Source: Pandoraea pnomenusa (lineage in GTDB: Bacteria > Pseudomonadota > Gammaproteobacteria > Burkholderiales > Burkholderiaceae). From it: a stretch of DNA of 64,000 nt. The DNA is taken from NCBI RefSeq assembly GCF_000767615.3, contig NZ_CP009553.3, positions 3,844,001 to 3,908,000 of the forward strand. Direction: 5' to 3'. A program made the translations under genes and the position numbers. This document shows positions 1-64,000 of the stretch, one piece after another. Below the pieces are notes generated by a model, which was not told the origin of the DNA, made no database searches, and saw only the letters and a list, made by a program, of their open reading frames with translations. How positions within the stretch are numbered: position 1 is the stretch's first letter; each line of letters begins with the position of its first letter.

Positions 1-779
1 ACCCTGGTTCCACACCAGCTCCACCGGGGCGTTCTGACGAATCAGCGACAACGCTCGGCCATGCCAGATTGCCACGGCGTTGACCTCGCCGTCGCGCAGC
101 AGTTGTTGCGACTGTTGTCCCTGCGTCCACCAGACACGCACGTCTTTCTTGATGCGATCGAACGACTTGAACGCGCGATCGAGATCCATCGGGTAGAGCT
201 TGCCCGCCGGCACGCCGTCGGCGAGCAGCGCGAGCGGCACGACACGTGCCGCGTAGCGTTGCAGGCTCCTCGGTCCGGGAAATCGCTGCGTATCCCAGAA
301 CTCGGCCCAGTTCTGCGGTCCGCCGTTGGGGAACTTGTCCTTGCGCGAAGCGATGACGGTCGCGAACGCATGCGTAGCGATCCCACTCATGTAAGCCTGC
401 CCCGGCGGCAGTTGCTTCATGTCGATGATGCTCGTGTCGATCTTTTCCACGAGGCCGGCTTCGACGGCGCGAATCAGCTCGCCGCCGCCAAGCGTCGTGA
501 CGTCGAATTCATACACCCCCGTGCGCGCCTGTGCGGCAAGCTTGGCGTACGAGACCGGCGAGACCGTGCGGATGGGGATGCCGGTATCCCGGGTGAAGGG
601 CTCGAACAGATGCGCTGCGGCGGCCTTCTCCCAGTCGCCCCCCAAGTATTGACGAACAACGGGTCGGCGGCGCGCGCCGTGTGAATGAAGGGCGCGGAGA
701 CGGCAGCGCCCGCTGCCGCACCCAGAAGCTTGATGACGGAGCGGCGACCCGCCGACGGATTCGATGTTTCGTTCTTCAC
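1..779 (-). pseudogene. ABC-transporter periplasmic substrate-binding protein (polyamine/iron type), frameshifted and cut by the window edge
   Basis: The product begins with a twin-arginine-like export signal (GRRSVIKLLGAAAG, cleavage near ARA-AD) and continues LFVNTWG. The reading frame then breaks at a C6 run at 638-643. If one more C is assumed, translation continues in the other frame as GDWEKAAAAHLFEPFTRDTG and stays open to position 1, with AVAIWHGRALSLI near the edge. This matches family 1 solute-binding proteins for spermidine/putrescine or Fe3+. The C-terminus lies outside the window. It is divergent from the MocR regulator at 1080, which may control it. The intact frame on both sides of the break suggests either a recent mutation or a base lost in the assembly. 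Confidence 0.72.
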
Positions 780-824
780 ATGTTCCTCGCAATCTACTCA
801 ACGCTCCGGGGAGCGATCGGGGTG

Positions 825-911
825 GTACCAATCTGGCGCTTTGCACGTATTAGAATTTAAATTGGTCACATCAAATAGTGCCGATCATTGAATGTTTGAT
901 GGAACCAATTT
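825..911. promoter_or_regulatory. AT-rich divergent promoter region with repeated ATTGGT motifs
   Basis: The 300-base gap between the binding-protein gene and the MocR gene carries three copies of an ATTGGT motif. They are ATTGGTACC on the minus strand at 825-833, AAATTGGT on plus at 859-866 and its inverse ACCAATTT at 904-911. The last two form an inverted pair about 37 bases apart, inside the most AT-rich part of the gap. Their position suggests binding sites for the adjacent MocR regulator or overlapping divergent promoters. No function is demonstrated. Confidence 0.35.
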
Positions 912-1016
912 ACGAGCAACAAACTCGGGTAATCCCTTCTTGCGCCTTATTTTTCCGGTGTTTCGGCAATATCGTGCAGTATTATCGCCCGATGGCATTG
1001 TCGTGACGCCGCCAAA

Positions 1017-1035
1017 TTGCACCACACAGGTGCAA
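1017..1035. promoter_or_regulatory. Perfect palindrome, candidate operator of the MocR regulator
   Basis: TTGCACC-ACACA-GGTGCAA is a perfect 7-5-7 inverted repeat 45 bases upstream of the ATG at 1080. A TTG at 1017 could extend the regulator gene, but that codon is the first arm of the palindrome, so the site more likely lies in the promoter than in coding sequence. Autoregulation by the MocR protein is the simplest inference. Confidence 0.5.
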
Positions 1036-1079
1036 ATACTTTCATTGTGGGGCCAATCTCGCCCCAAGGTGCCGCCTTC

Positions 1080-2546
1080 ATGCAGATTCTGCTGTCCGAT
1101 CTGATCCTTCAGCATCTCGAACCAAACGCGGAGATTCCGCGCAACCGGCAGCTGTACAACATCGTGAGAGCGTCGATTCTCGACGGACGTCTGCCGGGCG
1201 GCACCCGACTGCCCGCCTCGCGCGATCTTGCACGCGAGTTGGCCATCTCCCGAAACACGGTGCTGTACGCGTACGAGCAGTTGCGCGCCGAGGGCTACGT
1301 ACGCTCACGCACCGGCGACGGCACGTTCGTGACCGACGCGATTCCGGAGGAGTCCATGGCAACCCGGCCAGGTCGCACGCCCGACGCGCCGCCGGATGCG
1401 GAGGTCAACCTCTCGCAACGTGGCCGGGGCCTTATCCTCAACGCGCGAGCGTCGCGGCGTCAGGCCGGTGCCTTCATGCCCGGTGTGCCCGACCTCGACG
1501 CCTTTCCGCTCAAGCAATGGACACGTCTGGTCGAGCGGCACTGGCGTCGCCGCACGCCGGAGAATCTGACCTACGGGTATGGCGGCGGTCACCCCGCGCT
1601 CAAGAAAGCGCTTGCCCAGCATTTGCGCTCGGCCCGCTCGGTGGCCTGCGAACCCGAGCAGATCATCATCACCGAGGGCATTCATCAGGCGATTCATCTG
1701 TGCGTGCAAATGCTCACGGACGTTCGCCACCGCGCCTGGGTGGAAGACCCCGGCTACTGGGGCATTCACAAGGTGCTCCAGGCGTATGGCGTGGAGACGA
1801 TCTCGATCCCGGTCGACGCGGAAGGGCTCAGTCCTTCGCCCGCCGACTGGCGCAAGCCGCCGCGCCTGATCTTCGTCACGCCCTCGCACCAGTATCCGTT
1901 GGGCCATGTGATGTCGCTCGCGCGGCGCCGACAGCTATTGCAGTACGCCCGCAAGCACGACGCGTGGATCGTCGAAGACGACTACGACAGCGAATTTCGC
2001 TACGCCGGGCGCCCGATCGCGTCGTTGCAGGGCCTGGAGCCGGGGGCTCGCGTGCTCTATGCCGGCACGTTCAGCAAAACCTTGTTCCCGGGGTTGCGCA
2101 TCGGCTATCTGGTCGTGCCCAAGGCGATGGTCGAGCCCCTGCAGCTGGGCATCGCGGAACTCTACCGCGAGGGTCGATGGATGGATCAGGCGGTGCTGGC
2201 CGACTTCATCGGCGAAGGGTATTATTCCGCGCACATTCGCCGCATGCGGCTCATCTACGGTCGGCGGCGGGCATTGCTTCAGGACGCCATCCGCCGGCAC
2301 ATGGGAGATGCGCGGCTCATATCCGCCGACAGCAATGCGGGCTTGCACCTGACGGTCAGGCTCGCGCCCGAGGTCGACGACGTCTCGCTGTCCGCACGTG
2401 CTCAGGAACTCGGCCTGATCGCATTGCCGCTGTCCCGCTATTATCTGGAGCAGCCGCCGCTGCGCGGACTCGTGCTCGGCTACGGATGCGTGCCTGACGA
2501 CGACATCGAGCCGTCTCTGGCCAGACTCGCATCGCTGCTGGCGTGA
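1080..2546 (+). CDS. MocR/PdxR-family PLP-dependent transcriptional regulator (GntR-aminotransferase fusion)
   Basis: The 488-residue product has a winged-helix GntR domain in roughly the first 85 residues (RLPGGTRLPASRDLARELAI, then SRNTVLYAYEQLRAEGYVRS). This is joined to a class I aminotransferase-like domain. The pyridoxal-phosphate lysine is visible in TFSKTLFPGLRIGY (about K333), and the cofactor aspartate lies in VEDDYDSEFRY. MocR proteins use the aminotransferase fold as an effector sensor, often for amino acids, polyamines or vitamin B6. The ATG at 1080 was chosen because the upstream TTG at 1017 lies inside a palindrome. The gene is divergent from a polyamine/iron-type binding-protein gene, a plausible target. 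Its stop overlaps the next gene's GTG. Confidence 0.88.
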   Translation: MQILLSDLILQHLEPNAEIPRNRQLYNIVRASILDGRLPGGTRLPASRDLARELAISRNTVLYAYEQLRAEGYVRSRTGDGTFVTDAIPEESMATRPGRTPDAPPDAEVNLSQRGRGLILNARASRRQAGAFMPGVPDLDAFPLKQWTRLVERHWRRRTPENLTYGYGGGHPALKKALAQHLRSARSVACEPEQIIITEGIHQAIHLCVQMLTDVRHRAWVEDPGYWGIHKVLQAYGVETISIPVDAEGLSPSPADWRKPPRLIFVTPSHQYPLGHVMSLARRRQLLQYARKHDAWIVEDDYDSEFRYAGRPIASLQGLEPGARVLYAGTFSKTLFPGLRIGYLVVPKAMVEPLQLGIAELYREGRWMDQAVLADFIGEGYYSAHIRRMRLIYGRRRALLQDAIRRHMGDARLISADSNAGLHLTVRLAPEVDDVSLSARAQELGLIALPLSRYYLEQPPLRGLVLGYGCVPDDDIEPSLARLASLLA

Positions 2547-3397
2547 GCCCATGCCGGACGAATGCTGCCCTGAACCCTTTCGACTCCGATGGATGTTGCG
2601 TGAACAAGAAGCCTGATCCTGCCGGCACGCCCGATGCCACCGACGACAAGCGCGACGACGAAGGCGGCGTGCGGCCGTTGTCGTCGGCGCTCAAGACACT
2701 GGAAGTGCTCGACGCGCTGGGCGAGTCGGTGAGCCCGATGCGCCTGGTGGACCTGACGCGCGTCGTCGGCGCAAGTCGCGCGACGGTTTATCAACGCCTG
2801 CTCACGCTCGTACGGGCCGGGTGGGTCGAACTCACGCACGATGGGGCATATCGGTTGAGTCTGCACGCGGCGCGCGTGGGCGACGCCGCGCTCGCCCATG
2901 CCAGCCTTGGCGACCGTGCCGAGGCCGTATTGCGAGCGTTGGCCGACACGACCGGCGAGACGGCGTCGTTGGCGGTGGTGGATGACGGGAGCATTCGCAT
3001 CGCACGCCGTGCCGAACCCCATGGCGTGCTCAAGGCAGAGCTTCGCGTGGGCGCGGTGCTCACGCTCGACGGAAGCGCGTCGGGGCGCATTCTCGCCGCG
3101 TTCCTGCCGCAAACGACGCTCGAGACGTTGCTGCGCAATGGCGGCACGCTGGCGGACCCGCATGTGATCGAAGCGGCACGCGCGACCGGTTACGCGACGT
3201 CCAGTCAGCGCGACATGCCCGACGTCATGGCCGTAGCCGTGCCCGTCGACGACGCCCAGCAACAATGCTATGCCGCGCTGTCCCTCGTCGGACCGGTGTC
3301 CCGCTTCGATGCGCAGGCACTGCTCGGACCGCTTCGCGAGGCTGCCGCGGCGCTGACCGCCATGCATCACCGCCAGCACATCGGCATACGCCGCTAG
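2543..3397 (+). CDS. IclR-family transcriptional regulator
   Basis: The product has an N-terminal winged helix (LSSALKTLEVLDALGESVSP, then SRATVYQRLLTLVRAGWVEL). The C-terminal effector-binding domain has the IclR pattern LTLDGSASGRILAAFLP. The GTG at 2543 overlaps the preceding MocR stop (GTGA), giving 284 residues. Neither it nor the in-frame GTG at 2600 (265 residues, closer to the family length) has a strong ribosome binding site, so the start is unsettled. The first twenty residues before the second GTG do not resemble the family. Overlap with the MocR gene implies cotranscription. The regulated pathway cannot be told from the context. Confidence 0.83.
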   Translation: MSPCRTNAALNPFDSDGCCVNKKPDPAGTPDATDDKRDDEGGVRPLSSALKTLEVLDALGESVSPMRLVDLTRVVGASRATVYQRLLTLVRAGWVELTHDGAYRLSLHAARVGDAALAHASLGDRAEAVLRALADTTGETASLAVVDDGSIRIARRAEPHGVLKAELRVGAVLTLDGSASGRILAAFLPQTTLETLLRNGGTLADPHVIEAARATGYATSSQRDMPDVMAVAVPVDDAQQQCYAALSLVGPVSRFDAQALLGPLREAAAALTAMHHRQHIGIRR

Positions 3398-3425
3398 ACC
3401 GCCCCCTCGCCGACGCACCGGGCGC

Positions 3426-4085
3426 TCATCTCGCCACCGGCGCACTCGTCGCAGCGGGCGGGCCCGCCGCGTCGCCGGCCGCGCTCACGGCATTGGCGGT
3501 GCCCGAGCCGCCGTCGTCCGCCCCGCGCGCCGCGCCATGCGCCGAGATTCGCCGGTCGAAAAACGCGGCAAGCGCCGGGTCGTTCACCTTGAGATCGAAC
3601 TGAAGATCATCGACCGCGGAGAAATAGCCGTCGCAAAGGTCCGCCTTCGCGGACTCGGTCGGCTGATCGTCGATGCTGCGCGAGTACACCACGAACTGGC
3701 GCTCCACGAGCATCGGCAACTGCGTGCGCAGCAACTCGTCGAAGCGCTCGCGCGCCTGGGAATCCGTGTAGGTTGCCTGCAATTCGGCGCGTACGCGTCG
3801 ACCTTCGGCCAGATAGTCGCGATGCCGCGCCTGCCATGCGCGCAGGGCCGAATTGCCATGGTCACGTGTCGAAGCGCCATACAACCCGCACTTCTGCACC
3901 AGTCGCGCCAACACTTCGCCCACGCCCTCGGGCGACGCGATCGCGGCGCCCATCAGCTCCGCGTCGTTCTTGTACTGCGGCGGCTGGGCCAGCGCGGCCG
4001 TCGTGTCGAGCACCATCCAGAGGCACGCCGCGCCTGCGAATGCGCAGGCCGGCAGGCGTCGCAAAATCTTGCCACGTAGTTTCAT
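3426..4085 (-). CDS. Secreted protein of unknown function
   Basis: The 219-residue product has a typical Sec signal (MKLRGKILRR, then an alanine-rich hydrophobic core to TAALAQ). The ATG at 4085 is chosen because it begins directly at this signal; a longer frame from 4196 would add an arginine-rich stretch. The mature part is charged and probably helical (QARHRDYLAEGRRVRAELQA) and has two cysteines. It ends in a low-complexity Ala/Gly/Pro tail. I do not recognise a family. It converges with the IclR gene and shares a strand with the LysR and cyo genes. Periplasmic location is inferred. Confidence 0.65.
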   Translation of the reverse strand: MKLRGKILRRLPACAFAGAACLWMVLDTTAALAQPPQYKNDAELMGAAIASPEGVGEVLARLVQKCGLYGASTRDHGNSALRAWQARHRDYLAEGRRVRAELQATYTDSQARERFDELLRTQLPMLVERQFVVYSRSIDDQPTESAKADLCDGYFSAVDDLQFDLKVNDPALAAFFDRRISAHGAARGADDGGSGTANAVSAAGDAAGPPAATSAPVAR

Positions 4086-4224
4086 TGCCGGATCATCGCA
4101 ATGGCGGGCTCGAACGGCCTCGCTCTCGGAGATATCGCATCGGCCACGACGTCGATGCGTGCATCTTATCCGATGTCGCCGCGCAGTGGGCCGCATCGCG
4201 GTGTCGCCCCGGCCGCTCCCGCCC

Positions 4225-5201
4225 TCAGGCAGGCGACAGCGCGAGCACGCTCGCCCCGGCGGGCACGGCGGCCGACGCGCCCGCCGGCGCCATGGTGGCC
4301 TCAGGCCCGAGCCTGGCCACCATATAGCGCACGAAATGCTCCAGTTTCGACGACACGTAGCGCCCGGCCAGATGCACGAGCTGCATCGGCTCGCTCAGTC
4401 GCGCATCCGCTTCGAGCACGCGCACGAGCCGCCCGGCATCGACCTCCGGCGCGAGCAGGTACTCTGGCAGGAGGGCAATGCCCATGCCGCACACGGCCGC
4501 CTGCAACTGCGCCAGCGGGTTGTGAGCAATGAGCCGGGCGTCGCGCCCGGCCTCGGCGACATGCCACCGCCCAAGGACATCGTCGTATCGGAAGCCCAGA
4601 CAGTCATGCCCCGCAAGATCGGCCGGCTGACGCGGCACGCCGCGCCGCGCGAGATAATCCGGCGATGCGCACGCCACGTGCGTTACACCGCGCAGCGCAT
4701 GCGCAACCAGTCCCGGTTCGGCATTCCCCCCGCCTGGAAGGCCGCGTGAATGCCCTCCTCCTCGAGATCGACCGCGCGATCCTTGAGCGCGAGATCGAGC
4801 GCCACGTCCGGATGTGTCTGCAAATATTCCGCGAAGATCGGCATGAGCAGATGCGCGCCCACGGTGGTGGGCGCGCTCACGCGAATCTGCCCGACGTGAC
4901 GCGACAACGCGCCCGACACCGACGCGGGGCGCCCCCCAACTGCGCCCGTGTCTGCGAGCGCCTCGGCGTCGGCCACGCGTGCGAGCACCTCGGTGCATTC
5001 GACGAAATAGCGCTCACCCAGCGCCGACGGCGCGTGACGCCGTCCGACGCGCCGCAACAATGGCTGTCCGAGCCGAGCTTCGAGCGCCTGCACGTGACGC
5101 GCGGCCGTGACCGTCGTCATGCCGCACGCCGCCGCGCCCGCCGAGAGGCTGCCGGCACGCACGACCTGCACGAACACTTCCATGCATTTGAAGCGATCCA
5201 T
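4225..5201 (-). pseudogene. LysR-family transcriptional regulator, interrupted by a one-base frameshift
   Basis: The N-terminal half (start 5201) is a clear LysR DNA-binding domain: MDRFKCMEVFVQVVRAGSLS, MTTVTAARHVQALEARLGQP. It runs into the effector domain until NRDWLRMRCAV and a stop near 4683. The other frame picks up immediately as RGVTHVACASPDYLARRGVP and continues to 4225 with a good LysR C-terminus (GMGIALLPEYLLA). The total of 977 bases is one short of a codon multiple, so a single base deleted around 4690-4700 explains it. Corrected, it would give about 325 residues. It lies just downstream of cyoD on the same strand. Whether the defect is biological or an assembly error is open. 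Confidence 0.8.
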
Positions 5202-5203
5202 GG

Positions 5204-5575
5204 TCAGTCGCGCAGTTTGGCACGCTCGATGGACATGTGCGTGGGCATCATGTTCGTGTTGGCGTTATGCATCACCCAGAGCGAGCCCGCCACGATGATC
5301 GCGATCAGCCCGGCGGTACACAGGAAGATGGCCGAATTCTGCCGCTGGCTGCGCTTCGCACCGATATGCAGGAAGTACACCAGTTGCACGACCAGCTGCG
5401 CCACGCACAGCAGGACGATCGACGTCAGCCCCATGCCGGCGGGCACCACGCCCAGCATGACCACGCCGAATGACGCGAACGTAAGCAGCAACGACAGGAA
5501 AAACCCCACCACGTAGTCGCGCAGGTGACTTTGCGAGGCATAGGCGCCGTGGTCATGGACTTGAGCGCTCGTCAT
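5204..5575 (-). CDS. cyoD: Cytochrome bo3 ubiquinol oxidase subunit IV
   Basis: The 123-residue product has three predicted membrane helices ([59 protein letters not shown]). It also has the typical [13 protein letters not shown] loop. Subunit IV helps assembly and stability of the oxidase in the inner membrane. The ATG at 5573-5575 overlaps the cyoC stop by four bases (ATGA), so a longer frame reading back into cyoC is rejected. It is the last gene of the operon; no heme O synthase (cyoE) follows. Confidence 0.92.
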
Positions 5576-6210
5576 ACGAACTCCCGCAGGTAGACAAAGG
5601 TGAAGACACAGATCCAGACCAGGTCCAGGAAGTGCCAGAACAGGCTCAGACATTGCAGGCGGCGTCGCACCACCGGATCGAAGCCGAAGCGGCCGATCTG
5701 ATGAATCATCACCACCAGCCAAAGCAGGCCGCAAGTCACATGCAGACCGTGCGTGCCCACCAGGGTGAAGAATGCCGAAAGGAACGCACTGCGCCCGGGG
5801 CCCGCGCCTTCGTGGAGCAATGCCGTGAACTCGTGGACTTCCATCGAGACGAACGCCGCGCCCAGCGCGAACGTGATCCACAACCAGCGCTGCACGACCG
5901 CCTCGTTGCCCGGGCGCATCGACAACGATGCCAGCCCGAACGTGAAACTCGAGAGCAGCAGCAGCACGGTTTCCCCGAGCACGAACGGCAGCTCGAAGAG
6001 CTCGCGTCCGGTTGGCCCGCCGGCGGTGCTCTGCGCCAGCACGCCGAACGTGGCGAACAGCACGCAGAAGATGAGACAGTCGCTCATCAGGTAGATCCAG
6101 AAGCCGAGCGTCGTGGTGGCGCCGCTGTCGTGGTGCGCGTGATCGGTGTGGTCGTTGGCCGGCGCCTTCGCGCCGCGACCGGAATTGGAGTGAAGGGTTG
6201 CCGAGGACAT
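5572..6210 (-). CDS. cyoC: Cytochrome bo3 ubiquinol oxidase subunit III
   Basis: The 212-residue product has a histidine-rich N-terminus ([12 protein letters not shown]) and five hydrophobic segments typical of heme-copper oxidase subunit [76 protein letters not shown] and the C-terminal [12 protein letters not shown]. The [19 protein letters not shown] and HGLHVTCG motifs are characteristic of CyoC. It overlaps cyoB by one base and cyoD by four, so the operon is translationally coupled. Confidence 0.94.
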
Positions 6211-8216
6211 CAGGCCGCCTTTTGCAGGGATTGACGCGCGGGAAGCGCAGCACGCAGGCCGGCGAAGCGGGCGCTTTCGATACGCTCCACTTCCGCCGCC
6301 GGCACGTAGTAATCGACGTCACGGTCGTAGGCGCGCCACAGGAAAATGGCGATCGAGGCGACGAGGCTTGCGCCCGCCAGCCACCAGATGTGCCACACGA
6401 GCGCGAAGCACATCACGCCGCTGGCGACTGACACGAGGAATCCCGTTCCGGTGTTGCGCGGCATGTGGATGTCGTCGTACCGCGCCGGCTCGCGCCATGC
6501 CAGGCCCCGCGCCTTGTCGTCCCAATGCTGCTCGAGCGAGTCGATGTGCGGCACGTGAGCAAAGTTGTAGAACGGCGCGGGCGACGACGTGGCCCATTCG
6601 AGGCTGCGCGCGTCCCACGGATCGCCGGTCAGGTCGCGATTGGCGTTGCGATCGCGAATACTCACGACCAATTGCACGCCGAACGCCAGAATGCCGAGCC
6701 CGATGAGCGCCGCGCCGATCATCGCGACGACGAGATACGGCTGCCAGTCGGGTTGCACGTAGTGGTTCATGCGGCGCGTCATGCCCTTGAAACCGAGCAC
6801 GTAGAGCGGCATGAAGGCCAGGTAGAAGCCGACCAGCCAGCACGCGAACGAGATCTTGCCCCAGCGCTCGTTGAGCGTGAAGCCGAAGACCTTGGGGAAC
6901 CAGAACGTGATGCCTGCCAGGCACCCGAACACCACGCCGCCAATGATCACGTTGTGGAAGTGCGCCACGAGGAACAGCGAGTTGTGCAGCACGAAGTCGG
7001 CGCCCGGCACGGCGAGCAGCACGCCCGTCATGCCGCCGATGGCGAACGTCACCATGAAGCCGATGGTCCAGAGCGTGGCGGAGTGATAGCGGATACGCCC
7101 CTGGTACATCGTGAACAGCCAGTTGAACAGCTTCACGCCGGTCGGAATCGAAATGATCGTGGTCATGATGCCGAAAAAGGCGTTGACGTTCGCCCCCGAG
7201 CCCATCGTGAAGAAATGGTGCAACCACACGAAGAACGACAGGATACCGATCGACGAGGTGGCGTAGACCATCGATTTGTAGCCGAACAGCGGCTTGCGCG
7301 AGAACGTGGCGATGATCTCGGAGAACGCGCCGAACGCGGGCAGGATCAGGATGTAGACCTCCGGGTGCCCCCAGATCCAGATCAGGTTCACGTACATCAT
7401 GGCGTTACCGCCCAGTTCGTTCGTGAAGAAGTGCATGCCCAGATAGCGATCGGCGGTGAGCAGCGCGAGCGTGGCGGTCAGCACGGGGAATACGGCAACG
7501 ATCAGGATGTTGGTGATCAGCGCGGTCCACGTGAACACCGGCATCTTCATGAGATTCATGCCGGGTGCGCGCATGCGCAGGATGGTCACGATGAAGTTGA
7601 TGCCCGTGAGCGTGGTGCCGAGCCCCGATATCTGCAGCGACCAGATGTAGTAATCCACCCCGACGGTCGGGCTGTACCCGAGTTCGGACAGCGGCGGATA
7701 GGCGACCCAGCCGGTGGCGGCGAAATCGCCCACGAACATCGACATCATCACCAGCACGGCGCCCATCGCCGAAAGCCAGAACGAGAGCGAGTTCACGAAC
7801 GGAAATGCCACGTCGCGCGCGCCGATCTGCAGCGGCACGATCACGTTCATCAGGCCGAGCACCAGCGGTGTGGCCACGAAGAAGATCATGATCACGCCGT
7901 GAGCGGTGAAGATCTGGTCGTAGTGATGCGGCGGCAGGTAGCCCGCCTCGCCGCCCGCGGCGATGGCCTGCTGCGCGCGCATCATGATCGCGTCGGCAAA
8001 GCCCCGCAGCAGCATCACGAGCGCGAGCACGATGTACATCACGCCAATGCGCTTGTGGTCGACGGACGTGATCCACTCCGTCCAGAGATACCCCCACTTC
8101 CGATAATACGTAATGGCGCCGAGCAGCGCCGCGCCGCCCAGCAGCACCACGGCGAGCGTGCCCATGATGATGGGTTCGTGCAGCGGGATGGCGTCGAGAT
8201 CGAGTTTTCCGAACAT
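6210..8216 (-). CDS. cyoB: Cytochrome bo3 ubiquinol oxidase subunit I
   Basis: The 668-residue catalytic subunit carries heme b, heme o3 and CuB and pumps protons while reducing O2. The heme/copper signature [15 protein letters not shown] gives the CuB histidine and the cross-linked tyrosine. The two further CuB histidines are in WLHHFFTMG, and the heme axial histidines are in [11 protein letters not shown]. The N-terminus includes [20 protein letters not shown]. Length matches CyoB of other proteobacteria. Transcription runs cyoA-cyoB-cyoC-cyoD. The intergenic gap to cyoA is only a few bases. Confidence 0.97.
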
Positions 8217-8219
8217 GAA

Positions 8220-9299
8220 TTACTCCGTGAGCGCACGCGGTTCGGCAGGCACCGACGGGGTGCCTGCCGCGCGCTCGGCACGCTGCGCGAGCAAGGCGCG
8301 GCGGTCCAGTTGGCCGTCCGCGCGGCAATTCGCGGCGGCGATGATGTCGTCGATGGCATTACCCGACACCCGCATGCCCTGCGAGCCCCCTTCCATCGGT
8401 CCCATGTACTTGCCCACGATCGCGTCGAACAAGCCCGGCATGACGTTGGCATAGACAGCCACCGGCGCGCCGGTGCCCGGTTGTTCGAGCGTCACGTAGG
8501 CCGGTGCGTCGAGTGTGTCGGGCACGGCCTGCGCCGCTTTCACCCAGCGATCGAAATCGGCGCGCGACGTCACATGCGCCTTGAAGTGCATGTCGGAGAA
8601 CCCCGGCCCGCTGTATGCCGACGACATGCCTGCATAGGTGCCGGTCTCGTTGGCGATCAGGTGCAGCTTCGTCTGCATGCCCGACATGGCGTAGACCATG
8701 CTGCCCAGTTGCGGAATGAAGAATGCGTTCATCAGCGACTCGGCCGTGAGCTTGAATTCGACGGGCGTATCGACCGGCAGCACCAGCCTGTTGACGGTGG
8801 CCACGCGATAGTCCGGGTAGATGAACAGCCACTTCCAGTTCAGCGCCACGACTTCGACGCGCACCGGTGGCGTGCCCGAGGCCACCGGCTCGATGGGACG
8901 ATAGGGGTCGAGCTTGTGGGTCGTCTCCCAGATCATGACGGCGAGCGACACGACGATGATCACGGGAATGGTCCATACGACCACTTCGATCTTTGTCGAA
9001 TGCGCCCAGCGCGGCGAATACGTGGCAGCCGTGTTCGTCTCGCGGTATCGCCAGAAGAACACCAGCGTGAGCACGATCACCGGGATCACCACGAGCAGCA
9101 TGACGCCCATTGCAATCAGGATCAGATGCTTCTCCTGCTCGCCAACGCTGCCCTTCGGGTCGAGCAGTTCGAGCGTGCAACCGCTCATGGGCACTGTTGC
9201 CATCAGCGCCGCGGCGCGGACGCACAACGTGTGCCAACGCGTGCCGCGCGATGTGTCCGCCCTGCGCCGCATCGGCGGGAAGACGTTATGCATGGACAT
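8220..9299 (-). CDS. cyoA: Cytochrome bo3 ubiquinol oxidase subunit II (lipoprotein)
   Basis: The 359-residue product carries a lipobox (MATVPMSGC, lipidated cysteine near residue 41). This is followed by two transmembrane helices (LILIAMGVMLLVVIPVIVL, WTIPVIIVVSLAVMIWETTH) and a periplasmic cupredoxin-like domain. The LNWKWLFIYPDYRVATVN and FKAHVTSRADFDRWV segments are typical of CyoA. The CuA cysteine pair of cytochrome c oxidases is absent, which marks it as a quinol oxidase subunit. The start may be the ATG at 9299 or the in-frame ATG nine codons later. It heads the operon; an inverted repeat lies in its promoter region. Confidence 0.94.
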   Translation of the reverse strand: MSMHNVFPPMRRRADTSRGTRWHTLCVRAAALMATVPMSGCTLELLDPKGSVGEQEKHLILIAMGVMLLVVIPVIVLTLVFFWRYRETNTAATYSPRWAHSTKIEVVVWTIPVIIVVSLAVMIWETTHKLDPYRPIEPVASGTPPVRVEVVALNWKWLFIYPDYRVATVNRLVLPVDTPVEFKLTAESLMNAFFIPQLGSMVYAMSGMQTKLHLIANETGTYAGMSSAYSGPGFSDMHFKAHVTSRADFDRWVKAAQAVPDTLDAPAYVTLEQPGTGAPVAVYANVMPGLFDAIVGKYMGPMEGGSQGMRVSGNAIDDIIAAANCRADGQLDRRALLAQRAERAAGTPSVPAEPRALTE

Positions 9300-9308
9300 T
9301 TACAGCCT

Positions 9309-9368
9309 CGATGTATGTATAAGGAATTTGCGTTTCGAATGCTACGCATACACATATTCCATACATCG
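9309..9368. promoter_or_regulatory. Inverted repeat in the cyoA promoter region
   Basis: CGATGTATG at 9309-9317 is matched by its exact inverse CATACATCG at 9360-9368, 42 bases apart, in AT-richer DNA directly upstream of cyoA. The inner flanks are also loosely mirrored (GGAAT and ATTCC). It could be a paired operator allowing looping or two sites for one dimeric regulator. It does not resemble an FNR-type box by eye. Confidence 0.35.
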
Positions 9369-9438
9369 CGACATAATGACGCACTCGCGAACCGGTGCTT
9401 CCCGCGCTTCTCATCGTCTGCACGGCGGCGACGGAAAC

Positions 9439-9473
9439 AAAAAAACGCCCGAGGTATCTCGTCCCTCGGGCGT
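9439..9473 (-). terminator. Rho-independent terminator of the metalloprotease autotransporter gene
   Basis: A perfect 10-base stem (ACGCCCGAGG at 9445-9454, CCTCGGGCGT at 9464-9473) closes a nine-base loop. On the minus strand it is followed by a run of seven T residues (A run at 9439-9445 on plus). It sits about 50 bases beyond the autotransporter stop at 9524 and separates that gene from cyoA. A shorter T run on the plus side could make it weakly bidirectional. Confidence 0.85.
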
Positions 9474-9523
9474 TTTACACGCAATGACCGGTCAGGCGTG
9501 CGCTCGCCTGTGGCCTGCCGACA

Positions 9524-12500
9524 TCAGAAGCGCCAGGTCGCCGACACCGATCCGGCAACATCCGCGTTGCCGGCCTTGTAGAAGTTGCTCGACACCGCGG
9601 CGCCGAACACGATGCGCTTGGCCATGCGATACGACACACCGGCCTGCAAGCCGAGGCTGTCACGACCTACGACTTCGCTGCGCGTCGTGAACGATGCCCC
9701 CGGATAACCGGCAAAGCTGGCACTTTGCGTTACAGCGCCTCCCGTCAGTTCGTGGTTCCAGGTCGCTTGCAGGTTGGCCGTGAGCGCATTGCCGGAGATC
9801 ATCGGCAGATCGAAGCGCAATTCACCGCCCAGACGAGTGCGCAGCGAGTTGAACGTCTTGCCGTCGAGATGCAGGCGCGCGCCGTCGGCATTGTCTTCGG
9901 TCAGGCTCGGGCGATACAGCGCGGTGTAATCGAGCGCCGCCAGGGGACCGGCACTCACCGTGCTGCCAAGCTGCCAGCGCCATCCGCCGCCGACCGTCGC
10001 CGACGCGGTGGCACCGGTCCACGTGCCGCGCGGCGACGCGCTATAGCCGTTCACCGCGATGGAGCGATCCATACGGCCGTCCTCGACCCCCACGCGTGCC
10101 AACGCGAACGCATGCGGGCCCGCGTTCGGGTCCGGCGCGAAGCGCGCTTGCACACCGACATCGAACGCCGTGGTCTTGCCCGAGCCGGGCGTCTGGCCGT
10201 CCAGCCGGGTCGACTGGCCGCTGATCGCGCCGTGCACGCCAAACGTCCAGTCGCGCCCCTCGCCCGCCACCCGTTCGGCGCCGAACACCACGCCGTAGGT
10301 ATTGCCGCTGGCCCCGGCCATGTCGCCGTCGCGACCGCGCCAGTAGCCGCTGCCGAACGGCATGGCGAATCCACGCCAGTTGCCCGTGAGCGCGCCCTCG
10401 CCTGCGCCCTTGGCACCGTCCGCGCCGACAGCGGCAGCCACCATGTCGGTGATCTGGCGCTCGCGCAGCAATGCGCCGGTGAACATCGCACCGTAGGCCG
10501 CCGGTGTGAGTTGCGGCAATGCCCTGGCGATATCGCTGCCATTCGCCGCCGAGAAGTCGAGCGCCGTGACGAGCGGTTGCAAGTCGGCCCCCACGCTGCC
10601 CGCGATCTGGTCCAGTGCCGCGCCTACCCGACGGCTGTTGCCGTCCGCGCCATATTGGGAGTAGGCATTCGCGGCCCGCGCGAGCTGGACACGGTAGGTG
10701 TTGTTGCCCAGCGACGACGCGGTGGCAAGCAGCGTCGGCGACGACAGCAGCGTGGTGACGCTGGCGAAAGCGCCGTTGACGCTCGACGCGCCCAGCCACT
10801 GGTTCGAGGTGACGGTGAAACCGTTCGCGTACCAGCTGCGCTGCGGCGCAATCGCGAGCGTGCCGTCCAGCGTCGCAGTGCCCGACACGATCAGCTTGCT
10901 GAACGTGCCGTCTCCCGACAGCGAGGACACGAGGCGGCCGGTGCTCGTTTGCGTGTAGTCGCCCGCGATGCTGATGAAGCCGCCCGTGAGCAGCGGCGCG
11001 ACGGTGCCCGCGTTGACGAAGCCGGCCGTGGGATCGAGCGTGTAACGGCTGTTACCGGTCAGCGTGGCGCCGCTGGAGACGGCAACGTCGTGCACCGTAT
11101 GATCGCCATTGATCTGCGTCGTGCCGCCGATCAGGGCGAGCGACAGGTTGCCGCCGACGATATTGCCGTCGTAGCGCAGGTTGAACGTGGGGTCGGCCTG
11201 TGCCGTTGCGACACCGTTCGCATCGGGGGTCAGACCGAAGCTCAGTCGCGTCAGGCGCAACGCGCCACTGGCGTCACGCTGGGCGTACTTCGAGATGATG
11301 TCGCCGTAGAGCGCTGCGCCGCGCATGATGTTGATCTGCCCGACATAGCCGTTCTCCGACATATACAGCGACGCATAGCTCCCCGCGAGGCGGCCGGTAA
11401 TATCGGCGCGCGCGACAAGGGGGCCGTCGAGCTCGTCGAGCAGCGCCAGAGGTTGTCGTTGCGAGTCGTACTTCACGAAGATGTACGAGCCGCGATAGTC
11501 GCCGCTGTAGCCATCGTCGCCGTAATCGCCGAGCGCGTTGTGTCCGAAATCGAAGCTCGCGGCGATACCGTTCGCGCCCAGCGCCTGAACGTCGCCGCGC
11601 TGCACGAAGGTATGATTCTTGCCATACGTGAACATCACGCCACGGCCATTGCTGCCGTCCGCGTAGATGCGCGTACCGGGGAGCACGGTCACGTTGTTGC
11701 CCACGCCGTCCACGCGAATGCCCGCGCCGCCCGCGCCGATCGTGAGCAGGTCGGCGCGTTGCGACACGGTATTGCCGCTGCCGTAGATGTGCAGCCCCAG
11801 GCCTTGCGTCGCGGTGTTGTACGTGTTCGGTATGTAGTCCGTGCCGTCCGCGTTGCGGCCGAAGAACGGGTTGTCGTTCACAACGCTCAGGCCATCGTTG
11901 TAGATCGATCGCCCGAAGAAATTGCGCCGGTCGATGTTGTAGCCGATGTCTTGCAGCATCGCCAGCTCCGCCTCCATGAACCCCGTGTAATTGCGGTACG
12001 TCTGGTGGCTCATCAGGCTGTTCTTGAGCTCGATATGCGAGAGAATCGGCGAGTCGTAGGTGGTCTGCTCGAACATCGCCTTCACCGGGATATGTCCGTT
12101 CATGGCCCCCGCGAGGACCTCCTGCACATGGTCGCCGGTGAAATAGCCGTTGTCCTTGCGAATGTCGAACACGGACGGGTCGTACATGCTCGCGTTTGCC
12201 GGCGAGATGATCACCTGGCCTGGCCGGGCAGGATTCCCATTGTCGTCGTACAGATGCGCGGACCAGTCGTCGAGCACGGTGGCGAACTGGGCGTAAGGCA
12301 AGCCGTTCGCCGTGTAAGTCCCGACGAACATGTTGGTCCCGACACCCAGCGCGTGGGCGACTTCGTGTGCCATGACGGCCGTCATGTCGGCCTTCTCGGT
12401 CAATGGAATTTGCGAAGCGGCGTACGGTGCCGTCGAGAAGTCCATCTTGCCCAGCGTAATCTCGCCATGTGCCCCGAAGTAGGTCGGGCCGCCCAGATTG

Positions 12501-12910
12501 CTGTTCTGCAACGCCGCCTGCACGAGCGTCGGGTTCTGGTTGCCGACCGCGCGCGGATCCGTCGCTTCGTACACATACGGACTTTGCGCGTGCGCTCCCC
12601 CGTCGGTGCTCATGCCGACATTGATGATCGCCGGCGAGCGCCCAGGCGCCACCCTGATGATCTCCGCCCAATAGTCCAGCGCGGCTCGCACCTGGTCGGT
12701 CTGCAGCGGCGAAAGCGTGCCCGTCGATCTCACGGGCGTCACGCCGTCGTTGCCGAAGGTGTAGGGGTCGTCCGTCGGCGAGAACAGCCGCGCCTGTATG
12801 AACGGCGTGCCGTATCGGTCGTTGATGTCGATCGACGTTACCGCCATCGCTGACGACATCATCGTGCAGAGCGCCGCGAACGCAACGCTCGTCATACGAA
12901 TGGTGCTCAT
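9524..12910 (-). CDS. Autotransporter with a zinc-metalloprotease-like passenger domain
   Basis: The 1128-residue product has a Sec signal ([20 protein letters not shown], cleavage near AMA). The N-terminal passenger contains [10 protein letters not shown] at about residues 182-191, an HExxH zinc-binding motif with a downstream glycine. The third metzincin histidine (HExxHxxGxxH) is absent, so the third ligand is unknown. A glycine-rich beta-helix-like region follows (for example [20 protein letters not shown]). The roughly 270-residue C-terminus is an autotransporter beta-barrel ending in the outer-membrane signature SATWRF. Type Va secretion would place a putative protease on the cell surface or release it. 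The gene is divergent from the micropeptide pair and ends at a strong terminator. Confidence 0.85.
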
Positions 12911-12990
12911 TCAGTACTCCGTATCCATTTATGGCTTCCGTAAGGCTTTGTAATGCGAAGCGAATGGTACGGAGCGGTCCCTCGGACGTC

Positions 12991-13108
12991 ACTGCGATTA
13001 ATACGGGGTTTTTCGAAAATCGCCCGTAACCCACCGTGGAATAAGGACTTTTTCTTCGCCGGAGGTCTCGATCCGGGCACTTTCGTCCCGTCTTGTATTA
13101 ATCACAGT
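12991..13108. promoter_or_regulatory. Mirrored promoter-like elements shared by the autotransporter and the micropeptide genes
   Basis: On the plus strand TTTCG (13081-13085), nine bases, then GTATTAATCACAGT (13095-13108). On the minus strand TTTCG (13018-13014), nine bases, then GTATTAATCGCAGT (13004-12991). The two copies differ by one base in the 14-base block and have identical spacing, and a GGGC precedes each by two or three bases. They point outward to the two divergent genes. This looks like twin promoters or operators for one factor. The spacing does not fit a standard sigma-70 pair. Confidence 0.55.
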
Positions 13109-13210
13109 TTCGCCACTCGGGGGCGACGACGATACTTCACTCAACGGCTGGCACGACACCGCGGCAGCCGGAAACCGAAACCACGACGCATCGACACAAG
13201 GAGAAACACC

Positions 13211-13285
13211 ATGCCCGCACTCATCGCTTACGGCTTCGCCTCGGTCCTCGGCCTCGTCGGCGTTATCGCCCCGATCTTCGGCTGA
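13211..13285 (+). CDS. 24-residue hydrophobic micropeptide
   Basis: The start at 13211 follows a strong ribosome binding site (AAGGAG, seven bases spacing). The product is MPALIAYGFASVLGLVGVIA followed by PIFG, essentially a single membrane segment with no charged residue. It lies downstream of the mirrored promoter element and 38 bases before a second small gene, with a terminator after both. I do not recognise the family. Possibilities are a membrane-acting peptide (type I toxin-like or TisB-like), a regulatory small membrane protein, or a signalling peptide. It was called on the ribosome binding site and the transcription-unit architecture, not on homology. Confidence 0.6.
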   Translation: MPALIAYGFASVLGLVGVIAPIFG

Positions 13286-13323
13286 CCCCTGCCCCCCAAG
13301 CCCAACGACCCACGGAGAACCTC

Positions 13324-13428
13324 CATGACCCATCTCATCGACCTCATCGACAGCCTGCTCGGCAACGACGTGTGCGTGGAAGCCGGGATGCAATGCGCCG
13401 TCCACGTTGGGCACGTCTTCGGCTTCTG
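13324..13428 (+). CDS. 34-residue micropeptide with two cysteines
   Basis: The ATG at 13324 follows a GGAG ribosome binding site at seven bases. The peptide starts with an amphipathic stretch (MTHLIDLIDSLLGNDV). It continues with CVEAGMQC, giving cysteines 17 and 24, and ends in HVGHVFGF. The paired cysteines and histidines could form a disulfide or bind metal, which is speculation. It is the second gene of the 13211-13428 unit and precedes a good terminator. No family is recognised. Confidence 0.57.
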
Positions 13429-13487
13429 ACGCGCTTGCCGGAACGTCGGCGACGGCGCATCGCCGGTGGACGGCGAAAAGCCTTCGG

Positions 13488-13514
13488 AAGGGACCGCCTG
13501 CGCGGTCCTTTTTT
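13488..13514 (+). terminator. Rho-independent terminator after the micropeptide genes
   Basis: GGACCGC (13491-13497), a four-base loop and GCGGTCC (13502-13508) form a perfect stem that can be extended by AAG/TTT pairing. Six T residues follow (13509-13514). It closes the short transcript carrying the two micropeptide genes and separates it from the response regulator gene at 13644. Confidence 0.85.
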
Positions 13515-13643
13515 CCTTGTGCCGCCCCCTTCGCGGCACCGCCTGTCGTGCCGGCCTCGCGGGCACGGACGACGGAAATTTCGCCGTCCGGTGATTTTTT
13601 AGTACGATTTCACCATTCCACATAAAAAACCGGGGCCAGCGGG

Positions 13644-14246
13644 ATGTCATCTCCCACCAAAGTTTTCTGTATTGAAGACGACCACGACTCAGCCGACCTG
13701 ATCCGGGAAGATCTGACCGATCGGGGCTATACCGTCAAGGTGGCGCACGACTTCTCGAGCGCCCTGGCAACGCTCGCGTCGTTCATGCCCGACGTGATCC
13801 TGTGCGATGTGAACGTGCCGGGCATGACCGGCTTCGAGTTCCTGGAAAGCGCGCGCGGCATCATCCAGGGCGAGCGCAAGATTCCGTTCATCTTCCTCAC
13901 GGGCAACGCCGACAAGGCGTCGATCATGCGCGGGCACAGCACCGGCGCTGACGAGTACATGCTCAAGCCGGTCGATTTCGACGTGCTCGACACCGTCATC
14001 CGCAAATACACGGACCACGACGAGCCGGAAGACGGCGCGCCCCTGCCGTTCGGCCTGACCAAACGCGAAGTCGAGGTGCTGCAATGGTCGGCGCGCGGCA
14101 AGACCTCGGCCGAGATCTCCATCATTCTGGATCTCGGCAAGCGCACGGTGGATTTCCACATCGACAACGCCCGCGAAAAGCTCAACGTCGCCACGCGCAC
14201 CGAAGCCGTGGTGCGGGCCGCCCTGCTCAATATCATTCAGCTTTGA
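13644..14246 (+). CDS. Response regulator with LuxR-type DNA-binding domain
   Basis: The 200-residue product has a receiver domain with the acidic pocket near residues 11-13 (CIEDDHD) and the phosphoacceptor at about D55 (VILCDVNVPGMTG). The conserved threonine is in FIFLTGN and the lysine in MLKPVD. A LuxR/NarL helix-turn-helix occupies the last 65 residues (LTKREVEVLQWSARGKTSAE, TVDFHIDNAREKLNV). It is followed after 30 bases by the histidine kinase gene, presumably its partner. It was placed on the plus strand by domain content; the antisense frames are shadows. The targets are unknown; the micropeptide unit just upstream is one candidate. Confidence 0.92.
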   Translation: MSSPTKVFCIEDDHDSADLIREDLTDRGYTVKVAHDFSSALATLASFMPDVILCDVNVPGMTGFEFLESARGIIQGERKIPFIFLTGNADKASIMRGHSTGADEYMLKPVDFDVLDTVIRKYTDHDEPEDGAPLPFGLTKREVEVLQWSARGKTSAEISIILDLGKRTVDFHIDNAREKLNVATRTEAVVRAALLNIIQL

Positions 14247-14276
14247 TCGCGCGCCATCGCGCCGGAACGTTTTCGC

Positions 14277-15878
14277 ATGGCTAAAGCCTCGTCTTCCCCC
14301 CGCAAGCCGCTCCCGATCCGGGGGCGCATGTACCTCCTGCTCGCCCTGTGCCTCGCGGCCATGATCGCCGTGGGCGTGATCGTGCATCGAGAAGTCGACG
14401 CCGCGCAGCAGCGCGCGATTGCCGCCGAGCGCACGCAGATCGAGCATCTGAGCGTGCTCGAGGAACTCAACGACTACATCTCCGACTTCCGCACCGTCGA
14501 ATCCGAAGCGCTCGCCCCGATGCCGCCCAAGGCGCTCGCCGACATCCGGGCCGCCGCCAACGAGTTCGACGTCAAGATCCAGGCCGCGTCGCAGCGCTAC
14601 CAGAAGGTGCTCGTGCACGACGAATTCCGCCTCGCCTTCGGCAAGTTTCAGTCACAGTGGGCACAGTACCGCCGCGCGTCGAACCAGGTATTCCAGTTGG
14701 CGCAGGCCGGCAAGCTGGTGGACGCCGCAAAGCTCTATCGCGGCGAGTCGAACAATAAATACACGCAGGCGAACAGCACGTTCGGCGCGCTGGTGTTTCG
14801 CAGCACGGAAGCGCTGATCAAGGACGTCGAGGCGAAGAACGCGGCCGCCCGCCATCGCCTGCTGCAAATCGACGCGCTGATCGCCGCCATGATCGTCGTC
14901 ACGCTGCTGTGCCTGATTTACGTCGACGCCGTCATTCTCAGGCCGCTTACCCGCCTGATCCGCATGTCGGGCAACGCCGTGACCGGCAAGGCCAGGTTGC
15001 GTCTGCCGTGGTTGCAACGTGGGGACGAAATCGGCACGCTGTCGCGCTCGCTGGCCAAATTCCAGGAAAGCACGTCGTCGCTCGTTCGCAACCAGAAGCT
15101 CGCCACGGCGAAGAACACCATCCTGCAGCGCGCCCTGGCCAACGAGGAACGGCTCAACAACTTCCAGAAAACGTTCCGGTCCATGGCCACGCACGAATTC
15201 CGCACGTTGCTCAGCGTGATCGACGGACACGCGCAGCGGCTGTTGAATCCGCGCAACGAAGAGACCGATTCGCGGCCGCGCTATACGAAGATTCGCGAGG
15301 CCGTCGCCAAGCTCAACCATCTGATCCAGAACTGGCTCGACGCCGCGCAAAGCGCCTCGCTCGAAGACCCGAAGTTCGGCAAGCGCGCGGAGCTCTCGCT
15401 CGTGGCCCTGCTCGAGGACGTGCGCGGCGTTGGCACCGACATGTTCCCGAACGCCAGCATCACGGTGCAGGCCGCGCCGGAGCTGGACAGCCGCATGATC
15501 GGCGACAGCAACGTGCTGTTCCATGCGTTCATCAATCTGGTGAGCAACGCCACGAAGTACACGATGGCGCCGCCGGCCATCGACATCGGGGTGAGCGATG
15601 CGGGCGAGGCATTGCGTGTGGTGCTGCGCGACAACGGCACCGGCATTCCGGAAGACGAACTCAAGGAAATCTTCCAGATGTCGTTCCGCTCACGCAGCAA
15701 CGCGGTGCTCGAAGACGGCTCGGGCGTGGGGCTCGCCGTGGTCTATGCGGCCATCGAATTCCACAAGGGCACCATCGACGTCGCCAGCCAGGTCGGCGTG
15801 GGCACCACGTTCACCGTGACGCTGCCCAAGTCGCCGCAAGGCTCGCAGACGTCCGGATCCGACGAAGCCGCGGCCTGA
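14277..15878 (+). CDS. Membrane sensor histidine kinase
   Basis: The 533-residue product has a transmembrane helix near residues 18-37 and a helical periplasmic sensor of about 160 residues, resembling four-helix-bundle (4HB_MCP-like) sensors. A second helix lies near 199-220, followed by a HAMP linker (VILRPLTRLIRMSGNAVTGK). The phosphorylated histidine is about H306 in ATHEFRTLLSVIDGH. The usual proline of the H-box (HEFRTPL) is replaced by leucine. The ATPase domain has the N-box (FINLVSNATKY), DNGTGIP and GSGVGLAVV. It pairs with the upstream response regulator. The signal sensed is unknown. Confidence 0.92.
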   Translation: MAKASSSPRKPLPIRGRMYLLLALCLAAMIAVGVIVHREVDAAQQRAIAAERTQIEHLSVLEELNDYISDFRTVESEALAPMPPKALADIRAAANEFDVKIQAASQRYQKVLVHDEFRLAFGKFQSQWAQYRRASNQVFQLAQAGKLVDAAKLYRGESNNKYTQANSTFGALVFRSTEALIKDVEAKNAAARHRLLQIDALIAAMIVVTLLCLIYVDAVILRPLTRLIRMSGNAVTGKARLRLPWLQRGDEIGTLSRSLAKFQESTSSLVRNQKLATAKNTILQRALANEERLNNFQKTFRSMATHEFRTLLSVIDGHAQRLLNPRNEETDSRPRYTKIREAVAKLNHLIQNWLDAAQSASLEDPKFGKRAELSLVALLEDVRGVGTDMFPNASITVQAAPELDSRMIGDSNVLFHAFINLVSNATKYTMAPPAIDIGVSDAGEALRVVLRDNGTGIPEDELKEIFQMSFRSRSNAVLEDGSGVGLAVVYAAIEFHKGTIDVASQVGVGTTFTVTLPKSPQGSQTSGSDEAAA

Positions 15879-15903
15879 GATTCGCGCTGGACATCACCAA
15901 CGA

Positions 15904-15928
15904 AAAAGGCCGGCATCGCCGGCCTTTT
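15904..15928. terminator. Bidirectional terminator between the histidine kinase and the efflux operon
   Basis: AAAAGGCCGGC (15904-15914) and GCCGGCCTTTT (15918-15928) form an 11-base stem with a three-base loop. T runs flank it on both strands. It sits between the end of the kinase gene (plus) and the end of the outer-membrane lipoprotein gene (minus), so it can serve both converging transcripts. Confidence 0.85.
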
Positions 15929-15975
15929 CGCATTTCGCGTCGTTTCGCGTCATTTCGCCGTTTTTCGCCATCGGG

Positions 15976-17514
15976 TCACGCCGGTGAGTTGGCGTCGACC
16001 GAATTGCCCGCGCCGCCGAGCGCCTTGTAAAGCGCCATTCGGTTGTTGAGACGATTCAGGCGGACCTGGGCTTCGGCCGCTTGCGAATCGCGCAGCGACT
16101 TTTGCTGCTGCAGCCAAGGCTGTATGTCGATCGCACCAGCGAGGTAGCGCGAGCGCAGTAGCGACTCGGCGCGCTGTGCCTGCGCCAGCGACAGGACACG
16201 CTGCTCGCTTTCCCTGGTCAGCTGGTCGCGCGCGGAGAGCGCATTCTCGACCTCGCTCAGCGCCGTGTACAGGCTCTTGCGGAAGTTCACCACGTTTTCC
16301 TCGTATTGCGTTTGCGACACCTTGATCTGCAACTGCATGGTGTTCCACTGAATGAACGGCAAGGTCAGTCCTGCACCCAGGGCCGCGATCGGGTTGCTCA
16401 GCACGCGCTCGAGCGTGCTGCTCGTGGTGCCGAGCGAGCCCGTGAGGGAGAACGTCGGGTAAAAGCCGGTGCGCGTGACGTCGACATTGGCCAGCGATTC
16501 GCGCAGACGCCACTCCGCCGCGCGCAGGTCGGGGCGCCGTCCGAGCAGCTCGGCAGGCAGACCGGCCGGCACGTCAGGCAACGCCTGCGTCGGCAGCGTC
16601 GACGGCTCGGCCGCCATCTGCTCGGGCGCGCGGTCGAACAGGATCGCCAGCGCATTGCGGTTCTCGGTGCGCTGCTGCAATTGCTGCGTGAGCGTCGCCC
16701 GCTGGTCGGCCAGCGACTGTTCGGCCTGTGCCACGTCGAGCGCCGAGACCGCGCCGGCGGCGTATCGCGAACGCGCCAGTGCCACCACGCGCTCGGCATA
16801 GGCAATGTTGCTCTGCGAGTACGCGATGATCTGGTTCAAATAGCCGAGGGTCCAGTAGTACTGGGCCGTCTGGCTGATGATGGACAGGCGCGCCGCTTCG
16901 CGATCGGCCTGTGTGGCCTCGTATTCCCAGCGGGCGGCGTCGCGCTGGGCGGCGAGCTTGCCCCACAGGTCGACCTCGTACTGCGCCGTGGCGTTCAGGC
17001 TGCTGCTTCGCGCCATGGTTTGGGTGTCGAGCGTGCGCGACACTCCGCCCTTGCCGTTCACGCTGACCGACGGCGTGAGATTCGTGTCGGCCAGCCCCGA
17101 CTGCAACTGCGCTCGGTACGCGCGAATGCCGGCCGCTGCGAGATCGGTGTTGACGGCCAGCACCTCGGCGATCAGGCGGTCGAGTACGGGGTCGCCGAAC
17201 GCGCGCCAGAATTCGGGCGCGATCGCGGCAGCCAACGGGTCAACGGGGTCCACCGGGTCCACCGGGTTCGATGCGTTCGATGCCATCGACACGCGCGAGG
17301 CGGCCACGCCGGCGTTCGGCCCGGGCATGGCCGGCGGGTTCATCGAGGCAACGGGCGCCCCGGCCCACTGCGCGGGCACCGGCACTGCCGGCAGCGGATC
17401 GTGGCGCACGCCGGCGCAGCCGGCAAGCAGCACCGCGGCGCTGGCGAGCGCGAGCCACGTGCGCGCCGGCTTCTCGAGGCGCCTTGCGGCATTCTTGGGA
17501 GTCGTTCGGATCAT
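15976..17514 (-). CDS. NodT/OprM-family outer-membrane efflux lipoprotein
   Basis: The 512-residue product starts at 17514 with a lipoprotein signal (LALASAAVLLAGC). Two outer-membrane efflux protein repeats of the TolC fold follow (for example NTDLAAAGIRAYRAQLQSGL, YEVDLWGKLAAQRDA, and LGRRPDLRAAEWRLRESLAN). An unusual linker, NPVDPVDPVDP, sits between the lipid anchor and the first repeat. As the third gene of a macA-macB-like operon it should be the outer-membrane channel of the pump. A longer frame from 17736 runs back into macB and is rejected. The substrate is unknown. Confidence 0.9.
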   Translation of the reverse strand: MIRTTPKNAARRLEKPARTWLALASAAVLLAGCAGVRHDPLPAVPVPAQWAGAPVASMNPPAMPGPNAGVAASRVSMASNASNPVDPVDPVDPLAAAIAPEFWRAFGDPVLDRLIAEVLAVNTDLAAAGIRAYRAQLQSGLADTNLTPSVSVNGKGGVSRTLDTQTMARSSSLNATAQYEVDLWGKLAAQRDAARWEYEATQADREAARLSIISQTAQYYWTLGYLNQIIAYSQSNIAYAERVVALARSRYAAGAVSALDVAQAEQSLADQRATLTQQLQQRTENRNALAILFDRAPEQMAAEPSTLPTQALPDVPAGLPAELLGRRPDLRAAEWRLRESLANVDVTRTGFYPTFSLTGSLGTTSSTLERVLSNPIAALGAGLTLPFIQWNTMQLQIKVSQTQYEENVVNFRKSLYTALSEVENALSARDQLTRESEQRVLSLAQAQRAESLLRSRYLAGAIDIQPWLQQQKSLRDSQAAEAQVRLNRLNNRMALYKALGGAGNSVDANSPA

Positions 17515-17525
17515 TTGGCCGTACC

Positions 17526-19601
17526 TCAATCGCGTGCCAGCGCTTCCACCGGGTCCAGCCGTGCGGCATTGCGCGCCGGCATGAAACCGAATACCACCCC
17601 GATGAGCGTCGAGCACAGAAACGCCGTGACGATCGAGCCCATCGAGAACACCATCTTCCATTTCGCGACGAACAGCGCGAAGACGAAGCTCGCGCCGAAC
17701 GACAGTGCAATGCCGATCGCACCGCCCATCAGGCATACCATCACCGCCTCGACCAGGAACTGCTGCATGATGTCGCTCTGACGCGCGCCGACGGCCATGC
17801 GAATGCCGATTTCCCGCGTGCGTTCGGTCACCGACACGATCATGATGTTCATCACACCGATCCCGCCCACCACCAGTGAAATCACGGCGATCAGCGAGAG
17901 CAGCAGCGTGAGCGACTGGCTCGTCTTCTCGACCGTCTTCACGATGCTGTCCATGTTGTAGGTGAAGAAGTCCTTGCGCCCGTGGCGCTGCGTCATGAGT
18001 GTCTCGAGGCTCTTTTCGGCGGCCTTGCTCGGCTGGCCGTCACGTACCCGCACGGTAATGCTGTCGACGTTGCGCTGGCCAAACAGGCGCCCCGCGGCGG
18101 TGGTGTACGGCACCCAGATGTTCAGGCTCTTCATGTCCCCGAACGCGCTCTTCTTCTCGGCGGTCACGCCGATCACCACGCAAGGCAGGTTGCCCACGAA
18201 GATCACTTCGCCCAGCGGATTCGGATTCGCGCCGAAGAGCTTGCGACGCGTGTTCTGATCGATCACGGCGACCTGCGCCTGACGCCGCACTTCGTCGGCA
18301 CCGAACGCAATGCCCTGTGCGATGTTCAGCCCGCGCACCTGGAAGTAGTGCTCGCCCACGCCGGTCACCATCGCGCTCGCGTCGATGTTGCGATAGCGCA
18401 GCAGCAGGCTGCGCGCCGTCTCCGGTGTGGCGCTGTCGACATAGACCTGCTCGGACAGGGCCAGCACGTCCTCGGGCACCAGCGTCTGGATCGTCGTGGC
18501 GCGGTTGTCTCCCCAGTCCTTGCCGGGATAGATGTTGATCGTGTTCGTGCCGATGCTCCCGATCTCGGCCAGCATGTAGCGTTTGGCGCCCTCGCCGATG
18601 GCCACGATCGAGACCACCGACGTGATGCCGATGATGATCCCCAGCATCGTCAGGAACGTGCGCAGACGATGCGAGACCAGCGCGATCCACGCCATGCGGA
18701 ACGCCTCGGCGAACCGGTCGATGCCGCCGGCCCAGCGACGCGGCGCGGCCACCGGGTCCGGGGCGCCGGTGTGACCGGCCTGCGGCGCCGCCGGGTCGGG
18801 CCGGCGCGCCGCGCCCGGATCGTCCGGCGCTGGCTCGACGTCGTCGCCCGGCATCTCCTCGGGTGGCTCGACCACGGGCGTGTTCGCCCGGTCGGCCACG
18901 ATCTCGCCGTCGCGAATCTCGATGATGCGACGGGCGTGCGCGGCGACGTTTTCGTCGTGGGTCACGATGATGACCGTGTGCCCCAGCGCATTGAGCTCCT
19001 TCAGAATGCGGATGACTTCCCTGCCGCTGCGCGAATCGAGCGCGCCTGTCGGTTCGTCGGCGAGAATGACTTCACCGCCGTTCATCAACGCGCGCGCGAT
19101 ACTCACGCGCTGCTGCTGACCGCCCGAGAGCTGGCTCGGACGATGATGCATGCGGTCGGCGAGTCCAAGGCGGGCGAGCAGCATCTCCGAGCGCACGCGA
19201 CGCGACGCATGCGCGGCGCCGGTGTAGACGGCCGGCATTTCCACGTTCGACGCGGCGTCCAGATGGGGCAGCAGGTGATAGCGCTGGAAGATGAATCCGA
19301 AATGCTCCCGGCGCAACTGCGCGAGCGCGTTGGCGTCGAGATCGCGGGTCTCGCGCCCGGCCACCCGGTAGCTGCCCTCGCTCGGATGATCGAGGCAGCC
19401 GAGGATGTTCATCAGCGTGGACTTGCCCGAACCGGACGCCCCCATGATGGCGACGATCTCGCCGGCCTCGATGGCGAGGTTGACATCGTGCAGCACCACG
19501 ACATCGCGCTCCCCCGCCGGAAACCGGCGGGTAATGCCCGAGAGCGACAGCATCGGGACCGACCCGGAATCGACGGTGGGCGGGGCGGAAGTGCTCGACA
19601 T
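17526..19601 (-). CDS. macB: MacB-type ABC transporter, fused ATPase and permease
   Basis: The 691-residue product has an N-terminal ABC ATPase: Walker A GASGSGKST near residue 55, signature LSGGQQQR, Walker B VILADEPTG and the switch histidine in VTHDE. A linker rich in Pro, Ala and Asp leads to a MacB/FtsX-type permease. That has one N-terminal helix, a large periplasmic domain and three C-terminal helices (LTLLLSLIAVISLVVGGIGV and others). MacB drives efflux from the periplasm through a TolC-like channel, exporting macrolides, lipopeptides or siderophores in known systems. It is 18 bases after macA and 11 before the outer-membrane gene. The gene symbol is by family only. Confidence 0.92.
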   Translation of the reverse strand: MSSTSAPPTVDSGSVPMLSLSGITRRFPAGERDVVVLHDVNLAIEAGEIVAIMGASGSGKSTLMNILGCLDHPSEGSYRVAGRETRDLDANALAQLRREHFGFIFQRYHLLPHLDAASNVEMPAVYTGAAHASRRVRSEMLLARLGLADRMHHRPSQLSGGQQQRVSIARALMNGGEVILADEPTGALDSRSGREVIRILKELNALGHTVIIVTHDENVAAHARRIIEIRDGEIVADRANTPVVEPPEEMPGDDVEPAPDDPGAARRPDPAAPQAGHTGAPDPVAAPRRWAGGIDRFAEAFRMAWIALVSHRLRTFLTMLGIIIGITSVVSIVAIGEGAKRYMLAEIGSIGTNTINIYPGKDWGDNRATTIQTLVPEDVLALSEQVYVDSATPETARSLLLRYRNIDASAMVTGVGEHYFQVRGLNIAQGIAFGADEVRRQAQVAVIDQNTRRKLFGANPNPLGEVIFVGNLPCVVIGVTAEKKSAFGDMKSLNIWVPYTTAAGRLFGQRNVDSITVRVRDGQPSKAAEKSLETLMTQRHGRKDFFTYNMDSIVKTVEKTSQSLTLLLSLIAVISLVVGGIGVMNIMIVSVTERTREIGIRMAVGARQSDIMQQFLVEAVMVCLMGGAIGIALSFGASFVFALFVAKWKMVFSMGSIVTAFLCSTLIGVVFGFMPARNAARLDPVEALARD

Positions 19602-19619
19602 GCTCGGCGTCCCTTCCCT

Positions 19620-20813
19620 TTACTGTGCCTGGCCGGCGTTGGATGACGTATCGACAGGCGCGGACTCGCCCGCCTCGCCGATCACGACGCGCTCGCCGGC
19701 CGAGAGGCCTTCGCGCACTTCGACCCGGACGTTGTTGTTCAGGCCGGTCACGATCTGGCGCGTGACGGCCTTGCCGTCGTCGCCGAGCACGCGCACTTCG
19801 TAGCGATTCGGCCCGACGCGTTTGCCGAGCGCCGCCACCGGCACGTTCAGCGCCTGCCTGGCCGTGCCGAGCAGCACGTTGACCTGTGCGGTCATGGAGA
19901 TGCGCAGGCGATGGTCGTCGTTAGGCACGTCGAACAGCGCGTTGTAGAACACGGCCGTATTGTTGCGCGTGGCGCCGCCGCCCAGCGTGCTCTGCGTGTC
20001 GAGGTAATTCTGCGGTGCGGGCTCGATGGCGCGCAGCTTGCCGTAATAGCGCTTGTCGGGGTCGCCAAGAATCGTGAAGTACGCCGTTTGTCCCGGCTGG
20101 ATGCGGATCACGTCGGCTTCCGAGACCTGCGCCTTGACGGTGATGGTGCTCACGTCGGCGAGTTTCAGGATCACCGGCGCCTGCTGCTGGGCGACCACGG
20201 TCTGGCCTTCCTGGGTGACGATGGCGACGACCTCGCCGTCCATGGGGGCCTCGATGCGCGTGTAGCCGACACTGGCCCGCGCCGATTCGATCTGCACACG
20301 GGCCTTGCGGATCTGCGCGTCGAGCCCGAGCAGCGTGGCGCGCTGGGTGTCGAGCGCGGCCTGGGCCGCTTCGTAGTCCTGACGCGACGTCGCCTCATCG
20401 GGCAGCATCTGGCGCTGGCGCGCGAAGGCGAGCTCGGCCTGGCGAAGCTGCGCCTGCGCGGTGCGCTTTTGCGCCTGAAGATTCTGCTCGTCCGCCTCGG
20501 CCGAACGCAGGCCGTTCTGTGCAAGCACCGGATCAATCTGCGCGAGCCATTGTCCCTTCTTGACCTTGTCGCCGAGCTTGACCTTGAGCGACTTCAACTG
20601 ACCGGTGACCTGCGCACCCACGTCGACCTGCTGCACGGCGCCCAGTGTGCCCGTTGCCAGCACGGTATTTTCGAGGTCGCTGCGCTCGACCCTGGCACTG
20701 ATGTACTGCGGCGGCTTCGGGGTCGCGAGACTGCGCAGCCCCAGCACCACGAGCACGACGAGGGCAACGAGGCTGGCGACGAGGTAGCGTCGGCGGCGAA
20801 TGAACTGGATCAT
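19620..20813 (-). CDS. macA: MacA-type periplasmic adaptor (membrane fusion protein)
   Basis: The 397-residue product starts with one membrane anchor (RYLVASLVALVVLVVLGL). Lipoyl-like halves follow (ATGTLGAVQQVDVGAQVTGQ), then a long coiled coil (AEDEQNLQ-like helices from about 100 to 165) and beta-barrel domains (TVKAQVSEADVIRIQPGQTA). This is the standard MacA architecture linking MacB to the outer-membrane channel. It is the first gene of the minus-strand operon. The intergenic region upstream has no clear operator. Confidence 0.92.
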   Translation of the reverse strand: MIQFIRRRRYLVASLVALVVLVVLGLRSLATPKPPQYISARVERSDLENTVLATGTLGAVQQVDVGAQVTGQLKSLKVKLGDKVKKGQWLAQIDPVLAQNGLRSAEADEQNLQAQKRTAQAQLRQAELAFARQRQMLPDEATSRQDYEAAQAALDTQRATLLGLDAQIRKARVQIESARASVGYTRIEAPMDGEVVAIVTQEGQTVVAQQQAPVILKLADVSTITVKAQVSEADVIRIQPGQTAYFTILGDPDKRYYGKLRAIEPAPQNYLDTQSTLGGGATRNNTAVFYNALFDVPNDDHRLRISMTAQVNVLLGTARQALNVPVAALGKRVGPNRYEVRVLGDDGKAVTRQIVTGLNNNVRVEVREGLSAGERVVIGEAGESAPVDTSSNAGQAQ

Positions 20814-20915
20814 GGAGCGAAATGAACGATCAAAAAGGCCCGTCGAAAAAAACGCTGCGCCATTGCGCTGCCGCTGACCGGCCTGCCGATCCGCCGGTGT
20901 GGCGAACCCGCCCGA

Positions 20916-21065
20916 TCACCGCCGCCCGGCACCGTTCGGAGCACAAAAAGATGAGAGTTTAAGCCGTTTGACGCCTCTACAGACCATCCGGCGGCACGAC
21001 CGCAGCAAAGAAAGCCCGCCGACGACGATGACGAAGCCGCTGTGAAGCTGGAAGAGCGTACGCAT
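20916..21065 (-). CDS. Possible 49-residue peptide coupled to the upstream micropeptide
   Basis: The ATG at 21065 overlaps the stop of the micropeptide at 21065-21142 (TAATG), the arrangement expected for translational coupling. The peptide begins MRTLFQLHSGFVIVVGGLSL, contains one hydrophobic segment and continues with a basic, cysteine-containing tail to 20916. It has no ribosome binding site of its own and no recognised family. It could equally be non-coding sequence after the micropeptide. Confidence 0.25.
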   Translation of the reverse strand: MRTLFQLHSGFVIVVGGLSLLRSCRRMVCRGVKRLKLSSFCAPNGAGRR

Positions 21066-21142
21066 TACAGCGGCCTGATGCGCAGGAAACCGGCGATCAG
21101 GCCCGCGATCGCTTTGGGGAACAAGCCGGGAACGTAGCGCAT
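21065..21142 (-). CDS. 25-residue cationic hydrophobic micropeptide
   Basis: The start at 21142 follows a strong ribosome binding site (AAGGAGT). The product starts MRYVPGLFPKAIAGLIAGFL and ends RIRPL. It is hydrophobic and glycine-rich with lysine and arginine at the ends, so it is probably membrane-active or membrane-anchored. It lies in a divergent region with the TRIC-family gene at 21326. That region holds a 17-base motif closely resembling one next to the micropeptides at 13211-13428. I know of no family; the call rests on the ribosome binding site, the length and the composition. Confidence 0.55.
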   Translation of the reverse strand: MRYVPGLFPKAIAGLIAGFLRIRPL

Positions 21143-21241
21143 GGTGGACTCCTTGACGTTGTGGTGACACGGCGAGCCCGATGGCCCGTGCCTGTGTCGT
21201 TTCATTGCAAGCAGTGTCTCATCGGCCCCACCTCCGGGAAA

Positions 21242-21258
21242 CTTGTACAAATCACAGT
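21242..21258. promoter_or_regulatory. 17-base motif shared with the promoter of the other micropeptide locus
   Basis: CTTGTACAAATCACAGT at 21242-21258 matches CTTGTATTAATCACAGT at 13092-13108 at 15 of 17 positions. Here the motif is on the plus strand, 68 bases before the TRIC-family start at 21326 and 100 bases upstream of the divergent micropeptide start. The TTTCG element seen at 13081 is absent. It may be a binding site of a shared regulator. Confidence 0.35.
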
Positions 21259-21325
21259 GCGGGCGCGGCCCGATCGCGGCCGGATCGTGCTGGTGATATA
21301 TTTCCCCGGCATTCGAAGGGACATT

Positions 21326-21960
21326 ATGAAAACGGAAATCTTCTACGCGTTGTACCTGATCGCCATCGTGACCGAGGCGATGTCGGGCGCGATCATGGGG
21401 ATGCAGCGCGGCATGGACCGCTTCGGCCTCGCCTTCGTGGGCATGGTGACGGCGCTGGGCGGTGGCACCATCCGCGACGTCCTGTTCGGCCGCCATCCGC
21501 TCGTCTGGATCGCCCATCCGGAGTATTTGCTGCTCACGCTGGGGGCCGCCACGCTGGCGTCCATCGTGGCACGTCACATTCACCGGCTGCGCATGACGTT
21601 CATCACCGTGGACGCCATCGGACTGGCCGCGTTCACCATTCTCGGTTGCGATATCGGCATGACGGTGAGCACGAGTCCGGTCATCGTCGTGATGGCCGGC
21701 GTGCTCACGGGTATCGGCGGGGGATGCTGCGCGATCTGCTTTGCGGACAGGTGCCGCTGGTGCTGCGACGCGAGATGTACGCGAGCGTGGCGTGCATTGC
21801 CGGTGCGCTGTACGTGGCGATGCTGCACTGGGGGGTACCGAACGGCGTGGCGACGACCATCGGCTGCCTGGCAGGCTTCGTGATCCGAATGCTGGCGGTC
21901 TGGTTCGGCTGGCGTTTCCGGACCTTCGAGAACGAAACGCCGACCGAACCGATGCACTAG
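21326..21960 (+). pseudogene. TRIC/UPF0126-family membrane channel protein, one-base frameshift
   Basis: The start at 21326 follows GAAGGGA. The N-terminal half is typical of the seven-helix TRIC/UPF0126 family (YadS/YicG-like): IVTEAMSGAIMGMQRGMDRF, then VTALGGGTIRDVLFGRHP. The second repeat should read GIGGGMLRDLLCGQVPLVLR, but the frame changes at a G5 run (21719-21723). The continuation is in the next frame to 21960. The 635 bases are one short of a codon multiple, so a single missing G restores a 211-residue protein. Family members include cation channels and a glycine transporter. Whether the lesion is real or an assembly error is open. Confidence 0.85.
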
Positions 21961-21988
21961 CCGCCGGGCGCCCGGGGCCGGCATCGCG

Positions 21989-23344
21989 CTAGCGCGACGC
22001 CGGTGTCTCGAACGCCTCGGCCGACACCGGCCCGCCAAAGCCGTACTTCGCTCGCGGTCGCAGCATGAACGCCTGCGTGCGCTGCTCCGTGACATGGGCC
22101 ACCCAGCCCGCCGAACGGCCGACGATCCACATCGCGGTGGACACGCCGTCGGGCAATTGCAGCGCGCGCGCGAGCGTGACCAGCCCCGTCGCAAGACCGG
22201 GATGTGCGTTCAACTCGATGCGCATACGCTCGAGAAACGCCAGCGTCCGGCGGGTGTTCTCGCGCGATGCGGCGTCCATCGCGCCTTTTCCCGTTGCCGC
22301 CATGAGATCCGCCGCGCACTGCATCATGAGATCGGCGCGTGCGTCGCCGCCCGGATACAGCGGATGGTTGAATCCGAACAGGCTTGCGCCGTATTCGCGT
22401 ACGCGATCGACCCGCGAGTCGAGTGCGTCGTAAGGCTCGCACAACAGCAGCGTTTCGATCTTCTCGGTGCTGGTGCCCGTCGTGAAGCCGATATGCGAGC
22501 CGATGGCCGCCGCCACGCAACCGAACAGATCGGCGTTGGTCGACGCCGCCACACGCGCCGAGAACGTCGCCGGGGCCAGTTCGTTATCGGCCAGCACGAC
22601 CAGCGCGGCATTCATCGCACGCAGCCGCATCGGCGTGAGCGCGATGCCGGCCGCGCGCAGCATGTGCGTGGCGATGTTCTCCCCGTTGCCGCGCGCCGCG
22701 AAGCAGCGCCCGGGTCCGAGAAAGCCGACGCAACCGGCCATGCAATGCAGCATCATGCGCGCGGCCTGGACGGCGGCGCCGTCGGCAAGCTCGCGTGCGC
22801 CGCGCTCGTGCATCGCGAGCGCGAACGGCACCATGCCCAGCAGATTGCCGATATCCGCGCTCGCGACTTCGTCGTTGTACGTCGCGAGAAAGCGCAAAAC
22901 GTCGGGCGGTGTGTCCTGCATTGGCCACTCGGCAATGCTGTCCTGCCAGATGCCGGTCATGAGCAGATGCACCACCGACTCGAACGACGCACCGCCTGCC
23001 GCCAGGTCGATCGCCAGACGGTTGCGATAGCGGGGGCCGTGCGGCGTGATCTGCGTGATCGCGGAATGCAACACCGGGTCGCCGAAACGCATCGTCGATT
23101 CCGCCACCGCACCGGTCGGCGCCCGCCCGCGTTTGCGCGTGGCCAGGCGCTCCACGTCGCGCCGCAGGTACAGGCTCTTGCGCCCGTCTTCATGCGGCCT
23201 CGCGCGGATCAAGCCCCGGCTCACGTAGGCGTAAAGCGTGGCGGGCTTGATGGCGAGCATGCTGAGGACTTCCTCGCGCGTCATCAGGTCGGTCGGTTGC
23301 GTCATCGTCTGTCTCGTCTGTCTCGTCGGTCTCGTCGGTCTCAT
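21989..23344 (-). CDS. Citrate synthase-like protein with N-terminal MerR-type helix-turn-helix
   Basis: About 451 residues are encoded from the ATG at 23344, which follows AAGGGG at five bases; the ATG at 23305 is an alternative. A small DNA-binding-like domain comes first (MTREEVLSMLAIKPATLYAY, then VSRGLIRARPHEDGRKSLYL). It precedes a citrate/2-methylcitrate synthase fold with GNGENIATHMLRAAG and GASLFGFNHPLYPGGDAR, the latter holding the catalytic histidine region. Such fusions may act as enzymes, regulators or both. A condensing reaction with an acyl-CoA is plausible. The gene is divergent from an AAHS-type transporter and a decarboxylase/aldolase pair, suggesting a shared pathway. Substrate is unknown. 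Confidence 0.82.
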   Translation of the reverse strand: MRPTRPTRQTRQTMTQPTDLMTREEVLSMLAIKPATLYAYVSRGLIRARPHEDGRKSLYLRRDVERLATRKRGRAPTGAVAESTMRFGDPVLHSAITQITPHGPRYRNRLAIDLAAGGASFESVVHLLMTGIWQDSIAEWPMQDTPPDVLRFLATYNDEVASADIGNLLGMVPFALAMHERGARELADGAAVQAARMMLHCMAGCVGFLGPGRCFAARGNGENIATHMLRAAGIALTPMRLRAMNAALVVLADNELAPATFSARVAASTNADLFGCVAAAIGSHIGFTTGTSTEKIETLLLCEPYDALDSRVDRVREYGASLFGFNHPLYPGGDARADLMMQCAADLMAATGKGAMDAASRENTRRTLAFLERMRIELNAHPGLATGLVTLARALQLPDGVSTAMWIVGRSAGWVAHVTEQRTQAFMLRPRAKYGFGGPVSAEAFETPASR

Positions 23345-23350
23345 CTGCCC
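23306..23350 (-). repeat. Nine-base tandem repeat at the start of the citrate synthase gene
   Basis: Five tandem units read on the plus strand as CGTCTGTCT (twice), CGTCGGTCT (twice) and a degenerate CATCTGCCC. On the coding strand, from the ATG at 23344, they encode an Arg-Pro-Thr/Arg-Gln-Thr repeat. Nine bases keep the frame, so copy number can vary without breaking the gene. It also sits just before the alternative ATG at 23305. Confidence 0.8.
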
Positions 23351-23437
23351 CTTGCACCTCAGGCGTTGCAGCGGGCGGTGATTCGTGCGGATCCTGCGCC
23401 TTTCGGCGGAATTCGCGACACATGATGCCATAGGTAT

Positions 23438-23462
23438 ATTGACTTTAATAATCAATATTGAT
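23438..23462. promoter_or_regulatory. Palindromic operator candidate between the citrate synthase and MFS genes
   Basis: ATCAATATTGAT at 23451-23462 is a perfect 12-base palindrome, preceded by a related half site ATTGAC at 23438-23443. It lies in the AT-rich divergent promoter region. A regulator bound here could control both genes; the HTH-bearing citrate synthase itself is a conceivable one. Confidence 0.4.
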
Positions 23463-23525
23463 AAACAAAAAACCGCCCAGTAAAGTCGACTCCGAAATTC
23501 ACGACAAAGACACTGCGGAGCCACG

Positions 23526-24929
23526 ATGCCGGCCTCCGACAGGTCGCCCCTTCGGAGACAAGGCATGGCCCATGACATCGCGCAGACGCCGTCGGAACGC
23601 ATCGACGTTCGCGAGACGCTGCAATCCGCGCCACTGGGCGCGTTTCACTATCGGCTAGGCACGCTGCTTGCGCTGATCCTCCTGTTCGACGGCTTCGATC
23701 TCTACAACGCCGCCTACATCGTGCATGACGTCACCTCGCTCTGGCACCTCTCGCCAAGTCAGATCGGCGTACTGCTGTCGTGCGGGCTGGCCGGCTTCGC
23801 CGCGGGCTCGGCTGTCTCGGGGCCGTTCAGCGACCGGATCGGGCGACGCCGGGTGCTGCTCGCCGGCATCTGGCTCTCGGGCCTGATGAGTCTGGCGATC
23901 GCCGTCTTCGCGCACGACCTGATGTCGTTCATCGGCCTGCGTTTCGCGATGGGTATTTCGCTGGGGCTGTTGATGCCGGTGGCCGTCACGTACATCAACG
24001 AGATCGCACCCAAGCGCAGCGCGAACGTCTTCACGATCGTGTTCTTCACCTGTGGATGGATCGGCGGTGCCACGGCCTCGGGCTTCATCGCCGCCTGGCT
24101 GATCCCGCAATACGGCTGGCAAAGCATGTACTTCGTCGGCGGCCTGTCGGTCGTGCTCGCGCTCGTTTTGCAGTTCGTGTTGCCCGAGTCGGTCTCTTTT
24201 CTCGCCAGTCGCGGGCGTCAGGACGCCGTACGCGCGCAACTCGCGCGTCTGTGGCCCGCGCGCGCGCCGGAATTCGAAAAGGCGACGTTCACCTCGCCGG
24301 ACGCCGGCATCAAGGCGGGCTCCGTGGCCGCGCTGTTCTCGGCCGGCTTCCGCCGTCAGACGATCTGCTTCTGGGCCATGGGAGCGTTGTCGTTGTTCTC
24401 GTCCTACGGACTGTCCGGCTGGCTGCCGACGATCATGCTCAAGCGTGGCGAGAATTTGTCGACGAGCTTCGCCTATGGTTCGCTGCTGGTCTTCGCCTCG
24501 GCGTTCGGTAGTCTGATCTGCGGCGTGCTCGCCGACCGCATCGGCAACCGCCGACTGGCAATGTCGCTCGCGTGGCTGTGCGGTGCGGCCGCCATTGCCA
24601 TGCTCGCGCTCGCCTCCGGCGGCTCGGTGACGTTCGTGGGGATCGTCGTGGCCGGCATGTTCGTCATCGGCACGCAGACCGTGCTCAACAACCTGGTTGC
24701 CGTGAGCTATCCCACGGAGATTCGCAGCACCGCGGTCGGGCTCTACCTCGGTATCGCCCGCGTGGGCGCCATGTGTGGCCCGGCCATCGCGGGCGTGCTG
24801 CAACAACTCACCGGCGGGGCCGGCACGATGTTCTTCGTGCTCGGCGCCGCGCTCGTCACGGCCGCGGTGCTGGTGTTTCTCGTGGCGCGCCCCGAGCGCC
24901 TGCCCAAGGCCCCCGCCTTCGGTCACTGA
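23526..24929 (+). CDS. MFS transporter, aromatic acid:H+ symporter (AAHS)-like
   Basis: The 467-residue product has twelve predicted membrane helices. The first bears the AAHS signature LLFDGFDLYNAAYIV, and loop 2-3 has the MFS motif FSDRIGRRRVLLAG. The mid loop is short and the second half has LADRIGNRRLAMSLAWLCG. AAHS permeases import aromatic acids such as benzoates, phthalates or vanillate in symport with protons. The ATG at 23526 follows GGAG; an ATG at 23565 is also possible. Position upstream of a decarboxylase-like gene and a class II aldolase supports uptake of their substrate. Confidence 0.87.
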   Translation: MPASDRSPLRRQGMAHDIAQTPSERIDVRETLQSAPLGAFHYRLGTLLALILLFDGFDLYNAAYIVHDVTSLWHLSPSQIGVLLSCGLAGFAAGSAVSGPFSDRIGRRRVLLAGIWLSGLMSLAIAVFAHDLMSFIGLRFAMGISLGLLMPVAVTYINEIAPKRSANVFTIVFFTCGWIGGATASGFIAAWLIPQYGWQSMYFVGGLSVVLALVLQFVLPESVSFLASRGRQDAVRAQLARLWPARAPEFEKATFTSPDAGIKAGSVAALFSAGFRRQTICFWAMGALSLFSSYGLSGWLPTIMLKRGENLSTSFAYGSLLVFASAFGSLICGVLADRIGNRRLAMSLAWLCGAAAIAMLALASGGSVTFVGIVVAGMFVIGTQTVLNNLVAVSYPTEIRSTAVGLYLGIARVGAMCGPAIAGVLQQLTGGAGTMFFVLGAALVTAAVLVFLVARPERLPKAPAFGH

Positions 24930-25037
24930 GGGCTGCCCCCAGCCTCCCTCCGGCAAGCTCGGCGTTCCACGCGCCGCATCCAACGACATCGGGCGTCGCC
25001 GCGACAAGGCGCCGACGCCCGCGCAAGGGATCGCATC

Positions 25038-26027
25038 ATGTCCACGCTGCCCCTCTCGCTCGCCATCAACGACTACGACCACGTGCGCGACCTGCTCGCC
25101 GGCCGGGTCGCGGCCGAAGGCATCGACCTCATTGCCTCGGTGCTGCCGGTCGAGGAGATCTTCTATCGCACCACGCATTATCAGGAGTGGGATCTCTCGG
25201 AGATGTCGCTCGCGAAGTACGCCTCGCTGCGCTCCCAGGGCGACGATCGCCTGATCGGCCTGCCGGTATTTCCGTCGCGCGTGTTCCGGTTGTCGTCGCT
25301 CTATGTGCGCGATCGTGGCGATATCGCGTCGCCCGCCGATCTTCGCGGGCGTCGCATCGGCGTGCCCGAATGGGCGCAAACGGCGTCGGTCTATTCGCGC
25401 GGCTGGCTCTCGCACGATCAGGGCGTGGCGCTGGCCGACATCGAGTGGGTGCAGGCCGGCGTGAACCAGGCGGGGCGGCGCGAGAAAGTCGCCGTTCGTG
25501 TGCCGGACCACGTGCGCTACCGGCCCGCGCCCGGCAAATCGCTTACCGGAATGCTGCTCGACGGCGAGATCGACGCCATCCTCAGCGCCCGGCCGCCCGC
25601 GCCGCCGCCCGGTCGCGAAACCGAGATCGTGCGGTTGTTTTCCGACGTCGAGTCCGCCGAGCGCGACTATTTCGCACGCTCGGGCATCTTTCCGATCATG
25701 CATCTGATCGTGATGCGGCGCGAGCGCTTCGCCGCGCATCCGTGGATCGCGGGCAATCTCCTTCGGGCGTTCACGCAGGCGAAGGACGCCAGCATCGCCC
25801 GTCTCGAGGACATCACGTGCTCGCATTTCCCGCTGCCCTGGATGCCCCAGCGCGCGGCCCAGGCGCGTGCCATGTTCGGCGGCGATCCATGGCCGTACGG
25901 CATAGCGCCCAACCAGGTGACGCTGGACGCCTTCCTGCGCTTCGCCCACGAGCAGGGGGTGTGCCATCGGCCGATGCAGGCCGACGAACTGTTTCCGCCG
26001 GAGCTCGGCGCCGACGTCAGGATTTGA
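25038..26027 (+). CDS. 4,5-dihydroxyphthalate decarboxylase-like protein
   Basis: The 329-residue cytoplasmic product resembles 4,5-dihydroxyphthalate decarboxylase (Pht5-like). That family has a type II periplasmic binding-protein fold without a signal peptide. Recognisable parts are LSLAINDYDHVRDLLAGRVA, DLSEMSLAKYASLRSQGDD, RVFRLSSLYVRD, DLRGRRIGVPEWAQTASVY and YGIAPNQVTLDAFLRFAHEQ. Family members decarboxylate dihydroxyphthalate to protocatechuate, but the fold also covers other functions, so substrate is not assured. It is 108 bases after the transporter and 60 before the class II aldolase, consistent with one operon. Confidence 0.75.
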   Translation: MSTLPLSLAINDYDHVRDLLAGRVAAEGIDLIASVLPVEEIFYRTTHYQEWDLSEMSLAKYASLRSQGDDRLIGLPVFPSRVFRLSSLYVRDRGDIASPADLRGRRIGVPEWAQTASVYSRGWLSHDQGVALADIEWVQAGVNQAGRREKVAVRVPDHVRYRPAPGKSLTGMLLDGEIDAILSARPPAPPPGRETEIVRLFSDVESAERDYFARSGIFPIMHLIVMRRERFAAHPWIAGNLLRAFTQAKDASIARLEDITCSHFPLPWMPQRAAQARAMFGGDPWPYGIAPNQVTLDAFLRFAHEQGVCHRPMQADELFPPELGADVRI

Positions 26028-26087
26028 CGTGCGCCAACGTCGAGCCTCCGCTCGTTTCATCGCATTTCCACTTCAATCGCCAACACC

Positions 26088-26852
26088 ATGTCGCAAGCTC
26101 GCCCCCCCTATCAGCCGGCCGTCACGGAACATGACGCGGGTTCGATGTCGCAACTGCGCGTCGATCTGGCCGCCGCGAATCATATCCTCGCCCACCACGA
26201 GGTGCTCGACGGCTTCGGCCACGTGAGCGTTCGCGATCCACGCAATGCCTCGCACTTTCTCATCGCGCAATCGATGGCGCCCGAGTTGGTGTCGCCTGAC
26301 GACATCCTCACGCTCGACTTCGATTGTCAGCCGGTCGACGGCGACACCCGCAAGCGTTACCTGGAAACGTGGATTCACAGCGAAATCTATCGCGCACGCC
26401 CGGACGTCATGGCGATCGTGCACAGCCACTCACCGTCGGTGATCCCGTTTGCCGCGTCGTCGGTGCGGTTGCGCCCGGTGTACCACATGGCCGGCTTTCT
26501 GGGCAGCGGCGCGCCGGTGTTCGACATCCGGCACTGCTTCGGCTGCACCGACATGCTCGTGCGCAACGGCGAACAGGGCAAGGCGCTGGCGGCGTCGCTC
26601 GGCGACGCCGACGTGGCGCTCATGCGCGGGCACGGTTTCGTCGCCACCGCGCCCTCATTGCCCGCCGCGGTGTACCGCGCCATCTACACAGAACTCAATG
26701 CCGGCATGCAGTCGAAAGCCATCGCGCTCGGCGGCGAAGTCACTTATCTGGATGAGGAGGAAGGCAAGCGTTCGAATGCGACGAATCTGGGCGTCATCGA
26801 GCGTCCCTGGACACTGTGGAAGCGGCAGGTCGCGGCGTTGCGCGGCGAGTGA
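26088..26852 (+). CDS. Class II aldolase/adducin-family protein
   Basis: The 254-residue product has the class II aldolase fold. The metal site is visible in VHSHSPSVIPFAA (two histidines), and a further histidine is in ALMRGHGFVATAP. The N-terminal LAAANHILAHHEVLDGFGHV and SVRDPRNASHFLIAQ are typical. Family members cleave or epimerise phosphorylated sugars, and a branch decarboxylates dihydroxylated aromatic diacids such as 3,4-dihydroxyphthalate. Next to a Pht5-like protein and an AAHS transporter, the decarboxylase role is attractive but inferred. Confidence 0.85.
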   Translation: MSQARPPYQPAVTEHDAGSMSQLRVDLAAANHILAHHEVLDGFGHVSVRDPRNASHFLIAQSMAPELVSPDDILTLDFDCQPVDGDTRKRYLETWIHSEIYRARPDVMAIVHSHSPSVIPFAASSVRLRPVYHMAGFLGSGAPVFDIRHCFGCTDMLVRNGEQGKALAASLGDADVALMRGHGFVATAPSLPAAVYRAIYTELNAGMQSKAIALGGEVTYLDEEEGKRSNATNLGVIERPWTLWKRQVAALRGE

Positions 26853-26860
26853 TTGCGCCG

Positions 26861-27301
26861 TCATCGCCCCAGGCTCGCCCCGCATTGCACCTGCCCCGAG
26901 ACCGGGTCCTTGCGACAGGCGGTCTGACCCTGTGCGTCGAGGTAGATCGAGCCCTGCGGGCTCGTCGGCGCGCCCGGGTAGCGCCCCTGAGGCGCACGTT
27001 GCGGGTCGGTCAGGCTGCGCATCTGCATGTCGCCCGCGGCGGCGGCTTCGCGCTGGCGCAACGCCTGCTGCTCTGCCTGGGCCATGCCTTGATTGAACTG
27101 AGCGCTCACGCCGCCCGCGGCGGGTTGCCGGGCCGCGGGCGGTGCGACGGATGTGCCCGACGAACCGCCCGACGCGGGCTGGTTGGATTGACGGATGCTG
27201 TTGAGATCGCCGCTCTGCAAGTAGGACTGCGCCCAGGCGCCGCCCGCCGTCGAAATGCCGACCGCGCTCATGCACGCGATCAGCAAGCGTTTCGCTGACA
27301 T
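26861..27301 (-). CDS. Secreted protein of unknown function
   Basis: The 146-residue product has a signal peptide (SAKRLLIACMSAVGISTAGG, cleavage near AWA-Q). The mature chain is low in complexity, rich in Ser, Gly, Ala and Gln, with a probable helix (FNQGMAQAEQQALRQREAA). The C-terminus has two cysteines (TACRKDP, VQCGA). The start at 27301 begins at the signal; an ATG eight codons upstream is the alternative. I recognise no domain. It converges with the aldolase gene with only eight bases between. Confidence 0.65.
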   Translation of the reverse strand: MSAKRLLIACMSAVGISTAGGAWAQSYLQSGDLNSIRQSNQPASGGSSGTSVAPPAARQPAAGGVSAQFNQGMAQAEQQALRQREAAAAGDMQMRSLTDPQRAPQGRYPGAPTSPQGSIYLDAQGQTACRKDPVSGQVQCGASLGR

Positions 27302-27425
27302 GTGTCGAATCCCCGTGAACGACATGCCGGATGCGCACCGTCGCCCCGGCGGGGGCGCCGTCTCGTCTCCGGCGATGCAAGTCTGATTGAATGTCGACAG
27401 AGTGTAGCGTGATTCGACGCCGGCC

Positions 27426-28448
27426 TCAGCCGCGACGCGTGGCGAGTTCGGTGCCCTGGCGCAACGCTTCGAGCAGGCTGCCTTCGTCGGCGATGCCCTT
27501 GCCCGCGATATCGAAAGCCGTCCCGTGATCGACCGACGTACGCACCACTTGCAGGCCCACGGTCACATTCACGCCGGCTTCGAGGCCCAGCACCTTCACC
27601 GGCCCGTGGCCCTGATCGTGATACATCGCGACCACCAGGTCGAAGTCGCCACGACCGGCGCGAAAGAACAGAGTGTCGGCCGGCAGCGGGCCTTCGATGT
27701 CCCAACCCCGTTCGCGCAGGTGCCGCACCGCCGGTACGATCTTCTCCTCCTCTTCGCCGTAGCCGAACAGGCCGTTCTCACCGGCGTGAGGATTGATACC
27801 GCACACGGCAATGCGCGGATTGGCGATGCCCGCCTTGACGAGCGTGGCATGCCCCCGCTCGATCGTTCGCTGCACCAGACCCGGTTCGATCTTGCGAATC
27901 GCGTCGATGATACCGATGTGGGTCGTCACGTGAATCACGCGCAGTTGCGGCGCCACGAGCATCATCGACACTTCGTCAACGCCGGTCAGATGCGCGAGCA
28001 TCTCCGTATGCCCCGGAAACTTGTGACCGCCGGCGTGCAAGGCTTCCTTGTTCAACGGCGCCGTGCAGATGGCGTCGATCTCGCCGGCCTCGGCCAGCGT
28101 CGCGGCACGCGCGATGTATTGGTACGCCGCATCGCCCGCGATGGCGGACAACTGGCCGAACGGCAGATCTTCGGGAATCAGGCCGAGGTCGATGCACTCG
28201 ATCATGCCTGGCGAAAAGGTCGCTTCGGCAACCGAAGCGATCCGGCGCACGGTCATCGGCTTGCCGACAATGGCGGCGGCCTGCTCCAGACGGCGCGCGT
28301 CGCCGATCACCACCGGACGGCACTGCTGATAAACGTGCTCGTGCGACAGACTCTTGACGATGATCTCGGGGCCGACGCCGGCGGCGTCGCCCATGGTGAT
28401 GCCGATGACAGGCAGATAGTGATTCATGGCGTTTGCGTTGGTATCCAT
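27426..28448 (-). CDS. pdxA2: D-threonate 4-phosphate dehydrogenase (PdxA2-type)
   Basis: About 340 residues are encoded. The PdxA fold is evident: PVIGITMGDAAGVGPEIIVK near the start, ICTAPLNKEALHAGGHKFPG, metal histidines in GHTEML and THIGI, NPHAGENGLFGYGEEEEKI and YHDQGHGPVKVLGLEAGVNV. PdxA itself makes pyridoxal 5'-phosphate. PdxA2 forms next to a DUF1537 kinase oxidise and decarboxylate D-threonate 4-phosphate to dihydroxyacetone phosphate. The start is uncertain between 28448 and 28427, and neither has a strong ribosome binding site. It is the last gene of the minus-strand unit with kdgT and dtnK. Confidence 0.85.
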   Translation of the reverse strand: MDTNANAMNHYLPVIGITMGDAAGVGPEIIVKSLSHEHVYQQCRPVVIGDARRLEQAAAIVGKPMTVRRIASVAEATFSPGMIECIDLGLIPEDLPFGQLSAIAGDAAYQYIARAATLAEAGEIDAICTAPLNKEALHAGGHKFPGHTEMLAHLTGVDEVSMMLVAPQLRVIHVTTHIGIIDAIRKIEPGLVQRTIERGHATLVKAGIANPRIAVCGINPHAGENGLFGYGEEEEKIVPAVRHLRERGWDIEGPLPADTLFFRAGRGDFDLVVAMYHDQGHGPVKVLGLEAGVNVTVGLQVVRTSVDHGTAFDIAGKGIADEGSLLEALRQGTELATRRG

Positions 28449-28559
28449 TTCAAGGGGGTGTGGCCCGGCACCGGGTCCGGGTCGATGTCCTGTTCGATGA
28501 CGCACGCGCGATGCCGGGATCATTCTGGATCATCCCGGGCCGGTCCGCGTCGTCCGGGG

Positions 28560-29834
28560 TCATCGGGGCGCGCCGTCATCCGCGAGCGCGCGCAGGTGCC
28601 GATAGGCGCTGTGCAGCGCGGCTTCGCCGCCGAAGGCGCCCGCTTTCGTGACGATATGCGTCGGCGCCCCATTGGCGGGACGCCCCACCGCGACGCCCGG
28701 CTCGACTTCGCAGAGCAATTCCAGCGCACCGATGCCGGCCGCGCTCAACATCGCGCGCGCGGTCTCGCCTCCTGTGACGACCAGTCCGGACAGGCGCGCG
28801 AAGTGCGGCGCGATCAGTTCGGCCAGGGCCGCCGACAGTTGCGCGCCCTCCGCGGGATCGAACGCGTCGTCGCGGCCGATGCGCACCAGCAGGTCGGTAC
28901 CTTCGTCGATGGCCCGACCAATGCGCGCGCCCCAGGCCGCGGCTTCGCGGTGCGCCGCCCCGGCGCGCAGTACGACAGGCGGCACGATCCATTCGACGAC
29001 GGCATTGTCGCTTTTCAGCCGCGCGCATTGGTGTTCCGACACCGCCGACAGGCTGCCCACGAGCGTCAGTACCCGGGCACGCCCGGTGTCCGGCGCGGCC
29101 GCCGACGGCGGCGCGAGGTCTTGCGTGCGCGGCACCCCTGGGGGGACCGCAAACAACTCGGGAATTTCGGCCAGCTCGCGGGCGAGACCGCCCGAGCCGA
29201 CCCAGAAGATATCCGTACGCGACGCCGTGGCGCGCGCCAGGCGCGCCAGGTCGTCGTCGGTCTGTGCATCGACGATCAGCGCTGTCACGCCGGCAGCGCG
29301 CGCCTGCGCAATGGTGTCGTCCAGCGCCGCCGCCACCGTCGCCGGATCGCCGCGCAGCAGTTCGACGGAAACGGTGCGCGTCGCCATGCCCGCGGCGCCG
29401 AGCATCGGTGCGATGCCGGCCTCCCGGCCGCGGTGCTCCAGGCACCACGTATCCGTCTCGGCCAGCGGCACGCCCCGCACGAAAACTTCGCCCCCCTGCA
29501 CGACACGCCCCGTGGCCGGGAAGGCAGGGGCGACGATGGCCATGCCGGCCAGCGGCTGCAGGGCGGCCACTTCCGCGACCCAGTTGCCGCGCAACGTCGA
29601 ATCGATTTTCTTGTACAAGCGTCGCCCGGGTGCCGCGAGCCGCTGCCATGCGGCCACGGCGCGCGCGGCCGCTACCGCCGGCGCGAGGCGCCGTGTGTCC
29701 GTGTCGATGGCCACGACTTGCGCCGCGGCATCGAAGCCGTCGAGGTCGAGCGACACCACACTGCGGCGACCGGCATTCGTGAAGCCGATCGCACAGTCGG
29801 CGGCGCCCGACAAATCGTCGGCGACAATCAGCAT
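28560..29834 (-). CDS. dtnK: Four-carbon acid sugar kinase, probable D-threonate kinase (DUF1537)
   Basis: The 424-residue product begins MLIVADDLSGAADCAIGFTN, the substrate-binding start of the family. It contains LYKKIDSTLRGNWVAEV and ends with the nucleotide-binding SGLVVTGGETARAML and KAGAFGGEAAL. The family phosphorylates C4 sugar acids; with PdxA2 the known pathway is D-threonate to D-threonate 4-phosphate to dihydroxyacetone phosphate. The ATG at 29834 follows the permease stop by two bases, implying coupled translation. The gap of 111 bases to pdxA2 has no terminator. Confidence 0.87.
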   Translation of the reverse strand: MLIVADDLSGAADCAIGFTNAGRRSVVSLDLDGFDAAAQVVAIDTDTRRLAPAVAAARAVAAWQRLAAPGRRLYKKIDSTLRGNWVAEVAALQPLAGMAIVAPAFPATGRVVQGGEVFVRGVPLAETDTWCLEHRGREAGIAPMLGAAGMATRTVSVELLRGDPATVAAALDDTIAQARAAGVTALIVDAQTDDDLARLARATASRTDIFWVGSGGLARELAEIPELFAVPPGVPRTQDLAPPSAAAPDTGRARVLTLVGSLSAVSEHQCARLKSDNAVVEWIVPPVVLRAGAAHREAAAWGARIGRAIDEGTDLLVRIGRDDAFDPAEGAQLSAALAELIAPHFARLSGLVVTGGETARAMLSAAGIGALELLCEVEPGVAVGRPANGAPTHIVTKAGAFGGEAALHSAYRHLRALADDGAPR

Positions 29835-29836
29835 GC

Positions 29837-30826
29837 TCACTGCACGGCCCCCTTGGCGGCGGTGCCCCCGCTGCGGGCCATCGCCCGCTTGGCAACGGCA
29901 GCCGTCAGGATCGGCGAGACGATGGCCGTGACGACCACGCACGCCGCCACAAGCAGCGTGGCGCTCTTGGCCGCTTCCTCGTACACCGGGTTCGCGGCCG
30001 CGATCAGCGCGGGCACGGCAGCGGCGTTGCCCGCCGTGTTCGCCGCGGCCGTACCGGCAACGCCGGTGCCGCCCGTCAGACGGTCGACGATGTACAGCGG
30101 AATGCCCGTCACGACCACCACGGCGAAGCCGAGCAGAATGCCCAGCAGGCCGGCCTGCCAGACCTTGTGCAGATCGAGGCCCGCGCCGAGCGCCAGCGCG
30201 AAGAACGGAATCATCACCGGCACCGCGCGACCGAGGAAGTCGCGCATCTCGCGATCGAGGTTGCCCAGAATCATGCCCACGGCCAGCGGCAGGATGCTCC
30301 CTACCAGCGTCGGCCAGGGGAATGCGGACAGCCCCGCAACGCCGAGCGTCACCATCGTGAGGAACGGCCCCGATTCGAGCGACATGATGGTGTAGGCGCC
30401 TACGTCCTCCGAGCGGCCATATTGCCCCATGAGCGCCATGTACAGGCCACCGTTGGTGTCGTTCATCGCGGCAACCACGGCCAGCGTGGAAATGCCGGCA
30501 AACATGCCCGAACTCACCGGCGCCTCGCCGAGGAAATGACCCAGTACGATCCCGACCACAATGGCCGCGCCGACCTTCGCGGCAAACAATGCCCCACCCT
30601 TCTTCACGAGGTATGGCGTGGCCTTCACGTCGATGCTCGCACCCATGCACACGTAAAAAACGGCGAGAATCGGCAGCGCTCCCGTGAACAGCGCATTGGT
30701 GAACGAGCCGAAGAACTTCGGCATGCCCGGCATGAAGGTCGCAATCAACGAACCGATCAGCAGGGGAACGATCATCATCCCGCCCGGCACGCGCTCGATT
30801 GCCCGCTTGATACGTATTTGAGCCAT
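29837..30826 (-). CDS. 2-keto-3-deoxygluconate permease-family transporter (KdgT-like)
   Basis: The 329-residue product has about ten membrane helices and family motifs [40 protein letters not shown] and [19 protein letters not shown]. KdgT imports 2-keto-3-deoxygluconate in plant pathogens. Here its place as first gene of a dtnK-pdxA2 unit suggests that it imports D-threonate or a similar C4 acid. Expression is probably controlled by the divergent DeoR regulator through the operators in the 365-base region upstream. Confidence 0.88.
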
Positions 30827-30851
30827 TGTTGTCTCCCGACGAATATTAATT

Positions 30852-31035
30852 TTGACCGATCGATCATTATTTTGATCGATTCAAGCAGACTGAAGTCTAA
30901 TCGCTGCCGGAAAAATGTGCAAACATTGCGACTTAGGGTTTATCCTCGGCAAAAACTGGGAATGAGCGCCATCGGATTGACGTGGATTGACGCGGAATGA
31001 CTCGATTACGCACTCAGATTGATCGAATCGATCAA
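30852..31035. promoter_or_regulatory. Operator set for the D-threonate-type operon: perfect TTGATCGA palindrome and half sites
   Basis: TTGATCGA-A-TCGATCAA at 31019-31035 is a perfect 17-base palindrome. Related sites lie near the permease start: TTGACCGA at 30852-30859, ATCGATCA at 30859-30866 and TTGATCGATTCAA at 30872-30884. The two clusters are about 150 bases apart, one near each divergent gene, a common arrangement for repression by looping. The adjacent DeoR regulator is the likely binder. The rest of the region holds short AT-rich stretches and a repeated GGATTGACG but no gene. Confidence 0.65.
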
Positions 31036-31191
31036 TTTTGAGATACCGAACGAACCGCGCCTGCGCCACGGATTGCCACGCTCCGGTGACCGCCTCCCGC
31101 TCGCGGCAAGCTACACTATGCGCGCCATGCGCCGGGCGCTCCGTTCGCTCGCGTGCTTCCACGATTCGTTTCGTTCAGCCGTCAACCATCC

Positions 31192-31956
31192 ATGAAAGTT
31201 GCGAACCGCCGCGAGGCGATTTTCAAAGCCGTTCTGTCCGGCATGACCGACGTCGCCGCACTGTGCGCGCATTTCGGCATGTCGGAAGCGACCGTGCGCC
31301 GCGATCTGCGCGCACTCGCCGACGAGCGCCGTATCGTGCGCACCTACGGCGGCGCCGCTGCGCCGGTGCGCATGCACGAACCCGAAGAGTCGCTGGAATT
31401 GCGCCGGGAGAGCTTTCGCGAACAGAAGGACGCCATTGCCCGCGCCGCGGTGGCGCACGTCGACGACGGCGACACCATCTTTCTCGACGGTGGCACGACG
31501 ACCGAGGCGATGGCGCGTTTTCTGGTCGGACGCGAGGGCGTGCATGTGGTGACCAACAATCTGCTCGCGGTCGGCCCGCTGGCGACCAACAGGGTACCCG
31601 TGACCCTGATCGGCGGCGACGTGCGCCCGTCGAGCATGAGCGTGCTCGGGCCACTCGCACAGCTGGCGCTCTCTCGGGTGTCCGTCGACAAAGCCTTCCT
31701 CGGCGCCGACGGCGTCGTCGCCGGACGTGGCCTGTGCGAAGCGTCCGCCGAACAGGCGTGGCTCAAGGAATGCATCATCCGTCAGTCGGCGAGCGTGTAT
31801 GTCCTGGTGACCGCCAACAAGCTCGACCGCGCAAGCCAGCAACACTGGACACCGCTCGAACGCGCCTGGACACTGGTGACCGACGCCGGTGCGGACGACG
31901 ACGCGCTGACAGAATTCCGAAAGCACGCCGAGATCACGATCGAATCGGTGGGCTGA
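31192..31956 (+). CDS. DeoR/GlpR-family transcriptional regulator
   Basis: The 254-residue product starts at 31192 (MKVANRREAIFKAVLSGMTD). An N-terminal DeoR helix-turn-helix (CAHFGMSEATVRRDLRALAD, then ERRIVRTYGGA) precedes a sugar-phosphate-sensing domain with FLDGGTTTEAMARFL, VVTNNL and DKAFLGADGV. Family members are repressors relieved by phosphorylated sugars. It is divergent from kdgT-dtnK-pdxA2, with a palindromic TTGATCGA operator near each end of the gap, so it probably responds to a C4 phosphate of that pathway. The longer frame from 31153 is not favoured. Confidence 0.9.
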   Translation: MKVANRREAIFKAVLSGMTDVAALCAHFGMSEATVRRDLRALADERRIVRTYGGAAAPVRMHEPEESLELRRESFREQKDAIARAAVAHVDDGDTIFLDGGTTTEAMARFLVGREGVHVVTNNLLAVGPLATNRVPVTLIGGDVRPSSMSVLGPLAQLALSRVSVDKAFLGADGVVAGRGLCEASAEQAWLKECIIRQSASVYVLVTANKLDRASQQHWTPLERAWTLVTDAGADDDALTEFRKHAEITIESVG

Positions 31957-32038
31957 TGCGAAGCCAAGCGCCACCCGCGCCCTCGATCGCCGGGCCGGGT
32001 GGTTCCCACGACGCCATACAGGACAGCACGCCATCGAC

Positions 32039-32764
32039 ATGACCACCGACGCCGCTCTCGTTTCCGCCTTCGCCCCCACTGGCGTGCTGCGCGCCTGCAT
32101 CAACCTGGGCAATCCCATCCTCGCGGGCCTCGACGCGCAGTCGCGGCCCTGTGGCATTTCGGTGGATCTGGCGACGGCGCTCGCGCAGCGCCTCGGCGTG
32201 CCGCTCGCATTGCAAACCGTCGACGCGGCAGGGAAATCGGTTGACGCGGTGGCCTCCGAAGCGGCCGACGTCGGCTTCTTCGCGGTCGATCCGAAGCGGG
32301 CGGCCGCCATTGCATTTACCGCGCCATACGTGTTGATCGAGGGCTATTACCTCGTGCCCGACGCATCGGAGGTGAGGGTCAATGCGGACGTCGACCGTCC
32401 CGGCACGCGCGTGGTCGTCGGCAAAGGCAGTGCTTACGACCTGTTCCTCACGCGCGAACTGAAGCATGCGGAGATCGTGCGCGCACCGACGTCGCCGGCC
32501 GTGGTGACGACCTTTCTCAGCGGCGGGTATGACGTCGCCGCGGGGGTAAAGCAGCAAATCGAGGCAGACATTGCCGGCACGCCCGGTTATCGCCTTCTGG
32601 GCGAGCGATTCATGGTGATTCGTCAGGCGATGGGGCTGCCGATCGGGCGCGGCGAGGCCGCCAACGCCTTCCTCGCCGCGTTCGTCGAAGCGATGAAAAC
32701 GTCAGGCTTCGTGGCCGAAGCGCTGCGCCGTCACGGCATAGACGGCGTGTCGGTCGCGCCCTGA
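32039..32764 (+). CDS. Family 3-type amino-acid binding-protein fold, without export signal
   Basis: The 241-residue product has the type II periplasmic binding fold of polar amino-acid ABC transporters: GVLRACINLGNPILAGLDAQ, GISVDLATALAQRLGVPLAL, DVGFFAVDPKRAAAIAFTAP and FVEAMKTSGFVAEALRRHG. No signal peptide is visible, so it may be cytoplasmic, or the true start may be missed. No permease or ATPase genes are adjacent. It lies 82 bases after the DeoR gene on the same strand. A metabolic sensor or enzyme role is possible, but unproven. Confidence 0.72.
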   Translation: MTTDAALVSAFAPTGVLRACINLGNPILAGLDAQSRPCGISVDLATALAQRLGVPLALQTVDAAGKSVDAVASEAADVGFFAVDPKRAAAIAFTAPYVLIEGYYLVPDASEVRVNADVDRPGTRVVVGKGSAYDLFLTRELKHAEIVRAPTSPAVVTTFLSGGYDVAAGVKQQIEADIAGTPGYRLLGERFMVIRQAMGLPIGRGEAANAFLAAFVEAMKTSGFVAEALRRHGIDGVSVAP

Positions 32765-32798
32765 GCGAGGCGGGATCGAGCGCCGGGCGAACCGACCG

Positions 32799-33215
32799 TC
32801 ACCACGGTGCCGGCGCCGGCACCGCACACGGGCCGTCGATACCGACGCTGGTGAAATCAGCCGGCCCCACCACCTCCAGATACTCCATGTCGGGCGAATA
32901 GTCGAAGAGGAAATGGCGAATGCCGGGACGCTGGTGCACGCAGTCTCCCGCCTCCACGAGCGTTTCCTTGTCTTCGTACATGAACTTCGCCCAGCCCTTG
33001 AGCATGTACACGATGTGGAAATCGGCCCCGTGGATATGCCATCCCGTGCCAGCCTCCGGCGCGCTGTTGGCACGTACCAGATGGGCGATGACCTTGCCAC
33101 CGGTGGCATCGGCAATGCCGAGATCGCGATACACGAAGAAATCGCGCAGGCCCCCACCGACGAAAGCGGTATCGCCTGGCTTGACGTGCGAGAACTTGTT
33201 TGGGGTGCTGTTCAT
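32799..33215 (-). CDS. Cupin-domain protein
   Basis: The 138-residue product is a single cupin barrel. Motif 1 is GTGWHIHGADFHIVYMLKGW with metal-ligand histidines and glutamate replaced by Asp; motif 2 is PGIRHFLFD. No signal peptide is seen. It may bind a small carboxylate or act as an isomerase or dioxygenase, but nothing in the sequence decides. It lies downstream of the 3-hydroxybutyrate dehydrogenase gene on the same strand, 46 bases after its stop, so it may be part of that transcript. Confidence 0.8.
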   Translation of the reverse strand: MNSTPNKFSHVKPGDTAFVGGGLRDFFVYRDLGIADATGGKVIAHLVRANSAPEAGTGWHIHGADFHIVYMLKGWAKFMYEDKETLVEAGDCVHQRPGIRHFLFDYSPDMEYLEVVGPADFTSVGIDGPCAVPAPAPW

Positions 33216-33261
33216 GATGTCGGTTGTGACTCCATAAAAACTACGGGATGGGAAACCGCGA

Positions 33262-34089
33262 CTACTGCGCCGTCCAGCCGCCGTCGGCGGCCCACGTCGC
33301 GCCGCGGACCTCCGCCGCCATCGGCGAGCAGAGCATCAATGCGATGCTCCCGAGCATCTCCGGCGTCACGAATTGACCGGACGGCTGTTTTTCCCCGAGC
33401 AAACGCGTGCGCGCGTCGTCCGCCGAGAGTCCTTCGCGCAGGGCAAGATCGTCGATCTGTTTCTGTACCAGCGGCGTGAGCACGAAACCCGGACAGATGG
33501 CATTGCACGTCACGCCGGTCGTCGCCGTTTCCAGCGCGGTGACCTTCGTGAGTCCGACCAGGCCGTGCTTGGCGGCCACATAGGCCGACTTTCCGGCGGA
33601 GCCCACCAGTCCGTGCACCGACGCGATGTTGACGATCCGCCCCCAGTTTCTCTCGCGCATACCCGCAAGGGCATGCCGCGTCGTGTGAAACGCCGACGTC
33701 AGGTTGATCGCGATAATGTCGTCCCACTGCTGCGCCGGAAACGACTCGATGGGCGCCACGTGCTGGATGCCCGCATTATTGACAAGGATGTCCACGCCGC
33801 CGAAGCGCTCGCGTGCGACGTCGAACATGTGCTCGATCTCGTCGGCGCGGCGCATGTCCGCGGGGAGATGAATCGCATGCGCGCCGGTCGATTCGACCGC
33901 GCGGCGCGCCGCTTCGACATCGCCAAAGCCGTTGAGCACGATATTCGCGCCGGCACGTGCGAGCGCCTGGGCGATGCCCAATCCGATGCCGCTCGTCGAA
34001 CCGGTAATCAGTGCCGTCTTGCCGTTCAGGCGCATTGCAGCGTCCATCTCAGGTGCGGTACGAGCCGAAGTGGAGGAAATGGCGGTCAT
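33262..34089 (-). CDS. bdhA: 3-hydroxybutyrate dehydrogenase (short-chain dehydrogenase)
   Basis: The 275-residue form from the ATG at 34089 begins two bases after the permease stop; internal ATGs at 34047 and 34035 are alternatives, the last giving the common 257-residue length. It has the NAD-binding motif GSTSGIGLGIAQAL, NNAGIQH, the catalytic serine in VNIASVHG (S157), and tyrosine and lysine in SAYVAAKHG (Y170, K174). CPGFVLTPLVQKQI and GATWAADGGWTAQ are typical of D-3-hydroxybutyrate dehydrogenase, which yields acetoacetate. The operon with a GntP-family permease and a sigma-54 activator supports uptake and oxidation of 3-hydroxybutyrate. Confidence 0.9.
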   Translation of the reverse strand: MTAISSTSARTAPEMDAAMRLNGKTALITGSTSGIGLGIAQALARAGANIVLNGFGDVEAARRAVESTGAHAIHLPADMRRADEIEHMFDVARERFGGVDILVNNAGIQHVAPIESFPAQQWDDIIAINLTSAFHTTRHALAGMRERNWGRIVNIASVHGLVGSAGKSAYVAAKHGLVGLTKVTALETATTGVTCNAICPGFVLTPLVQKQIDDLALREGLSADDARTRLLGEKQPSGQFVTPEMLGSIALMLCSPMAAEVRGATWAADGGWTAQ

Positions 34090-34091
34090 GT

Positions 34092-35492
34092 TCACACCAG
34101 CCCCGTCGTGTAATAGAGCGCGATCACGAAGAACACCGCCATCGTCTTGATCACCGTCACGGCGAAGATGTCGCGATACGATTCGCGGTGCGTGAGACCG
34201 GTCACGGCGAGCAACGTGATGACCGCGCCGTTGTGCGGCAGTGTGTCCATGCCGCCGCTGGCCATGGCGACCACGCGGTGCAGCACCTCGAGCGGAATGT
34301 GCGACGCCTGCGCCGCCTTGATGAACGTGTCGGACATGGCCGCAAGCGCGATGCTCATCCCGCCCGACGCGGAGCCCGTGATGCCCGCGAGCGTGGAGAC
34401 GGAGACCGCGGCGTTCACGAGCGGGTTGGGAATTCCCTTGAGTGCGTCGGCCACCACGAGGAAGCCGGGGAGCGCCGCGATGACGCCGCCGAATCCATAC
34501 TCGGACGCCGTGTTGAGCGTCGCGAGCAATGCACCGGAGACAGCGACCTTCGTACCGTTGGCGAAACGGTCGCGCACCTTGCCGAACGCGGTGACAAGCA
34601 CGAGCAGGATGCCGGTCAGCAATGCCCCCTCCACCGCCCAGATCGCCACCACGCCGTTGATCGAGATCGACACCGGTGCATGAAGCCCCGGGAGGATATC
34701 GGGCGTGACATCGAATTGGCCGCCGTACCAATGCGGGATCGCCTTCGTGAGGGCGTAGTTCACCACGCCGACGAGGATCAGCGGCGTGATGGCGAGCACG
34801 GGGTTCGGCAGATTGTCCGAGTTCACTCGCTCGGGCTCATTGAGCAGCGAGGCACCATAGCCCTCGCCGTTGGCCGCGGCGGCGCGGCGGCGCCATTCGA
34901 GATAAGTCAGCCCCACCACGACGATGAAGACCGCGCCGGCAACACCGAGCACGGGTGCGGCCCAGGCCGTGGTCTTGAAGAACGTCGTCGGAATGATGTT
35001 CTGAATCTGCGGAGTGCCCGGCAGCGAATCCATCGTGAAACTGAAGGCGCCCAGCGCGATGGCGCCAGGCATCAACCGCTTCGGAATGTTGCTCTGCCGG
35101 TAGAGCTCCGCCGCGAACGGGTAGACGGCGAATACGACCACGAACAGAGAAACCCCTCCGTAGGTGAGTAGCGCACACACGGCCACGATGACCGCATTGG
35201 CCCGCGTGCGGCCGATGTACTTGATCGCGGCGGCCACGATGGACTCGGAGAAGCCGGACAGCTCGATGACCTTGCCAAACACGGCGCCAAGCAGGAACAC
35301 GGGCAGATAAAGCTTGACGAAGCCGACCAGCTTGTCCATGAAAATCCCGGAAAACACGGGGGCAACCGCTTCCGGCTGGGTCAGGAGAACCGCCCCGAGT
35401 GCTGCGATGGGGGCAAACAGAATCACGCTGTAGCCGCGGTACGCGACAAACATCAGAAACGCCAGTGCGGCGAGCACGATGAGAAACGACAT
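34092..35492 (-). CDS. GntP-family permease, probable 3-hydroxybutyrate importer
   Basis: The 466-residue product has about twelve membrane helices and GntP-family motifs: PVFLLGAVFGKVIELSGFSE, ALLTYGGVSLFVVVFAVYPF and the C-terminal MASGGMDTLPHNGAVITLLA. The last is characteristic of the hydroxybutyrate-type branch. It is the first gene of the operon with bdhA and is transcribed from a putative sigma-54 promoter 70 bases upstream. The 5' leader holds a perfect 7-base hairpin (35512-35531), about 20 bases before the start codon. Confidence 0.88.
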   Translation of the reverse strand: MSFLIVLAALAFLMFVAYRGYSVILFAPIAALGAVLLTQPEAVAPVFSGIFMDKLVGFVKLYLPVFLLGAVFGKVIELSGFSESIVAAAIKYIGRTRANAVIVAVCALLTYGGVSLFVVVFAVYPFAAELYRQSNIPKRLMPGAIALGAFSFTMDSLPGTPQIQNIIPTTFFKTTAWAAPVLGVAGAVFIVVVGLTYLEWRRRAAAANGEGYGASLLNEPERVNSDNLPNPVLAITPLILVGVVNYALTKAIPHWYGGQFDVTPDILPGLHAPVSISINGVVAIWAVEGALLTGILLVLVTAFGKVRDRFANGTKVAVSGALLATLNTASEYGFGGVIAALPGFLVVADALKGIPNPLVNAAVSVSTLAGITGSASGGMSIALAAMSDTFIKAAQASHIPLEVLHRVVAMASGGMDTLPHNGAVITLLAVTGLTHRESYRDIFAVTVIKTMAVFFVIALYYTTGLV

Positions 35493-35561
35493 CTTGTCTC
35501 CAGTTTGTTTGCCTGCACGGGGTTGTGCAGGTTGAAGTTCTTACGTTCGACTGCCAGCTAC

Positions 35562-35576
35562 GCAAAAAGCATGCCG
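35562..35576 (-). promoter_or_regulatory. Sigma-54 (-24/-12) promoter of the permease-bdhA operon
   Basis: On the minus strand the sequence CGGCATGCTTTTTGCG places GG and GC exactly ten bases apart, the defining spacing of sigma-54 promoters. The T-rich spacer before the -12 GC also fits. Transcription would start near 35550, leaving a leader of about 58 bases before the permease ATG at 35492. A sigma-54 enhancer-binding protein is encoded divergently 250 bases away. Confidence 0.7.
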
Positions 35577-35674
35577 CATCGCGTTAACATCATGATTACA
35601 AAGGACACCGACCTCCCTATCGAAGCGCCAAATGAAAAAACGAAGGCCGCTGACGGGCCATGCGGCGCCTTGAC

Positions 35675-35819
35675 GTCTCCATTTGGAGACACTTCCGGGA
35701 CATCCCACTACGCGGTAACAAGTCGATCGAGGTGAAACGAGAAGAATTCCGATGGTTCAGGCGTTTTCACCAATCGAGCAAATGTCTCCATTCGTGGAAT
35801 AATCGTCTCCAAATGTGGA
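35675..35819. promoter_or_regulatory. Three upstream activator sites (GTCTCC-type inverted repeats) for the sigma-54 regulator
   Basis: Three 16-base copies of a partly palindromic element lie upstream of the sigma-54 promoter: GTCTCCATTTGGAGAC at 35675-35690 (perfect palindrome), GTCTCCATTCGTGGAA at 35784-35799 and GTCTCCAAATGTGGAC at 35804-35819. They begin about 100 bases upstream of the promoter, the usual range for enhancer sites. The last overlaps the first possible start of the regulator gene, which suggests autoregulation. Confidence 0.65.
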
Positions 35820-35835
35820 CTTTCCGGATTTCAGC

Positions 35836-37353
35836 ATGATGAACGACGATGCGCGCAACGCGCCGGGTCTCGATAGACAGCACGACCTGCTCTCCGATTA
35901 CGAGTTCGTTCGCAAGCAGGCCATGCAATCGCTGTTCGAAACGCTGGATCATTCCAGCGAGGGCACCGTCGTGGTGGACGGCGATGCGCGAATCGTATGG
36001 ATCAACCGGGGCTACGCGGCGCGGTTCGGATTCAGCAATCCGGATGCCGTGATCGGACTCGACTGCGAGGACGTCATCCCCAACAGTCTGATGCGCGAGG
36101 TGGTGTCCACCGGACGGCCGATTCTGCTCGACATTCTCGAGACCGGACACGAGCCGCTGGTGGTCACGCGGCTCCCCATCCGCGACGCCCATGGCAAAAC
36201 GGTCGGCGCCGTGGGGTTCGCGCTGTTCGACGAACTCAAGGCGCTCACGCCCATGTTCAGCAAGTACTCGCGCTTGCAGACGGAACTGCTCGCAACGCGC
36301 CAGTCGCTCGCGCAAGCCAGGCGGGCCAAATACAGTTTTGGGAGTTTCGTGGGCACCAGCGCGGCAAGCCTGGAGACGAAGCGCCTCGGACGCCGTGCCG
36401 CGCAGCTCGACTCGCCGGTGCTGCTGCTCGGCGAGACCGGTACGGGCAAGGAATTGCTCGCGCACGCCATCCATGGTGCTTCCGCGCGGGCCGACAAACC
36501 CCTTGTCACGGTCAACGTGGCAGCCATTCCCGACGCCTTGCTCGAAGTCGAATTCTTCGGCGCGGCAGCGGGCGCCTATACCGGCGCCGACCGGAAAGGC
36601 CGCACCGGCAAGTTCGAGCTGGCCCAGGGGGGAACGCTCTTTCTCGATGAAATCGGCGACATGCCGCTACCGCTGCAGGGCAAGCTGTTGCGCGTGCTTC
36701 AGGAACGGGAGTTCGAGCCGATCGGATCGAACCGGATGGTGCATACGGACGTGCGCATCATCGCCGCCACCTCCGCCGATCTTCCGAATCTCGTGGCGCA
36801 AGGGCGCTTTCGCGCCGACTTGTACTACCGGTTGAATGTCCTGACGATTCGCGTGCCGCCACTGCGCGAACGGCCGTCGGATATCGAGGCCATGGCGTAC
36901 GCGATTCTCGACAAGCTGAGCGCCTACCGCGACGCCGGTCATCTGGAACTGGACGAAGGCGCCATCGACTGCCTTCGCGCCTACCGCTGGCCCGGCAACG
37001 TCCGGGAGTTGCACAACACGCTCGAGCGCGTTGCCCTGCTCTCGGAAAGCGAGCGCATCGACGCGCGCTCGCTTTCCCGCTTCATCGGCGAGGGCATGGG
37101 CGACGGCGAGGCTAACCACCCGACCGGTGGCGCCGGCACTGCCGCTTTCGCCGTCCCGTCCGATAACAAAACCGCCGACGACGCGAATGCCCAGCGCTAT
37201 GACGACGCCATGCGGGCGTTCGAGCGTCAATTGCTGACACAAGCGCTGCGCGCCGCCGGGGGCCGGGTTGCCGACGCCGCCGCGCGGCTCGATATCGGAC
37301 GTGCCACCCTTTACAAGAAGATGGCCGCACTGGGCATCACGGCGCGCGAGTAA
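35836..37353 (+). CDS. Sigma-54-dependent Fis-family regulator with PAS sensor
   Basis: About 505 residues are encoded. A PAS domain ([34 protein letters not shown]) occupies roughly residues 35-135. The AAA+ domain has Walker A GETGTGKE near 200, GAYTGA (the sigma-54 contact motif, with tyrosine in place of phenylalanine) and Walker [14 protein letters not shown] Fis-type helix-turn-helix ends it ([20 protein letters not shown]). The start at 35836 is preferred because an earlier ATG at 35815 lies inside a probable binding site. It is divergent from the permease-bdhA operon with a sigma-54 promoter, so it very probably activates that operon. Confidence 0.92.
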
Positions 37354-37518
37354 CGCGCATGGGATCGACAGGCCGCGCAAACGCAATACTGCCCGATTTT
37401 TTCTCGTCAGTTGCCGCGTAGCCGGGCGATCGGCCATAATCGACCATTGCCTGTCAGAAGTCACAGGGCAACTGCGCTGGTTCGGGGCACAACTTATAAC
37501 AAGCGAATTGCGACGCAA

Positions 37519-37767
37519 ATGGCAGCCGTAATCACGAAATACGTCAGGGACGGGATCACGTATTACGAAATTCGGGGGGCTCTGCCCGACGGGAAACGCT
37601 ACCGCGACCGGGTGGGTTTCAGCGAGGGCGAAATGAGATTCCGGGCACTCGTTGCGAGGCGCATCGTATTGATGCGCAACGATTACCTCTCCGAAATCAA
37701 ACGCGTCGGCGACGAAATCAAAAATGCCAGGCCAACGCCCGGCTGGATGAGCCAACTGATTTTCTAG
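37519..37767 (+). CDS. Small protein of unknown function
   Basis: The 82-residue product starts MAAVITKYVRDGITYYEIRG and includes LPDGKRYRDRVGFSEGEMRF. It is basic and probably folded as a small alpha-beta domain, but I recognise no family. The ATG at 37519 was chosen because the preceding residues of the longer frame are not conserved-looking; no clear ribosome binding site precedes it. It stands alone between the sigma-54 regulator and the dodecin gene. Confidence 0.5.
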   Translation: MAAVITKYVRDGITYYEIRGALPDGKRYRDRVGFSEGEMRFRALVARRIVLMRNDYLSEIKRVGDEIKNARPTPGWMSQLIF

Positions 37768-37915
37768 CGAACGCTACCCACACCATCGCTGCGCCCAGAC
37801 TCGTGCCGGCCGGTTGAGCGGGCGGTTCCCCGTGGATGTTGCGCGACCGGCACGCCAACCGTGCAAGCGGCGCTCGGCACTTGGCGCGCGAGGGGCGACG
37901 CGCGCCCCGCCCCGA

Positions 37916-38119
37916 TCACTCCAGCTTGAAGCTGAGCTTCGCGGTGATCCGAAAATTGACGATCTTTCCGTTGTCCACTTCGGCCGAAAGATCCTTGATG
38001 TAGATCGATTTGACGTCGCGAAGCGATTTCTGCGCCTCCTTGACCGCATTCCCGGCGGCGTCCTCCCAGCTTTTCGGCGATTCCGAGAGCACTTCGATAA
38101 CCTTGACGACTTTGGACAT
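37916..38119 (-). CDS. Dodecin (flavin-binding protein)
   Basis: The 67-residue product starts MSKVVKVIEVLSESPKSWED and continues AAGNAVKEAQKSLRDVKSIY, matching dodecins. These form hollow dodecamers that store or buffer riboflavin and FMN. An AGGAGG ribosome binding site precedes the ATG at 38119, which fixes the start against the longer frame. The three-strand, one-helix length is complete. No neighbouring flavin genes are present. Confidence 0.93.
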   Translation of the reverse strand: MSKVVKVIEVLSESPKSWEDAAGNAVKEAQKSLRDVKSIYIKDLSAEVDNGKIVNFRITAKLSFKLE

Positions 38120-38395
38120 GGTTGCCTCCTGTCTGAATTCGCGGACGGGCGTCGCCGAGCGAAATCGGGCCGCCCTCGACAAGCGTGGCATGCCGCAGCC
38201 AGTCGACGTTGACCGACGTCAAACGAATTCCGTTGCGCTCACGATGCATCGCGCTGACGCGGGCAGGTGCGGGCGCTCCCCTCATCCGGTTGGGGGAGCG
38301 GTCTGACGTAGATCAAAGGCACTCGCCATGAACGACGGATATGGCGGGCCTGCGGCTAAGTTGAAATTTCGACAGACCGACATGGAGCGAACGCG

Positions 38396-38626
38396 ATGAC
38401 GCCCGCCCGGATATCCGAAAAACGAACACCCGTCGAGGTTGAGATCAACGGCAACCATTATGTGGGGCACTACCGCGTGGTGAATGGCTCGGTCATCGCC
38501 TACGTGGGGGACGAGTGCGTTTTTGCGTCGTACGACATGAATACGCCCGAGGCGGTCGCACGGTGGCTCATCTCCGACATATGCCGCAAGCAGCAAAAGA
38601 GGGAAAAAAGGCCCCGATCACGGTGA
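38396..38626 (+). CDS. Small protein of unknown function upstream of the CHAD gene
   Basis: The 76-residue product begins MTPARISEKRTPVEVEINGN and has a probable beta-rich core (HYVGHYRVVNGSVIAYVGDE) followed by a helix and a very basic end (QKREKRPRSR). GGAG precedes the ATG at nine bases. Its 3' end overlaps the CHAD frame, so the two genes are probably cotranscribed. I recognise no family. Confidence 0.55.
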   Translation: MTPARISEKRTPVEVEINGNHYVGHYRVVNGSVIAYVGDECVFASYDMNTPEAVARWLISDICRKQQKREKRPRSR

Positions 38627-39507
38627 CACGCGACGTCGCGCCGCCCCGCAAGGCGCCGCCAGCGGAAGCGCCGGCATTCGCGACGGCCTCGCGGGCCGCG
38701 TCCGCGTGTCGATCGTCGACGTTCTCCGAGCTGGCCTCAACGTTGGTACGGTGCGGCGGCGTTCAGGCGACACGCATCGTGGCGGCCGGCGCCGCGGAAG
38801 ACTTGCACCAGTTTCGCGTGACGATGCGTCGCTTGCGCGCGCTTTGGTGGACCTATCGTCCGTTGCTGGATCGCCGGCAATACGCGCGGCATCGCGCGCT
38901 GTTCAAGGGCCTCGGGGACATCGCCGGCCAGGTGCGAAACTACGACGTCCTGTCTTCATTGCTCGCGTGCGTCGCACACGACGCACCGCTGCCGGAAAAC
39001 ATTGCCCGCGAGCGCGCGCTCGCATTGGCGCACGCGAAAACGACGATGGCGCGACGCGAAGTCATGCGGGATCTGGCCAATACCAGCGCGCAAGCGGTGC
39101 AGTCCCTGCGCCCCTTGCCAAAGTGCGCGCAGAGCGAAGACGCGTTCGTCTCGCTGCGCATCGCCGTTGCAAGAAAAAACATGAAACGGGAGGCGAAAAG
39201 CGCGGGACACGCGCCAGGACGCAGCCGGCTGGAGCAACTCCATGAGCTTCGAAAGCGCGGGAAGACCGTGAGGTATCTGCTCGAATTGTTCGAACACGGC
39301 AACGCCGCCGACAATCGGCATCTCAAACAACTCGGCCGGTTGCAGGAATCGCTCGGCAAGCTTAATGACGTCGTCGCCAGCGAAGCCCTGCTGCGCAGTC
39401 GCCCTGGACTGCTCGGCGGCGAGTTGGATGCCGCAAAGTTGCGCAAGCGATTGCGATCCCTGAGAAAGCGCCATCTTCGCGCAGCGATGGCGTTGATTCG
39501 CGCATAG
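38581..39507 (+). CDS. CHAD-domain protein
   Basis: The product is a helical CHAD domain with the conserved phosphate-contacting pattern LHQFRVTMRRLRALWWTYRP near residue 75. Later HELRKRGKTVRYLLELF and KLRKRLRSLRKRHLRAAMAL are also typical. CHAD proteins bind polyphosphate and, in some bacteria, associate with polyhydroxyalkanoate granules. The start is uncertain: ATG at 38581, or GTG at 38623 overlapping the preceding stop as GTGA. A CYTH domain, often fused to CHAD, is absent here. The nearby 3-hydroxybutyrate operon makes a granule role worth noting but unproven. Confidence 0.85.
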   Translation: MPQAAKEGKKAPITVTRDVAPPRKAPPAEAPAFATASRAASACRSSTFSELASTLVRCGGVQATRIVAAGAAEDLHQFRVTMRRLRALWWTYRPLLDRRQYARHRALFKGLGDIAGQVRNYDVLSSLLACVAHDAPLPENIARERALALAHAKTTMARREVMRDLANTSAQAVQSLRPLPKCAQSEDAFVSLRIAVARKNMKREAKSAGHAPGRSRLEQLHELRKRGKTVRYLLELFEHGNAADNRHLKQLGRLQESLGKLNDVVASEALLRSRPGLLGGELDAAKLRKRLRSLRKRHLRAAMALIRA

Positions 39508-39645
39508 ACAACGATGGCCAGGGCCATCGCGTGACCTCGGCCTCCGTCGACGCCCGGCACGGACGTCGCGGCGAGTGTGTTGCGGAGCGGCGCGGTGCCG
39601 CGCCGCGTCCGACGTCGCACGCTCGGATCGAGCGGTGCTGCCGCG

Positions 39646-40977
39646 TCACACCGGAACGCCGCTGCGCTCGCTGTTCATCACGTTGCCTTTCGGACCGCGC
39701 CGGTAAAGCCGCAGCGCGGCAAGCAGGCCACACAATGCCGCGAAACTCATCCAGTATCCCGGCGCCGCCTTGTCGTGCGTGATCTGGATCAGGTACGTGG
39801 AGATGGCGGGCGTAAAGCCACCGAACACCGCGGTCGCCAGGCTGAACGCGAGCGAGAATCCGGCCACGCGCACCTGCACGGGCATCACCTCCGTGAGGGC
39901 AGCGACCATCGCCCCGTTATACATCCCGAAGAAGAACGAGAACCACAGCAGCACGCTCAGCATGCGGGCAAAGCTCGGCGCCTGCGCCAGCCAGTCGAGC
40001 GCCGGATAGGCGGTACAGATCGCCAGAAGGGAAATGCCGATCAGCACAGGCTTGCGCCCGATCCGATCCGAGATCGCGCCGCCGATGGGCAGCCACATGA
40101 AATTCGATGCCGCGGCGAGCAAGGTCACCAGCAGGCTGTCAGACGTCGAGAGCTTGAGGACGGACTTGCCGAACGTCGGGGTATAGACGGTGATGAGATA
40201 AAACGTCGTGGTCGTCATCGCCGTGAGCATCATGCCGCCCAGGACGGTGCGCCAATGCGCGAAAAGCATCGCCACGATGTCGCGCAACGGGGGGCGATGG
40301 CCTCGTGCCTCGAAGGCGGCCGTCTCCTGCAGCGAGCGGCGCAGAACAAACAGCAGCGGCACGATGGCGCATCCGACGAAGAACGGAACCCGCCAGCCCC
40401 ACGCCGCGATCTGTTGCCCGGTAAGCCACTGATTCAAGCCGTAGCCGATCGCCGCGGCCATCACGATGGCGACTTGCTGGCTCGCGGACTGCCAGCTCGT
40501 ATAGAACCCCTTGCGGCCCGGCGTCGCCATCTCGGCGAGATAAACGGACACGCCGCCGAGCTCGGCCCCCGCCGAGAAGCCCTGCAAAAGCCGGCCCAAC
40601 AGCACCAGTGCCGGCGCCAGCAAACCGATGCGCTCGTACCCGGGAACGCACGCAATGAGTATGGTGCCGCTTGCCATGATCGACAGCGTCACGATCAAGC
40701 CCTGGCGTCGCCCCACCTTGTCGATATAGGCGCCGAGGAAGATGGCGCCCAGTGGCCGCATGAGAAATCCCGCGCCGAACACGGCGAAGGTGAGCATGAG
40801 CGATGCGTATTCGCTGGTCGCCGGAAAGAATATCTTCGAGATCGACGTGGCGTAAAAGCCGAACAGGAAGAAATCGAACTGCTCGATGAAGTTGCCGCTC
40901 GTCACGCGCAGCACAGCGGCCGCCCGGTTCGCGCGGCGACCGCCGGCGCTCGCCGCAATGGATTCGGTGGGGTTCAT
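39646..40977 (-). CDS. tcuC: Tricarballylate/citrate:proton symporter (MFS)
   Basis: The 443-residue product is an MHS-family MFS transporter with twelve helices. Signature segments are [40 protein letters not shown] and [20 protein letters not shown], typical of citrate and tricarballylate carriers. GGAG precedes the ATG. It follows tcuB by 55 bases in a tcuA-tcuB-tcuC order, which supports tricarballylate import over plain citrate uptake. Confidence 0.88.
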
Positions 40978-41032
40978 GGTTGTCTCCAGGTTATTGTGTG
41001 GGCACCGGCGCTGCGTGAGCGCCGGGCCATCG

Positions 41033-42250
41033 CTATTCCGAGCCCAGGCTCAGGGTGTTGCGCTGCCGCCTCTCGATGGACGACTTGAGCAATGCCGCAC
41101 TGCGAAAGATTCCGTGGGCGAACTTCCCGTAAGGCAGCGTTGCGAACAGCGCCATGACGATGCCCAGGTGAAGCGCGAGCAACGTCGGCATCGCGGCGGT
41201 TGTCCGGCACGCGAGCAATCCGAGGCCCGACGCGCTGGTCAACAGCAGGAGCGCGATGAAGCCACGATCCATCGGGCGCTGGCGCGTGTCGGTGCGCGCG
41301 GGATCGCGCCGGACGTTCAGCCACAGCAGCCCCGTCGGCCCCACGATGAGCCCGGCGCCACCGAGCACGCCCAGCACCACGGGAACGCTCAGGACCGGAT
41401 ACGGGGCCTCGAGGCCAAATGCATAGTGATAGAGCGTTGCCACGACGGTCGCGCCAAAGCACAGCATGAAGCCGTAAAAGGTCAGGTGATGGAAGCGGCG
41501 CCGCGCGAGCGTGAAGGCGTCGTCCGCTTCGTTGCAGCCCTCGCCGTGGCCGCCGTCGAGATACTTGAGCGTCAGCGCGTGACGGGCGGCCTCGCTCACC
41601 GCGGGCACGCTTGCCGTCCCCGGCGCAACGTCGCGCCAGAACCGCCGAACGCCAATACCCAATGCGAGCGCGGCGAACAGGAACACCGCCCCGAACATCA
41701 CGGCGAGCAGGTTGTGCGGAAAGATCGCATAGAAGTCCGCAGGCGCGGCGCTCCGCGCAAGGCCGCCGCCCAGTCCCAGGCCCAGCAGCAGGAACAGCGA
41801 GATGCCGGCCGCCAGCGCGATGGACAACGTCACCCCATTGCGCCGGTACAACGCGCCGAACGCTGCGGGAAACGCGTACTCGGAATAGGTCTCGAGGCGC
41901 ACTTGAGCCATCGCCTTGGGCACGTTGACGGCGAACTCATGGGGCGGCGCGTACTGGCACGCGTGATAACAGGCACCGCAGTTGTGGCAAAGATTGGCGA
42001 GGTAGTGCACATCTGCCTTGGCGAATTCGAGGCGGCGCGTCATTGCCGGGAATACGGCGCAAAAACCCTCGCAATAGCGGCAGGCGTTGCAGATCTGCAT
42101 CTGACGCGCGACTTCCGCCTCGCCTGGATTAAGCGCGACGATGGGAATCACGCGCGCGGCCTTGCCTCGTGCGCCCGCGCCGGCGGGCTTCGAAACGAGC
42201 GGCGCCAACGAAGGGCCTTGCTCGGAGGGGATTGCGTCAGACTTCTGCAC
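41033..42250 (-). CDS. tcuB: Tricarballylate utilisation iron-sulfur/heme membrane protein
   Basis: The 405-residue product has two cysteine clusters for 4Fe-4S centres near the N-terminus ([11 protein letters not shown] and [13 protein letters not shown]). Membrane helices follow ([20 protein letters not shown] and others) with several histidines ([17 protein letters not shown]). TcuB reoxidises the FADH2 of TcuA and passes electrons to the membrane quinone pool. The GTG start at 42250 overlaps the tcuA stop by 14 bases. Confidence 0.92.
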
Positions 42251-43646
42251 TGCGAAACTCCGTGTTCTTGAGGGCGGCGCGGGCGGCCTGCGTTCCGGCG
42301 ATTCGCCCGAAAGCCGTTCCGATCGACATGCCGACGCCTGCCGTATAGCCCTTGCCGAGTACGTTGCCAGCCATCATTTCGCCGGCAACGAACAGGTTGT
42401 CGCTCGGCGCGCCGCCGAAATGCACCTGCGCGCGGTCGTTGGTCTTCAGGCCGAGGTAGGTGAAGGTGATACCGGGGCGCAACGCGTAGCCGTAGAACGG
42501 CGGCGTATCGATCCGGCGCGCCCAGTGTGTCTTGGGCGGCGTGAGGCCTTCCGTATGGCAGTCGTCGAGAGCGGTGTGATCGAACGTGCCGACCCGGCAG
42601 GCCTGGTTGTAGCGTGCGATGGTGTCCACGAACGGCCCCTCGGGCAGCTGAAGCTTGCGCGCCAGCGCTTCGAGCGAGTCGGCGCGCTCGCCCGGGAAGA
42701 CCGGCGGCATGAAGCGTCCGATCGCCTTGGCGTCGATGATGGAGTAGCCGATCTGCCCCGGCTGGAGCGCGACGAGCCGACCCCAGATCGCATAGCGCTT
42801 GGGCCAGAAGTCCTCGCCCTCGTCGTAGAACCGATCACCGTCCCGATTCACGACGACGCCCAGCGACACGCAATCGATGCGCGTGCAAATGCCGCCGTCG
42901 TATAGCGGGGCGCGCGCATCGATCGCAACGCAGTGCGACTGCGACGGATCGCCGATCATGTCGGCGCCGGTATCCATCAGGTGCTTGAGCAGCACCCCCT
43001 TGTTGAAGCGCGTGCCACGAATCAGAAAGTTATCGGCAGGCCATTCGCCGCGCGCGTTCTGGCCCCAGGCGTCTCGCAGCCACTCGCGATTCGACTCGAA
43101 TCCACCGGCGGCCAGCACGCAGGCGCGCGCGGCAAACCGCTTGTTGCCGCTGCGCGCCGCCACGAAGCGGTCGCCATCGAGCTCGAGCGAATCGACCGGC
43201 GTGTCGTAGCGGATGTCCACGCCGAGGGCTTCCGCACTGCGGTAGTAGGCATTGACGAGCGCCTTGCCACCGCCCATGAAGAAGGCGTTGGTGCGCGCGA
43301 CGTGCAGCGCGCCGGACAGCGGCGGCTGGAAACGCACGCCGTGTTTCTGCATCCACGGACGGCACGACGACGATGCGCGGATCGTCAACCTGGCGAGATG
43401 TTCGTCGGTAAGCCCGCCGGTGACCTTCAGCAGGTCCTGCCAGAACTCCTCCTCGGGATAGGCATCGACGAGAACGTCCTGCGGGGCATCGTGCATGCAG
43501 CGCAGATTGCGCGTGTGCTGCGAGTTCCCGCCGCGCCATTCACGCGGCGCCGACTCGAGGAGCTGAACCGACGCCCCCGCCTCGCGCGCCATGAGCGCGG
43601 CGCAAAGCGCGGCGTTGCCTCCTCCGATTACCAGTACGTCGACCAT
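42237..43646 (-). CDS. tcuA: FAD-dependent tricarballylate dehydrogenase
   Basis: The 469-residue product begins with a dinucleotide-binding motif ([20 protein letters not shown]) and belongs to the fumarate reductase/succinate dehydrogenase flavoprotein family. [19 protein letters not shown] and the C-terminal [20 protein letters not shown] are typical of TcuA. It oxidises tricarballylate to cis-aconitate, feeding the citric acid cycle. AAAGGAG nine bases before the ATG fixes the start at 43646. It is the first enzyme gene, with tcuR immediately upstream on the same strand. Confidence 0.93.
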
Positions 43647-43720
43647 TTGACTTGACTCCTTTCGCACGCATCATAGGGATGTCAAATCCGGGTCGCCAGA
43701 CGTCAGGCGTCAAGGGGCCT

Positions 43721-44662
43721 TCACGTTTCGTGAACGGTCGGGGTACGCAGCCGCGCGCCGGGCCACCGGCCTTCGCGCACGAGTTGACGGGCCACGTCGG
43801 CAAGCACGACGCGCGCGGCGAGCCCGGCGGGCGACAGTTCATCGTCCGACACGCTGACGATCATGTTCGGCCGGGTGGCGTAGTGCTCGGCGACGGGCAC
43901 GCTGGCCAGCGGCACCGGCGCTGGCCGCGCGAGCGCCGCCCCGGGTTGAATCGTCGCGCCCATGCCCGCGCAAACCATGTCCATGAGCAGTGCCAGGCCG
44001 TCGACCTCGGCGACCACGTTAGGCTCGAAGCGCGCCCGCTTGAACGCCGTGGCGAGCTGCGAGCGCAGGCCGTGCGTGCTGCTGGGCAGAATCAGCGGAA
44101 GCTTGTCGAGGTTCCTGAGCCTGACGGAGGTGCCGCTCGGCATACCGTCGAGGTCGACGGCGCCAATGAGGAACAACGGCTCGTCGAGCAGCGGCATCAC
44201 GCTCCAGCGTTGCGCGGGGACCTCATGAAAAATCACGGCGAGATCGATCTGGCGCGCCCCGAGCATCGACGATAGATATCCGGAAAGACTCTCGACGATG
44301 CGCAGGCGAACGTCCGGATACCGTTCGCGCATGGACCGCGCGAAGGCGACGCCCAGCACACTCGCCGTGCTCGGCGCCAACCCAACGCTCACATGCCCCG
44401 ACAGACGGGCGGAGCGCGCGGCGGATGCGGCGGCGTCGGCATGGCGCAGGGCAAGCTGCGCCTGGCGCCAGAACGCCAGGCCCGCGTCGGTGGGCACCAC
44501 GCCGTTGGAGGTTCGCTGCAACAGGCGGGTCGACAGTTCGCTCTCGAGGCGGCTGATCTGCTGGCTCAGCGCAGAGGTCACGACGCCAAGTTCGAGAGCC
44601 GCTCGCCCCATGCTCCCGTGTTCGACCACGCTCACGAAATACCGCAGTTGTCTGAGTTCCAT
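43721..44662 (-). CDS. tcuR: LysR-family regulator, probable tricarballylate activator
   Basis: The 313-residue product has the N-terminal LysR helix-turn-helix (MELRQLRYFVSVVEHGSMGR, then AALELGVVTSALSQQISRLE) and a two-lobe effector domain. In tcu clusters a LysR protein activates tcuABC in response to tricarballylate. Here it lies upstream of and colinear with tcuA, 75 bases away, rather than divergent. A GGGATTT/AAATCCC inverted repeat (44689-44709) lies before its start. Confidence 0.87.
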   Translation of the reverse strand: MELRQLRYFVSVVEHGSMGRAALELGVVTSALSQQISRLESELSTRLLQRTSNGVVPTDAGLAFWRQAQLALRHADAAASAARSARLSGHVSVGLAPSTASVLGVAFARSMRERYPDVRLRIVESLSGYLSSMLGARQIDLAVIFHEVPAQRWSVMPLLDEPLFLIGAVDLDGMPSGTSVRLRNLDKLPLILPSSTHGLRSQLATAFKRARFEPNVVAEVDGLALLMDMVCAGMGATIQPGAALARPAPVPLASVPVAEHYATRPNMIVSVSDDELSPAGLAARVVLADVARQLVREGRWPGARLRTPTVHET

Positions 44663-44807
44663 TTCACGATGGGGGACTTTGCCCGTCGGGGATTTTCGGT
44701 TGAAATCCCGCAGATATTACCTTCGTGCGCGATTCACCGATGGGTTTGGTGCGCGCTACGGCCTTCGGCCCAACGGCGATGGCTAACCTGAACGTCAGCG
44801 CATCTCG

Positions 44808-46043
44808 TCAGTGGCGGGCGGGGCCCGATTCCCGCCCATCGGCAACCGTGCGGGCGCCCGGCGAGCGCGACACAATGGCGCGCTCGATCAGTTCGACAAC
44901 GCCATCGAGCGCCCGCGCCGGGTCCAGCCCGCTGTGGCGCATTGCAATTGCACGTGCGGCCTCGCGAAACGTCTGCGTCGCCAACATCGTCCGCAGGACG
45001 GGTCCAAAGTGTTCGGTCACGTGGGCCGGCAGAATGCCCAATCCGGCACCGGCATTGGCGACGTTTTCGGTCACGCGAAGCTGTTCGATATGCATTGGCA
45101 ACGCCAACATCGGAACACCGGCGAGCAGGCACGCCAACGCCGTGCCATGCCCACCGTGGGTGATGGCCAGATCACAGCTGCCGAGCAGTGCGTCGATCCT
45201 TACCGGCTGATCGTAAATGCGCAGGGTTCGGTACCGCGCCGCCTGCGCCGGGCGAACGTCCGGCAACGTGGCGATGACTTCGGCACCGGCGTCGTCCAAC
45301 AAACGCAAGACAGCGTCGAGGTACGGCGAGGCGCGCAGATAGACAAACACGCGCGGCACATCGTCACGCTTCCATTCGACAGGTTCACCATGGGATTCCG
45401 GAGCAGGCATTGCGCCAATGAACATCGCGTCCGGCGAACGCATCCCATCGTAGTGATCCAGCGCCGGGATACTGAGCAGGCGAGTTTCGTTCGCCCTGAA
45501 GCATTCATCGAGCGGGTATGGACCTCCGAACACCTGCTGCACCGCGAGCGCCACTCGATGCCCCGTTTGCACGACCTCATCCTTCATCGCCGAATCCCAC
45601 GGGCGAAAGTTCGGCGCGGGCGCCAGCGTCGGCGCAATCGTGAAACCGGTGCCGAGGTGCACGGTAGGAACGCCAATGCGATTTGCCGCCAACAATGCAA
45701 ACGGCGCATGTTCGACAAGCACGAGGTCGGGCTGGAGTACATCGAAGAGATGACGCCACGCGCCCACCATTCCTGCGAGATGCGTTGCGTGAGCCGCGCC
45801 ACACGCGGCAAGAATATCGGTGTGAGAAGCGACATCGCGCCCCAGTGGCGGGACGCCTTGGGCGACCGGCGCGGCGAACCACCGCAACCCCAGCGGTGCC
45901 AGGTATCGATGCGCCTGCGCCACGTCTCGTATTCCGAACGAGACGTCGTGACCGAGCGACCGCAACCGCTGCGCGACCGGCAGCAAGTTCCAAAGATGCC
46001 CGAGATTCTCGCCAAGCTCCCAGGCGATGACGATACGGCTCAT
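44808..46043 (-). CDS. UDP-glycosyltransferase-like protein (MGT/UGT, GT-B fold)
   Basis: The 411-residue product begins MSRIVIAWELGENLGHLWNL with the GT-B N-terminal pattern. It carries the nucleotide-sugar motif THGGHGTALACLLAGVPMLA, continuing LPMHIEQ. This family glycosylates small molecules such as macrolides, sterols or rhamnolipid precursors, or sugars of glycolipids. It differs from autotransporter heptosyltransferases, so a role in modifying the neighbouring autotransporters is not supported by family. Divergent from the autotransporter at 46412. Confidence 0.85.
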   Translation of the reverse strand: MSRIVIAWELGENLGHLWNLLPVAQRLRSLGHDVSFGIRDVAQAHRYLAPLGLRWFAAPVAQGVPPLGRDVASHTDILAACGAAHATHLAGMVGAWRHLFDVLQPDLVLVEHAPFALLAANRIGVPTVHLGTGFTIAPTLAPAPNFRPWDSAMKDEVVQTGHRVALAVQQVFGGPYPLDECFRANETRLLSIPALDHYDGMRSPDAMFIGAMPAPESHGEPVEWKRDDVPRVFVYLRASPYLDAVLRLLDDAGAEVIATLPDVRPAQAARYRTLRIYDQPVRIDALLGSCDLAITHGGHGTALACLLAGVPMLALPMHIEQLRVTENVANAGAGLGILPAHVTEHFGPVLRTMLATQTFREAARAIAMRHSGLDPARALDGVVELIERAIVSRSPGARTVADGRESGPARH

Positions 46044-46411
46044 GTTCCCCTCTCGTTATACATTCGCCCGCCGGATGCCGCGCACTTGTCGGCCAACGCG
46101 CGCCCTTCGTCCAACCGCGGGTTTACTCGCAAAACTGCAGAACAAGCGCAGGCAATTAACCTGTCGACGATGAATAACGCTTCGCCATCGTAACAATATT
46201 CAAACGCGACGGAATCATTTCCGCAGATCTGTCACTCATGAGCAAGCCAACAACGATTGGCACGGAAAAGACGTGGTGAACTCGCGACTTTCATAGCGAG
46301 AACGGGGTCATCTGAATGCGGCGCAATCCTTGCGGTGAGCGCTCATCAGGTGTTTGCCGTCTCGTCCGTTGCGCGAAGTCTCTCCGCGTTATCCCCATTA
46401 CGCGAGAGACC
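46044..46411. other. Divergent intergenic region between the glycosyltransferase and first autotransporter
   Basis: This 368-base stretch contains no convincing gene. It is AT-richer near 46160-46230. Small symmetrical features are GGAATCATTTCC (46211-46222) and a five-base stem CTCGC/GCGAG (46281-46300), neither strong. It should hold the divergent promoters of both genes, but I cannot assign -35/-10 pairs. Confidence 0.4.
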
Positions 46412-49117
46412 ATGATCCAATCACCATCGCTTCCGAAGCAGACGCGATTGTCCGCCGCCGTGACAGCCGCATTTGCAACCATGGCCGTTCTGTTCTCCGA
46501 GCCATCGGCCGCACAAACCACCATCAACTCACCGGTCGGCCCGCAGACCTGGGCGTCCGGGACGTTGAGCATCACGACGACCGGCAGCGTCATCAACGCC
46601 GATACCAGCAACGGGTCCGGTATCGAAGCGACCGGCCCGGAACTCGGCACCCTGATTAACGACGGCACCGTTTCTGGCTACGTTTCAGCGCTCAACGCCG
46701 GCCTGGGGTCTTCAATTTCCGCCATCGAGAACGGCCGCACCGGTGTTTTCAAGTCATCGATGTTCTTCGGTGCCATCTGGAACCAGGGAAACATCGGACG
46801 GGTGTCGAACGACGGCGTGATGAATGGCGAAATCGGCGTGTCCAACGACAAACTGGCGAGCATCGGTCTGATCGCCAATGGCGCGAATGGCCTCATCACC
46901 GGGAGCTTCTCGGCAGTGCTCAACGATGGGACGATCATGCAGATCGTGAATGCCGGCAACATCATCGGCGCCAACGCGGGCATCGACAACTACGCCGACG
47001 GCACCATCGGAACCCTGACGAATACCGGCGTCATTCACGGGAATCGTGTCGGCGTCGATAACAGCGGACGTATTGAGCAGCTGCAAAATCACGCCGACAT
47101 CAACGGCCAGACCGCCGTCGAGGTCAACGGGACCATCACATCACTGGTGAACGCCGGAAATCTTCGTGGGAACGATAATTTCAGCTCGATGGGTATGGCG
47201 ATTTCGTACGGCGGCACGATCGGATCGCTGATCAACAGCGGCACCATTTCGGGCACGGTCGAAGGCACGCCAAACGCGAGCGGCGTGGGCATCTACGCAC
47301 AAAACGGCAGCATCGGGTCGCTGACCAATAATGGGATCATCACGGGCAGTACCTACGCATTGAATTTCCGTGACGGTTGGGAGGTGAACGGCATTACGAA
47401 TTCGGGGACCATTGCGGGAGACATCTATACCAGAGGCGGTCGCGGCCCGGGCCTTCGCATCGGAGGCGGCGCCGGGACTGTATACGGCACCCTCACCGGT
47501 CTCGGTGGCGCTATGGGCCAGATACTCAGCGATCAGGATGTCGAATTCACGAATGGCAATCTCGTTCTGAACGACCACATCGACGTTGGCTCGGCGGTTG
47601 TGACCAACACCGCAGCCAGGCTTCAGATCAACAATGCGGTTCGAATCACGGGCAACTTCCATCAGGCAAGCACGGGAACGTTGCAAATAGGGGTGTCGGA
47701 TACCGCGACCGCCCGGGGAAACCCCGTGGATGACAGTGGTTACGGCCGACTGATCGTCTCGGGAAGCGCCGTGCTTGCGGCGGGCTCGTCTGTCACGCTT
47801 CAGCCGCTTGGCGCCTACGCCTTCGCATCCGGCCAACGCTTTGTTGTTGTCGACGCCTCATTGACCGGGACCCAGTACAACGAAGCGGCATTGCGGTATG
47901 CCGCAATTGGCTCGGGTCTTAAAGTCACCGGTGCATCGGTGACCACAACCGAGCGGAACTATCTGGTGCTGTCCCTGCACGCGCCGACGATTCTCACGTC
48001 GCCCCCTCCTCAGCCCTCCGCCCCACCGGCAATTCCGGGCATCAACAACTACACGGGCGTCGACGATCCGGGACTTCTCAATCTTTTCAATGCCACCAAG
48101 GCGCTGGAGCCGGCTGACCACAAGCAGGCCGCGCGTCAGCTCGGACCGCTCATGCAGGTCACCGCCAGCCGGGCCGCCGCGGCTCCGACGATGGACGCCC
48201 TGAACATCATTTCGGCGCGCGTCAATTCACTCAGAGAGTTCGCCACATCCCCTTCCACGTGCGACAGTGAACCGCTGCGCGGCATGTGGGGCCAGGCGCT
48301 GGGTGGACACGCCAGTCAGGCGGATGAAGGTTCCATCGACGGTTACAGCGCCAACTTCGGCGGGGTATTGGCCGGCCTCGATTGTGCTGTCAATGAGCGC
48401 TGGCGCGTGGGTGGTGTGATCAGTTACAGCAACACCGAGATCTCCAACACGGGCTTCACCTCGGGCAGCAAGACGCGAGTGGACGGGTTCGGGCTCATTG
48501 GCTACGGCAGCTACACCGCTGACCGTTGGTACGCCAATCTATCCGGTGGCGCCGTGCAACATCGATACGGCACCGCGCGCATCATGAATTTCCCCGGTTT
48601 TACGGGAACGGCTCGCGCCGGCTTCGGTGGCACGCAATTGGTGGCCCGTGCCGAGTTCGGCTATCCATTGGCGAGCGGCCCGTTCACCGTGACGCCGATT
48701 GTGGCACTGACTTACGGCTATCTGAATCAGAACAGTTATACGGAAGACGGCGGAGACGGCTCGGCACTTGCGGTGGGTTCCACGCACACGACGTCGGTGA
48801 CGACGGATCTGGCGGTGAAGTTCTCTCGAAGATTCGAGGCAGCGCAGGGCATACTCGTACCGGAGCTTCAGATCGGCTGGCGCCATCAGTACGACAACGC
48901 ACAGGGGCTAACAACGTCGAGCTTCGCCGCGGACCCCATCGGGGAAACGGCATTTACCACGTCAGGCCCACGCCCGACCACCAACTCCGCCCTCCTCACT
49001 GCCGGCATCTCGCTTCTGCGCCGGAACGACCTGACGCTGACGTTGCGCTATGACCTGCAGGCCGCTGCGGGTTTCCTGTCTCAGGCCGGCAGTCTGCGTG
49101 TGAGAAAGATGTTTTGA
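46412..49117 (+). CDS. Autotransporter with beta-helical passenger
   Basis: The 901-residue product starts at 46412 with an extended signal peptide (LSAAVTAAFATMAVLFSEPS, cleavage near AAQ). The passenger is a repetitive beta-helix of units such as GTIGTLTNTGVIHGNRVGVD and GSIGSLTNNGIITGSTYALN. A Pro-rich linker (SPPPQPSAPPAIPG) follows. The C-terminal barrel of about 270 residues starts near GMWGQALGGHASQADEGSID and ends SLRVRKMF. No catalytic motif is seen, so adhesion is the likely role. It is the first of two tandem autotransporter genes, 289 bases apart. Confidence 0.87.
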   Translation: MIQSPSLPKQTRLSAAVTAAFATMAVLFSEPSAAQTTINSPVGPQTWASGTLSITTTGSVINADTSNGSGIEATGPELGTLINDGTVSGYVSALNAGLGSSISAIENGRTGVFKSSMFFGAIWNQGNIGRVSNDGVMNGEIGVSNDKLASIGLIANGANGLITGSFSAVLNDGTIMQIVNAGNIIGANAGIDNYADGTIGTLTNTGVIHGNRVGVDNSGRIEQLQNHADINGQTAVEVNGTITSLVNAGNLRGNDNFSSMGMAISYGGTIGSLINSGTISGTVEGTPNASGVGIYAQNGSIGSLTNNGIITGSTYALNFRDGWEVNGITNSGTIAGDIYTRGGRGPGLRIGGGAGTVYGTLTGLGGAMGQILSDQDVEFTNGNLVLNDHIDVGSAVVTNTAARLQINNAVRITGNFHQASTGTLQIGVSDTATARGNPVDDSGYGRLIVSGSAVLAAGSSVTLQPLGAYAFASGQRFVVVDASLTGTQYNEAALRYAAIGSGLKVTGASVTTTERNYLVLSLHAPTILTSPPPQPSAPPAIPGINNYTGVDDPGLLNLFNATKALEPADHKQAARQLGPLMQVTASRAAAAPTMDALNIISARVNSLREFATSPSTCDSEPLRGMWGQALGGHASQADEGSIDGYSANFGGVLAGLDCAVNERWRVGGVISYSNTEISNTGFTSGSKTRVDGFGLIGYGSYTADRWYANLSGGAVQHRYGTARIMNFPGFTGTARAGFGGTQLVARAEFGYPLASGPFTVTPIVALTYGYLNQNSYTEDGGDGSALAVGSTHTTSVTTDLAVKFSRRFEAAQGILVPELQIGWRHQYDNAQGLTTSSFAADPIGETAFTTSGPRPTTNSALLTAGISLLRRNDLTLTLRYDLQAAAGFLSQAGSLRVRKMF

Positions 49118-49406
49118 CGGCAGCCGTGACGGTGTACTCGAGCGCCGAGCAGACCTTCGAATTCGGCACGCTTTCGCGCCCGCATCGTTTTCATCGACAA
49201 AAACAAGCGTCGAGGTCATTGCCGGCAACAGGATACTCACAGATCGACTATCGCGGATGCCGAATCAAATGACTGCCTCATGGCAATGTCCAACCATCGG
49301 AAAACGAGACTTTATTCATCTCACCTGACTCTGATAAATATTTAATAATGCTGACTATCTAGTCTCGACAAGATGGAAATCGCCCGGCGATTGGGGGAGG
49401 AAGACG

Positions 49407-52400
49407 GTGTCAGCCAAAATGAAATCAGCCCAAGTGCGCGCCGCCGGCGGCAAGCGGCAGATGGTGACCGCGGTCGTGGCCGCGATGCTGCCTTCCGCCC
49501 AGGCGCTGGCGCAATGCGCCCCGGCGCCGGCGTCCGTCAGCTTGTCGTCCGGGAGTTGCACCGATACGGCGTTCACCGCGCGAGAAAGCGCGGGCGCCGC
49601 CCCGGTCGTGGACGTCTCCGGCACAGGCGTCTATAGCGGCACGTCCGTCAGTCTGACGGCCACCGGCACAGGCTTGGGCGTACACGCGACCGGCAGTGGA
49701 ACGGTCACCCTCGACGGCACTGTGGTCGACGGTTCCACGATCGAAACGCAGGGCGCCAGCGCGCATGGCCTCCTTGCCGACGGCGGCGGCCGGATCAGCG
49801 GAAGCTATACGTCCGTCTACACGAACGGGGCCGGCGCCAACGGCGTCGGTGCCGTCGATGCGGGCAGCGAGATCACGCTCACCGACAGTGCCGTGAACAC
49901 GAGCGGCGACAGCGCGTACGGCGCGTATGCGGCAAATGGCGGGTCCGTCATCTTCACGCGCACCAACATCACGACGGCAGGCGCGGGCGCCTCGGCAGTC
50001 TTCACGGATGCCGGTGGCGCGATCACGCTCAACAGCCTGAACACGTTCAGCTATGGCGACAACACCCCGGGCGCAGCCGCGTCGGGCGCCGGCAGCCATC
50101 TCGGCCTGAACGGCACCTATATCAATGTCCTCGGCAATGGCAGCGCGGGACTCTTCGCCACCGCTGGCGGCGCGATCGCCATGAGCGGCGGCGCCATTGC
50201 GTCCGGGGACTATTACGGCGGCACAGTCATCGCCAACTCCCCGGGCATGCTCGCCCGGGGCACGGGCAGCAGCATCGTCGCCACCAGTGGCGCGAGTTCC
50301 GCCACCTATGGCGCGAACAGCCCGGGCATATGGGCCGACGCCGGAGGGAAGATCGACTTCTCGGGCTATGGCGTTTTCACCTACCAACCCGACTCGCCGG
50401 GCGCGCAGTCCAGCAGCGGCGGCGCCATCACGCTGACGAACACCATCGTCCGTACGTCGGGGCCTTCGAGCGCGGGCTTGCTGGTTCGAGACGGCGCCAC
50501 GGTGCTTGCGACGGGCACGGAGATCACCACCGGATATCGCGTCGGCGGCAGCGCACCACCGGTCCTTCAGTTCCCCGACGCACAGATTGGCCTGCAAGCG
50601 CATGGTGTGAACGTCCTGGGTCAAGGCAGTCAGTGGCTGGGACAAAACAACGCCGTGACCACAAACGGCGACGGCGCCGTTGGCGTCTGGAGCGGCCAGG
50701 GAGGTGTGGCGCGCGTGACCGGTGGCACCATCACGACTCACGGCGCCGATACCAGCGCGCTCGGCGGCGCCGACGCCGTTCGCGCCACCGACAGCGGCAG
50801 CCTCGTCGACCTGACCGGTACCCGGATCAGCACCACCAACGTCAAGGCCGTCGGCCTGCACGCATCGGCTGGAGGAAGCATCGCCGCCACCGGCGCTGCC
50901 GTGGCCACGCAGGGGCAAAGCGCCTTCGGTGCCCAGGCACAGGATGCGGGCAGCGTCGTCACGCTCGACCGTACCACCATTACCACGGCGGGCAAGGCGG
51001 CCAATGCCATCCAGGCCGGCAATGCAGGCCGAGTGCAATTGACGGGTAGTTCGGTCGCGACCACCGGAGGGGCAGCGCATGGACTCGCCGCCATCGACGG
51101 CGGCACATTGTCGGCCACGGCAACGAGCGTTGCCGTGAGCGGCAACGGATCGGCGGCGATCTATCTCGCCGGCGGCGCCCCGAGCGCGATTTCGATCAGC
51201 GGCGGCAGCCTGAGTGCGACCGGCGGCGCCATCGTCCTCGCCCAGGGCGGCACCGGAAGCGTCTCCCTCAGCGGCGTGACTTCAATTGTCCCGGCGACCG
51301 TCAACGGCCGACAACTGCTGGCGATGGTGACCGAAGGCACCAGCGGCGCCCCATCGAACCTGACGCTCGACATCGTCGATACGCCCTCCGTCTCCGGCGA
51401 TATCGTTGTCGATCCCTCCACCCTCACCTATCGCCTCGGCAACAGCCGCTGGGTTGGCGATCTGGTGCTGAGCGGCCCGGGCAATACGGCCAGTGCGAGC
51501 TTTTCCACATCCCAGTGGACCGGAAACCTGCTGGCCGACGCGGGCAACACAGCGAACGTTTCGCTGCAGAACAGTCTCTGGACGGGCCTGGCGCGCAACG
51601 CCACCAACGTCGTGATCGATGGCGCCAGCGTATGGAATGTCACGGGAGATTCCAACGCGATTGGCACCGTGACCAACGCGGGGCTGATCCAGTTCGTGGC
51701 CCGGACGGGATCGTACAGCACCCTGACGGTCGGCAGCTACGCCGGCGGCGCCGGTAGCCGCATCGGCTTCAACACGTATCTCGGTGCCGACAATTCGCCG
51801 ACCAATCTTCTCGTGGTCAACGGCGGACAGGCCAGCGGCACCAGCACACTGCTGGTGAATAACGCCGGGGGCCCCGGCGCCCAAACGACGGCGGACGGCA
51901 TCCGACTGGTGCAGGTGACCGGCGGTGGCGCCTCCGCAACGAATGCCTTTACGCTCGGCCAACGCGTTGCCGCCGGGGCGTACGAGTACCAGCTCTTTCG
52001 CGGTGGCAGTACTGGCGCGAACGACTGGTTCCTGCGCTCGAATCTCATCGAAGCGCCGAGCACGCCGTCGGCGCCCACCACGGAAGTTCCGCTCTATCGT
52101 CCCGAGGTTGCGCTTTACGTGCCGGTGCCGGCGCTCGCGCGGCAAATGGGACTCGCCACGCTCGGCACCCTGCATGAACGGGTGGGCGACGAAGAGGATC
52201 TGCGCGGCACTTCGCAAGGCCGCGACTACGGCAACCTTGGCTGGGCGCGCGTGTTCGGCGCGCGCGTGAGCAACCGGTGGACGGGCGACGTCGATGCCAA
52301 GGCGGCCGGCAATCAGACCGGGGTGCAGGCCGGCGTCGACCTGTTCCGGCGCACCACGGACAGCGGGCACCGCGACCATGTCGGCGTGTACGTCGCCTAT

Positions 52401-53075
52401 ACCGACTACAGCGCCACATCGGTGCAAGGCTTCGCGCTCGGCACGCAGGATCTGGCCGTCGGGAAGCTCTCGATGAGCGGGCCATCGCTCGGCGCGTACT
52501 GGACACATTTCGGCCCGAGCGGCTCGTATACCGACGCCGTCCTTCAGACGAGCTGGTACGACATCAAGGCCCGGTCGAATTACGGTGCCGAAGTGTCGCC
52601 GCATGCCACCGGGTTCGCCGCCTCGCTCGAGACCGGGTATCCGATGCGATTTGGCGACGAAGGGCAATGGCAGTGGGAGCCGCAGGCGCAGCTCATCTGG
52701 CAGGGTGTGTCGGTGAATCAGGCGCGTGACCCCTATTCCAGCGTGGACTGGGATTCGGGGAACGCCGTGACGGGACGGCTGGGCGTTCGCCTGCAACGCA
52801 CGGCCCGGGACATGCGTGGCACGCTCTGGCAACCCTACGCAAGGTTGAACCTGTGGCATGCCTTCGCCGGCAGCGACCAGGCGACCTTCGGAACGAACGC
52901 CCCCATTACGAGCCGCTTCGGCGACACGGCGCTGGAGATCGGCGCTGGCGTGACGGCGCGCGTCAACGCCAACACGAGCTTTTACGGTCAGGCGAGTTAC
53001 CGCGTGTCGCTGGACGACAGCCGCTCGCGGCAATCGGCCGTCCAAGGCATTGTCGGCGTTCGGTTCAACTGGTGA
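49407..53075 (+). CDS. Pertactin-like autotransporter with low-complexity passenger
   Basis: The 1222-residue product starts with GTG at 49407 (ribosome binding site GGAGG); an ATG at codon five is the alternative. The signal peptide ends near ALA-Q. The passenger is an imperfect repeat of Gly-, Ser-, Thr- and Ala-rich beta-helix rungs (for example GAYAANGGSVIFTRTNITTA). The pertactin-family barrel starts near ARQMGLATLGTLHERVGDEE and ends GIVGVRFNW. Very few charged residues and almost no cysteine are present. Adhesin function is inferred. Confidence 0.9.
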   Translation: MSAKMKSAQVRAAGGKRQMVTAVVAAMLPSAQALAQCAPAPASVSLSSGSCTDTAFTARESAGAAPVVDVSGTGVYSGTSVSLTATGTGLGVHATGSGTVTLDGTVVDGSTIETQGASAHGLLADGGGRISGSYTSVYTNGAGANGVGAVDAGSEITLTDSAVNTSGDSAYGAYAANGGSVIFTRTNITTAGAGASAVFTDAGGAITLNSLNTFSYGDNTPGAAASGAGSHLGLNGTYINVLGNGSAGLFATAGGAIAMSGGAIASGDYYGGTVIANSPGMLARGTGSSIVATSGASSATYGANSPGIWADAGGKIDFSGYGVFTYQPDSPGAQSSSGGAITLTNTIVRTSGPSSAGLLVRDGATVLATGTEITTGYRVGGSAPPVLQFPDAQIGLQAHGVNVLGQGSQWLGQNNAVTTNGDGAVGVWSGQGGVARVTGGTITTHGADTSALGGADAVRATDSGSLVDLTGTRISTTNVKAVGLHASAGGSIAATGAAVATQGQSAFGAQAQDAGSVVTLDRTTITTAGKAANAIQAGNAGRVQLTGSSVATTGGAAHGLAAIDGGTLSATATSVAVSGNGSAAIYLAGGAPSAISISGGSLSATGGAIVLAQGGTGSVSLSGVTSIVPATVNGRQLLAMVTEGTSGAPSNLTLDIVDTPSVSGDIVVDPSTLTYRLGNSRWVGDLVLSGPGNTASASFSTSQWTGNLLADAGNTANVSLQNSLWTGLARNATNVVIDGASVWNVTGDSNAIGTVTNAGLIQFVARTGSYSTLTVGSYAGGAGSRIGFNTYLGADNSPTNLLVVNGGQASGTSTLLVNNAGGPGAQTTADGIRLVQVTGGGASATNAFTLGQRVAAGAYEYQLFRGGSTGANDWFLRSNLIEAPSTPSAPTTEVPLYRPEVALYVPVPALARQMGLATLGTLHERVGDEEDLRGTSQGRDYGNLGWARVFGARVSNRWTGDVDAKAAGNQTGVQAGVDLFRRTTDSGHRDHVGVYVAYTDYSATSVQGFALGTQDLAVGKLSMSGPSLGAYWTHFGPSGSYTDAVLQTSWYDIKARSNYGAEVSPHATGFAASLETGYPMRFGDEGQWQWEPQAQLIWQGVSVNQARDPYSSVDWDSGNAVTGRLGVRLQRTARDMRGTLWQPYARLNLWHAFAGSDQATFGTNAPITSRFGDTALEIGAGVTARVNANTSFYGQASYRVSLDDSRSRQSAVQGIVGVRFNW

Positions 53076-53222
53076 GATGCTCACGTGTTTCGCGCTGGCG
53101 GACGCCGGTGCGCGAGACGTTGGACCGCCCGCCCCCGACGGCTTCGTCGAGCGTCAGTCTACTGACACCACCACCATCCGGGACTGGGCCTGCCCTGAAC
53201 GCATTCGCGACTTTTGCCGAAT

Positions 53223-53909
53223 TTACGGTGTGCCTCTGTAACGCGCTGCCGGCGGCAAATACGCCTTCAGGTACACGGTACATCCCCGTTCTCCGGCAAC
53301 GACGCTCGCCATGTCGCCGCAAGGCAGTCGAATCCAGCTTTCGGCCGCGCAGCATTCGTCATCCACGTGAAGTTCGCCGCGCAAGACCAGCATCTCGACC
53401 AGCCAGCCTCGAGGATCGGGTCTGAGCAGCGGGATGGCCGCGCACGCATCCACGCGCATGAGCCGTGCATGCTCGGTGCCGTCTTCAAACAGGTGACAAA
53501 CGGCCAGCTCCGATGACGTCTGCCACCGTCGGCTGTCGTTCGTGTCGATGCGGACTTTCGGCCCGCTGCCGGATGTCATCTGCCGGAGCTTCACGAAGAT
53601 CGTGGCCCCCGGCGCACTGGAGGGCTCGTGAGCCGACCCGGGCGGATTGCGCATGTACCAGCCCGCCGGGTAATGCTCGTCTCCTTCTGAGAAGGTACCG
53701 GCAAGCACGAGTATTTCTTCACCGGCGGGATGGCTGTGCGCGGGAAACACCGAATCCGGCGCATATCGCACGAGACTGGTGGCACGGGCCTTCTCGGCGC
53801 CCACGCGATCGAGCATCACGCGCTCGACACCTGGTTGCGGCGAACGAGTCCATTGGTGCTGCGCCGGCGTCACGATCACCCGGCGAGAAAAATCAGCGTT
53901 AACTAACAT
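53223..53909 (-). CDS. Tandem-cupin protein (ChrR-like)
   Basis: The 228-residue product has two cupin domains. The first has the metal motif FPAHSHPAGEEILVLAGTFS and GSAHEP, the second EMLVLRGELHVDDECC. This resembles ChrR-type cupins, which bind zinc or sense singlet oxygen when fused to an anti-sigma domain. That N-terminal domain is absent here, so an enzyme or storage role is as likely. It converges with the pertactin-like autotransporter gene. The MFS gene upstream may share its promoter. Confidence 0.8.
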   Translation of the reverse strand: MLVNADFSRRVIVTPAQHQWTRSPQPGVERVMLDRVGAEKARATSLVRYAPDSVFPAHSHPAGEEILVLAGTFSEGDEHYPAGWYMRNPPGSAHEPSSAPGATIFVKLRQMTSGSGPKVRIDTNDSRRWQTSSELAVCHLFEDGTEHARLMRVDACAAIPLLRPDPRGWLVEMLVLRGELHVDDECCAAESWIRLPCGDMASVVAGERGCTVYLKAYLPPAARYRGTP

Positions 53910-53983
53910 GTCGGATCAACAAGGACTGGCGAAATCGCCGACGGTGGCCATGACCAGACCGCCACCACGAAAACAAGTCAACC

Positions 53984-55180
53984 TCACGTCGGCACGCCGG
54001 CTCTGGCGCGTGCCCGTTGTAGCCACACTACGCCTATCATGCCCAAGGCAACGGCAGGAAGCATCAAAGCACTCACCGTGGTCCAGCCCAGCGACGTCAG
54101 GAGGCTCCCCGACGCGAAGGATCCGATGACCATCGCGCCGAAAACGACGAAGTCGTTGACCGCTTGCACGCGAGGCGCCTCAGCGACCGAGTGACACGAC
54201 AATACCATCGCCGATGCGCCAAGGAAGCCGAAGTTCCAGCCGACACCGAGCAGGACCAGCGCCAGCCAGAAGTGCCCCACCGTCATGCCACTCATGCCGA
54301 CCAGCGCCGCACAACCCGTAAGTCCCAGTCCGGTCAATACCACCCGGTGCGCGCCGAATCGGGATATCAGGCGGCCGGTGAAGAAGCTGGGGGCGTACAT
54401 GGCAACGACGTGGAATTCAATGCCCGAGTTGGCGTGAACACGCGGGATCCTGCACAGGTCCATCGCCAGCGGCGCCGACGTCATCATGAAATTCATCAAC
54501 ATGTAGCTGACGACGCCGCACAGCATCGCGACCAAAAGTCGGGGATCGCGCAGAAACTGCGAAGCCGACCGCCCGTCCCGTTCGGACGCCGCCGTGCCGA
54601 GCGTCGGCGCACCGAACGTTCCGCCCCTCAGTACTGCGGCGGAGACGACGGCGACGACAGCCGCCGCGAGATAGGTGGCGGCGTAGGCGTATGGCGGCCA
54701 GACGTTCATCGTGCTCGTAACTAGCTGCGGCCCCAGAATGCCTGCCGCTACCCCTCCGGCCAGGACGGTCGATAGCGCATTGGGCCGTTCGTGCTGAGCG
54801 ACGCATTCGGCAGCGGCAAACCGGAAGGTCAGCACGACCGCGTTGTAAGCACCGCCGAAGATCATGGCGAGATTGAAAAGCGCGAACGACTGGATGACCA
54901 GAGCGGTTGCGGCAAGTCCGCCCATGAGCACGCCGCACGCATTGCCGACCAGAAATGCCGTGGCTCGCCCATGGCGCCTCGTGAGCGAGCCCACCGGCAG
55001 CGTGGACAGCGCCATGCCAAGGACAAATATCGAGATGGGCAATGTCGCGTATGCGGGGTCGGGCGAGAGCATGTTCCCGATGATCGCCGCCGTGGCATAG
55101 GCCACTGTGGAGTTCGCTCCCGCGAGGGCCTGCGCCACCGAGAGCCGGAGCACATTGCGATTGTTGGTAAGGGCAAGCAT
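53984..55180 (-). CDS. MFS transporter
   Basis: The 398-residue product has about twelve helices with segments such as SVAQALAGANSTVAYATAAI, GMALSTLPVGSLTRRHGRAT and LVLLGVGWNFGFLGASAMVL. The last fits YfcJ/riboflavin-like or drug-exporter branches of MFS. Substrate is unknown. The ribosome binding site before the ATG at 55180 is weak. It may be cotranscribed with the cupin gene 74 bases downstream. Confidence 0.85.
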   Translation of the reverse strand: MLALTNNRNVLRLSVAQALAGANSTVAYATAAIIGNMLSPDPAYATLPISIFVLGMALSTLPVGSLTRRHGRATAFLVGNACGVLMGGLAATALVIQSFALFNLAMIFGGAYNAVVLTFRFAAAECVAQHERPNALSTVLAGGVAAGILGPQLVTSTMNVWPPYAYAATYLAAAVVAVVSAAVLRGGTFGAPTLGTAASERDGRSASQFLRDPRLLVAMLCGVVSYMLMNFMMTSAPLAMDLCRIPRVHANSGIEFHVVAMYAPSFFTGRLISRFGAHRVVLTGLGLTGCAALVGMSGMTVGHFWLALVLLGVGWNFGFLGASAMVLSCHSVAEAPRVQAVNDFVVFGAMVIGSFASGSLLTSLGWTTVSALMLPAVALGMIGVVWLQRARARAGVPT

Positions 55181-55436
55181 CCTGACTGATTTGTTGCGTT
55201 GAAAACGCGACCATCGCGCATCGTCGTCGCATCGGCACCGACATCAGAGCCCGCGCGTCCGAAGCGCGTGACATGACGGGCATCGGCGGCAGCGCCACCC
55301 GGCACGGCTGCGACCACGGACTCGGATGTCCCTCGACAGCAGGGAAGTGTGGAGAAAAAACGCTGTCCCGACAAACAACATTATCTGCGTCGATCGCAAA
55401 CAATTTCTTTCAAAGGCGGTGTGCTTGCCGTCCCGG

Positions 55437-56390
55437 TCACACGTCGCCTGTCGGCTCCCGACGCACGTCAATTGACACCATGGCGCCCGCCTCCTCGAGA
55501 AGCCACTCGCGGAACGCTGCCAGCCGCGGCAGCGCTTCGCATTCGGGGCGATACACGACGTAATACGCCAGATTCGAAGGATATGAAATATCGGGAAACA
55601 GATGAATCAGACGCCCCGATGCCACGTCATCCCTCGCGAGCACACTGCGTGCCAGCGCGACGCCGTGCCCGTCGATGGCCGCTTGCAGGACGGCCGCCGA
55701 ATTGTTGATGGTCAGTCCGGTCCGTTGTGGGGGGGCATCGTCGCCCGTCACCGCTTCGAGCCACGTGCTCCACGTCACGAACCCTGCGCGACTGTCCACC
55801 GAAAGATCGTGGATAAGGGTGGCGTCACGCAAGGCGAAGGGAGAATCGAGTTCCGGATGTCGACGCAGATAGTCCGGCGAGCACACGGGGAAAACCTCTT
55901 CTTCCAGAAGCATTTCGGCCGACAGATCGGGCCAGTTGCCAGCGCCGTAGCGCACGCCGATGTCGATACCCTGCGCGGCGAAATCGACGAGTTTGAGGTT
56001 CGTGTCGAGTCGCACTTCCGTATCCGGCCACGCCGCCTGGAACCCATGGATTCGCGGCAGCAGCCACTTGGCCGCAAATGCAGGACTCACCGTGACGGTG
56101 AGCACGCCCGTCGCGGCGCCCTCCCTGAGTTTCGAAAGCCCGAGACCCAGCCGGTCGAAGCCGGCGCGAATATCGGGCAAGGCGCGCAGCGCCGCCTCGG
56201 TTGGCACCAGACGGGCCTTCCCGGTGCCACGAGTAAATACCGGGGCTCCCAACCATCCCTCGAGACCGCGTACCAGTTGTCCCACGGCCGCCGGCGTCAC
56301 GCTGAGTTCTTCCGCGGCTGCCGAGAAGCTCTGGTGGCGCGCACTGGCTTCGAACGCCCGCAACGCGTTGAGAAAAATGGGGGTTTTCAT
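55437..56390 (-). CDS. LysR-family regulator, GcvA-like
   Basis: The 317-residue product has the GcvA-type start IFLNALRAFEASARHQSFSA and helix-turn-helix AAEELSVTPAAVGQLVRGLE. Its effector domain has AFAAKWLLPRIHGFQAAWPD and GIDIGVRYGAGNWPDLSAEM, also GcvA-like. The target is unknown; the MFS-cupin unit downstream, 256 bases away on the same strand, is a candidate. The gap between them has no gene. Confidence 0.87.
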   Translation of the reverse strand: MKTPIFLNALRAFEASARHQSFSAAAEELSVTPAAVGQLVRGLEGWLGAPVFTRGTGKARLVPTEAALRALPDIRAGFDRLGLGLSKLREGAATGVLTVTVSPAFAAKWLLPRIHGFQAAWPDTEVRLDTNLKLVDFAAQGIDIGVRYGAGNWPDLSAEMLLEEEVFPVCSPDYLRRHPELDSPFALRDATLIHDLSVDSRAGFVTWSTWLEAVTGDDAPPQRTGLTINNSAAVLQAAIDGHGVALARSVLARDDVASGRLIHLFPDISYPSNLAYYVVYRPECEALPRLAAFREWLLEEAGAMVSIDVRREPTGDV

Positions 56391-56497
56391 GTTCGAACAA
56401 CATTTTCTATCAGGTGCGGGCAGAGTACCTCATTCACTGCCTGCCTGACCTGCGCCTGCGCGTTTGCGTCGCCGGCATCAACGCGGTGAGTTACCGT

Positions 56498-57013
56498 TCA
56501 GTTCAGCCGTCTCCAGATGGAAATCGGTACATCGCCGTTCGGGCGTGGGACCACGCGATAGCTCAGTTCGCCGCCCTTGAGTTCGAAGCTGCGCGTCTGT
56601 TGCTCCCCCTCCCAATTGGGAAAGGAGGCGTTCTGAATGTGGAACGTCAGCGCGCCCTTTGCCTGATCGACGCTGATCGTACCGGTATGCGTGCTCGACC
56701 CCATTACCGCCGCCTTGTATTCCTCCGGCGTTCCCCTGGCCTTGTCTCCAGAGACGAACTTCGGTCGCTCCGCCTTGTAGATCTGCACCGAATAATGCCC
56801 TTGCGCGTCGATCATCATGAGTCCCCTGGGCGCCGCCCCGTAATCTCGGCCGCGCGACCCGTCCGGGTGTTGAACATCGGCGGCGACCAGCGTCCACGTG
56901 CCCACGAAAGCCGGATCGATGGCCGCTGCATCGGCACGCGCGGCGGCCGAGAGCGTGCATGCCGAAATGGCTGTCACGAGCACGCTGCGTTTGAATATCG
57001 TCTGCAAGTCCAT
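56498..57013 (-). CDS. Secreted lipocalin-like domain protein
   Basis: The 171-residue product has a signal peptide (FKRSVLVTAISACTLSAAAR, cleavage near ADA). The mature domain has the lipocalin-like pattern FVGTWTLVAADVQHPDG, then GLMMIDAQGHYSVQIYKAER and SSTHTGTISVDQAKGALTFH. Such domains bind small hydrophobic or polar ligands in the periplasm. A strong AGGAGAGG ribosome binding site precedes the ATG. No partner is evident; it lies between two LysR genes. Confidence 0.85.
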   Translation of the reverse strand: MDLQTIFKRSVLVTAISACTLSAAARADAAAIDPAFVGTWTLVAADVQHPDGSRGRDYGAAPRGLMMIDAQGHYSVQIYKAERPKFVSGDKARGTPEEYKAAVMGSSTHTGTISVDQAKGALTFHIQNASFPNWEGEQQTRSFELKGGELSYRVVPRPNGDVPISIWRRLN

Positions 57014-57184
57014 ACCGTAAACCTCTCCTCGGAAGCATTCATCTGGGTGTTGGGAACGGCCCTATCGCGGGACGCACCTGCATGCGACGCGTCCCGCCGA
57101 ATCGTTCTCCCGAGAAAATGGTAGCCAAACAAACCATGCAATGAATGCGATAATTCGTCATCGTGAATTCATAAAAACCGAACG

Positions 57185-58060
57185 ATGCCGTTTCCCAACC
57201 TGGATATGGACGCGCTCCGGACGTTCGTCGCGACCCAACAGCTGGGCAGCCTGAACCGGGCAGCCGAGCGTATCGGCCGGTCGCAATCGGCGGTGAGCCA
57301 GCAGATGCGCAAGCTCGAAGAGCAGGTCGGTCACCCGCTGTTCCGCAGACAAGGGCGCGGGCTGGTATTGACGGATGCCGGCGACATGATCCTCTCCTAT
57401 GCGCATCGCATTCTCGATCTCAACGATGAAGCGGTGCTGGCGGTGCGCGGCGCCTCCATCGACGGCGTGGTCCGTTTCGGCCTCCCGGGCGATTTCGCCG
57501 AAGCCTGGCTCCCGGCAGCACTCGGACGGTTCAAGAAAGCGCACCCGGGGGTCCGCGTCGAAGTTGCCGTCGAACGAAATGGCGTATTGCTCGAAAGATT
57601 GGATCGCGACGAACTCGATCTCGCGCTGGTGATGGCCAACGAACACCGTCCGGATGCCGAACTTCTGGCGACACTGCCCATGACGTGGATCGGATCGGCA
57701 GACGCCGACGAAGTCTTGCATTCCGGTCGCGCCCTGGATCTCGCCCTTTTCCACCCGCCCTGCTTCTTCCGGCGTGCAGGAATCGAAGCGCTGGACAGCG
57801 CCAATATTTCATGGCGGCTGGCCTACACGACAGCCAGCCTCCAAAGTCTTTGGTCGGGAGTCGCGGCGGGACTGGGCATTACGTTGCGAACGGGGGCAGG
57901 CATGCCATCGTCGCTCAGACGGCTGGGTGCGCAGCAGGGACTTCCGCCTCTGCCGTCCGTGAAGCTGTGCCTGCATGGACGTCATCAGGACACGTCACCC
58001 GCGCTGGTACAACTCAAGCGCGTCGTGACGGCGTGCGTGAACGAGCACTTATCGTTGTAA
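57185..58060 (+). CDS. LysR-family regulator, probable activator of D-tartrate dehydratase
   Basis: The 291-residue product starts MPFPNLDMDALRTFVATQQL with helix-turn-helix RAAERIGRSQSAVSQQMRKL. The effector domain is complete (VRFGLPGDFAEAWLPAALGR). It is colinear with and 178 bases upstream of the D-tartrate dehydratase gene, so it may regulate it. The longer gap contains the ribosome binding site of that gene but no obvious operator. Confidence 0.87.
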   Translation: MPFPNLDMDALRTFVATQQLGSLNRAAERIGRSQSAVSQQMRKLEEQVGHPLFRRQGRGLVLTDAGDMILSYAHRILDLNDEAVLAVRGASIDGVVRFGLPGDFAEAWLPAALGRFKKAHPGVRVEVAVERNGVLLERLDRDELDLALVMANEHRPDAELLATLPMTWIGSADADEVLHSGRALDLALFHPPCFFRRAGIEALDSANISWRLAYTTASLQSLWSGVAAGLGITLRTGAGMPSSLRRLGAQQGLPPLPSVKLCLHGRHQDTSPALVQLKRVVTACVNEHLSL

Positions 58061-58238
58061 TTTCGCGGGAAACGACCTGGCGCGCCTTGCCATCGAATCG
58101 TCTCTTCACGGATTCATCGGTTTTCGTAAAGTGTGACTTGAGTATTTTCGATGTTGCAGGGCATGGGATTGGCCTATAGTCGACTTCGCGGTTTCCGCCC
58201 CATCAATCACACCACCACCGGACGATCAGGAGAATATC

Positions 58239-59393
58239 TTGCGGATTGTCGATGTCCGGGAGCTCACGATCCCGATTTCCCGTTATGCCGACAGCGCCAT
58301 CGCGTCGGGGGGATTGACCACCAGTCTGGTCGCCGTCGTCACCGACGTCATCCGCTCCGGGAAGCCGGTCGTCGGATTTGGCTTCGCGTCCATCGGACGC
58401 TTCGGGCAAGGCGGTCTGATCCGGGAACGTTTCGCCCCCAGGCTCATCGCCGCCGACACACTCGCCGGCGATACGGGTGACACGCTCGATCCGCAGCGTG
58501 CCTGGACGGCGATGATGCACGGCGAGAAACCCGGCGGGCACGGCGAGCGTTGCGTAGCCGTCGGCGCGCTCGACATGGCGGTCTGGGACGCGGCGGCGAA
58601 AATCGCGGATCGGCCTTTGTACCGGCATCTTTCCGAACACCGGGGCACACGCACGCCGCTGTCACGCGTGCGCGTCTATGCGGGGGGCGGGTATCGCTAT
58701 CCGCAGGACGATATCCGGCGCCTGTCCGACGAGATCCGCCACTTCGTCGATCTCGGATTCACACTTGCGAAGATCAAGATCGGCGACGATCTCGACCAGG
58801 ATCTGGTGCGCATCGACACCGCTTTGGCACGACTCTCAGGCCCGTCATGCCTCGCCGTCGATGCGATGAACCGCTACGGCCCGGACGCCGCACGCGAAGC
58901 CGCGCACGCGCTCGCCCCGCTGGGATTGTTATGGTTCGAGGACATCTGCGATCCGCTGGACTTCGAAACGCTCTCGTGCGTCGCGACAAGTTATGCCCCC
59001 CCTATCGCTGCTGGCGAAGCGCTCTTCTCCCGCGCAGAGGCGCGGTTGCTCGACGCGCATGGCGGTTTGCGCAGGCACCGCGACATCCTGCTGTTCGACC
59101 CGACCCATTGCTACGGGCTCACGCATTACTGCGAGATCGTGGCGGAGATGACCGAACGTGGCTGGCCGCGCGAGGCGTTCTGGCCACACGGTGGTCACTT
59201 GTTCGGGCTGCATGTGGTGGCAGGACTGCATCTCGGCGGCGCGGAAATCAATCCGCTTGCCTTTGCGCCGTTCCAGGCGATGCCTTCCGCCCTGACGATC
59301 ACGGACGGCCGCATCGATCTGCCTCAGGCCCCAGGCATCGGGTTCGAACTGCACGACGCGACGCGCCAGGCCTTTCGTCGCCTGCTGGACTGA
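58239..59393 (+). CDS. tarD: D(-)-tartrate dehydratase (enolase superfamily)
   Basis: The 384-residue product has the mandelate-racemase-type fold. Catalytic lysines are K178 and K180 (LAKIKIGDD), metal ligands D208 (AVDAMN), E234 (WFEDICDPLDFE) and E260 (AAGEALF), and the acid-base histidine H317 (WPHGGH). DPTHCYGLTHYCEIV is characteristic of D-tartrate dehydratase; the residue pattern corresponds to the described Bradyrhizobium enzyme with a shift of about five. It converts D-tartrate to oxaloacetate. Start is TTG at 58239 with AGGAGA six bases upstream. It gives the cell D-tartrate as a carbon source. Confidence 0.9.
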   Translation: MRIVDVRELTIPISRYADSAIASGGLTTSLVAVVTDVIRSGKPVVGFGFASIGRFGQGGLIRERFAPRLIAADTLAGDTGDTLDPQRAWTAMMHGEKPGGHGERCVAVGALDMAVWDAAAKIADRPLYRHLSEHRGTRTPLSRVRVYAGGGYRYPQDDIRRLSDEIRHFVDLGFTLAKIKIGDDLDQDLVRIDTALARLSGPSCLAVDAMNRYGPDAAREAAHALAPLGLLWFEDICDPLDFETLSCVATSYAPPIAAGEALFSRAEARLLDAHGGLRRHRDILLFDPTHCYGLTHYCEIVAEMTERGWPREAFWPHGGHLFGLHVVAGLHLGGAEINPLAFAPFQAMPSALTITDGRIDLPQAPGIGFELHDATRQAFRRLLD

Positions 59394-59520
59394 CGGCCTG
59401 CCCGGCACGAGCCGGTCGGCGTCAGAGCTTACCCACTCAGCCCCCCACGGACAACGCAACAGTTTCAATCGCTCGCCTTGCGCATGATCGCCCCTGATGC
59501 GTAGCGGCGCTGTCGCGCGA

Positions 59521-60423
59521 TCAGATGGCGGAACAGACCTCGACGACCAGTTCGCGCATCCATTTGTGCGAGGTGCTGTTGTCGTTACGTCGATGCCAGT
59601 AGATGTCCCACGAAAAGGGTTCCGACGGAAACGGCAGCGGCCGCACGGCAATCGACTCCGACGAAAAGCGCGCCGCCAGCTTACCGGAGATGACCGCGAT
59701 CAGATGGCTTTCCTGGAGGATCGGCGGAATGAGAAGCCAGTGCGGGACTTTCGCGACGACCTTGCGTGCGAACCCCTGATCGGCGAGTACGTTGTCAACG
59801 AAGCGAATGTCGGTGGGACTCATCGCCACGCGCAGATGCTCGGCATCGAGAAAGCGCTTCATCGTGAGCTTGCCGCCGGCCAGCGGATGATCCGCGCGCA
59901 TCACGCACACCATCCGGTCCATGAACAGCGGCTGCCGGCGAATCGTGGAGGCGTGCTGAAGCTGCATGCTCAGGCCGAAGTCCAGTTCGTCGCTTTCCAA
60001 GGCCTTGATCGTGCGCTCCGGCGACATGTGCAGGATGTCGAGCGTGATGCCCGGCGCCGATTCGGCGATGGCCGAGAGTATCTGCGGCAACACCAGACAG
60101 CCCACCAGATCCGACATGCGCGCCGTGAACTCGCGCTGCGCCGTCGCCGGTTCGAAGTTCACGTCGCTCGACATCAGCCGTTCCGTCTGACGAAGAATCT
60201 GTCGGACCGAATCTCCCAGCTCGATGGCGCGCGGCGTAGGTTCCATCGTGCCGCCGGAGCGGATGAACAGCTCGTCCCGGAATACATGGCGCAGCCGCGC
60301 CAGCGCATTGCTCATGGCAGGCTGACTCATCGGAATGCGCAACGCCGCACGCGTGACGTGCCGCTCACGCATGAGCGCATCGAAGATGACGAGCAGGTTC
60401 AAATCGACAGAGCGCAAATTCAT
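59521..60423 (-). CDS. LysR-family regulator, NodD/NahR-like
   Basis: The 300-residue product starts MNLRSVDLNLLVIFDALMRE with helix-turn-helix AALRIPMSQPAMSNALARLR, characteristic of the NodD/NahR/LinR branch. This branch often responds to aromatic or lactone compounds. It is divergent from the CaiB-family CoA-transferase gene, which is its likely target. The 129-base gap is AT-rich near 60470-60500, where the promoter and LysR sites should lie. Confidence 0.88.
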   Translation of the reverse strand: MNLRSVDLNLLVIFDALMRERHVTRAALRIPMSQPAMSNALARLRHVFRDELFIRSGGTMEPTPRAIELGDSVRQILRQTERLMSSDVNFEPATAQREFTARMSDLVGCLVLPQILSAIAESAPGITLDILHMSPERTIKALESDELDFGLSMQLQHASTIRRQPLFMDRMVCVMRADHPLAGGKLTMKRFLDAEHLRVAMSPTDIRFVDNVLADQGFARKVVAKVPHWLLIPPILQESHLIAVISGKLAARFSSESIAVRPLPFPSEPFSWDIYWHRRNDNSTSHKWMRELVVEVCSAI

Positions 60424-60552
60424 TTCGAATCCTTTTCCCTAGAGGGCCGCGCTCGATATCCTACATGAATGTTTTCATACCAAAAATCCATTTATCAAAT
60501 AATTTGGGCCTCGCTAGACTGCCGTGAGATTCGCGAAAAATGGAGACGAACC

Positions 60553-61863
60553 ATGGATCAACGCCTTGCCGACCCGATCGCCGCTCATGCCGCTCGTGCC
60601 TCTCAAGCCTCTCGTGCGGATGACGACGCCGCAGGACATGCGCCGGCGCGTCCGCTCGATGGCATTCGCGTCCTCGATCTGACGCGCGTGGTGTCGGGCC
60701 CGTTCGCCACCATGCACCTGGGCGACCTTGGCGCCGAAGTCATCAAGATCGAGGAGCCGACGCGTGGCGACGACAGCCGCGCATTCGGGCCGCCGTTCGT
60801 CGAAGGCGAGAGTGCGTACTTCCTCTGCGTCAACCGCAATAAACGCAGTTGCGCCATCGACCTGAAGCACGAGGCCGGTCGCGAGCTGTTGCTCAGTCTG
60901 GTGAAAAGCGCCGATGTCGTGATCGAGAACTTCCGGCCCGGCACGATGCAACGGCTTGGCCTCGACCCGCAGACGCTGCGCCAACACAACCCGCAGCTCA
61001 TCTACTGCTCGATTTCCGGCTTCGGATCCCAGGGGCCGGACGCCCAGCGCCCCGGCTATGACCTGATCGTTCAGGGCGAGGCAGGGGTGATGGACATCAC
61101 CGGCGAGCCGGACGGCCAACCCACCAAGGTCGGCACCTCCATTGCTGACATGATCGCCGGACTGTTCGCCGCTCAGGGTATTCTTTCCGCGCTTTACGAG
61201 CGCACGCAGACCGGCGTGGCGCGCCACGTGGAAGTCTCCATGCTCGATGCCCTCGCCTCGCTGCTGACGTTCAACGCCGGCATCTACTTCGCGACGGGGC
61301 AATCCCCGAGCCGCCGGGGGAACGAACATCCGACCATCAGTCCCTACGAGACCTTCGAAGCCTCGGACGGCTGGCTCAATCTCGGGGTCGCCAACGACAA
61401 GTTCTGGCGTCTGTTCTGCGATGTCACCGGAGCAAAGGCGCTGTTCGACGACGAACGCTTCGTCACGGCACCGTTGCGCGTGCAGCATCGTCAGGCCCTC
61501 AAGCCGTTGGTGACCGACATTCTGCGGCGCAACACGCGACGCCATTGGGTAGACACGCTGGGCGCGGCAGGCGTGCCATGCGGTCTGATCCGCACGGTGG
61601 GCGAAGTGTGCGAAGCGCCACAGCTGACGCAGCGCGGCATGATCGTCTCCATGCAGCATCCCGTGGCGGGCGAGGTGAAGAACATCACGACACCGGTACG
61701 GCTCGATGGCGAAGCGCTTCGCCCATCCCTGGCGCCGCCCCTGCTGGGTCAACACACGCGCGAGATTCTTCGCTCGGTGCTCGGACTGTCGGAGGACGCC
61801 ATCGATTCGCTGAGCGCGAGCGGCACGGTGCGCGACCTCGCGACACACGCCGCACAGGACTAG
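60553..61863 (+). CDS. CaiB/BaiF-family CoA-transferase
   Basis: The 436-residue product (start 60553) is a family III CoA-transferase: LDGIRVLDLTRVVSGPFATM, LGDLGAEVIKIEEPTRGDDS, ENFRPGTMQRLGLD. The catalytic aspartate is about D170 in RPGYDLIVQGEAGVMDI. Family members move CoA between acids such as formate/oxalate, succinate or carnitine derivatives. The N-terminus is extended by about 34 Ala/Asp-rich residues. It is followed after two bases by a PaaI-type thioesterase, pointing to an acyl-CoA pathway. The donor and acceptor are unknown. Confidence 0.9.
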   Translation: MDQRLADPIAAHAARASQASRADDDAAGHAPARPLDGIRVLDLTRVVSGPFATMHLGDLGAEVIKIEEPTRGDDSRAFGPPFVEGESAYFLCVNRNKRSCAIDLKHEAGRELLLSLVKSADVVIENFRPGTMQRLGLDPQTLRQHNPQLIYCSISGFGSQGPDAQRPGYDLIVQGEAGVMDITGEPDGQPTKVGTSIADMIAGLFAAQGILSALYERTQTGVARHVEVSMLDALASLLTFNAGIYFATGQSPSRRGNEHPTISPYETFEASDGWLNLGVANDKFWRLFCDVTGAKALFDDERFVTAPLRVQHRQALKPLVTDILRRNTRRHWVDTLGAAGVPCGLIRTVGEVCEAPQLTQRGMIVSMQHPVAGEVKNITTPVRLDGEALRPSLAPPLLGQHTREILRSVLGLSEDAIDSLSASGTVRDLATHAAQD

Positions 61864-61865
61864 GC

Positions 61866-62294
61866 ATGGACAAGCGAATCGACGAAGCCCAGGCGCGAAG
61901 CGCCTTTGAGGCCGCGCTGAACAGCTATCGACAGGATTTCGACACGTTTTTCCTGTTGAAGCTGTACGGAATGAGCGTCACTTACGCTGATCAGGCATGC
62001 GCCGTCAGCATGATAGTGCGGGACTTCATGTTCAATCCGCAGGGCTCCCTGCACGGCGGCGTAAGCGCCACGTTGCTCGATATCTCCATGGGGCATCTGC
62101 TGAGACACGAGGTCGGCGCGGGCGCCACGCTTGCAATGAACATTCAGTTCACCCGGGCGATCCGCGAAGGTCAGGTGATCGCCACGAGCCGCTTCACCAG
62201 CAAGGGACGCCAGATATGCTTCCTTCAGTCAGAACTGCGCGGTGCCGACGGCAAGCTGCTGGCCAGCGCGACATCGACCTGGAAGGTGCTTTAA
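61866..62294 (+). CDS. PaaI-family hotdog thioesterase
   Basis: The 142-residue product has the hotdog signature MFNPQGSLHGGVSATLLDIS followed by the helix residues and a beta-rich end (MNIQFTRAIREGQVIATSRF). PaaI-type enzymes hydrolyse acyl- or aryl-CoA thioesters. It starts two bases after the CoA-transferase stop, so both are translated from one transcript. The substrate is probably the CoA ester produced upstream or a dead-end derivative. Confidence 0.88.
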   Translation: MDKRIDEAQARSAFEAALNSYRQDFDTFFLLKLYGMSVTYADQACAVSMIVRDFMFNPQGSLHGGVSATLLDISMGHLLRHEVGAGATLAMNIQFTRAIREGQVIATSRFTSKGRQICFLQSELRGADGKLLASATSTWKVL

Positions 62295-62699
62295 GGCGCT
62301 TTGCGGTACGTCGGGAGGCTTTGAGGTGCCTTGGGGTCCCGTGGGGTCCCTTGGCGCACCAGCCCGCTGCGGAGTTGGTACGCCTCGCCGGCATTCGACA
62401 CAACTGCAAATCGCACGTGGCACGATGATCGACGGCCATATGGTCGATCGCCCGGTCGCGGACAGGGCTGACGCCATTTAGCGCCGCGCTGGCCGCGCAT
62501 CAGTCCCCGCGCCAGACGATCTTCGAGCCCTCCCACGGGCAGTCGCAACGTGCGTCACATCCTGCAAAAAGGCATGGCGCATAGACGCCATGCCCCCGTG
62601 CAAGTTGCCGCACCGGGTGGATGCCAGACAACGAACGTCTGACAGCCACCGATCAACCACAAGCCGACGACTACCAGCACCTCATTACGCCGTCGGGCG
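62295..62699. other. Intergenic region after the thioesterase gene
   Basis: This 405-base stretch contains no convincing gene; frames here have poor codon character. Near 62320-62350 it repeats GGGGTCCC twice, nine bases apart in effect, with a possible weak hairpin. The clear feature is the terminator at 62566-62594, which serves the minus-strand HAD gene. Confidence 0.5.
62566..62594 (-). terminator. Rho-independent terminator of the HAD hydrolase gene
   Basis: GGCATGGCG (62571-62579), a six-base loop and CGCCATGCC (62586-62594) form a perfect nine-base stem. On the minus strand it is followed by five T residues (A run at 62566-62570 on plus). It lies about 105 bases beyond the HAD stop. 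Confidence 0.75.
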
Positions 62700-63404
62700 T
62701 CAAACCATCACGTCGGCGAGCGACTTCATGTCGTCAACCCAGATGTCGGGTTGATGCGGCGTACCGCCGAACGGGCGCTTGCGGCGATCGATGAATGCGC
62801 TGCGCATGCCAGCCGACTTCGCACCCAGGCAGTCGAACGCATGGTTGGCGACGAAAAGCACCTCATCCATGCGAACGCCCATGATCTCCGCGGCTTTCGT
62901 GTACGTCGCCACATGCGGCTTGAACGAATTGGCCTCTGCCACCGAGATCACGTTGTCGAACGGGATCTGGTGGTACTGTTTCGCAGTCTCCAGCATGTCG
63001 CGGTCGCCGTTGGAAAGCACGACGATCTTGTACTTCGTTTGCAGGCGCGCCAGCGCTTCGGGCACGTCCGGGAACGGCCTTAGCCGCTCGATGCAGGAAA
63101 CCAGGTACTCGACTTCTTCACGCGTGAACGAAATCCCCGCCCGCTCGAGCGTGTACGACACCGCACGATGACCGATCTCCCGATACGGCGTGTGCGACTT
63201 GTGCAGCAGCGCGTCGATCATCGAGTTCTCGAAGTGCGTGCGGCGCCACCAGGTCACGAACGAACTCGGGTTGCCGTTCCAGCCCTTGTCGCGCAGGAAC
63301 GGCGTCGCAACCTGCGTCAGACCACCCTGCATATCCACGACCGTGCCGTACTGGTCGAACATCACGACCTTGATTTCCTTCTTCAGCTGCTCCACGTCTG
63401 CCAT
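62700..63404 (-). CDS. Haloacid dehalogenase-like hydrolase (type II HAD)
   Basis: The 234-residue product starts at 63404 behind an AGGAGG ribosome binding site. The HAD nucleophile is D17 in VVMFDQYGTVVD (the usual FDAYGT form, with a second Asp at the end). VVLSNGD supplies the serine, and EANSFKPHVATYTKA the lysine and tyrosine. WWRRTHFENSMIDALL is typical of L-2-haloacid dehalogenases. Glutamine at the second position of the nucleophile motif is atypical, so the dehalogenase substrate is uncertain. It is downstream of an MFS gene at the window edge. Confidence 0.87.
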   Translation of the reverse strand: MADVEQLKKEIKVVMFDQYGTVVDMQGGLTQVATPFLRDKGWNGNPSSFVTWWRRTHFENSMIDALLHKSHTPYREIGHRAVSYTLERAGISFTREEVEYLVSCIERLRPFPDVPEALARLQTKYKIVVLSNGDRDMLETAKQYHQIPFDNVISVAEANSFKPHVATYTKAAEIMGVRMDEVLFVANHAFDCLGAKSAGMRSAFIDRRKRPFGGTPHQPDIWVDDMKSLADVMV

Positions 63405-63487
63405 TTCATGGCCTCCTCTTGAATTGAGTGTTGCGAATTCACCGTGAACCCGCCACCCAGGCAATTTAAACGGCGCTTATTTATTTA

Positions 63488-63510
63488 TGAAATGGATTGT
63501 TATCATTTCA
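63488..63510. promoter_or_regulatory. AT-rich region with inverted repeat upstream of the HAD gene
   Basis: TGAAATG (63488-63494) and CATTTCA (63504-63510) are inverse copies nine bases apart, in an unusually AT-rich stretch (63465-63530) with a further GATCAATAATTAATCA. It lies upstream of the HAD gene and downstream of the MFS stop at 63530. It may be an operator with the HAD promoter. Confidence 0.4.
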
Positions 63511-63529
63511 TTATTCATGAGATCAATAA

Positions 63530-64000
63530 TTAATCATTTCCGTACATCTGGTCGCGAGTCGGTTCCTTGATGAACAGCATTCCAATGACGCCGGATACGC
63601 CGGCCACGACCACGGGGTACCACAGGCCGAAGTAGATATCGCCGCGTTGCGCGACCAGCGCAAAGCAAACCGTGGGCAAGAGGCCGCCAAAGTAGCCGTT
63701 GCCGATGTGATAGGGCAGCGACATCGCCGAGTAGCGAATGCGTGTCGGGAACATTTCCACGAGGATCGCGGCAATCGGCCCCAGCGTCATGGCGCCATAA
63801 GCCATCAGCACGATCAGCAGCATCAGGATCATGGGCTGGTTGACGTCTTCGGGGTCGGCGATCGCCGGATAGCCCGCGATCGACAGCGCCTTTCCGGTCG
63901 CCACGCGGAACGCCTGTTCGGTCGCTTTAGCCTGCGCCGGCGGCAGCCCATGCAACGACGGCGCCGGGATCTCGGTGGTCCCGACTCTGATGAGGGTCTT
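63530..64000 (-). CDS. MHS-family MFS transporter, C-terminal part (cut by window edge)
   Basis: The visible 156 residues to the edge cover the last membrane helices. MLLIVLMAYGAMTLGPIAAI is followed by the MHS-type signature LVEMFPTRIRYSAMSLPYHI and GNGYFGGLLPTVCFALVAQR, then the end KEPTRDQMYGND. Relatives carry organic acids or osmolytes with protons. The N-terminus lies beyond position 64000. The HAD gene follows after 125 bases and may be functionally linked, for example by importing a haloacid, which is inference. Confidence 0.85.
   Translation of the reverse strand, partial: KTLIRVGTTEIPAPSLHGLPPAQAKATEQAFRVATGKALSIAGYPAIADPEDVNQPMILMLLIVLMAYGAMTLGPIAAILVEMFPTRIRYSAMSLPYHIGNGYFGGLLPTVCFALVAQRGDIYFGLWYPVVVAGVSGVIGMLFIKEPTRDQMYGND

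Follow-up and report, generated by a model that had tools for sequence, protein, structure and literature searches.

Two micropeptide genes of Pandoraea pnomenusa belong to a putative promoter-defined family linked to a two-component system and a MacAB-type pump

What do two tiny genes that match no known family do beside a two-component system of Pandoraea pnomenusa? The genes lie in a 64,000-nucleotide stretch (contig NZ_CP009553.3, positions 3,844,001 to 3,908,000; hereafter the window) of a 5.39-Mb genome. The original prediction, made from the letters of this stretch, described two open reading frames (ORFs) of 24 and 34 residues, each with a ribosome binding site (RBS), ending at a terminator, and proposed a type I toxin-like, signalling or secreted-peptide role. 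The coordinates and the RBSs bear out this layout; the gap between the two ORFs is 39 bases, not the 38 claimed. The unit consists of the following features.

13198..13203, + strand: RBS AAGGAG of micropeptide 1
13211..13285, + strand: micropeptide 1, 24 aa, MPALIAYGFASVLGLVGVIAPIFG, hydrophobic and uncharged
13314..13317, + strand: RBS GGAG of micropeptide 2
13325..13429 including the stop, + strand: micropeptide 2, 34 aa, MTHLIDLIDSLLGNDVCVEAGMQCAVHVGHVFGF, with CX6C, a tail of the type [GA]HxF[GA][YF] and a net charge of -4
about 13488..13519, + strand: intrinsic terminator of the peptide unit

Pfam gave no match for either micropeptide up to an E value of 0.1, in agreement with the claim that they belong to no known family. 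A longer ATG ORF (12953-13285) contains ORF 1 in frame. Since the probable -10 element at 13131 falls within this longer ORF, the start giving 24 aa is the plausible one. The terminator has the core GGACCGC/GCGGTCC in a 10-bp stem with one mismatch, followed by a T-rich stretch, and its fold reaches -18.4 kcal/mol (z -2.5). A simple terminator scan did not list it. A separate scan of our own found a like stem, AAGGACCGC...GCGGTCCTT, 3' of the last tiny ORF in 17 of the 18 loci in which the unit stands beside the response regulator gene (regulator-adjacent loci), the exception being G015. The only Rfam match, a sub-threshold CRISPR-repeat match at the terminator, was taken as chance.

The check proposed at the outset was conservation of the peptides and their starts in related genomes. 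With an ATG start and the two lengths as criteria, the 34-aa ORF was found in all 18 regulator-adjacent loci and the 24-aa ORF in 17, separated by a spacer of 39 to 50 nt; both are thus kept with their ATG starts, and the view of one probable transcription unit of conserved small genes held. A looser listing of ORFs of 12-70 aa returned the same ORFs with one exception: ORF 2 of G008, which has a weaker RBS (GGGGAA), was missing from it. A third tiny RBS-preceded ORF occurs in 15 of the 18 loci, and a fourth in two of those 15. The window's genome has just two tiny ORFs at this locus and therefore carries a reduced version of the unit. Both cysteines of the 34-aa peptide are kept in 18/18 regulator-adjacent copies. 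Across the genus, 19 of 32 genomes encode the 34-aa peptide, as such or within a fusion. G007 and G018 each carry, on contig C2, two copies of a 49-aa form that joins the first two peptides, and one cysteine is missing from two of these four copies.

The uncorrected pN/pS of ORF 2 was 0.51 vs. 0.83 and 2.14 in the shifted frames. For ORF 1 it was 0.71 vs. 0.70 and 2.25, and pN/pS does not set ORF 1 apart from one of its shifted frames. The case for ORF 1 therefore comes from its length, start, RBS and promoter, not from pN/pS. Taken with their conservation, both tiny genes look real.

The peptides appear confined to the genus. At the DNA level, 41 genomes were searched (25 Pandoraea, the window's own among them). 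Matches came from 19, all Pandoraea, and some of these matches are short and to other units. A profile of the 34/49-aa family retrieved 13 proteins, each either 34 or 49 aa long. Every one with a named organism came from Pandoraea, and the eight with a source name were each called hypothetical or uncharacterised. The same profile gave three marginal matches in 398 other genomes of the order, which were taken as chance. No solved structure was found for the 34/49-aa family, and distant blastn of the 711-bp region against phages and plasmids gave no match. The titles and abstract openings covered by our literature search contained nothing describing these peptides. A Burkholderia biofilm two-component paper (PMC5192318), which deals with a CreB-family regulator, was set aside.

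Upstream of the unit, the window contains a putative promoter that recurs across the genus.

13095..13112, + strand: putative regulator box GTATTAATCACAGTTTCG of the peptide promoter, 36 bp (start to start) before GATACT and ungapped in 37 aligned sites
13131..13136, + strand: probable -10 element GATACT, invariant in the 37 aligned sites
13137..13158, + strand: conserved start of the transcribed region, TCACTCAACGGCT...

These parts (box, 18-bp spacer, GATACT and transcript start) span 68 bp that are gapless in the 37 aligned sites, with 22 invariant columns. As 36 of the 37 sites were chosen by a pattern containing GATACT, only the invariance on the box side counts as independent evidence. 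Seven G007 and G018 sites, all on contig C2 (L068, L070, L099, L146, L147, L149 and L150), are not part of the alignment. A search of the 32 genus genomes with the core motif gave 45 sites in 23 genomes vs. one for the reversed pattern; one analysis of these took 43 distinct sites, an identical pair being merged and one G020 site lying outside the loci read. The upstream box likewise gave 45 matches in 23 genomes, and its reversed pattern none. These box matches comprise 40 promoters of the peptide kind and five variants (GTATTTATCTCAGTTGCG) on G007 and G018 contigs without a micropeptide downstream. A sequence model of the promoter found 40 near full-length matches in 23/32 genomes, the window's own contributing two; 37 of the 40 match by construction, the model having been built from them, and the other three were known already. 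It also gave 15 partial matches in the genus, mostly from G007 and G018, with one from G043. Five partial matches in 398 other genomes of the order were taken as chance, with filters strict enough to lose weak matches.

We compared what follows these sites with what follows random positions. An RBS-preceded ORF of 18-52 aa stood at the right place in 38 of 40 distinct sites vs. 272 of 5000 random positions. The 40 scored sites were 38 full promoters, all with a tiny ORF, and two box sites without one (L191 and L195); sites with fewer than 700 bases left were skipped and identical sites merged. The G008:C5 unit, dropped by this length rule, carries a 29-aa ORF. Many genomes have more than one unit, and the second one in the window's genome, located elsewhere, encodes a 26-aa peptide, MPLLPVLAEGAMYVLGLLSAASPMFQ. 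Judged by its promoter, the unit in the window is one of a putative genus-wide, promoter-defined micropeptide family with dispersed copies. The earlier interpretation is supported in part; this family was not visible from the window alone.

The seven C2 sites (L146, L147, L149, L150, L068 and L070 in G007, L099 in G018) keep the core GATACTTCACTCA, and a TCAGGT...ACCTGA-like operator replaces the usual box. Three of them (L070, L146 and L147) precede a 49-aa ORF with an RBS, two (L068 and L099) a fused 49-aa ORF without a good RBS, and the last two (L149 and L150) have no tiny ORF. Loci L075, L076 and L159 were not used. At L194 (G007), the box variant GTATTTATCTCAGTTGCG lies upstream of a 429-aa ORF (1139-2428) with a below-cutoff leucine-rich-repeat match; this ORF was not seen intact at the related variant-box sites L191, L192, L193 and L195. 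Single-peptide units of the MPA...AAPFFQ type occur beside a porin-like gene at L072 (G010), L073 (G009) and L074 (G006), where the other neighbour is presumably purH, named by eye.

A conserved transcript start, and a terminator between the peptides and the regulator, could also mean that the ORFs are leader peptides or chance ORFs and that the RNA matters, for example in read-through control into the response regulator gene. Single folds of many units suggested a 5' hairpin, which we rejected: an alignment of 44 sites showed no covariation for it (66.6% paired vs. 65.5% shuffled), and no consensus RNA structure was predicted from that alignment. The missing structure speaks against an RNA role, as do ORFs of fixed length with pN/pS below 1 (a weak control for ORF 1). 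Moreover, the kinase gives one strong match per genome, so that none follows the other units. We consider this explanation scarcely probable at all.

As claimed originally, the unit lies upstream of a two-component system, and beyond this system are the genes of a MacAB-type exporter.

13644..14246, + strand: response regulator with receiver and LuxR-type helix-turn-helix, probable activator
14277..15878, + strand: sensor histidine kinase with 4HB_MCP sensor and HATPase
15976..17736, - strand: outer membrane channel of the MacAB-type exporter
17526..19601, - strand: MacB-like ABC transporter
19620..20813, - strand: MacA-like adaptor

The kinase is present in 24 of the 32 genus genomes, among them all 23 with the promoter; G043, with its one partial promoter match, has no kinase. 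Those 24 kinase-bearing genomes also have the channel, at an identity of at least 70% over the matched stretch; it never lies more than 27 kb from the kinase, and in 14 genomes the distance is 0.25 kb or less. Seven of the remaining eight genomes gave no channel match at E 1e-100, and the eighth (G019) has a 46% relative. Four further loci were checked for MacA and MacB, and all four have both next to the channel gene. G011 keeps the kinase, regulator and channel; it gave no promoter match and no 34-aa match, nor was the autotransporter described below found in the stretch read. In a one-gene tree, the eight kinase-less genomes are five outside the main clade and a nested clade of three (1.00 as printed); the tree is rooted on G003, whose copy is another paralog, and the main-clade node is weak (0.54 as printed). 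The kinase distribution therefore appears to reflect about one gain and one joint loss. With so few independent events, the co-occurrence supports, and does not prove, a single regulator-pump-peptide system.

Control of the units by the regulator is suggested by the shared box and by its co-occurrence with the adjacent pair, and we infer that the adjacent response regulator binds the box. Better evidence for one regulator is given by the rigid spacing of box and promoter and by a second, divergent box. No box within three mismatches was found near the exporter genes of the window; a four-mismatch match occurs at 21245-21262 on the opposite strand, about 430 bp upstream of macA. Elsewhere in the window we observed a 537-aa citrate-synthase-domain protein (21989-23602), whose region preceding this domain matches a helix-turn-helix below the cutoff, and an 801-aa ORF (23655-26060, - strand) for which Pfam gave nothing at E 0.001. 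The window's genome has three CyoB-like oxidase subunits (window 6210-8216; G000:C1:1611000-1612979; 4265829-4267781), and 21/32 genus genomes, this one included, have a relative of at least 94% to the copy next to the peptides.

The divergent box faces an autotransporter gene on the other side of the unit.

9524..12910, - strand: autotransporter, 1128 aa, with a PF03797 barrel and below-cutoff metallopeptidase matches
12964..12969, - strand: probable -10 element TACCAT of the autotransporter promoter, its position read from the sequence
12987..13004, - strand: divergent box copy GTATTAATCGCAGTGACG facing the autotransporter

This box is found within two mismatches in 17/18 regulator-adjacent loci, G024 being the sole exception, indicating that the autotransporter is probably co-regulated with the peptides. 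Its named relatives are from Pandoraea. Its passenger has a HEVAHALG motif and below-cutoff M10 and M48 matches, which suggests a metalloprotease. The expected co-conservation of peptides and autotransporter held for the most part, with a full autotransporter across the unit in 16/18 loci; the autotransporter is nonetheless dispensable, being a remnant in G007 and absent from G024 while the peptides persist in both. A G009 unit with other peptides has no autotransporter in the 12 kb read around it. In G018 none was seen between autotransporter and regulator, its peptides being on C2.

The chemistry of the peptides bears on their possible role. All 66 distinct peptides are neutral or negative, with at most two K/R residues each. 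An aromatic residue (F, W or Y) is among the last three residues in 59 of them vs. 24 (sd 3.7) after shuffling. Given that many peptides are related, the count by sequence cluster is fairer, and it gave 9/9 vs. 3.1 expected. The first peptide is strongly hydrophobic and uncharged, with a best 19-residue hydropathy of 1.75-2.15, and hydrophobic moments of the peptides run from 0.25 to 0.72, many peptides being amphipathic rather than clear transmembrane segments. No Sec signal or other signal sequence was seen in the peptides. The two kept cysteines of the 34-aa peptide would be in keeping with an oxidising compartment. An AlphaFold model of the fused 49-mer shows two helices at low confidence (mean pLDDT 57), which we take as a hint only.

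Small, hydrophobic peptides would suit a type I toxin paired with an antisense RNA antitoxin, one of the roles first proposed. Such a toxin has one ORF per unit, whereas each unit here encodes between one and four peptides that differ from one another, are non-cationic and have open RBSs, under an activator-type, dispersed shared promoter; we regard it as very improbable. A scan for promoters at 12900-13660 on both strands found none; it missed the conserved promoter too, and so says little on an antisense RNA. A secreted or signalling role, also among the first proposals, is the one we favour.

Our preferred reading, to which we give a probability of roughly 0.4, is a regulon under two-component control whose micropeptides lack leaders, act on membranes, are probably exported and work like phenol-soluble modulins (PSMs) without being members of that group. 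The kinase would phosphorylate the response regulator encoded next door, which would then bind the 18-bp box at its rigid distance upstream of the GATACT -10 element. The activated promoter would give short, well translated mRNAs ending at the terminator, each encoding between one and four peptides, 23-34 aa long (49 aa if the first two are fused), and the same regulator probably also turns on the divergent autotransporter. The hydrophobic to amphipathic, non-net-positive, aromatic-tailed peptides may insert into the inner membrane, from where the linked MacAB-type pump would most likely extract and export them. Outside, they would act as membrane-active, surfactant or biofilm peptides, like the staphylococcal PSMs. 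The ORFs with their conservation, the shared promoter, its dispersed copies, the linkage and the co-occurrence can be read from the sequences; the steps of translation, export and action outside the cell are ones we infer.

Several findings count against this reading: the few independent events behind the co-occurrence, the state of G011, the lack of a close box near the exporter genes, the variant-box sites not followed by a micropeptide, the different operator of the C2 sites and the uptake of MacB substrates from the periplasmic side. Many of the peptides could also simply remain in the inner membrane. This is the main rival: small inner-membrane proteins, not exported, whose part under stress would be to tune the sensor kinase, the exporter or the envelope. 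Two-component control of small membrane proteins is well documented, with MgrB and SafA as examples. This precedent, the hydropathy of the first peptide and the lack of a visible signal sequence all fit. Like MgrB and SafA, the Pandoraea peptides are tiny, hydrophobic and apparently regulated together with a sensor kinase; those are single proteins, however, whereas Pandoraea has several peptide kinds in dispersed units. One regulator would need fewer peptides than this, with as many as four dissimilar ones in a unit and more than one unit in many genomes, and the many amphipathic peptides are not clear transmembrane segments. We judge retention in the membrane somewhat unlikely.

Two other explanations share export with the preferred reading. 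The peptides might be pheromones that are exported, perhaps cut near the aromatic tail, sensed by the adjacent kinase and fed back on their own promoter. An aromatic tail common to unlike peptides and a kinase with a 4HB_MCP-type sensor would fit this. Receptor-paired pheromones tend to diverge, though, and the kinase-adjacent 34-aa peptide is well kept from species to species; in addition, one promoter type drives many different peptides. This makes pheromones improbable. About equally improbable is a multi-peptide leaderless bacteriocin used against competitors. The leaderless tandem arrangement near a peptide-type exporter, the scores of MacB on bacteriocin-type export models (below their cut-offs) and the two fused copies on contig C2 in each of G007 and G018 are in its favour. 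Known leaderless bacteriocins are mostly cationic, whereas none of the 66 peptides is net positive, and no immunity gene was recognised beside the units, without a dedicated search. Garvicin KS and aureocin A70 share with the Pandoraea units several leaderless tandem peptides of about 30-34 aa; the Pandoraea units differ in that their peptides have no net positive charge, in the lack of a recognised immunity gene and in their conserved regulon promoter.

In staphylococci, PSMs of about 20-45 aa are encoded in tandem without leaders, with one RBS per peptide. They are served by the response regulator AgrA and the ABC exporter Pmt, and some classes have low or negative charge. Pandoraea matches them, from sequence alone, in tandem leaderless tiny ORFs with an RBS each, and also in an adjacent two-component response regulator (its control putative), in the low or negative charge and, by virtue of linked MacAB-type genes and presumed export, in an ABC exporter. 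It differs in its Gram-negative host, its LuxR-type regulator in place of AgrA, its MacAB-type exporter in place of Pmt, the CX6C in one peptide and one promoter dispersed over several loci. Pfam and the family profile revealed no sequence relation to PSMs.

According to a review (PMC5985334), MacAB-TolC aids in exporting enterotoxin STII, a small protein, and MacB takes its substrates from the periplasmic side, which STII reaches by Sec. A small disulfide peptide leaving by a MacAB-type pump would be common to both cases, with export presumed in Pandoraea; the difference is that STII becomes periplasmic by Sec and the Pandoraea peptides have no visible Sec signal. Because STII takes the Sec route (PMC5985334), a pump that takes inserted peptides directly from the membrane would be a novelty. 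A bolder proposal, possible but doubtful, is a dedicated secreted-micropeptide system of Pandoraea, with its own two-component regulator, its own MacAB-type exporter pulling hydrophobic peptides directly from the inner membrane and a dispersed, promoter-defined leaderless family with a common aromatic tail, of a kind not known in Gram-negatives.

Pandoraea is known from the airways of patients with cystic fibrosis. If the preferred reading is true, this would be the first PSM-like peptide system in a Gram-negative genus, as far as we know and the literature searched goes. The peptides are near or under the usual annotation limit, and the constant promoter offers a handle on them: one response regulator would govern every unit. 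The system would thereby make the export of leaderless hydrophobic peptides by a Gram-negative bacterium testable.
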